A stretch of 27,883 nucleotides of DNA from a virus, in the IMG/VR virus record IMGVR_UViG_3300000242_000120, positions 1-27,883 of that record. One strand, 5' to 3'. The position numbers were made by a program, and so were the translations under genes. A model generated the notes under the pieces. It saw only the letters and a list, made by a program, of their open reading frames with translations, did not search any database and was not told the DNA's origin. Position 1 is the first letter of the stretch; the number at the start of each line of letters is the position of its first letter. Of the stretch, positions 1 through 27,883 are shown piece by piece.

Positions 1-1240
1 CTGTGTCGTTTAGATCCTTTGAGTCGAGTTTGTATTGCTTTCTATTGAAAAAGGCTTCTTTTAGTGCTATAAAGAACAATTCTTCATTCTCAAGTATACT
101 ATTGATTTGGTTTAAAATAGCCTTATCAATTTCATCTGTTTTTATTGCATCATTTTGACAAGTTTTAGCTGAAACGTTGGAACTGCATAATATATGAGAT
201 GAGCTGTTAAGCTTTGTATTATTTCCTTTGTATCTGAAGTTCTTGTTACAATGTGAACAATGGAACATTCCAGAATAAAAAGTAGTAGAAGTGTATTTTT
301 TATTGTCGATTTTTCCAGTTGAGTTATGATACTTCTTTATTCTATTAATTCTGATTTCTTGAGCTAGCAAGAATTGTTCTTTAGTTATGATTGCATCGTG
401 ATTATTTTCTACTACATATTTAGGAAGTTTTCCATCATTTCTAACTTTATTTTTTGATTTAAAACTTGGTCGATAAGTTTTCTGCATCGTTAATGTTCCT
501 GTGTATATATCGTTTTTAAGAATATAGTTTATTGTACTTTTCTGCCAGACTGTTTTGCCAGTATTTGTTTTTAAGTTATTTGTTGTTAACCAATTTATTA
601 TATCTGGTGATGTGATTCCTTTAATATACATTTCATAAATCTTTCTAACACCAACTGCCTGTTCTTCATCAATAATAAATTTTCCTTGCTCATCATTGGA
701 ATAACCGTATACTTTAGATCCTAATAATTTCACGTTTCCATTTTTGAATCTGTTTCGCACACTCCATTTAACATTTTCACTTACATTCTTTGCTTCTTCT
801 TGAGCGATTCCTGATAGTACAGAAATTACAAACTCAATTTTGGGATCCAACGAGGATATATTTTCATTCTCAAAGAACACTTCGGTTCCATAACTTTTTA
901 ACTTTCTTAAAATATCAATACTGTCAATTGTGTTTCTCGAAAACCTTGATATCGATTTAGTAATAACCATATCAATATGTCCGGCTTTGGCAACTTCAAT
1001 CATTTTGTTAAAATCATCTCTATATTTAGTATTCGTTCCACTTTTCCCTTCATCTGCATAAACACCTGCAAAATCCCATTCAACATTATTTAATATCATA
1101 TCTGAGTATGTTCTTATCTGAGTATCAAAACTTTCAATTGCTACATCTTTGATGGTTGACACTCTAGCATAAGCACATACTCTTTTTCTTTTGAATGTCA
1201 TTTCTACTTTATCGTAGTTTATTATCTCATGGACTTCCAT
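1..1240 (-). CDS. Large serine recombinase, first copy (partial, C-terminus beyond window)
   Basis: The frame is open from an ATG at 1240 to the window edge (about 413 codons). The N-terminus carries the resolvase catalytic motif ARVST (nucleophile about Ser28), followed by a YADEGKSGT segment and the ITKSISRFSRN helix, all typical of large serine integrases. A Recombinase domain follows, then a zinc-ribbon-like part with C-x2-C (FHCSHC) and later cysteines. The family cuts both strands at attachment sites through a phosphoserine link and catalyses directional integration. The ATG overlaps the TAA of the upstream recombinase (TAATG) behind a perfect AGGAGG site, so the two are translationally coupled. 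The coiled-coil C-terminus that controls directionality is not in the window. Confidence 0.93.
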   Translation of the reverse strand, partial: MEVHEIINYDKVEMTFKRKRVCAYARVSTIKDVAIESFDTQIRTYSDMILNNVEWDFAGVYADEGKSGTNTKYRDDFNKMIEVAKAGHIDMVITKSISRFSRNTIDSIDILRKLKSYGTEVFFENENISSLDPKIEFVISVLSGIAQEEAKNVSENVKWSVRNRFKNGNVKLLGSKVYGYSNDEQGKFIIDEEQAVGVRKIYEMYIKGITSPDIINWLTTNNLKTNTGKTVWQKSTINYILKNDIYTGTLTMQKTYRPSFKSKNKVRNDGKLPKYVVENNHDAIITKEQFLLAQEIRINRIKKYHNSTGKIDNKKYTSTTFYSGMFHCSHCNKNFRYKGNNTKLNSSSHILCSSNVSAKTCQNDAIKTDEIDKAILNQINSILENEELFFIALKEAFFNRKQYKLDSKDLNDT

Positions 1241-2883
1241 TAAATACCTCCTTCGACAGTATATTTTAGAGTCATATTTGTTTTTGAAGATGTGAATGTA
1301 TCGTTAAGAATTATTGATTTTTCAGCTGCTATATCTCTTAGATTGAACTTTATTTCAGTTGAGCTGATTTGAATAATTTCAAAAAATAGTGAATCAACAA
1401 GTTCATATGTTAAGTCTTCTTTGTCAATGAGAAACTCATGTAAAGAATCTAATTTACTTTTATCTCTATAACCTTTAGTTAGGTTTTCCTGAAGATGAGT
1501 GATTTCAATATTGATAATATCAATTTGCTCTTTCTTATTAAAATATAGTTGTTCATAATGCCTTGAGTCTTGAGCATCTTTAACTTGAAGATTCAGAATA
1601 TTTTTAAGTTCTTTTTCAAGTATTTTTATATCTGCTCTTTTCTTAACTATTGTTTCAAATACAGGAACTTCTGATATGTGTTTTTGTAATCCTACAATAG
1701 TATGTTCAAGAAGTTGATTTTCATTTAAATCCAATTTCTTAATTATCAGTTTTGTCAATTCCGTTAAAGTATCATTGTCAATTGCCTTCATATTACATTG
1801 AACATTGCTTTTATATTTATTTTTACATGTAAGGACAACTCTTTTACTTGGCCTATTGTAATTGTAGTAATGTCGATTTAGTGTTCTTCCACACTCGCTA
1901 CAAGTAACCTGACCTGTAAAAGGATAAGTCTTTTTGTAAGTAGAACCACCCTTTTTTGCCCTATCCTTTTTATAGAGTTGTACAACCTCGAACATTTCTC
2001 TAGGAATTATTGGTTCGTGATTATTCATTACGTAATATTGTGGTGCATGGCCATTGTTCCTAATTGATTTATGAGTTAAATAATCAACAACAACCCTTTT
2101 CTGCAGTAATGCATCTCCACAATATTTTTCATTAGTAATGATTCCGTTGATGGAAGCAGAAGTCCATTTTACTTCTCCTCGTCCATTTACAAACTGAAAT
2201 TCAGTAAGTATTTTAGCGATAGAGTTTGCCGATTCACCGCTCATATACATATTAAATATCTTCTTTACAGTTTTTGCTTGTTTTTTATTTATGATAATTT
2301 TTTTATTCTCATCTTTATCATATCCTAAGAACCTTGTTGTATTTATTGTAACCTTACCTTCTTTGAACCTTTTCCTATAACCCCATTTAACATTTTCACT
2401 AATATTCCTAGCTTCCTCTTGAGCTATTGAAGAAAAGATTGTAAGCATGAAGTCGACTTTTGTATCAGATGAATAAAGGTTTTCTTTCTCAAAGTAGACT
2501 TCAACTCCAATTTCACGGAACTTCTGGATAACTTGAAGACTGTCTACTGTGTTTCTTGAAAATCTAGAAATTGATTTTGTTAATACTAAATCAATTAATC
2601 CATTCTCTGCGTCTCTGATAAGCCTCATAAAATTTGGTCTTTTTTTCATACTGGTTCCTGAGATTCCCTCATCAGCATACATTCCAACAAATGTCCATTC
2701 TGGATTTTCTTTAATTCTTTGTGTGTATTCATCAATTTGAACATTATAGCTATTCAATTGATCTTCAGTATCTGTCGATACCCTTGCATAAGCACATACT
2801 CTTTTCTTTACAAAATCTTCTGAAGTAAAATCGGATGTTAACTTTACAGTTGGTTCAATTACTATTACTCTTTTTTCTTCCAT
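1240..2883 (-). CDS. Large serine recombinase, second copy
   Basis: A complete protein of 547 residues, in the usual size range of large serine integrases. The catalytic domain has ARVST with the nucleophile at about Ser36, then YADEGISGT and TKSISRFSRN. The zinc ribbon is visible as TCSECG followed by a later C...C pair, and the C-terminal third is charged and helical, fitting the coiled coil that regulates synapsis. I place the start at 2883 because AAGGAGGG lies four bases upstream; a longer reading from 2913 has no comparable site. The catalytic cores of the two recombinases resemble each other but are clearly diverged, so this is a paralogous pair rather than a recent duplication. It could be the integrase, one half of a ccrA/ccrB-like pair, or the excision partner. 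Confidence 0.93.
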   Translation of the reverse strand: MEEKRVIVIEPTVKLTSDFTSEDFVKKRVCAYARVSTDTEDQLNSYNVQIDEYTQRIKENPEWTFVGMYADEGISGTSMKKRPNFMRLIRDAENGLIDLVLTKSISRFSRNTVDSLQVIQKFREIGVEVYFEKENLYSSDTKVDFMLTIFSSIAQEEARNISENVKWGYRKRFKEGKVTINTTRFLGYDKDENKKIIINKKQAKTVKKIFNMYMSGESANSIAKILTEFQFVNGRGEVKWTSASINGIITNEKYCGDALLQKRVVVDYLTHKSIRNNGHAPQYYVMNNHEPIIPREMFEVVQLYKKDRAKKGGSTYKKTYPFTGQVTCSECGRTLNRHYYNYNRPSKRVVLTCKNKYKSNVQCNMKAIDNDTLTELTKLIIKKLDLNENQLLEHTIVGLQKHISEVPVFETIVKKRADIKILEKELKNILNLQVKDAQDSRHYEQLYFNKKEQIDIINIEITHLQENLTKGYRDKSKLDSLHEFLIDKEDLTYELVDSLFFEIIQISSTEIKFNLRDIAAEKSIILNDTFTSSKTNMTLKYTVEGGI

Positions 2884-2957
2884 AATACCCTCCTTTTTCA
2901 TTACATTAATCACTCAAGAAGCAATTAATAGCAAGTTAATATAAATTCATTGTTTAT

Positions 2958-3101
2958 TCATCGCTGTACTGGGATATTATGTTTTTCCATTAAATCAAGT
3001 AATGAATTGTACCATTCGCTAAATGATATTTTTCTCTCTTTAAATAATATATCCAAATAATACTTTTTAATTCGATATGAACACTCGTTTTTAATTTCCA
3101 T
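2958..3101 (-). CDS. Small SHOCT-like hypothetical protein
   Basis: Forty-seven codons beginning MEIKNEC, with AGAAAGG five bases before the ATG. The longer frame to 3173 has no ribosome site and runs back through the hairpin at 3126-3147, so I reject it. The product is helical with a repeated short-helix look (ILFKERKISFSEWYNSL), recalling the small SHOCT-type proteins often found beside Gram-positive serine recombinases. It is transcribed in the same direction as the recombinases and ends about 75 bases before the second one. Function is unknown; a role as recombination cofactor is a guess from position only. Confidence 0.5.
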   Translation of the reverse strand: MEIKNECSYRIKKYYLDILFKERKISFSEWYNSLLDLMEKHNIPVQR

Positions 3102-3120
3102 AATTGCCTTTCTGAACATG

Positions 3121-3147
3121 AAAAAAGGAATTGCATTTGCAATTCCT
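3121..3147 (-). terminator. Rho-independent terminator after the repressor gene
   Basis: Perfect 10-base arms AGGAATTGCA and TGCAATTCCT are separated by two bases (3126-3135 and 3138-3147) and, read on the minus strand, are followed by six T. It lies about 100 bases downstream of the repressor stop and 20 bases before the start of the 47-codon gene. It would therefore stop repressor transcripts or attenuate read-through into the recombinase genes. The stem is A/T-rich, so strength is uncertain. Confidence 0.6.
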
Positions 3148-3249
3148 AAGATTGGGGATGGATTAGTGTTCACCTATGATGATTATCTAACCTACCGATG
3201 TAAGTATACCAAACAATTAATTTTGGCGCTACCTGCACGGAGCTTATAT

Positions 3250-3846
3250 TTAAAAAAAGTTTACGATATTTATTTCTTTTTCAAGCGCTGACATTAAAAC
3301 ACCTTTAAAAGCTATGTTTTCAGCTTGCGCCTTATTGAAGTAAAATGGCTCATCGTTAATATAGAAATGGCCACCTCCATAATGATTGTAATGGATTTTT
3401 GATATGTATGGTTTATTGTAATATTCAAGAAGCATTACTCTACCCTTTTGATAAGTTGTAGTTTTCCAAAAGAATAGTTTTGATAATTCATCTTCAGTTA
3501 CACAGATTACATCATCCAATACAGTAGATATACTGACAGGCATAACTTCTTTAAGTGTGCCTTCTATCCTTTCGTACGATCGAAATGATAGAGAGTTATC
3601 ATTTCGGAGAGAGAAGGGGTTTCCAACAATAACATCAATCGAAGTATTATAAAATCCAGATAGAGTAATTAAGTCGCGAATTCCAATCTCTCTAGCGCCA
3701 ACTTCGTAGTTTAAATATCCTTGTCTAGACTTTCCAATAATCTTTGCAACATTGGTTGTTGAAAGATTATGTTTAAGTCTTAATCGTTTTAAGCTTTCAC
3801 TAATAAATAATTTATTTAAATCTTCTTCTGACTTTTCGGGTTCCAT
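3250..3846 (-). CDS. CI-like XRE-family repressor
   Basis: A 198-residue protein with an N-terminal helix-turn-helix of the XRE/lambda-repressor class at about residues 17-75. The C-terminal half (about 110-198) has a strand-rich pattern, including KGRVMLLEYYNKPYISKI, which resembles the S24/LexA dimerisation fold. I cannot find a GDSM-like catalytic serine, so self-cleavage may be lost. GAGG sits seven bases before the ATG. The gene reads leftward, divergent from the early operon and away from the control region at 3847-4087, exactly as a lysogeny repressor should. It probably represses the rightward genes and its own promoter. The early-operon antirepressor is its likely antagonist. Confidence 0.82.
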   Translation of the reverse strand: MEPEKSEEDLNKLFISESLKRLRLKHNLSTTNVAKIIGKSRQGYLNYEVGAREIGIRDLITLSGFYNTSIDVIVGNPFSLRNDNSLSFRSYERIEGTLKEVMPVSISTVLDDVICVTEDELSKLFFWKTTTYQKGRVMLLEYYNKPYISKIHYNHYGGGHFYINDEPFYFNKAQAENIAFKGVLMSALEKEINIVNFF

Positions 3847-3887
3847 AGATTATCCTCGCTTAAATTTTTTGTAAATCTCATACGCTA

Positions 3888-3917
3888 ATTATAAGACAAC
3901 AAATGTTGTTATGTCAA
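3888..3917 (-). promoter_or_regulatory. Repressor gene promoter
   Basis: On the minus strand a consensus -35 TTGACA (3917-3912) is followed after 18 bases by a consensus -10 TATAAT (3893-3888), about 40 bases upstream of the repressor start. A palindrome fills the spacer (next entry), so this promoter is probably autoregulated. Confidence 0.75.
3896..3909. promoter_or_regulatory. Palindromic operator in the repressor promoter
   Basis: ACAACA-AA-TGTTGT is a perfect dyad lying between the -35 and -10 of the leftward promoter. A dimeric XRE protein bound here would block RNA polymerase. It is the likeliest binding site for the repressor or for the Cro-like protein. The same half-site recurs at 3975-3993. 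Confidence 0.6.
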
Positions 3918-3925
3918 ATATTATT

Positions 3926-3937
3926 GTAAACATTTAC
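3926..3937. promoter_or_regulatory. Second short dyad in the switch region
   Basis: GTAAA-CA-TTTAC, five-base arms around two bases, upstream of the leftward promoter. Short A/T-rich dyads arise easily by chance, so this is only a candidate operator. Confidence 0.3.
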
Positions 3938-3974
3938 TCAATATATGTCAAAATATGATATTATATACTGTTTG

Positions 3975-3993
3975 AACAACTCTTTTTGTTGTT
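3975..3993. promoter_or_regulatory. AACAAC/GTTGTT inverted repeat in the switch region
   Basis: AACAAC (3975-3980) and GTTGTT (3988-3993) face each other across seven bases. The arms match the half-sites of the operator at 3896-3909, although the spacing is wider. It may be a second site for the same regulator controlling the rightward operon. A further GTT follows, so the exact register is unsure. Confidence 0.4.
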
Positions 3994-4041
3994 GTTAACG
4001 AAACGTCATTGTAGATTATTTTCAGATAGTATTTTATATTA

Positions 4042-4047
4042 TATAAT
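4042..4047 (+). promoter_or_regulatory. Candidate -10 of the rightward early promoter
   Basis: TATAAT lies 41 bases upstream of the first early gene. The base run is very A/T-rich, and no good -35 stands 16-18 bases upstream, so activation or a different register (TATATT at 4035-4040) is possible. Confidence 0.35.
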
Positions 4048-4087
4048 CTAAGATACCATCTAAAAATACATCAAGGGAGGAACATTA

Positions 4088-4381
4088 TTGCAACTTAAAG
4101 AACAAAATAAAAAGGCTAAGAAAAAGCAAAATAAAAAGACATCACTTCCAAGGTTTTATTTGATGGAAAGAAGAACTGAGTTAGGGTATTCTGTTGAGAT
4201 GGCATCAAGAGAGTGTGAAATATCACCTTACTATTATTTCCAATTGGAAAATGGGATGCGTGGCAAAAACCTAACAGTAAGACTTCTTCTAAGATTAATA
4301 AAGGCATTGGAAATGGATCCACTTGATTTCTTAACTAGTGAAGCAGATTATATTGATTATTTAAACGAGATTAATAAATAA
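4088..4381 (+). CDS. Cro-like XRE helix-turn-helix regulator
   Basis: A 97-residue protein with a lysine-rich N-terminus and a compact XRE helix-turn-helix at about residues 24-82, including ASRECEISPYYYFQLENG. It starts at a TTG codon: GGGAGG lies seven bases upstream, and no ATG in frame has a comparable site. It is the first rightward gene after the divergent control region, the position of Cro in lambdoid phages. The gene is followed after eight bases by the tyrosine recombinase and is surely co-transcribed with it. The product probably represses the leftward promoter or modulates the early operon. The lysine-rich tail before the HTH may add nonspecific DNA contacts. Confidence 0.75.
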   Translation: MQLKEQNKKAKKKQNKKTSLPRFYLMERRTELGYSVEMASRECEISPYYYFQLENGMRGKNLTVRLLLRLIKALEMDPLDFLTSEADYIDYLNEINK

Positions 4382-4389
4382 GGTGAAAC

Positions 4390-5298
4390 ATGAATAAAGG
4401 CAATTCCCTGAAGACCTACATTAGTGAATACATTGAGTATATTGATTTAAAAGAAAATACTAAAGTAGGATATGAAAGGATTTTATTAGAGTTTGCAACT
4501 TATGTGGACAGATTACCTAACCTACCAACTAGGAAAGATGTCATTAATTATCGAGAGAAAATTAAAAGAAGATTAAAAGCTTCATCAGTACAGAAACATA
4601 TAGTAGTTATTAGAAATTTCTATAGATGGTATTCCATTGAAGGTTATGGACAAAATATAGCTGAAGGTGTAAAAGGAATGAAAATAGAATCTAATTTTAA
4701 AAGAGAAGCCCTAACGGTTAATGATTCTATTAAACTACTAAAAAGAGCTGAGGAATTGGCTGAACAAGACATTGTGAAATTAAGAAATTATGCTTTAATT
4801 GCATTGCTCATTACTACAGGACTAAGAACTATTGAAGTGGAAAGGGCTGATTTTGATGACATTGTCCAATCTGATGATATAAACATTCTGTATGTTAGAG
4901 GTAAAGGAAGAGATGAGAAAGCAGATTATGTGAAGTTGTCTCCTCAAATTTTCAGAATAATTGAAGCATATATGTACGAACGATCTGATAGTTACGAGCC
5001 GTTGTTCATTAATCACGATTATAAAAACATAGGAACAAGGATTAAAACACGAACTATTAGAGGAGTAGTAAAAGAATATTTACGGCTGATAGGAATAGAT
5101 AACCCTAGATATTCAGCACATAGTTTAAGGCATACAACAGCTACCCTTTCATTAGAAGAAGGGGCTACTATTGATGAAACACAACAATTATTAAGGCATA
5201 AGGACCCATCTACAACACAAATCTATGTTCATAGAATGAAAAAAAGAAAAGAGAATTATGAAAAAAAGATAAGTGATAGATTGTTTGGAAAAGAATAA
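4390..5298 (+). CDS. Tyrosine recombinase (XerC/D-like integrase)
   Basis: 302 residues, the length of XerC/XerD and small phage integrases. An N-terminal SAM-like core-binding domain occupies about residues 5-95. The catalytic domain shows Arg145 (TTGLRTIEV), Lys172 (GKG), His244-x-x-Arg247 (HSLRH), His270 (RHKDP) and the nucleophile Tyr279 (IYVH), so all active-site residues are present. It is the second gene of the rightward early operon rather than standing beside an att site. This suggests induction-dependent work such as excision, resolution of multimers or inversion. That it coexists with two serine recombinases in one element is odd. It could alternatively be the true integrase, with the serine pair belonging to a neighbouring element. 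Confidence 0.9.
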   Translation: MNKGNSLKTYISEYIEYIDLKENTKVGYERILLEFATYVDRLPNLPTRKDVINYREKIKRRLKASSVQKHIVVIRNFYRWYSIEGYGQNIAEGVKGMKIESNFKREALTVNDSIKLLKRAEELAEQDIVKLRNYALIALLITTGLRTIEVERADFDDIVQSDDINILYVRGKGRDEKADYVKLSPQIFRIIEAYMYERSDSYEPLFINHDYKNIGTRIKTRTIRGVVKEYLRLIGIDNPRYSAHSLRHTTATLSLEEGATIDETQQLLRHKDPSTTQIYVHRMKKRKENYEKKISDRLFGKE

Positions 5299-5325
5299 CT
5301 AACAAAACTTACCGGAGGATGAATT

Positions 5326-6075
5326 ATGATTAAAGAATTTGCAAATGCTGATTATGGCGTAGTAAGAACTACTTTAATTGATGAACAACCATACTTTTGC
5401 TTAGTTGATGTTGCTAGAATGTTTGGGATCAAGAACGTTCAGAATTGTAGAACGAAGATACCTTCAAGTGATATTGCTACAGTAGAAGTAGGTAATAAAA
5501 AAAGTTCTGAGAATAAAATATTTTTTACTGCGAAATACTTAACCACATGCCTCTTCACTTCAAAGAGGGCAGAAGCAGAAATGATTTTTGATTGGTTAAA
5601 TAGAGTATGTTTACCACAATTATTAAAGTATTATGACTACCAAATTGAAGATTTTAGTGATCCAGACACAATAATAAAGTTCCTAGATGAATATCAGGAT
5701 TTAAGAGTCAAGAATACAGTGCTAGAGACTTCGATTAAATTGAATGGGCCTAAGATAAAATCTATAGATAAACTTTTAGGTTCCTCAAGCTGTATTGATT
5801 TAGATATTATTCATGAAGTACTAAAGTTTCATGGAATAAGAAATATGGAACTATTGAGGATCCTGCGAGCTACTCACATCCTTGATGAGAAAAATCAACC
5901 TTATCAGGAATATTGTGATCGAAAGTATTTTAGAGTCATTGAAGCAAAAGTAGTCGCAGGTGGAAGTATAGTAACTTCTAATAGAACATATGTATATAAA
6001 AGTGGAATAGCATTTATTGAAAGAATTTTGAAAGACTATGAGGTGAAGCGAAATGTTAAGAACCAGGATAGATGA
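5326..6075 (+). CDS. Phage antirepressor, Bro-N plus ANT/KilA-C type
   Basis: 249 residues in two parts. The N-terminal ~105 residues match the Bro-N pattern (PYFCLVDVARMFGIKN, then FDWLNRVCLPQL). The C-terminal ~120 residues resemble the KilA-C/ANT domain, with MELLRILRATHILDEKNQPYQEY followed by a strand-rich YFRVIEAK...TYVYKSG stretch. Proteins of this kind bind DNA and antagonise CI-type repressors during induction. The start is an ATG preceded by CCGGAGGATGAATT, a strong ribosome site. It lies in the early operon 28 bases after the recombinase and overlaps the next gene by 23 bases. Confidence 0.85.
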   Translation: MIKEFANADYGVVRTTLIDEQPYFCLVDVARMFGIKNVQNCRTKIPSSDIATVEVGNKKSSENKIFFTAKYLTTCLFTSKRAEAEMIFDWLNRVCLPQLLKYYDYQIEDFSDPDTIIKFLDEYQDLRVKNTVLETSIKLNGPKIKSIDKLLGSSSCIDLDIIHEVLKFHGIRNMELLRILRATHILDEKNQPYQEYCDRKYFRVIEAKVVAGGSIVTSNRTYVYKSGIAFIERILKDYEVKRNVKNQDR

Positions 6076-6253
6076 AACAACTTACACAATCAATGAAGTA
6101 ATGGAAAAGACTGGATTTACAAGAAGAACAACAATGTCACATATTAAACAACGAAAACTTATTGCTTACAGAATTGGAAATCACTGGAAAGTCAGTGAAA
6201 TTGAGTTAACAAACTACATTAATACAATAAGGAAACGTAAGAAACACACCTAA
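6053..6253 (+). CDS. Excisionase-like helix-turn-helix protein
   Basis: A 66-residue basic protein with the winged-helix excisionase pattern (HTH_17/MerR-like): YTINEVMEKTGFTRRTTMSHIKQRKLIAYRIGNHWKVSEIELTNYI, where I see the helix-turn-helix followed by the wing and a closing helix. GAGGTG lies seven bases before the ATG, inside the end of the antirepressor gene. Its position three genes after a recombinase, in an induced operon, fits a directionality factor. It could equally be a small regulator of the downstream replication gene. Confidence 0.75.
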   Translation: MLRTRIDETTYTINEVMEKTGFTRRTTMSHIKQRKLIAYRIGNHWKVSEIELTNYINTIRKRKKHT

Positions 6254-6260
6254 GTGTTTC
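6241..6260 (+). other. Hairpin at the end of the early operon
   Basis: GAAACAC and GTGTTTC pair across six bases and enclose the stop codon of the excisionase-like gene. No run of T follows, so this is not a classic terminator. It may protect the 3' end or work together with the structured repeat that begins six bases later. Confidence 0.4.
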
Positions 6261-6265
6261 TGCTG

Positions 6266-6300
6266 TACCGGTAATGCTAGTGACCGGTGCAGTCATACAG
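6266..6300 (+). repeat. 35-bp direct repeat, copy 1
   Basis: Begins TACCGGTAAT and ends with CAG. It is identical to 12274-12308 at 32 of 35 positions, differing at repeat positions 11 (G/A), 19 (C/G) and 33 (C/G). It is richer in G and C than its surroundings. In this copy ACCGGT occurs twice, ten bases apart, and flanking CTGTA/TACAG could close an outer stem. It fills most of the gap between the excisionase-like gene and the replication gene. Its identity is not known to me: it could be an integration border, a regulator binding site or a structured RNA. Confidence 0.75.
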
Positions 6301-6311
6301 TAAATAGCTAA

Positions 6312-7124
6312 ATGGCGCGACCTTATAAAAGTGGGTTGGAATACTTCCCACTGGACGTGCATGTTTTTGAGGACCCAAAGCTGGAGTCACTCATTTATCA
6401 TTATGGACCCTTCGGTTCGTCTGTATATATCCGTATCTTAACTCTTGTCTATGGTAGCGGATATTACCTAGAATTGACAATCGATGAACTTGCGTTGAAA
6501 TTACACAAGTTATTTGGACCACATTGGATAAAGGTGGACAAGATCTTGGATATAATTCACGCCTGTGTTGAGCTTCGACTCTTTGAAAGAGCGCTCTTTC
6601 TACAGGGTGTAGTTACATCAGTATCTATACAGCGACAGTATATTCTTTCAACTAAAAGAAGGAAGAATATTGATATCGACAAGTATTGGTTGTTAGATTC
6701 CGCAACTATGGAACAATTAGGGGTCCTTTTAAACATGCAAAAAAATATAGATAATGTAAACAATAACTCAATTAATGTAAACAATAACTCAATTAATGTT
6801 AGCAATAGTACACAAAGTAAAAGGAAAAGTAAAAGAGATAAAAAAGATAAATTAGATAAAAGCATTTATGGGTTCCCCAAAATGCATTTTCTTACTAAGC
6901 TTCTTATTGAAAGAAAGTACTTAGAAGAAACACCAGGAGATATTATTAAATATAACAACTTGTTTGGAGAAGTTATTGGAACTTATGGATATGAACAGAC
7001 CTTAAGTGGAGTAAACTATCTTATTAGTTATGCAAAAAGAGCAAGTATTAAAATTGATGATCCATATAATTTTTTAAAGACTTCATTATTAAACAATATG
7101 GATATGCTTAGAAGAAGAGAATAG
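6312..7124 (+). CDS. Phage replication initiator-like protein (Lin1244/Lin1753 N-domain, DnaD-like C-terminus)
   Basis: 270 residues. The first ~110 match the Lin1244/Lin1753 N-terminal family (MARPYKSGLEYFPLDVHVFED...YGPFGSSVYIRILTLVYGSGYY), a winged-helix region seen in phage DnaD/replisome-loading proteins. A basic, low-complexity linker with tandem heptads (residues about 148-190) leads to a C-terminal helical segment (about 195-265) resembling a DnaD-like module. The start fits the family's MARP beginning, and a TAA immediately upstream in frame blocks any extension. Yet there is no Shine-Dalgarno site, only the repeat. The first ~350 bases are visibly richer in G and C and use C-ending codons, unlike the A/T-rich second half, so the gene looks like a recombinational mosaic. 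Confidence 0.75.
   Translation: MARPYKSGLEYFPLDVHVFEDPKLESLIYHYGPFGSSVYIRILTLVYGSGYYLELTIDELALKLHKLFGPHWIKVDKILDIIHACVELRLFERALFLQGVVTSVSIQRQYILSTKRRKNIDIDKYWLLDSATMEQLGVLLNMQKNIDNVNNNSINVNNNSINVSNSTQSKRKSKRDKKDKLDKSIYGFPKMHFLTKLLIERKYLEETPGDIIKYNNLFGEVIGTYGYEQTLSGVNYLISYAKRASIKIDDPYNFLKTSLLNNMDMLRRRE
6753..6794 (+). repeat. Two tandem 21-bp units in the replication gene linker
   Basis: Two identical 21-base units (6753-6773 and 6774-6794), followed by a degenerate third, encode NVNNNSI-NVNNNSI-NVSNSTQ. The length is a multiple of three, so copy-number change would keep the frame. Slippage here would only alter linker length between the two domains. Confidence 0.85.
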
Positions 7125-7131
7125 AGAAAGG

Positions 7132-7566
7132 ATGAGTCTTTTGAAGAATGGTTTGAATCAAGAGTTTTACATGTGGATAGATGATGTTAGAAGAGCTTTT
7201 AGAAAAAAAGAAGAATTAGAAATAGAACTTAAGGAGTTTGAGAGAAGACTAAATGGTTATAATGCAGTTAGTTATGATTTGATAGGTGAGAAAAGTTCAA
7301 GTACCTGTAAAGAATCAAAATTATTAAGTTTATTGTCGAAAATAGAAGAAATAAATTTGAAGAAATTTCAATATCAGAAACTTATTAAAGAATATTTTTA
7401 TCTAATAGAGCGTTTAGACAATGATGATATCAGTATAATTCATCCTGATTTATTAAATTATAAAGTTTCACCATATTATAGTATTGAAAGAGTATCCAAA
7501 AATAAGAGACGTCTAGTAATTAACAGATTCGCAAGAATTTATTCTCTTTATAAAAACAGTCTATAA
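7132..7566 (+). CDS. Coiled-coil phage protein, possibly a DUF1492/ArpU-like regulator
   Basis: About 144 residues: a long charged coiled coil at about 20-50 and 60-95 (KKEELEIELKEFERRL; KIEEINLKKFQYQKLIKEY), then a short basic C-terminal part rich in arginine and lysine. This layout resembles the small late-transcription or DUF1492 regulators of Firmicutes phages, but I cannot see a clear sigma-region-4-like helix-turn-helix. The start is uncertain: AGAAAGG touches the ATG at 7132, so the TTG at 7141 is better spaced. The gene begins eight bases after the replication gene and is probably co-transcribed with it. Confidence 0.6.
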   Translation: MSLLKNGLNQEFYMWIDDVRRAFRKKEELEIELKEFERRLNGYNAVSYDLIGEKSSSTCKESKLLSLLSKIEEINLKKFQYQKLIKEYFYLIERLDNDDISIIHPDLLNYKVSPYYSIERVSKNKRRLVINRFARIYSLYKNSL

Positions 7567-7581
7567 TATCCTATTTTGTTG

Positions 7582-7590
7582 TGTTATAAT
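7582..7590 (+). promoter_or_regulatory. Extended -10 promoter of the restriction-modification operon
   Basis: TGTTATAAT is a consensus extended -10 about 58 bases before the restriction gene. No good -35 is present, which is usual for extended -10 promoters. The two palindromes that follow directly would overlap the start point of transcription. Confidence 0.6.
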
Positions 7591-7616
7591 AAAATCATGA
7601 TTTTACTGCAGTAAAA
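7591..7616. promoter_or_regulatory. Two overlapping perfect palindromes downstream of the promoter
   Basis: AAAATCATGATTTT (7591-7604) and TTTTACTGCAGTAAAA (7601-7616) are perfect dyads sharing four bases. They begin right after the -10, where a bound dimer would block initiation. Restriction-modification operons are often timed by controller proteins or by the methylase binding its own promoter, and this arrangement fits such an operator. A hairpin in the leader RNA is the alternative. Confidence 0.6.
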
Positions 7617-7647
7617 AAAACTTAGTTTGATAAGGAAGATGATATTG

Positions 7648-10635
7648 ATGAATAAAAATCAGTTTACAAGTGTTGTTAAGCATTTTGGGGAAAATATTCA
7701 ATACTACAAAAGTAAAAAAAACTCCTATAACGAAGATTCTTGTCGAATTGAGTATATTGATAAGTTGCTTTCTTTTTTTGGTTGGGATGTAAATAATGAA
7801 CAAAATGTTCAACCACAGTATAGAGAAGTTATTGTTGAAAAATTTGATGAAAACATGAATAGACCGGATTATACTCTTACGTATAGAGGTATTACAAAAC
7901 TTTTTATAGAAGCAAAAAAACCATCAGTGGATATTTTGAACTCAATAGATTCTATTATGCAGACCAGAAAGTATGGTTGGAATGCTAAACATAAGATTTC
8001 AGTTCTCACAAATTTTGAATTTCTTGTGATTTATGATACAAGCTTAGTACCTTTAAATAGTGATGATTTTTCAGTTGGACTTTTTAGAAAGTATCATTTC
8101 TCTGAGTATATATCTAAATATGATGAAATACATCAGTTACTCTCAAAACAGTCAATATATGACGGTTCATTTGATCTGCATTTATCAACACTGATTATCG
8201 AAAATGAGAGACACTATAAATATGTTGATGATTATTTTTTAGAAAAAATGAATAAATGGAGAATTAAAATTAGTAATGACTTATATGAAACAAACTCATC
8301 AAAATATTCTGATTTAGGATTTCTTAATGATTCTGTACAAAGATTTATTAATAAACTTGTATTCCTGAGGATTTGTGAGGACCGAAACCTTTCTAAATAT
8401 CATAAATTGAAGGACATATCTCAGATGAATGATAAACTGATAAACAGGTTAAATGAGTTGTTTATGGAAGCGGATTTAAAATATAATTCTGGACTATTTA
8501 AGTTGAATGAAATTACATTTGATTTATCAAACTACAATATAATGGAAATTATTGAAGATTTGTATTATCCACAAAGTCCTTATATGTTTAACATTATTGA
8601 ACCAAACATTCTTGGGAAAATATATGAAATGTTTTTAACGGAAAGTCTGGTTATTGATGGAAATAAAATAGTTTTAGCTAAGAAGAAAGAATGTATAAAT
8701 AGATCCATAGTAACAACACCAGTAGAAATCGTAAAATTTATGGTTGGAGATTCCTTAGGAAAAATTTTAGAAGGTAGAACTCCGGATGAAATACAAGAAA
8801 TGAAATTTGGTGATATTGCATGTGGATCAGGAATATTTTTAGAAGAAATTTTTGATTATATTTCCAACTTTTTTATTAATTGGTATCTATTAAATAAACC
8901 TGATATATTAGAATATTCAGACAGAGGATTGTATAAATTACCAATTAGTATAAAGAGAGATATCCTGAAAAATTGTATTTTTGGTATTGACATAGATTTA
9001 CAAGCTGTTGAAGTAACAAAGTTTTCATTGCTAATTAAATTACTAGAAGGTGAAACTAGAGCTACAATAGAAAATGATTTACCAATATTGCCTGTCATTG
9101 ATCTAAATATCCAATGTGGGAATTCTCTCATAGATGAAGGGCAATTATCCATATTTGAATTTAAACATTCTGATTTATATGAAATTGTACCTTTTAATTG
9201 GGAAAACATAGTTATTGATAAACCATTTGATTTAATTATTGGTAATCCGCCATATGTTAAAACAGAAGATATGCATAATTTATTAAACGAAGTTGAATTC
9301 AATGTCTACAGGGAATTTTACACATCAGCTTATAAACAGTTTGATAAGTATTTTATTTTTATAGAGAGGGCTATTAAACATTTAAATCAAGATGGATATT
9401 TGAGTTTTATAGTTCCTAATAAATTCCAGAAGATTGGATCTGGTTTGAAACTTCGAGAAATACTATCTGAAAACAAGCCATTAATTGAGATTTATGATTT
9501 TGGAGATACACAACTATTTAAAGATAAAACAATATATAGTTCAATTCTTACATATAAAAAATCATCCGATGACACTTTTGTATATAAAACAATAACCAAT
9601 TTGCATGATTTGCTAATAGGAAATTTTGTGTCCGAGACAAGGATGCGAGTTTCGAACTTAAATAATGATTTGTGGAGCTTTAACGCTGATATATATCTTA
9701 AAGAGATAAAAGACAAAGTGAAACCTATTACTAATTTCGTTGATATTTTTAATGGAATCCAAACTTCTGCGGAGAGACCTAAACCTATATATTGGTTTAC
9801 ATCTAATGAAATTTACTCATCAGATGAGTCAAATTACTATATTAGAAAGAATGGTAAATCATATAAAATTGAGAAAGAAATAACTAAAGATTATTTTAAA
9901 CCCGTGACTAAAGTTGAAAAAGGGTTAAATTCATACTCTAAATTAATTACTAACAAAGTAATAATTTTTCCATATAATAAAAGAGGAAAATTAATTAATC
10001 ATTTTGAATTTCAACAAGATTTTCCTGGTACATTTGAGTATTTGATGGATAATTACGAGAAACTTGTACCAAAACAAGTAAATCCAGAGATAGGTACTAG
10101 AGATGTACCAAGAGCAGATAATCAAACATGGTATCAATATGGTAGAACTCAAGGCTTAACAGCTTTTATTGATGTAAGAAAGCTTATTGTTGGTGTTTTA
10201 AGTAGAGAACCTATGTACATTATTGATGACGATGATATGCTAATTTCTTCTGGAGGAACTGCAGGGTATTGTGCAATCACTTTAAAAGATGATTGTCCTT
10301 ATTCTTTAGAATATATTCAAGCATGGTTATCTGCTTCAATTACAGAAAAAATAATAAGAGATTATGGCAGCCCATTTGAAGGAGGGTTTATTTCGAGAGG
10401 AACATCTGTTTTAAAAAAGATAAAAATTTATCCATTAGACTTAAATAATAGTGAGGATTATTCAATTCATGAATTTATTGTGTCTAACTCAAATGAAATA
10501 AGTCAAATTAATAACCTTTTGTCAATTGAAGATAATAGATTAAAGTGTAAAATTTTAGAGGATAGAAAGTTAAAACTTATAAAGGATATAGATGATACTA
10601 TAGTTAATATTTATCAGAGAGGACGAACAACATGA
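7648..10635 (+). CDS. Type IIG (Eco57I-like) restriction-modification fusion protein
   Basis: A 995-residue single-chain enzyme. The N-terminus is a PD-(D/E)XK nuclease: Asp74 (RPDY) and Glu88-Ala-Lys90 (FIEAKKP). The middle is a gamma-class adenine methylase with SAM motif DIACGSGIF (about 389-397) and catalytic GNPPYVK (about 532-538). The C-terminal third resembles a TaqI-like target-recognition domain. It should methylate and cut at one asymmetric site, with SAM as donor and often as cofactor for cutting. I place the start at the ATG at 7648, with AAGGAAG upstream; other starts at 7639 or 7645 are possible. The next gene overlaps by four bases. BREX PglX is an alternative for the methylase part, but no pglZ or brx gene is near and the nuclease motif is intact. 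Confidence 0.88.
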   Translation: MNKNQFTSVVKHFGENIQYYKSKKNSYNEDSCRIEYIDKLLSFFGWDVNNEQNVQPQYREVIVEKFDENMNRPDYTLTYRGITKLFIEAKKPSVDILNSIDSIMQTRKYGWNAKHKISVLTNFEFLVIYDTSLVPLNSDDFSVGLFRKYHFSEYISKYDEIHQLLSKQSIYDGSFDLHLSTLIIENERHYKYVDDYFLEKMNKWRIKISNDLYETNSSKYSDLGFLNDSVQRFINKLVFLRICEDRNLSKYHKLKDISQMNDKLINRLNELFMEADLKYNSGLFKLNEITFDLSNYNIMEIIEDLYYPQSPYMFNIIEPNILGKIYEMFLTESLVIDGNKIVLAKKKECINRSIVTTPVEIVKFMVGDSLGKILEGRTPDEIQEMKFGDIACGSGIFLEEIFDYISNFFINWYLLNKPDILEYSDRGLYKLPISIKRDILKNCIFGIDIDLQAVEVTKFSLLIKLLEGETRATIENDLPILPVIDLNIQCGNSLIDEGQLSIFEFKHSDLYEIVPFNWENIVIDKPFDLIIGNPPYVKTEDMHNLLNEVEFNVYREFYTSAYKQFDKYFIFIERAIKHLNQDGYLSFIVPNKFQKIGSGLKLREILSENKPLIEIYDFGDTQLFKDKTIYSSILTYKKSSDDTFVYKTITNLHDLLIGNFVSETRMRVSNLNNDLWSFNADIYLKEIKDKVKPITNFVDIFNGIQTSAERPKPIYWFTSNEIYSSDESNYYIRKNGKSYKIEKEITKDYFKPVTKVEKGLNSYSKLITNKVIIFPYNKRGKLINHFEFQQDFPGTFEYLMDNYEKLVPKQVNPEIGTRDVPRADNQTWYQYGRTQGLTAFIDVRKLIVGVLSREPMYIIDDDDMLISSGGTAGYCAITLKDDCPYSLEYIQAWLSASITEKIIRDYGSPFEGGFISRGTSVLKKIKIYPLDLNNSEDYSIHEFIVSNSNEISQINNLLSIEDNRLKCKILEDRKLKLIKDIDDTIVNIYQRGRTT

Positions 10636-12254
10636 AATTGAAATCAGAAATGACTGATAAAAAGTTAAGAGGTGTATATTATACACCTGAGAAATTAGCA
10701 AAATATATTGTAGAGAAGCTAGTTGACAAAGATACAACAAATAAAATATTAGAACCTAGTTGCGGAGATGGAGTTTTTATTGAAGCAATATCTGCAAACG
10801 AAGAGATATTAGATTACCATATTACCTCAGTTGAAATAGATGAAGATGAAATTAACAAACTGAATAAAAAGTATAACAAAAATCCTAAACACGAGATTAT
10901 TCATAGTGATTTCTTTAGATTCTATTTTGAAAAAAAAGAACACAAATATGATTTAGTCATAGGTAACCCTCCATACATAAGATATCAGTATCTAGATAAC
11001 GAACAGAGGGAAGAACTTTCTGAAATATTAAAGCACGAAGGAATGAAGTCCAACAAATTAATAAATGCTTGGGTAGGATTCACAGTAGCTTGTTCAACTA
11101 TGTTGAAAGAGAATGGAACCTTAATATTTGTTGTCCCTGCTGAGTTGCTGCAAGTAGTATATGCCAAAGATTTAAGAGAATTTTTATTAAAGAAATTTAA
11201 CGATATAACAATTGTAACTTTTTCAAAATTAATTTTTGATGAGATTGAACAGGAAACTGTAATATTGAAGTGTACCAACTCCAAAGAAAAGAAAGGTATT
11301 AGAGTTATTCAAGCAACAGACATTGCAGATTTTTCTCTGATTGATTTAGTTGATCACGAGTATATTGATGCTCCATGCTCAAAAGAGAAGTGGACTAAAT
11401 ATTTTACTAGTGCTGATGATATCAGAAAAATCAATAAAATTAAAGAAGATGCTCGTTTTCAAAAATTTTCCGATATTGCGAAGATTAATGTTGGAATCAC
11501 TACAGGTAACAATAAGTATTTTTCATTAGATAAGAAAACTGTAAATGAATATGATTTATTCAAAGTAAGTTACCCATTGATTGGAAGAAGTTTGCATGTA
11601 AGGGGTTTGCATTTCAAAACTAAAGACTATCTAGAAAATTATGAAAACAATAAGAAATCTAGATTGCTTGTATTTGAAGAAGATAGAACTAACTTGAACA
11701 ATCTTCAAAATAAATATATTTCGTTGGGTGAAGACAATAATGAGCATATAGGATACAAATGCTCTATTAGAGAAAATTGGTATCAAATACCATCGATTTG
11801 GATACCAGATGCATTCTTTTTGAGAAGAAACAACATTTATCCAAAGTTTGTATTAAATGAAATAGATGCATTATCAACAGATACAATGCATAGAATTGCT
11901 TTTAAGGACGGTATAAATAAAGAAAATGTTTTACTATCTTATTATAATAGTGTTTCTATGGCATTTACTGAGATGAATGGTAGAAGTTATGGTGGTGGTG
12001 TTCTAGAAATTTTGCCAAGTGAGGTTGGAGATATTCTTTTACCAAGGATTGAAGATTTACCAATTAATCTTCAAACGAAACTAATTAAAAAAATTGATAA
12101 GATAATTAGAGATACCAAAGATATCGAATTAGTTCTTGATATAGTTGATAATGAAATTTTAATAAATTATCTAGGCATATCAGAATCTGTATGCAAAGAT
12201 TTTAGAAATATATGGAAAAAGATGCAAAGCAGAAGATTAGGACGGGCAAGATAA
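10632..12254 (+). CDS. Adenine-specific DNA methyltransferase (Eco57I/TaqI family)
   Basis: 540 residues. An N-terminal GVYYTPEKLA segment precedes motif I LEPSCGDGVF (about 40-49) and motif IV GNPPYIRYQ (Asn112-Tyr115), giving a gamma-class N6-adenine methylase. The C-terminal half (about 260-480) looks like a target-recognition domain with KINVGITTGNNKYF. There is no nuclease motif. It overlaps the type IIG gene in an ATGA junction with GAGAGG nine bases before the ATG, so both are made together. Eco57I-type systems carry just such a second methylase, which modifies the strand the fusion enzyme does not. It is less likely to be an unrelated orphan methylase. Confidence 0.9.
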   Translation: MKLKSEMTDKKLRGVYYTPEKLAKYIVEKLVDKDTTNKILEPSCGDGVFIEAISANEEILDYHITSVEIDEDEINKLNKKYNKNPKHEIIHSDFFRFYFEKKEHKYDLVIGNPPYIRYQYLDNEQREELSEILKHEGMKSNKLINAWVGFTVACSTMLKENGTLIFVVPAELLQVVYAKDLREFLLKKFNDITIVTFSKLIFDEIEQETVILKCTNSKEKKGIRVIQATDIADFSLIDLVDHEYIDAPCSKEKWTKYFTSADDIRKINKIKEDARFQKFSDIAKINVGITTGNNKYFSLDKKTVNEYDLFKVSYPLIGRSLHVRGLHFKTKDYLENYENNKKSRLLVFEEDRTNLNNLQNKYISLGEDNNEHIGYKCSIRENWYQIPSIWIPDAFFLRRNNIYPKFVLNEIDALSTDTMHRIAFKDGINKENVLLSYYNSVSMAFTEMNGRSYGGGVLEILPSEVGDILLPRIEDLPINLQTKLIKKIDKIIRDTKDIELVLDIVDNEILINYLGISESVCKDFRNIWKKMQSRRLGRAR

Positions 12255-12273
12255 AACATATCTAAACATCATA

Positions 12274-12308
12274 TACCGGTAATACTAGTGAGCGGTGCAG
12301 TCATAGAG
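12274..12308 (+). repeat. 35-bp direct repeat, copy 2
   Basis: Matches 6266-6300 in the same orientation at 32 of 35 positions. It lies 19 bases after the methylase stop and about 100 bases before the ATPase gene, so the two copies bracket about 6 kb that include the replication protein and the whole restriction-modification pair. In this copy the second ACCGGT is changed to AGCGGT, weakening the inner stem possible in copy 1. A small GGCTA/TAGCC hairpin follows at 12314-12327. Confidence 0.75.
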
Positions 12309-12356
12309 AAAAAGGCTAGAATTAGCCAAACTGAAAATTCTATTTAAATTACTCAA

Positions 12357-12389
12357 AAAGTGCTACAATATTAATGTAGTACTTTTTTT
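12357..12389 (+). terminator. Terminator after the restriction-modification operon
   Basis: Eleven-base arms AAAGTGCTACA (12357-12367) and TGTAGTACTTT (12375-12385), with one G-T pair and a seven-base loop, run into further T. It separates the restriction-modification pair from the ATPase gene. Confidence 0.75.
12361..12369 (+). promoter_or_regulatory. Candidate extended -10 for the ATPase-nuclease operon
   Basis: TGCTACAAT is a near-consensus extended -10 lying inside the left arm of the terminator. Transcripts starting near 12376 would lack that arm and so escape termination. No clear -35 is present; the call rests on the absence of any better promoter between the terminator and the ATPase gene. 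Confidence 0.35.
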
Positions 12390-12414
12390 ATAATCAAAAA
12401 GGGAGATGGAAAAA

Positions 12415-14625
12415 ATGGGAATAGAAATCAATTTTAATAATCCAGATACTAATAAACCTATTTCACTAAATATCGAAAAAGAATTAACATTCATTTATGG
12501 TGGTAATGGTACTGGAAAAACTACTCTGAGTAGACAGCTAAATCAGAAAGAACATGCAGTTTTCAATACTGATTTTGTTAATAAAAATGTTTTTGTTATA
12601 GGTGATACTGGAGCAAAATGTGATGCAAAGAACAAAGAAAAATTTTCTGAACTTTTTCTTGGAGAAGATGCTGTAAAATTAGCTAGAGAAGTAGTAGATA
12701 TGAAAGAGAAAAATAAAATATATATAAAGCTAAAAGAAACTAGTCAGAAAGATATGAATTCAATATTAAGAGAAAACAGTTTAAACATAATTGGTGATTT
12801 TTCTGAACTATTCAAAAAGATAAAATATGAGTTTACTTTCGATTACAAGATTGAACCTACTAAACTATTAGAGACATTTAAGTTAAATAGTACTCTTAAA
12901 ACAAGTATTAAAGATGATGACGAATATGAGAAAAACTATAAAATGTTTAAAGATTTTAGTATTCGAGTAAAAGTAAGAAGCACAATTGAGGAAGATGTAG
13001 TTTTAAAAAGTATTTTCGTTGATGAGAAGTTTGATTTTTTAGAATTTCAACTTAATAACTATTTAAGCTATATGAATGAACTTGAATCATTGGAAAAATC
13101 ATTTTCATCACATGGAAAGACGTCGGAAGTCAAGAACTGGGTTAAATCAGGGTTAGATTTACATAAAGGCAAAAGCAATTGCATTTTGTGTGAAAACACA
13201 AATATTAATGATCAATTAAATCAATGGAAAGAGCGTTTAGAAAATAAACATATTGAAAATAAAAGATTACTTTTAAATCAAATTAAAGATGTTGTTAAAT
13301 CATTAGATAAGATTGTTGTAAATAAAGATTTATATGAAATAGTTACTGAGAAGATTGTTAATACTGCTGTAAGAATCAAGGATAAATTTGTTGAGTATTC
13401 TTCACTAATTTCTAAAAATAAATTTTTACAAATAAAACACATTGATATTGAAAAAGATGATATTTGGAGAGAACAACAGACAATAATTAATGAATTAAGT
13501 AATTATCAAATTAATAAACATCTAAAGAGCTTGATATTCTATAGTGATTTTAGTGATTTATTTGAAATTAAGATGAATGAAATAATTGCCCTTTCAAAAA
13601 AAGAAAATCAAGATTACGCTGATAAAACAGCAAAAGTGATTAATGATATTTCTACTAAATTGGGATTTGATAAAGATATTAAAATTGAGTTAGATAACAG
13701 AGGTGCAATGCCGAAAATAAGTCTTGGGGCTGATAACAAAACAAGAAATATCGCTAACTATAGTGAAGGGCAAAGACATAAATTAGCCCTTTCAATCTTT
13801 TTTGCAAATTTATTGGGCAACGAAAATGATTATGATATTTTACTATTAGATGACCCTGTAATTTCATTAGATGTTTTTGCTTATCATGCAATTAAAGTGA
13901 TTCTTTTAGACAAAGAAATAGTAGAAAGAAGAAAGAAACTAGTAATTTTAACTCATAATATACATTATTTATATGTGCAAATGTCTAATATTTTAGACAG
14001 CGATGTCTTGAGAGAATTAACTGCATTATATGAATTAACACCTTATCAAATTATTAATGTTGAACCTGAACTTCTCAAATTTGATGATATTTTATTATTT
14101 ACAAGCCTTTTAAACAATTTGAACGATATTGAGGATTTATCCCTTACATATTGGTTATCGTCAAAAATTGGTAGAATCTTTTTAGATTTAAAATTAAGAA
14201 TGTCAGGAATTAGTTCAAAAGGTGTTCCAAACACAGAGATAAGAGAATTGGTATTACCAATTGAATTAGAAGAAGCATTATCAAAGAAATTTTCAAGATT
14301 AGCTAAATTATGCAAAAAGAAAACAGTTTATGTAAAAACTGCAGTGGAGGCAATTACTATTCTAACTGATGTCATTCGTTTGTTGGAGTTTCCTCAGATA
14401 TTTGATTTAGAGAATTTAAATATTTATGATAATGAATTAGAATTGCCCTTAAATTCATTTCCAAATGCAAAAGAGCTTAAGCAAGAAATTGCATTATTTG
14501 CTAAAAAGATTAATTTTCCTGAGCAAGATACTCCTCAACTAGAGGAATTACAAAATTATATAAATCATCCAAGACATCAAATAACAGAAAGTATTTTTGG
14601 TATAAGATCTTCAAAAGAATATTAA
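12415..14625 (+). CDS. AAA_13-family SMC-like ATPase with zinc-hook motif (RloC/PrrC-like)
   Basis: 736 residues. The Walker A is GGNGTGKTT (29-37). Two coiled-coil arms flank a CILC motif (Cys256, Cys259), a Rad50-type zinc hook. The signature YSEGQRHKLALS (about 449-460), Walker B DILLLDDP and H-loop ILTHNIH follow. The last ~220 residues form an all-helical domain ending near NHPRHQ. The head-hook-head order is that of RloC, whose C-terminus is a tRNA anticodon nuclease, but I cannot identify the nuclease triad here. AAGGGAG lies nine bases before the ATG at 12415 and would overlap an ATG at 12406, so I choose 12415. The RAMA nuclease follows after 18 bases, so the ATPase may be its partner or regulator. 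Confidence 0.85.
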   Translation: MGIEINFNNPDTNKPISLNIEKELTFIYGGNGTGKTTLSRQLNQKEHAVFNTDFVNKNVFVIGDTGAKCDAKNKEKFSELFLGEDAVKLAREVVDMKEKNKIYIKLKETSQKDMNSILRENSLNIIGDFSELFKKIKYEFTFDYKIEPTKLLETFKLNSTLKTSIKDDDEYEKNYKMFKDFSIRVKVRSTIEEDVVLKSIFVDEKFDFLEFQLNNYLSYMNELESLEKSFSSHGKTSEVKNWVKSGLDLHKGKSNCILCENTNINDQLNQWKERLENKHIENKRLLLNQIKDVVKSLDKIVVNKDLYEIVTEKIVNTAVRIKDKFVEYSSLISKNKFLQIKHIDIEKDDIWREQQTIINELSNYQINKHLKSLIFYSDFSDLFEIKMNEIIALSKKENQDYADKTAKVINDISTKLGFDKDIKIELDNRGAMPKISLGADNKTRNIANYSEGQRHKLALSIFFANLLGNENDYDILLLDDPVISLDVFAYHAIKVILLDKEIVERRKKLVILTHNIHYLYVQMSNILDSDVLRELTALYELTPYQIINVEPELLKFDDILLFTSLLNNLNDIEDLSLTYWLSSKIGRIFLDLKLRMSGISSKGVPNTEIRELVLPIELEEALSKKFSRLAKLCKKKTVYVKTAVEAITILTDVIRLLEFPQIFDLENLNIYDNELELPLNSFPNAKELKQEIALFAKKINFPEQDTPQLEELQNYINHPRHQITESIFGIRSSKEY

Positions 14626-14643
14626 GAACGAAGGGGAGATAAT

Positions 14644-15630
14644 ATGTACACATTGAAAGATAATAAAGTGTCGAAAATTGAAAGAACTACTTTTTTTGCA
14701 TTAGGAATGACTGAAAATGACATAGAAGAACTTTTGAGAAATAGCATTGATATGCTTTGTGATGATGAAGAATCGTTGTTGATTATAGGAAGACAAGTGA
14801 AAAATGAGAGATTAGGAAGAAGTGATTTGACTGCTATAGATAACAATGGTAAAGTTGTTTTAATAGAAATAAAACGTGATAAAAAGGATATTAAGAGTAG
14901 AAAGGAAGCTTTTGAATTTCAGGCAATAAGATATGCAGCTAGCTATGCGACAATTGAATCAGTAGAAGAACTAGTTAAAAAAGTATATGCACCCTATATT
15001 GATAAGTATAAAATCGAGTTTAATATAGGTGAATTAACATCCTACGAATTAGGTATAAGAAAAATTAATGAATTCTTAAAGACAAATGATTCAGATGATA
15101 AATTTAACTTTAAACAAAGGATAATTCTAGTTGCATCTGAATTTGATGCTCAAACACTATCAGCAGTTGCGTGGTTAAACAGTAACAATGTTGATATAAG
15201 TTGTTTTGAGTTGATTCCATTCAAGTTTGGGGAAGAAGTTACATTACAGGCTGAGAAAATACTTCCATTAACAAAATATGATGATTATTATGTGAATCTT
15301 TTAGATAACTCTTCTCCTAATAAAGGAATGAAGAAACAAATAACTAGACGTTCACTTCCCAAAATTGATGCGATGCTGGATTGGGGTGTGATTAATGCTG
15401 GAGATATTATTAAGGCAAAAGGAACTGAAAACTCTGCAATACTTTTAGCTAATGGAAATGTTGATGTAAATGGAGAAGAAATGTCAATGCAAATCTGGCT
15501 GAAGGAAATATATGGTTGGTCAAGTGTACAAACCTATGCATTTGCTATTCATCAAGCAACTGGAAAACTTTTACAAGACCTAAGAGACGAGTATATGACT
15601 AAAAAGGCAACAGAAGTAATATCAGAATAG
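14644..15630 (+). CDS. PD-(D/E)XK nuclease fused to a RAMA domain
   Basis: 328 residues. The N-terminal half is a NucS/DUF91-like nuclease fold: GRSDLTAIDNNGKVVLIEIK with Asp61, Glu75 and Lys77, then Gln93 and Arg96-Tyr97 (EFQAIRYA), completing the usual active-site pattern. The C-terminal segment, about 236-318, matches the RAMA (restriction enzyme and adenine methylation associated) pattern: LDWGVINAGD...AILLANGNVDVNG...IYGWSSVQTYAFAIHQATGKLLQDLRDEY. RAMA domains are predicted to recognise modified DNA. The protein is thus likely a modification-dependent or modification-guided nuclease. GAAGGGGAG lies before the ATG. It sits 18 bases after the ATPase gene and ahead of a terminator, making a two-gene unit. 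Confidence 0.82.
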   Translation: MYTLKDNKVSKIERTTFFALGMTENDIEELLRNSIDMLCDDEESLLIIGRQVKNERLGRSDLTAIDNNGKVVLIEIKRDKKDIKSRKEAFEFQAIRYAASYATIESVEELVKKVYAPYIDKYKIEFNIGELTSYELGIRKINEFLKTNDSDDKFNFKQRIILVASEFDAQTLSAVAWLNSNNVDISCFELIPFKFGEEVTLQAEKILPLTKYDDYYVNLLDNSSPNKGMKKQITRRSLPKIDAMLDWGVINAGDIIKAKGTENSAILLANGNVDVNGEEMSMQIWLKEIYGWSSVQTYAFAIHQATGKLLQDLRDEYMTKKATEVISE

Positions 15631-15719
15631 ATTTATATACTGTGCTCAGTGCAGGTAGACAAAAGTTGACAAATCAAGTATGCTTTAAATATCGTGGATA
15701 AATATAATTTACGATGAGA

Positions 15720-15745
15720 GGAAATCAATATTGGTTTCCTTTTTT
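15720..15745 (+). terminator. Terminator after the nuclease-RAMA gene
   Basis: GGAAATCAAT (15720-15729) and ATTGGTTTCC (15730-15739) form a stem with one G-T pair and a tight tip, followed by six T. It closes the ATPase-nuclease operon about 90 bases after the stop. A TTGACA (15666-15671) and a TATAAT (15703-15708) lie upstream but not at promoter spacing from each other. Confidence 0.75.
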
Positions 15746-15793
15746 GATACAAAAATAAAGATAGTAAGTTTTCGACGAAAGGAGAATTTGCAA

Positions 15794-16246
15794 ATGCCCA
15801 AAGATACGTATTTAAAATGGAAAGTAGAAGGATCACTAGAAGATAAACTTAAAACGATAAAAGAGATGATTGCAAAAAAGATAACTCAAAAGGATATTGC
15901 AGAGGTTTTAGGTATATCAGAAAGAGTACTGATAAAACTAAAAAAAGAACATTCAGATGTTATGAATGCATTTATATTTGGGAATCAAGAATTAAAGGAT
16001 ACTTTAGTAAATGCAATATATGAGAGAGCTGTTGGAGTCACTAGAGAAGATGTTACGACAACAATTGAAGAGATTGCAAATGGTAAGAAAAAGAAAATAT
16101 CTAGAACAATTAGAAAATATCCACCGGATGCTAATGCTGCTAGATATTTGTTAATAACCAAATTTGGACGAGAGCATAATGAGAAAAGAGAAGAGATAGA
16201 TTTAATGTATAAGAAGCAAGAAGATAAGAATGAAAAATGGTCTTAA
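15794..16246 (+). CDS. Helix-turn-helix DNA-binding phage protein
   Basis: 150 residues. A helix-turn-helix of transposase/terminase-small-subunit type is at about residues 15-50 (IKEMIAKKITQKDIAEVLGISERVLIKLKKEH), followed by a segment with strand-rich and charged parts and a closing ITKFGREHNEKREE helix. The ATG at 15794 has AAAGGAG nine bases upstream; a longer frame to 15731 crosses the terminator and is rejected. A separate terminase small subunit is present at 21684, so a packaging role is unlikely. Such proteins often stand before ParB-methylase fusions in Firmicutes phages, as here. Confidence 0.6.
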   Translation: MPKDTYLKWKVEGSLEDKLKTIKEMIAKKITQKDIAEVLGISERVLIKLKKEHSDVMNAFIFGNQELKDTLVNAIYERAVGVTREDVTTTIEEIANGKKKKISRTIRKYPPDANAARYLLITKFGREHNEKREEIDLMYKKQEDKNEKWS

Positions 16247-16275
16247 AGTAAACGGCTTACTATTAAGGAGTTTAA

Positions 16276-17487
16276 ATGAAAATACATCAAATTGATATAA
16301 AACAATTGCTAGAATATGATAATAATCCTAGACAAAATGAAAATGCAGTTGATGCTGTAGAGAATAGTATAAAAGAGTTTGGGTTCAAGGTTCCGATTGT
16401 TATAGATAGGAATAATATTATTATCGCAGGTCATACTCGTTTACTAGCAAGTAAGAAGCTAGGACTAGAAACTGTTCCATGTATTATTGCAGATGATTTA
16501 AGCAATGAGCAAATAAAAGCATTTAGGTTAGCTGACAATAAGACAGCGGAGTTTGCTACTTGGGATTTAAGTAAATTAGAAAATGAACTAAAAGAAATTG
16601 ATATGGATATGCTTCAGTTTGGATTTGAAGAACTTGAAGAAGTATTTCCAGACAATGCATCTGATGATGATTTTAATATCGATGATGAATTGTCAGAAAA
16701 ATCCTATTCTCAACCTGGAGATATATTTGAATTGAACGGACATAGATTAATGTGTGGAGATTCAACAAAACCAGAAGATGTTAAGAAATTAGTTAATAAT
16801 GAAAAAATGGATATGATATTTACAGATCCTCCTTATAATGTAGATTATGAAGGAAGTGCAGGAAAGATAAAGAATGATAAGATGGAAGACAATAGCTTCT
16901 ATCTTTTTTTATTGGACGCTTTTACAAATATGTTTGATTCAATTAAACATGGAGGTTCGATTTATGTTTGTCATGCTGATACTGAAGGACTTAACTTTAG
17001 AAATGCTTATAAAAATGCTGGGTTTAAATTAGCTGAGTGTTTAGTTTGGGTTAAGAACGCATTAGTCCTTGGTAGACAAGATTATCATTGGAGACATGAA
17101 CCAATCCTTTATGGTTGGAAAGAAGGAGCAGCTCATTACTTTATTGATGATCGTACTCAAGATACTATTTGGGAATACAATAAACCTAAAAGAAATGACA
17201 TTCATCCTACAATGAAACCATTAGAACTTGTAGGAAGAGCAATATCAAACTCATCAAAACCTAAAGAAAAAATCCTAGATCTATTTGGTGGTTCAGGTTC
17301 AACAATGATTGCATCTGATCAATTAGGTAGAAAAGCATACTTAATGGAACTAGATGAAAAGTTTGTTGATGTAATTGTGAAAAGGTACATAAAACATACA
17401 GAATCAAATGAGAACTGTTTCTTAATTCGCAATGGTAAAAGAACTCCACTACATAAAGTATTAGAGTTTGAAAATATCTTACTATAG
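16276..17487 (+). CDS. ParB-domain/DNA methyltransferase fusion
   Basis: 403 residues. Residues ~1-100 are a ParB/Srx-like domain: EYDNNPRQNENAVDAVENSIKEFGFKVPIVID, then IIAGHTRLLASKKLGLETVPCI. Residues ~150-395 are a beta-class methylase with catalytic TDPPYNVDYEG (about 184-194) and a downstream SAM motif ILDLFGGSGST (about 333-343). Motif order IV before I marks the beta class; DPPY suggests N6-adenine or N4-cytosine methylation. These are common orphan methylases in Firmicutes phages and probably protect phage DNA from host restriction. It follows the HTH gene by 29 bases. With the type IIG pair it makes three methylase domains in the window. Confidence 0.9.
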   Translation: MKIHQIDIKQLLEYDNNPRQNENAVDAVENSIKEFGFKVPIVIDRNNIIIAGHTRLLASKKLGLETVPCIIADDLSNEQIKAFRLADNKTAEFATWDLSKLENELKEIDMDMLQFGFEELEEVFPDNASDDDFNIDDELSEKSYSQPGDIFELNGHRLMCGDSTKPEDVKKLVNNEKMDMIFTDPPYNVDYEGSAGKIKNDKMEDNSFYLFLLDAFTNMFDSIKHGGSIYVCHADTEGLNFRNAYKNAGFKLAECLVWVKNALVLGRQDYHWRHEPILYGWKEGAAHYFIDDRTQDTIWEYNKPKRNDIHPTMKPLELVGRAISNSSKPKEKILDLFGGSGSTMIASDQLGRKAYLMELDEKFVDVIVKRYIKHTESNENCFLIRNGKRTPLHKVLEFENILL

Positions 17488-17564
17488 TAAAAAAATTAGC
17501 TTGCTATTAAGTGCTTTTAGAGTGATATATGTAGTAACACAAAAACACTAATAGGAGGAAAATA

Positions 17565-17939
17565 ATGTTTAAAGAATACAATGCACATCCAAAAGGGCTG
17601 TTAACATCAGATTGTACAGTTAGAGCAATTTCAACAGTAACAGATATTGATTACATGGAATGTCGAAAAGAGCTTAACAGAAAGAAACGAGAATTAGGGT
17701 TTACAAGTTATAAAGATACAAAGTTCTTATATAAATATTTTGAAGGATATCCTAGATTAATCTTTAAAGCAATAAAAGGGCATCCTAGAGTAAAAGGAAC
17801 TGACTTTACGGATTTACATCCAAAAGGAAAGTTTATATTAAAAATGGCAGGACACATTACAGTTTGCATTGATGGAGTAATTCTAGATACTTGGGATTGT
17901 ACTTACCGTTCAGTCTATACTGCATGGGAGGTAAGATAA
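17565..17939 (+). CDS. Papain/C39-like cysteine-peptidase-fold phage protein
   Basis: 124 residues. SDCTVRAIS places a cysteine at position 17 at the start of a helix, KMAGHITVCIDG gives His97 on a strand, and ILDTWD gives Asp108. This Cys-His-Asp order and spacing is that of papain-like folds, as in C39-type peptidases. Similar small proteins, with MAGH...V.DG..YDTWD endings, are frequent in Firmicutes phages near methylase genes, but their substrate is unknown. AGGAGGAAAATA precedes the ATG. The stop overlaps the next ATG (TAATG), so the two genes are translationally coupled. It may be a peptidase, transglutaminase-like or inactive fold. Confidence 0.6.
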   Translation: MFKEYNAHPKGLLTSDCTVRAISTVTDIDYMECRKELNRKKRELGFTSYKDTKFLYKYFEGYPRLIFKAIKGHPRVKGTDFTDLHPKGKFILKMAGHITVCIDGVILDTWDCTYRSVYTAWEVR

Positions 17940-18238
17940 TGAAAACAAACTTTATAAGAAAAGCGATGAATTATGAATTGATTCCACAAGATGAATTTGA
18001 AATTGAAAAAGAAGTAGTATTAGTTAGAAGAGAATTTGAAGAATTTATTAAGCAACCATTAAACGATTATTATTTTATAGAAGATAATATTGATTCAATG
18101 TATGTTGACGAAGGTGGAATATTTCACTGCATCTTTGTTACATCTGATGAACATGACTTTGGAATCTTAGTTGAAAGCGAAGGATACAAATATGCTAGGT
18201 ATACAGCATACTTAACAAAAAACAACTTAAAGGGCTAG
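17939..18238 (+). CDS. DUF6329-like phage protein
   Basis: 99 residues, beginning MKTNFIRKAMNYELI and containing MYVDEGGIFHCIFVTSDEHDFGILVESEGYKYARYTAYL. This pattern recalls the DUF6329 family found in Firmicutes phages and integrative elements; no biochemical role is known to me. The start is the ATG coupled to the previous stop with GGGAGG upstream; a longer frame to 17891 lies inside the preceding gene. The stop codon sits in the loop of the following terminator. It travels with the C39-like protein and the SAM synthetase, so it may belong to the same accessory set. Confidence 0.65.
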   Translation: MKTNFIRKAMNYELIPQDEFEIEKEVVLVRREFEEFIKQPLNDYYFIEDNIDSMYVDEGGIFHCIFVTSDEHDFGILVESEGYKYARYTAYLTKNNLKG

Positions 18239-18250
18239 ATGCCCTTTTTT
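18229..18250 (+). terminator. Terminator at the end of the DUF6329 gene
   Basis: AAAGGGC (18229-18235) and GCCCTTT (18241-18247) pair across the five bases TAGAT, with further T following. The stop codon TAG is in the loop. The SAM synthetase gene starts 30 bases later with no visible promoter, so termination is probably partial or overcome by antitermination. Confidence 0.75.
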
Positions 18251-18279
18251 AGTTATCTACATGAAAGAGAGGAATCAAT

Positions 18280-19410
18280 ATGCAAGTAATAACTAGCGAG
18301 TCTGTATTTAGTGGACATCCTGATAAGATATGTGATCAGATTAGTGATGCAATACTAGATGCAATTTTAGAACAAGATAAAGATGCACGAGTTGCAGTTG
18401 AATCAGCAATTAAAGATGATCTTGTATTTGTATTTGGAGAAGTAACAACAACTGCAGAAGTTAACTATTCACAAATTGCAGGAAGAGTATTAAGAGAAAT
18501 AGGTTATAACGATAAATTTGTAATCCTAGAAAAGATTAGCAAACAATCTCCTAATATTGCTCAAGGAATAAATATAACAGAACAGCATGAACAAGGTGCA
18601 GGTGACCAAGGAATGATGTTTGGATATGCTTGTAATGAAACACAAGAGTTCATGCCATTACCGATAATGCTTGCTCATCAAATAGCTAAAGAAGTAGATA
18701 AGTTAAGAAAAGAAGAATATAGTCAAATCTTAAAACCTGATGGTAAATGCCAAGTATCAGTAGCATATGAGAATGGTAAACCTAAGAAAGTAGAAACGAT
18801 AGTAGTTTCTATCCAAACAGCTGAAGGAGTAACAAAGACTGAAATAGAAGATATAATTATTAATGATGTATTAACTAAAGTATTTGATTGGGATACAATA
18901 ATAGATGCTGAAGTATTAGTTAATCCAACTGGAGAGTTTGTAGTTGGTGGACCTTATGCGGATTCAGGATTAACAGGTAGAAAGATAATTGTGGATACAT
19001 ATGGTGGATATGCAAGACATGGCGGTGGTGCTTTCTCAGGTAAGGATGTAAGCAAAGTTGATCGCAGTGCTGCTTATTACGCAAGATACGTAGCAAAAGC
19101 CGTTGTAGGGGCAGAATTGGCGACTCATTGCGAAGTCTGTTTAAGCTATGTAATTGGAGTAGCTAAACCAACAAGTTTATTAATCAATACGTTTGATACT
19201 GGAGTAACGAGTGATGAAGAAATACAAGCATTGGTTGAGTATATCTATGATTTTAAACCTGACAATATAAGAAGAGAACTTGAACTAGATAAAGTCAAAT
19301 TCAGAAAATTATCAACTTATGGACACTTCGGTCGTGAAGACCTTGATGTTCGTTGGGAACACGTTGATGATAAGATAATCGAGTTAAGAAAGTTATATGA
19401 AAAAATCTAA
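18280..19410 (+). CDS. metK: S-adenosylmethionine synthetase (methionine adenosyltransferase)
   Basis: 376 residues, near the bacterial MetK length. All hallmark motifs are present: SGHPDKICDQ (11-20), the ATP-binding GAGDQGMMFGYA (106-117) and the P-loop-like GGGAFSGKD (248-256). The enzyme makes SAM from methionine and ATP in the cytoplasm. GAGAGG lies seven bases before the ATG. The HNH gene overlaps its end by 14 bases, so it belongs to the phage operon and is not a chromosomal remnant. With three DNA methylases in the window, its likely job is to raise SAM during infection or induction. Possession of an intact housekeeping-type enzyme by a phage is uncommon but known. Confidence 0.95.
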   Translation: MQVITSESVFSGHPDKICDQISDAILDAILEQDKDARVAVESAIKDDLVFVFGEVTTTAEVNYSQIAGRVLREIGYNDKFVILEKISKQSPNIAQGINITEQHEQGAGDQGMMFGYACNETQEFMPLPIMLAHQIAKEVDKLRKEEYSQILKPDGKCQVSVAYENGKPKKVETIVVSIQTAEGVTKTEIEDIIINDVLTKVFDWDTIIDAEVLVNPTGEFVVGGPYADSGLTGRKIIVDTYGGYARHGGGAFSGKDVSKVDRSAAYYARYVAKAVVGAELATHCEVCLSYVIGVAKPTSLLINTFDTGVTSDEEIQALVEYIYDFKPDNIRRELELDKVKFRKLSTYGHFGREDLDVRWEHVDDKIIELRKLYEKI

Positions 19411-19684
19411 AGCAATACATCGTTTCTATAAGTCAAGCGCATGGAAAATGGCTAGACAAATTAAGATTACAAACGTAAAAGGATTATGTGAGAGGTGTCA
19501 ACTTCCTGGAGAAGAAGTTCATCACATCATTAGGTTAAGTAGTGAGAATGTAAAAGATGTGAGTGTATCGCTCAACCCAAAGAACCTAGAGTTTTTATGT
19601 AAGAAATGTCACAATACTGAACATGGAAGGTTTAGTAAGACTATAGAGTTTGATAGTAGTGGTAATTTGATAAGATACAAATGA
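19397..19684 (+). CDS. HNH endonuclease
   Basis: 95 residues with the HNH layout: zinc pair Cys31/Cys34 (CERC), EEVHHIIRL with His42-His43, Asn60 and Asn63 in SLNPKNLEFLC, then the second zinc pair Cys68/Cys71 (CKKCHNTEHG). In HK97-type phages an HNH protein encoded near the terminase is needed for packaging cleavage and head morphogenesis, and this position, before the terminase genes, fits that role. It starts inside the end of metK. Two accessory units now separate it from the terminase small subunit gene, with which it normally adjoins. Confidence 0.9.
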   Translation: MKKSKAIHRFYKSSAWKMARQIKITNVKGLCERCQLPGEEVHHIIRLSSENVKDVSVSLNPKNLEFLCKKCHNTEHGRFSKTIEFDSSGNLIRYK

Positions 19685-19693
19685 CTCTCACTG

Positions 19694-19702
19694 TGATATA
19701 AT
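19694..19702 (+). promoter_or_regulatory. Extended -10 promoter of the HEPN-like moron gene
   Basis: TGATATAAT is a consensus extended -10, 22 bases before the next ATG and just after the HNH stop. No -35 is evident. The transcript would have a short leader carrying GAAAGGG as ribosome site. Confidence 0.6.
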
Positions 19703-19724
19703 TTTCATTAGAAAGGGTGATGAA

Positions 19725-20270
19725 ATGAAAAAAATTAAGAAGCTATGGGAATTAGTTAAAAGTTTTTTTAAGAAAAAAGAAAAGGAACGAGTTCCTCAAA
19801 TAAATTATGTATTACAAACCGAAATTGATGGATTTAAAAAAACAAGTGAGTTGATTTATAAAGAATGGAATAATGTACAAGGTGTTATTTTGAAATATGA
19901 GTATGTTTTTCCATATGTAGTAAATACTTGCTTTTGTTGTGAATTGCTATTAAAGAATCATTTTAACGAGAAAGCTAAAAATGTTTTCGGTCATGATCTA
20001 AAAAAAATGTATAACAAACTTGATGATCCTATCAAAGATTTGATTTTGAAAAGCATTTATAATGCTACTACTATAACCAAAGCTAATAGAAAAGATTTTG
20101 CATCGAATATGACAAAAGTTAGAAAAGGTTTTGAAAAGTTTAGATATGCATATGAAGATAAAACAAATAAACCTTTTAATCCTAGTGCTGGTGATAGAAC
20201 TGTCAATAAAGTAGAAGTTAATATCTCTTTTTTGAAAAAGTTCTTAAATGCTCTCGAAATAAACTTGTAG
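19725..20270 (+). CDS. HEPN-like accessory (moron) protein
   Basis: 181 residues, highly basic at the N-terminus (MKKIKKLWELVKSFFKKKEKE), then an all-helical domain with NTCFCCELLLKNHF, VFGHDLKKMYNKL and FEKFRYAYED. A helix of this sort, then GHDL, then F-x-x-x-R-Y-x-Y-E, recalls HEPN-fold proteins of the kind tied to toxin or defence roles. The canonical catalytic Arg-x4-6-His motif is not visible, so ribonuclease activity is doubtful. It has its own promoter and terminator, in a spot where phages often carry host-benefit genes. A function in defence or superinfection exclusion is an inference. Confidence 0.55.
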   Translation: MKKIKKLWELVKSFFKKKEKERVPQINYVLQTEIDGFKKTSELIYKEWNNVQGVILKYEYVFPYVVNTCFCCELLLKNHFNEKAKNVFGHDLKKMYNKLDDPIKDLILKSIYNATTITKANRKDFASNMTKVRKGFEKFRYAYEDKTNKPFNPSAGDRTVNKVEVNISFLKKFLNALEINL

Positions 20271-20334
20271 CCCCCCTCTAGTTCAATAAAATTACGAACA
20301 GGGTACCGTACATGGGGACCATTAAAAAACGCAA

Positions 20335-20361
20335 AGCAGATTTTTGAAAATCTGCTTTTTT
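20335..20361 (+). terminator. Terminator of the HEPN-like gene
   Basis: AGCAGATTTT and AAAATCTGCT (20335-20344, 20347-20356) form a perfect ten-base stem, with a two-base tip, followed by five T. It lies 65 bases after the stop. The intervening bases include an unusual G-rich patch at 20301-20320. Confidence 0.88.
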
Positions 20362-20369
20362 GTTACAAT

Positions 20370-20398
20370 TTGTTAAAGGAAAATAAAGGTGGTATAAT
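20370..20398 (+). promoter_or_regulatory. Promoter of the membrane-protein moron operon
   Basis: TTGTTA and TATAAT are separated by exactly 17 bases, giving a near-consensus vegetative promoter. It lies directly after a terminator and 21 bases before the next ATG, so expression in the lysogen, independent of the lytic programme, is likely. Confidence 0.75.
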
Positions 20399-20418
20399 CT
20401 TATCAAGGGGGTGGTTTT

Positions 20419-20928
20419 ATGAGTTCTTCAGAAATAGTAGCGTTGATTTCTATTGTTGCATCATTTTTAATTGCAGTTTCCTCATTTGTATATAATTATT
20501 TTAAGTCCAAACAAGATAGAGTGTTTGAACTTGATAAACTAAAACAAGCACAACTTCATGAAGATAAAACTAAAAGAATTGAAGTATTGATTATCGATAT
20601 TTATGATTTAATGAATACTGCATCAAATCCAAAGACTTCACACAGAGAGCTAGAGAATAAAACAATTAGAATTAAAAAAACATTGTTAACATATGCAACT
20701 GGAATAACGATAAAAAAATATAATGAACTAATGAAGATTTCACTTAATAGTATTGAAGAAAAAAGAAAAATTCTGCTTTTAGCTCAAGTTATATTGCTAC
20801 TAAGAGAAGATATGGGTCATTCTGGCGAAACAACACCTGAAGACATTTTAAGAATAATTTTAAAAAGTGATGAAAAAACAGAGAAATTCCTAAAAGAACT
20901 TAATTTGTTAGAAGAAGTTTTGAATTAA
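20419..20928 (+). CDS. Single-pass membrane protein of the moron operon
   Basis: 169 residues. Residues about 5-27 form one strongly hydrophobic segment (IVALISIVASFLIAVSSFVYNYF); the rest is a charged, mostly helical cytoplasmic part with coiled-coil character. The hydrophobic segment begins almost at the N-terminus and is not followed by a cleavage-like site, so it should be an anchor, leaving the bulk in the cytoplasm. AAGGGGGTGG precedes the ATG. It is the first gene of a three-gene unit. I do not recognise the family. Phage moron membrane proteins often act in superinfection exclusion or as defence effectors, which is only a suggestion here. Confidence 0.7.
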   Translation: MSSSEIVALISIVASFLIAVSSFVYNYFKSKQDRVFELDKLKQAQLHEDKTKRIEVLIIDIYDLMNTASNPKTSHRELENKTIRIKKTLLTYATGITIKKYNELMKISLNSIEEKRKILLLAQVILLLREDMGHSGETTPEDILRIILKSDEKTEKFLKELNLLEEVLN

Positions 20929-20942
20929 ATAGGGAGGTTAAA

Positions 20943-21485
20943 ATGGATAATAAAAGTAAAAGTATGTTTTACGAGTTTTACAAAGATATGTATTTTCATG
21001 AGATAGATAGAAGAAAAGAGCATAGAGATAGAGCGGATGTTCCATTTTCAATATTTTCAACAATTAGTATTGTTATAGTAAGCTTCTTTTATAAAGAAAT
21101 ATTTAAAATTTCAAATATTTGGATTTATAACATTGCAATAGTATTTTTAGTAATTTATTTGTTTTCAATATTGATTTTTTTGTGGAATTATTTTTACTTC
21201 CTTAGATCAACTAGAATTAAAGCATTTCCTAAAATGGTTGATTTTCGCAAAAATGAATTACAGTATTATCAATACCTTGATGAAAATGAAATGAATTATG
21301 ATGAAGCCACAGAAGCAACTAAGAAGAACATCATAGACAATTATATTGAATGTCATGATTTCTTGAGAGTTGCAAACAAAACTATGCTAGTTGATTACCA
21401 TAATCTTGTAAAAATACTTAAAGCAAGTATTATACTTGGTGTAGCGTTATTTTTTATCATATTTATGAATACTATTATTCAATGA
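20943..21485 (+). CDS. Three-helix membrane protein of the moron operon
   Basis: 180 residues with three hydrophobic helices at about 33-50, 59-82 and 158-177. The N-terminal part YEFYKDMYFHEIDRRKEHRDRAD is a charged helix leading into the first helix; the region between the second and third is a soluble, acidic helical segment. This N-terminal helix plus two close membrane helices resembles SLATT/2TM effector proteins of defence systems, but the match is only in shape. AGGGAGG lies before the ATG, 14 bases after the preceding stop. It ends in TGA and is followed by the short proline-rich gene. Confidence 0.65.
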   Translation: MDNKSKSMFYEFYKDMYFHEIDRRKEHRDRADVPFSIFSTISIVIVSFFYKEIFKISNIWIYNIAIVFLVIYLFSILIFLWNYFYFLRSTRIKAFPKMVDFRKNELQYYQYLDENEMNYDEATEATKKNIIDNYIECHDFLRVANKTMLVDYHNLVKILKASIILGVALFFIIFMNTIIQ

Positions 21486-21498
21486 AGGGAGAAATGTT

Positions 21499-21630
21499 AT
21501 GTTTAGAAATGGTGAATCAAATGAGCCAAAACCTCAAACTGAACAACCAAAACCTCAAACAGAAAAACCTGAACCAATAGGACCTGTTATTATTACAGAT
21601 TCTGCAATTCCTAATAATGAGGATGACTAG
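21499..21630 (+). CDS. Short proline/glutamine-rich peptide gene
   Basis: Forty-three codons beginning MFRNGESNEP with two KPQTE repeats (PKPQTEQPKPQTEKP) and an acidic tail. AAGGGAG lies seven bases upstream of the ATG, and the gene starts 13 bases after the membrane protein stop and ends ten bases before a terminator. The clean ribosome site and bracketed position support a real gene despite its length. It may be a small partner or inhibitor of the membrane protein; function is unknown. Confidence 0.6.
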   Translation: MFRNGESNEPKPQTEQPKPQTEKPEPIGPVIITDSAIPNNEDD

Positions 21631-21639
21631 TTTGAAGAT

Positions 21640-21662
21640 AAGCTGTACTTGTACAGCTTTTT
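21640..21662 (+). terminator. Terminator of the moron operon
   Basis: AAGCTGTAC (21640-21648) and GTACAGCTT (21651-21659) make a perfect nine-base stem with a two-base tip and T tail. It ends the accessory unit 20 bases before the terminase small subunit gene. Confidence 0.85.
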
Positions 21663-21683
21663 GTTTGGAAAGAGGTGGCATTG

Positions 21684-22019
21684 ATGTCAAAAACATCACA
21701 AGTAAACTACGAATATAATCGTTTGAAGAAGTTATTTTTAAACGTTAATGATACAAAATCAGAGCTTGTTGATAGCTTAATTCAGCAAGCAGCTTTTATG
21801 AAGATAGAACTAGATAATCTTCAAGTAAAAATTAAGAAGTATGGAACTGTTCAAATTTCTAGTAAAGGTGCACAGAGGCAAACTGAGTCTGCCAAGTATT
21901 ATACTAAACTTGTTAATACGTATGGGACAGTAATTAAAACGTTAAATATCATTCTTGGAAAAACAGTAGATGATAGTGATGATGCTTTCGAAGAATTCCT
22001 TAAAAAGGTTAACTCTTAA
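21684..22019 (+). CDS. terS: Terminase small subunit (P27-like)
   Basis: 111 residues, starting at the ATG with GAGGTGG five bases upstream (a GTG nine bases earlier is too close to that site). The protein is helical, with VDSLIQQAAFMKIELDNLQVKIKKYG and QRQTESAKYYTKLVNTYGTVIKTLNIILGK, the usual layout of the P27 family, including an N-terminal DNA-recognition part and an oligomerisation helix. It recognises the packaging start on phage DNA and passes it to the large subunit. The stop overlaps the large subunit start (TAATG), so the two are made in a fixed ratio. Confidence 0.8.
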   Translation: MSKTSQVNYEYNRLKKLFLNVNDTKSELVDSLIQQAAFMKIELDNLQVKIKKYGTVQISSKGAQRQTESAKYYTKLVNTYGTVIKTLNIILGKTVDDSDDAFEEFLKKVNS

Positions 22020-23665
22020 TGAATTATTTACATGAATATTATGAACAGATTACTAATGGGAATATTATTGCAGGAGAAGAACTCAAGACTCAACTAACTA
22101 AATTGATTAAGGATTTAGATAATCCAAGATATTATTTTGATGAGAAGCCAGGGAACATACGAGTTGATTTTATTGAGACTTTTTGCAAACATACAAAATC
22201 ACCATTTAATGGATTACCTTTTATACTTGAGCTTTGGGAGAAAGCATTTCTTCAAACTGCATATGGATTTAAATTTAAAGAAACTGGACTTCGCAGATTT
22301 AACGAAGTTCTTTTACTTGTTGCTAGGAAGAATGGTAAAACAACTTTTATTGCAGGCATTGATTTAGCAGAGTTCTTTTTATCTAAAGGCGGAGTTGACA
22401 TTGTTTGCGCTTCTAATACGACAGAACAAGCTAATATACTCTTTGAAGAGATAAACAATATGAGAGAACAATCAAAAGCATTATCTAATGAAAAGAGAAG
22501 TAAGAAAAATATCTTTTTCGTATATAGTCCTAAAACAAAAAATAAAATAAAGAAGCTTTCAGCTCAATCGAGAAACAAAGATGGATATAATATTGAAGTT
22601 GGTTGTATAGATGAAGTTCATGAAATGACGGATTCAAAAGTGTATGATGCTATTAAGCAATCGCAATCAACTAAGAAGGAACCATTAATATTTATAATTA
22701 CTACAGAAGGAACAACAGTTGGTGGATTCTTAGATAAAAAATTGGAATATTGTAGAAGGATGTTAAAAGGTGATATTCAGGATGAACGATTACTTCCGTG
22801 GTTTTATACACAAGATTCAACTCAAGAGATATTTGACGATCCTAGTACTTGGCAAAAATCAAATCCAAGTATAGGAAATATAAAACTTCATTCATATCTG
22901 GATGACTTAATGAATAAATCAAAAAACGACTTATCTACAAGAGTTGCAATGCTATGCAAAGACTTTAATATAAAACAAACAGACCAAGGAGCTTGGTTAT
23001 CATTTGAAGATTTAAGTAATGACGAAACATTTGATATGGAGTTCTTAAGAGATAGTTACGCTATAGGTGGTGTTGATTTATCATCTACCACAGACTTAAC
23101 AGCAAGCATTCTTTTAATTCAGAAAAAAGATAGTAGTAAGAAGTATGTGATTCCTCACTTCTTTATGCCAAGTGAAGTATTAGAAAAAAGGATAAAAGAA
23201 GATAATGTTCCATATGATATTTGGGTAAAAAGAGGGTTAATAACATTAACTGATGGAAATCAAAATGATTTTACTCTAGTAACTGAATGGTATCTTAAAG
23301 TAATAAGAACATATGGCATTAGACCTTTATGGATAGGGTTTGATCCATGGAACAGTCAGTACTGGGTAAAAGAGATGGATGATTCAGGGTTCAATATGGA
23401 AAAAGTAAGACAAGGTATTTACACATTATCTGAACCAATGAAACAATTAGAAGCTGATTTAAGAAATGGCAATCTTATCTATAACAATAATCCAATTCTT
23501 AAATGGTGTCTAGCTAATACGCAAGCAAAGGTTGATGTGAACGGAAATATACAACCATCTAAATTAAACTCTCAATATAAAAGAATAGATGGAACTGTAG
23601 CATTAATAATAGCTTATGCAGTTCTATCTCGTTATAGAAATGATTATGAGAATATGATAAATTAA
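22019..23665 (+). CDS. terL: Terminase large subunit
   Basis: 548 residues. The ATPase part has a Walker A-like VARKNGKTT (101-109) and a Walker B ending in Asp198-Glu199 (VGCIDEVHEM), and the ITTEG segment (about 226) as coupling motif. The nuclease part starts at GGVDLSSTTDLTA (about 348-360), with Asp351 a metal ligand; further acidic residues follow near FDPWN. It belongs to the Terminase_1 family used by HK97-type phages for pumping DNA into proheads and cutting the concatemer. It overlaps the small subunit gene and is followed by a small basic protein gene. Confidence 0.95.
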   Translation: MNYLHEYYEQITNGNIIAGEELKTQLTKLIKDLDNPRYYFDEKPGNIRVDFIETFCKHTKSPFNGLPFILELWEKAFLQTAYGFKFKETGLRRFNEVLLLVARKNGKTTFIAGIDLAEFFLSKGGVDIVCASNTTEQANILFEEINNMREQSKALSNEKRSKKNIFFVYSPKTKNKIKKLSAQSRNKDGYNIEVGCIDEVHEMTDSKVYDAIKQSQSTKKEPLIFIITTEGTTVGGFLDKKLEYCRRMLKGDIQDERLLPWFYTQDSTQEIFDDPSTWQKSNPSIGNIKLHSYLDDLMNKSKNDLSTRVAMLCKDFNIKQTDQGAWLSFEDLSNDETFDMEFLRDSYAIGGVDLSSTTDLTASILLIQKKDSSKKYVIPHFFMPSEVLEKRIKEDNVPYDIWVKRGLITLTDGNQNDFTLVTEWYLKVIRTYGIRPLWIGFDPWNSQYWVKEMDDSGFNMEKVRQGIYTLSEPMKQLEADLRNGNLIYNNNPILKWCLANTQAKVDVNGNIQPSKLNSQYKRIDGTVALIIAYAVLSRYRNDYENMIN

Positions 23666-23734
23666 TCTTTAGAATTATAATTGTTTTTGACAAAATAGAT
23701 CTTTAATGTAAAAATAGAAATAGGAGGTGTTTTA

Positions 23735-23887
23735 ATGGCAAGAAAAATTAGATCTGATGCACGTGTAGGGACTGTTGAAAAGAAACTTGGGTTACCTGCA
23801 GGAACAATTAGAAATAAAGATGGTAGAGATACTAGAAGCGATAAGAAGATTGGAACTATAAGAAAAGAAAATGGCAAGAAAAAATAA
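23735..23887 (+). CDS. Small basic phage protein between terminase and portal genes
   Basis: Fifty codons, MARKIRSDARVGTVEKKLGL..., with AGGAGGTG before the ATG. The protein is very basic and contains two similar halves: SDARVGTVEKKLGLPAGTIRN and SDKKIGTIRKENG, so an SD-x-x-(V/I)GT(V/I) pattern is repeated. Genes of this size in this place are frequent in Firmicutes phages, but no role is known to me. Nucleic-acid binding is possible. A TTGACA upstream (23687-23692) lacks a good -10. A terminator follows directly. Confidence 0.7.
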   Translation: MARKIRSDARVGTVEKKLGLPAGTIRNKDGRDTRSDKKIGTIRKENGKKK

Positions 23888-23893
23888 TAAATT

Positions 23894-23913
23894 GGCACTT
23901 CAAGTGCCTTTTT
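23894..23913 (+). terminator. Terminator between the small basic gene and the portal gene
   Basis: GGCACTT and AAGTGCC pair around a single C and run into five T. It stands inside the head operon, so it probably only lowers expression of downstream genes unless an antiterminator is present. Confidence 0.75.
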
Positions 23914-23939
23914 AATTGCAATAAATAGGATGTGATAAA

Positions 23940-25157
23940 TTGGGAATGTTTGCTAGAAAGAAAAAAGAAGGAGTTACACAATCCTTTAGTTTTATAAGCG
24001 AATTGAATCCTACATTCTTACCATTTGGTAATAATGTATCTCAAAGCGAAGTAGTGAAAATATGTATTGATAGAGTTGCTAGCCAGTGTGCTAAGTTAAA
24101 ACCTAAATACATAAAAACAAAAGAAGATAAGACAGTATCCGAAAAGTCCGGAACACTGTCTTTTTTGTTGAAGCATAAGCCAAATGAATTTATGACTCCT
24201 TACGACTTTATATATCGAGTTGTAAGTTTGTTATTACTAAATGATAATGTTTTTGTATATCCTATGTATGATAGAGTGAATAGAAAACTAAAAGCACTCT
24301 ATCCATTAAATCCATTATTAGTAGAAGCACAACAAGATTCATTAGGATCACATTATCTCAAATTTTATTTTGAAGATGGCCGTGATTTTACATTACCATA
24401 CGAGAATGTTATCCATTTACGTAAATATTATTCAGATCATGATTTGTTTGGAGGGAGTGGTTCTTCAGGAGACCATGAAGCAATACTTAAAACAATAAGT
24501 ATTAACGAGAACTTACTTCAAGGAATCGATAACGCTGTTAAGTCTTCCATGCAAATAAGAGGTATTGTTAAGATGAACGGAATGCTGTCAGAAGCGGACA
24601 AGAAAAAGCAAAGAGATTTGTTTGATGCAGCACTTAGTGATTCAATGAATAATAAAGGAAGTTCAATAATTCCAATTGATTTGAAATCAGATTATATTCC
24701 CTTATCTGTTGATCCTAAATTAATTGATAAGGATACATTAGAATTCTTACAATCTAAAATACTAGATTATTATGGAGTATCAGTTCCACTATTTACTAAC
24801 AAATATACTGAAGAAGATTTTAACTCTTTTTATGAATCAACAATTGAGCCTTTAGCTATTCAACTTAGCGAGGCTTTTTCATTAGGTTTATTAACTGAAA
24901 ATGAAATACAAAGAGGGGAAGAAATAATCTTCTTTAGTGAAAGGCTTCAATATGCATCATGGAATACAAAAGTACAAGCAATAGAAAAGCTAATGGGACT
25001 TGGAATTATGTCTTTAAATGAGTCACGTGCTTTATTAGGTCTTGAACCACTTGAAGGTGGAAGTAAAAGATTACAATCATTAAACTTTGTAGATGCTAGT
25101 AAAGCTAATCTATATCAAGTAGGAAAAGAGGAAAAAGAGAATGAAAATAACGATTAA
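23940..25157 (+). CDS. Portal protein (HK97 family)
   Basis: About 405 residues, typical of HK97/SPP1-like portals. Recognisable stretches are VVKICIDRVASQCAKLKPKYI, LLNDNVFVYPMYDR, YPLNPLLVEAQQD, NVIHLRKYYSDHDLFGGS, and the C-terminal LNESRALLGLEPLEGG. Twelve copies form the ring through which DNA enters and leaves the capsid. The start is a TTG with AGGATG upstream; the ATG six bases downstream is possible. The terminase lies upstream and the protease downstream, the standard order. A terminator-shaped hairpin lies within codons about 64-76. The gene overlaps the next one by 17 bases. Confidence 0.93.
   Translation: MGMFARKKKEGVTQSFSFISELNPTFLPFGNNVSQSEVVKICIDRVASQCAKLKPKYIKTKEDKTVSEKSGTLSFLLKHKPNEFMTPYDFIYRVVSLLLLNDNVFVYPMYDRVNRKLKALYPLNPLLVEAQQDSLGSHYLKFYFEDGRDFTLPYENVIHLRKYYSDHDLFGGSGSSGDHEAILKTISINENLLQGIDNAVKSSMQIRGIVKMNGMLSEADKKKQRDLFDAALSDSMNNKGSSIIPIDLKSDYIPLSVDPKLIDKDTLEFLQSKILDYYGVSVPLFTNKYTEEDFNSFYESTIEPLAIQLSEAFSLGLLTENEIQRGEEIIFFSERLQYASWNTKVQAIEKLMGLGIMSLNESRALLGLEPLEGGSKRLQSLNFVDASKANLYQVGKEEKENENND
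24131..24166 (+). other. Terminator-shaped hairpin inside the portal gene
   Basis: GACAGT (24131-24136) pairs with ACTGTC (24155-24160) and inside it TCCG (24138-24141) pairs with CGGA (24149-24152), with a seven-base loop; six T follow directly. This is the shape of an intrinsic terminator but lies in the reading frame. It may cause partial early termination or simply reflect the coded residues. Confidence 0.45.
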
Positions 25158-25368
25158 CGGAAAGATTAATAAAAATGCTTTGAAATCAATTTTAGATACT
25201 CAAAAAGAAAAGAAAATTATTATTGCTGAATTTTGTAAGAAAGAGAAGCTAAAATCTTTCTTATATAAAGATTCTGAACTGGAATACGAATACAAAGAAG
25301 AACCTAAAATACCTAAACCAAAAACAAAGAAAGTTGAGACTAGAGATGGAAAGATTAAAGGAAACTAG
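25141..25368 (+). CDS. Small charged protein between portal and protease genes
   Basis: Seventy-five residues, lysine- and glutamate-rich, MKITINGKINKNALKSIL..., ending in a KIPKPKTKK tail. It overlaps the portal gene by 17 bases, has GAGGAAAAAGAG upstream of the ATG, and overlaps the protease gene, so it is translated as part of the head operon. I do not recognise the family. It might be a scaffold-like or portal-linked helper, since a scaffolding gene is otherwise not obvious apart from the capsid N-terminus. Confidence 0.6.
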   Translation: MKITINGKINKNALKSILDTQKEKKIIIAEFCKKEKLKSFLYKDSELEYEYKEEPKIPKPKTKKVETRDGKIKGN

Positions 25369-25942
25369 ATTAGCTGATGTAACACTTGAAGAACAAGATG
25401 GCAAAATGATTCTTGAAGGATACGCTATTGTATTTAATCAAGAAACATTAATTGGTGATGAAGATTACGGTTTCATTGAAGAAGTTGATAGAAATGCTTT
25501 ATCAGATGCTTCAATGAAAGATGTACCTATGAAGTACAATCATATGGATTCACATCTTATTATAGCTAGAACAAAGAATAAATCTTTAACATTAAGTATT
25601 GATAACACAGGTCTTAAAGTCCGAGCTGAGTTACTAGATACAACTAGTAACCAAGACATTTATAAAATGGTAAGAAGTGGACTATTAGATAAAATGAGTT
25701 TTGCGTTTACAGTAGATGAACAAATTTGGAATAGAGAAGGCAAAGTACCTAAAAGAACTATTACCAAAATTGATAGATTGTATGATGTGTCAGTTGTGGA
25801 TACACCGGCATATGATTCAACTAGTATTCATGCTCGTTCTTTAGAATCTATGGAGTTAGAACTAAAGGCTATGGACTTAGTGAAAGAGCAAGAACAAATT
25901 AACTTACTAAAACGTAGAATTAAAATTAAAACAATCGTATAA
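25346..25942 (+). CDS. Prohead protease (HK97 family, U35-like)
   Basis: 198 residues from the ATG at 25346; a TTG at 25334 is the alternative start, and both have weak ribosome sites. The active-site histidine is His66 (PMKYNHM) and the serine Ser118 (DKMSFAF), the pattern of HK97-type proteases, followed by YDVSVVDTPAYDST. It cleaves the N-terminal scaffold domain of the capsid protein during maturation. It overlaps the preceding small gene, whose translation probably feeds it, and the capsid gene begins 18 bases after its stop. Confidence 0.93.
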   Translation: MERLKETRLADVTLEEQDGKMILEGYAIVFNQETLIGDEDYGFIEEVDRNALSDASMKDVPMKYNHMDSHLIIARTKNKSLTLSIDNTGLKVRAELLDTTSNQDIYKMVRSGLLDKMSFAFTVDEQIWNREGKVPKRTITKIDRLYDVSVVDTPAYDSTSIHARSLESMELELKAMDLVKEQEQINLLKRRIKIKTIV

Positions 25943-25960
25943 ACTAAAAAAGGAGATAAA

Positions 25961-27094
25961 ATGAATTTAGAAAAAAGAAGAATTGAAATAGAAGAAAGAT
26001 TAAAGGAAATCAGAACATTAGTAGAAACTGAATCTGAACTAGAAAAATTAACTGGATTTGAAACTGAGAGTGATACACTTCAGGAAGAACGCATGATGAT
26101 TGATAAGAAATTATCGATGACATCAAAAATGGATATTCCACCATTAGTAATGGAAAAGAAGAGTACAGTTGATAAAGAAAAACTAGAACTAAGAGGACAA
26201 GAATTAAAAGAGAATCGTGTTATCCAAGTAGCTAGCACAGAGATTTTACTACCAAGTCATACAGCACCTGGTATTGCTCCAGGACCATTCAGTGAAGTAT
26301 CAACATTGGTTGACAAAGTACACATTGTAAATCTGAATGGTGGAGAAACATATAAGAAAAGTTATGTAAAATCAAGTGGTATTGCAGGTACAACAGTTGA
26401 AGGGCTAGCTTATAGCGAATCTGAACCAGCATTTGGTTATCTAACAGTATCAAAAGTTAAAATCACAGTTTATACAGAAATAACTGAAGAATTAGAAAAA
26501 TTACCTAATTTACCATATCAAACAGAAATTCTCAAGCATATCAATTTAGCATTGAAAAAGAAAATATCTGAACAAATCTTAAGAGGTGCAGGAACTGCAA
26601 ATACATTTACTGGTATTTTTAGTGATGCAGCAGTAGCATTAGCAGATACAACTACATTAGAAATCGAAGCAATTACAGATACAACTTTAGATGATATTAT
26701 CTTTGCATATGGTGGAGATGAAGAAGTTGAAGGTGGAGCAGTTGTAATAATAAACAAGAGTGATCTTAGAGCTTTCGCAGGACTTAAGACAAATGATGGA
26801 ATAAAAGTACATACTATAGATACTATTAACAAAACAATTGATGGTATTCCATATATTATAAACTCACATTGTAAAGCAGTTAGTAATCAAGCTACAGCTA
26901 ATGGAGAATATTGTATTGCTTATGGTTCTCTTAAAAACTATGAAGTTCCAGTATTTAGTCCAGTTGAAATTAGTAAATCAAATGATTACAAATTTAAAGA
27001 TGGAATCATTAGCTACAAAGCATCAGTGTTTACTGGCGGTAATGTAGTAGGATATAACGGATTTTTAAGAATTAAGAAAAAAGTAGTGGTGTAA
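25961..27094 (+). CDS. Major capsid protein (HK97 fold)
   Basis: 377 residues with AAAAGGAG before the ATG. Residues 1-90 are a charged coiled coil (LEKRRIEIEERLKEIR...), the delta or scaffold domain that the protease removes. The HK97 core starts near EILLPSHTAPGIA and includes VKITVYTEITEEL, LALKKKISEQILRGAG and the C-terminal AYGSLKNYEV...FKDGIISYKASVFTGG pattern of the phage_capsid family. Location after protease and portal is diagnostic. There is no separate scaffolding gene, as expected for this type. Confidence 0.95.
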   Translation: MNLEKRRIEIEERLKEIRTLVETESELEKLTGFETESDTLQEERMMIDKKLSMTSKMDIPPLVMEKKSTVDKEKLELRGQELKENRVIQVASTEILLPSHTAPGIAPGPFSEVSTLVDKVHIVNLNGGETYKKSYVKSSGIAGTTVEGLAYSESEPAFGYLTVSKVKITVYTEITEELEKLPNLPYQTEILKHINLALKKKISEQILRGAGTANTFTGIFSDAAVALADTTTLEIEAITDTTLDDIIFAYGGDEEVEGGAVVIINKSDLRAFAGLKTNDGIKVHTIDTINKTIDGIPYIINSHCKAVSNQATANGEYCIAYGSLKNYEVPVFSPVEISKSNDYKFKDGIISYKASVFTGGNVVGYNGFLRIKKKVVV

Positions 27095-27126
27095 TAATAA
27101 TTACATTATAAGAGAGGGTTGATAGA

Positions 27127-27423
27127 ATGGCGATTCTAGATACTGTAAAGAAATCATTATTAATACCAATTGGAGAAACTTATGCAGATGATGAACTAAC
27201 AAGTTATATCAATTCTTGTAAAGAACTATTATTATCAATGAGTGTAAATGAAGAAGAAGTCAACGGAGGAATTAATCCTCTCGTTGACTCTTTACTCATT
27301 ATTTATTGTAAAACATTTTTTGGTTATAAATCTGATGGTAGTATCAAAGAACTACCTAAGAGTTTTGGAATGCTACTTAATCAATTAGTTCTAACAAAGG
27401 GAGATGTTCCAATTGTTTCCTAA
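27127..27423 (+). CDS. Head-tail connector (gp6-like adaptor)
   Basis: 98 residues. The all-helical pattern (MAILDTVKKSLLI..., DELTSYINSCKELLLSMSV, then LVDSLLIIYCKTFFGY) and the position directly after the capsid gene match the phage gp6-like/connector family that forms a ring under the portal. GAGAGGGTTGATAGA precedes the ATG. The next gene overlaps. A strong hairpin lies within it at 27258-27289. Confidence 0.8.
   Translation: MAILDTVKKSLLIPIGETYADDELTSYINSCKELLLSMSVNEEEVNGGINPLVDSLLIIYCKTFFGYKSDGSIKELPKSFGMLLNQLVLTKGDVPIVS
27258..27289 (+). other. Long hairpin inside the connector gene
   Basis: AGTCAACGGAGGA (27258-27270) pairs with TCCTC-T-CGTTGACT (27276-27289) with one bulged T and a five-base loop. 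No T run follows, so it is not a classic terminator. It is longer than most chance stems in this A/T-rich DNA. Confidence 0.45.
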
Positions 27424-27721
27424 CAGTCCAAATAGAAGTATTAGCTTATTAAATATTTCATTTGTTAAAGATGAAATTGGGAATAGAACAAAAGTGATCA
27501 CATCACAAAAAGAATTAAATGTCATTGAATTTTCAGTTACATCACAAATATACAAAGAGGGCATGAATGAAGATAATAAAATATCAAGAGCTATTAAGTT
27601 CTTGTCATTCTTATATTCAGGACAAAAGTATGTACTTATAAAAGATGAGTTATATAAAATTGAAAGAACGTATCAGTCATGTGCATTCATAGAACTGTAC
27701 TTATCAAAACAAGATGAGTAA
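27413..27721 (+). CDS. Head closure / head-tail adaptor protein
   Basis: About 102 residues from the TTG at 27413; the ATG at 27404 touches AAGGGAG and is too close, so the TTG with nine-base spacing is preferred. NISFVKDEIGNRTKVITSQKELNVIEFSVTSQIYKEG and KYVLIKDELYKIERTYQ show the strand-rich pattern of Siphovirus head-closure proteins (SPP1 gp16-like). These seal the portal-connector channel after packaging. It overlaps both its neighbours, as is normal in this operon. Confidence 0.75.
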   Translation: MFPNSPNRSISLLNISFVKDEIGNRTKVITSQKELNVIEFSVTSQIYKEGMNEDNKISRAIKFLSFLYSGQKYVLIKDELYKIERTYQSCAFIELYLSKQDE

Positions 27722-27883
27722 AAGTATACTTATTGATGATTTACCTGATGACTTAATTGATGTGATTAATAAGTATTCAAATGATATTAAAAAAAAGATT
27801 GAAAAAGAACTCGAAGACAGTAGTAATTCAATAATAAATAGTATTAAAACAGATGCTCCAAGAAGTGGTAGAGGTAAAGCACT
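27714..27883 (+). CDS. HK97-gp10-like tail-completion protein (partial)
   Basis: Runs from an ATG overlapping the previous stop by eight bases to the window edge (56 codons plus two bases). The visible part, MSKSILIDDLPDDLIDVINKYSNDIKKKIEKELEDSSNSIINSI, then KTDAPRSGRGKA, fits the HK97-gp10 family: a helical N-terminus followed by a P-R/K-x-S/T-G-x-x motif. Such proteins complete the head-tail joint. The C-terminus is missing. Confidence 0.7.
   Translation, partial: MSKSILIDDLPDDLIDVINKYSNDIKKKIEKELEDSSNSIINSIKTDAPRSGRGKA

What the first reader, a model, noticed from the sequence alone, without database searches (positions are those of the whole stretch)
7582..15745. Composite prophage defence island: type IIG pair plus zinc-hook ATPase plus RAMA nuclease
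Seen: an Eco57I-like nuclease-methylase fusion, a partner adenine methylase, an AAA_13 ATPase with a CxxC hook and a PD-(D/E)XK-RAMA protein stand in a row on one strand, with terminators after each pair. Known: RloC/PrrC-type ATPases are linked to type I restriction loci, and RAMA domains occur with adenine methylases. Inference: here the guard pair is attached to a type IIG system, possibly sensing loss of methylation or restriction inhibition and firing a second nuclease. I do not know a described system with this four-part make-up.
Basis: partly seen in the sequence, partly recalled or inferred. Interest (0 to 1): 0.72.

Follow-up and report, generated by a model that had tools for sequence, protein, structure and literature searches.

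The report
Prophage defence slot, two stacked cargoes
A dormant virus carries, in a spot where its relatives keep swapping defence genes, an ordinary DNA-cutting/DNA-marking pair plus a second, rarer pair (an ATP-driven sensor-like protein and a DNA-cutting enzyme with a mark-reading domain) that looks like an add-on borrowed from other defence systems rather than a dedicated four-part machine.

Summary
The four genes are real and sit where stated: Eco57I-type IIG enzyme (7627-10635), M.Eco57I-like methylase (10632-12254), zinc-hook AAA_13 ATPase (12406-14625), PD-(D/E)XK-RAMA protein (14644-15630), with a terminator after each pair. They fill a prophage defence slot between a DnaD-like replication gene and a TerS/ParB-methylase pair. 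Relatives carry other cargo there: type I R-M, BpuSI, Gabija, GmrSD, Shedu, AbiH. The nuclease-RAMA does not depend on the ATPase. It follows three type I families in the same phage family, and follows BREX, type I or Hachiman genes on chromosomes; none of ~70 homologues neighbours the ATPase. The ATPase subfamily is rare and lacks the RloC tRNase triad. A relative of the same IIG+methylase pair (52/55%) has a PHP-ABC ATPase instead of this ATPase and nuclease. So: two stacked modules, not one four-part system. The second module lies outside a pair of conserved phage sites that bound the cargo in relatives. The nuclease is most likely an accessory, modification-gated restriction nuclease; the ATPase is a guard-like sensor of unknown effector. 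New points: NucS-like and GIY-YIG RAMA nucleases occupy the same place behind swapped R-M systems, and paired L/R sites bracket the cargo.

The parts
6266..6310 (+). Left copy (L-site) of a paired conserved phage site, core CCGGTAA-TGCTAG-TGACCGG
   Evidence: 87% identical to 12274-12318; core found only twice in the window; same layout in relatives
6312..7124 (+). DnaD-like/Lin1244 replication initiator, left backbone flank of the slot
   Evidence: PF14297 6e-16, phrog_2562 4e-41; conserved in slot phages
7132..7566 (+). Small ORF, last left-flank gene; left exchange breakpoints fall in or just after its 3' part
7627..10635 (+). Type IIG restriction-methylase (Eco57I family), probable start ATG 7648
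   Evidence: PADLOC REase_MTase_IIG 4e-250, Eco57I 8e-37, HSDR_N 7e-9
10632..12254 (+). M.Eco57I-like N6-adenine methylase, overlaps the IIG stop by 4 nt
   Evidence: M_Eco57I_C 3e-43, MTase_II 2e-181
12274..12318 (+). Right copy (R-site) of the paired site, spacer TACTAG
12355..12387 (+). Intrinsic terminator after pair 1
   Evidence: -13.5 kcal/mol, z -6.5
12406..14625 (+). Zinc-hook ABC/AAA_13 ATPase (RloC/PrrC-like head, altered C-terminal domain)
   Evidence: AAA_13 5e-10, PDC-S06 2e-14; C259xxC262, SEGQ, DDP; RloC triad absent
14644..15630 (+). NucS-like PD-(D/E)XK nuclease fused to a RAMA domain
   Evidence: PDC-S11 4e-38; model Z 11.8 to EndoMS, 12.3 to CcrM CTD, 9.8 to MPND RAMA
15716..15743 (+). 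Intrinsic terminator after pair 2
   Evidence: -12.7 kcal/mol, z -3.8
15731..16246 (+). TerS-like/HTH backbone gene, right flank of the slot (probable start ATG 15794)
   Evidence: conserved in slot phages
16276..17487 (+). Phage ParB-N/DNA methylase, right backbone flank
4390..5298 (+). Tyrosine recombinase with intact R-HxxR-H-Y motifs, conserved left of the slot
   Evidence: phrog_1 5e-43; motifs
6053..6253 (+). Small excisionase-like HTH protein (66 aa) directly before the L-site
   Evidence: equivalents of 60-80 aa before DnaD in the slot phages with enough left sequence

Best explanation
A temperate phage's exchangeable defence slot holding two stacked modules. Module 1 is a complete Eco57I-type R-M pair: the IIG enzyme cuts unmethylated DNA and the separate methylase protects host and prophage. 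Module 2, an extra insertion to its right, pairs a rare RloC/PrrC-like zinc-hook ABC ATPase with a NucS-like PD-(D/E)XK-RAMA endonuclease. Shown: genes, folds, active-site residues, module boundaries, independence of nuclease and ATPase. Inferred: the nuclease is a general accessory of methylation-based defence, a DNA endonuclease whose RAMA domain docks on DNA and gates cutting by modification state, catching phage DNA that escapes the first enzyme. The ATPase is inferred to be a guard-type sensor (DNA ends or blocked restriction) acting on the nuclease or through its own altered C-terminal domain. The four genes are a chance stack within one slot, not a dedicated four-part machine.
For: Same slot, other cargo in sister prophages: type I + same nuclease (L001, L002, L160), type I + GIY-YIG-RAMA (L083, L101), AbiH, Shedu, Gabija, GmrSD. 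L001 and L002 are 88% identical on both sides with unrelated R-M between, and homology restarts 10 nt before the nuclease. On chromosomes the nuclease has same-strand R-M, BREX or Hachiman genes within 5 kb upstream in 16 of 54 loci and downstream in 3; discordant loci 13:0, p 2.4e-4. BREX confirmed. Fold and catalytic residues. ATPase relatives lie by FokI R-M (L077) and by type I R-M (L071, a canonical RloC). R-site to TerS distance is about 290-330 nt in relatives but 3.46 kb here, so module 2 is extra.
Against: The ATPase and nuclease are 18 nt apart under one terminator and look co-transcribed, so they may act as a unit. More than half of the chromosomal nuclease relatives (mainly Bacillaceae) stand alone without detected R-M. 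Whether RAMA reads methyl-adenine is disputed (PMC11037411 cites no confirmed preference for MPND). Host DNA here should itself be adenine-methylated, which an uncontrolled m6A-dependent nuclease would attack. No activity data.
Confidence: 0.58

Rival explanations
1. Module 2 is a self-contained two-gene sensor-effector system (ABC ATPase senses, PD-(D/E)XK-RAMA cuts), built like Septu, PARIS or OLD-ABC/REase dyads, independent of the R-M pair.
For: 18 nt spacing and shared terminator; ATPase has lost the RloC tRNase triad, so it may need a separate effector; the pair entered as one insertion right of the R-site. OLD-ABC/REase dyads are documented beside BREX (PMC12839542).
Against: No other locus pairs them; each occurs without the other.
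Confidence: 0.25
2. One reading: the pair guards the type IIG system and fires when restriction is inhibited or methylation is lost.
For: PrrC and PARIS precedents (PMC12707154, PMC9122126); ATPase relatives beside FokI and type I R-M; an IIG relative in L089 carries a different ABC ATPase fused to a PHP domain in the corresponding place.
Against: L089 and L136 have the same IIG+methylase without this pair; a terminator and a phage site separate the modules; the nuclease follows unrelated R-M families.
Confidence: 0.12
3. The ATPase is a diverged anticodon nuclease (R590-X3-D594 with H721 as a rearranged RloC/PrrC site) that blocks translation, and the nuclease is unrelated cargo.
For: R590 and H721 are invariant in four subfamily members; zinc hook and ABC head as in RloC.
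Against: The defining R-X3-E-X36-52-H triad is absent in all four members, while a true RloC relative (L071) has it.
Confidence: 0.12

Closest known systems
Eco57I-type IIG restriction-modification
   Same: Fused R-M enzyme plus separate M.Eco57I-like methylase, overlapping genes
   Different: Carried in a prophage slot with a second module; specificity unknown
RloC / PrrC anticodon nucleases (PMC2610378)
   Same: ABC ATPase head split by an insert with a CxxC zinc hook; R-M-linked relatives
   Different: No R-X3-E-X36-52-H tRNase triad; different C-terminal domain ending NYINHPRxQIT; rare subfamily
PADLOC PDC-S11 and PDC-S14 candidate single-gene defence families
   Same: The nuclease half matches PDC-S11; the GIY-YIG-RAMA protein in the same slot of sister phages is PDC-S14
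   Different: PDC-S11 models match only residues 1-236, not the RAMA part; mechanisms undescribed
Type IV / RAMA-fusion endonucleases (GIY-YIG-RAMA, RAMA-Mrr-NTPase; PMC11037411)
   Same: Nuclease joined to a RAMA DNA-binding/reader domain
   Different: NucS-like PD-(D/E)XK catalytic domain, genetically tied to m6A-type R-M and BREX
Prophage anti-phage hotspots of P2/P4 (PMC9122126)
   Same: Variable defence cargo between two conserved phage genes
   Different: Other phage family; cargo up to about 8 kb, mostly R-M plus a 3' accessory gene; paired sites and a tyrosine recombinase at the slot

Membership tests
Eco57I-type IIG R-M | One polypeptide with a PD-(D/E)XK nuclease and an N6-adenine methylase | tested here: met
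   HSDR_N, Eco57I and PADLOC IIG 4e-250; NPPY and E-A-K motifs present
Eco57I-type IIG R-M | Separate companion methylase of the M.Eco57I type | tested here: met
   PF22837 2.8e-43
Eco57I-type IIG R-M | Cuts outside an asymmetric site, SAM-dependent | not testable with these tools
   needs purified enzyme
RloC | ABC ATPase motifs split by a coiled-coil insert with CxxC | tested here: met
   GGNGTGKT 32-39, C259/C262, SEGQ 453, DDP 482; zinc binding not testable
RloC | C-proximal R-X3-E-X36-52-H tRNase triad (PMC2610378) | tested here: not met
   only R590-X3-D594 near the C-terminus, next His about 127 residues on; L071 has the triad
PrrC | Linked to and held silent by a type Ic R-M enzyme | tested here: not met
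   linkage only: nearest R-M is type IIG, no type I genes next to it; silencing not testable
Type IV (modification-dependent) restriction endonuclease | Nuclease domain with intact active site | tested here: met
   D61, E75, K77 invariant; EndoMS-like fold Z 11.8
Type IV (modification-dependent) restriction endonuclease | Domain that reads modified bases | tested here: inconclusive
   RAMA fold matched, Pfam below cut-off; reader function disputed (PMC11037411)
Type IV (modification-dependent) restriction endonuclease | Cuts only modified DNA | not testable with these tools
   needs purified enzyme
PDC-S11 | HMM match | tested here: met
   3.8e-38 over residues 2-223 only
Prophage defence hotspot | Turnover of defence genes between fixed phage genes | tested here: met
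Four-part dedicated system | Parts recur together elsewhere | tested here: not met
   no recurrence in viral, plasmid, phage or genome searches; the genome search scores only the best few candidates per genome

The most novel reading that the evidence does not exclude
The slot is served by a dedicated exchange device. The conserved tyrosine recombinase and excisionase-like protein would act on a pair of dif-like sites, L and R. Their arms match within each phage, but their 6-nt spacers differ in every phage examined (L TG...G, R T[A/C/T]...G), so cargo can be swapped between phages without being deleted. Accessory RAMA nucleases and guards then ride on whichever R-M system is loaded.
Probability: 0.15. 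Interest if true: 0.75.

Novelty: new variant of a known kind. Interest (0 to 1): 0.46.

Why it matters
Nucleases with a RAMA domain, from two unrelated catalytic folds, occupy the same place behind swapped methylation-based systems in one prophage slot, and the NucS-like one also follows BREX. This makes a standing question testable: does RAMA read DNA modification, and why do self-methylating defences keep a modification-reading nuclease? The slot itself is a compact source of defence genes in a phage family not described as a hotspot in the papers read here.

Tried and rejected
A dedicated four-part system: rejected, parts do not recur together. Membership in RloC: rejected on the triad. 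AlphaFold of the ATPase alone: pLDDT 32, unusable. ATPase scans of viral contigs with the single protein and with a two-row profile: no relatives; phages: none; plasmids: one 23% match, an RloC. Single-protein and profile genome searches found the ATPase subfamily in only 4 genomes of about 1,640 (some genomes may have been drawn twice); the tool warns that empty answers prove little. A third copy of the site after the nuclease: not found (p 0.94). The direct repeat as a known RNA: no Rfam match. Recombination at the L-site as the left exchange point: not supported, DnaD travels with the backbone (87-99% identical in most same-clade pairs while the next ORF diverges).

Full report
WHAT IS THERE. 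The window is a viral record, a prophage-type genome: serine integrase (1240-2913, -), repressor (3250-3846, -), tyrosine recombinase (4390-5298), Ant-like protein (5326-6075), DnaD-like initiator (6312-7124), small ORF (7132-7566), the four genes of the finding, a TerS-like gene (15731-16246), a ParB/DNA-methylase (16276-17487) and the terminase large subunit (22019-23665). The four genes are intact and as described. The IIG and methylase genes overlap by 4 nt and have the signatures of RM.Eco57I and M.Eco57I. ATPase and nuclease are 18 nt apart with a good ribosome-binding site between them. Two intrinsic terminators, at 12355-12387 and 15716-15743, fold far better than shuffled sequence. 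The variable region has lower G+C, mostly 26-29%, than most of the backbone at 30-33%.

THE NUCLEASE-RAMA PROTEIN. An AlphaFold model built on 53 homologues shows two domains joined by a disordered linker (214-237). Residues 19-205 match the catalytic domain of NucS/EndoMS (Z 11.7-11.8) and, more weakly, Shedu. Residues 233-321 match the C-terminal DNA-binding domain of CcrM (Z 12.3) and the RAMA domain of MPND (Z 9.8). D61, E75 and K77 never vary in the 53 sequences. The protein is therefore very probably an active PD-(D/E)XK DNA endonuclease with a RAMA domain. Whether RAMA recognises N6-methyladenine is not settled: PMC11037411 reports that the preference was proposed for MPND but could not be confirmed.

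IT IS NOT TIED TO THE ATPASE. Two relatives (L001, L002) are prophages of the same family with the same nuclease (69%) in the same place, but behind two different type I R-M systems. L001 and L002 are 88% identical on both sides; between them the R-M genes are unrelated, and homology restarts 10 nt before the nuclease. On chromosomes, 65 loci were fetched. Same-strand R-M, BREX or Hachiman genes lie within 5 kb upstream in 16 of 54 evaluable loci and downstream in 3; discordant loci are 13 to 0, p 2.4e-4. These include BREX-1 pglX-pglZ-brxL (L054) and Hachiman (L007, L008, L043). Many Bacillaceae copies stand alone. A profile of the ATPase found no real homologue beside any of them (one weak 8.9e-5 match in L047, probably a generic ABC protein, inference).

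THE ATPASE. It has a complete ABC head and a CxxC hook. Its closest relatives are few: L075 (38%), L159 (38%), L076 and L077 (27-28%); L071 is more distant (21-27% depending on the alignment). L071 is a true RloC with the published R-X3-E-X36-52-H triad, next to a complete type I system. L077 stands beside a FokI R-M system and L076 beside an OLD-like nuclease (by sequence inspection). The window protein and its three close relatives in the alignment lack the triad; they keep R590-X3-(D/N) and an invariant H721. It is thus RloC-like in the head but not an RloC by the defining test. None of these ATPases has the nuclease as neighbour; G592 has both, in different elements.

THE SLOT. Using the ParB-methylase as anchor, 80 further viral loci were fetched. 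In the close relatives the stretch between the DnaD gene pair and the TerS gene holds R-M or other defence genes. Examples: type I + GIY-YIG-DUF4357/RAMA (L083, L101), type I + AbiH (L088), type I + DEDDh-BRCT (L093), BpuSI-type with Shedu (L096), Gabija (L145), D12-type methylases by inspection + GmrSD (L141), IetS-like (L082), PDC-S46 (L116). Two relatives (L089, L136) carry the same IIG + methylase pair at 52 and 55% identity, followed by a PHP-ABC ATPase instead of the window's ATPase and nuclease. This is a prophage defence hotspot in the sense of PMC9122126.

PAIRED SITES. A 45-nt direct repeat flanks pair 1: 6266-6310 and 12274-12318. Its core occurs only twice in the window (1 of 100 shuffles reaches two). 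Slot phages of several clades have the same arrangement with their own version of the sequence. The arm reads CCG(A/G)TAA or a near variant, followed by a 6-nt spacer. L copies have TG...G, R copies T(A/C/T)...G (the automatic L placement for L116 and R placement for L083/L085 in that output are misregistered and are not counted). In same-clade pairs with different cargo, right-hand homology restarts within about 16 nt of the R-site in most comparisons, however far the last cargo gene ends. Exceptions are pairs that share the nuclease or a neighbouring cargo gene and the more diverged pairs. The left breakpoints lie in or just after the small ORF, not at the L-site, and DnaD stays with the backbone, so exchange at both sites is not shown. 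An ordinary reading also fits: the R-site is simply the first base of a conserved backbone block. In relatives the R-site is about 290-330 nt from the TerS gene. In the window it is 3.46 kb away, because ATPase and nuclease stand between.

HOW IT PROBABLY WORKS. Pair 1 restricts unmethylated incoming DNA and marks the lysogen's own DNA (established for the family, inferred here). The nuclease-RAMA is a second-layer DNA nuclease (fold and residues shown; cutting and modification gating inferred). Its partners of different type mostly share DNA methylation, and a GIY-YIG nuclease with the same reader occupies the same place in sister phages; this is the main reason to think the RAMA domain matters for the partnership. 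The ATPase may license the nuclease or act as an independent guard; nothing here decides.

LITERATURE. RloC definition and R-M linkage: PMC2610378. Guards PrrC and PARIS: PMC12707154, PMC9122126. Auxiliary nucleases beside BREX: PMC12839542. A search for NucS/DUF91-type defence nucleases found no description of this protein. Only open-licence papers were searched.

Noticed in passing
window 6266-6310 and 12274-12318; L001 1617-1661 and 9994-10038; L088 493 and 9186; others: Paired L/R sites with clade-specific arms and systematically different 6-nt spacers flank the defence cargo; right-hand breakpoints of cargo exchange fall at the R-site.
   Followed up: partly
window 4390-5298 and 6053-6253: A second, tyrosine-type recombinase and an excisionase-like HTH protein sit next to the slot although integration is presumably done by the serine integrase at 1240-2913; conserved in slot phages.
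   Followed up: partly
L083 7149-8012, L101 7384-8235, L085 8086-8937: GIY-YIG-DUF4357/RAMA nucleases (PDC-S14) take the place of the PD-(D/E)XK-RAMA nuclease behind R-M genes in the same slot of sister phages.
   Followed up: partly
L089 5566-8034, L136: PHP-domain ABC ATPase (Ppl-like) follows a homologous IIG+methylase pair, where the window has its ATPase and nuclease.
   Followed up: partly
L160 (G592) and L075: A sister prophage with type I R-M plus the nuclease in the slot; a 38% homologue of the window's ATPase lies about 4 kb outside the serine-integrase end of that prophage.
   Followed up: partly
L054 1669-10996, L055, L058: Nuclease-RAMA is the gene directly after brxL in BREX-1 operons of Thermoanaerobacterium, Herbinix and Lutispora.
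   Followed up: yes
L075 8397-9749: A 450-aa protein of unknown family precedes the ATPase homologue; its C-terminal part looks HEPN-like by eye, but neither Pfam nor PADLOC matches.
   Followed up: no
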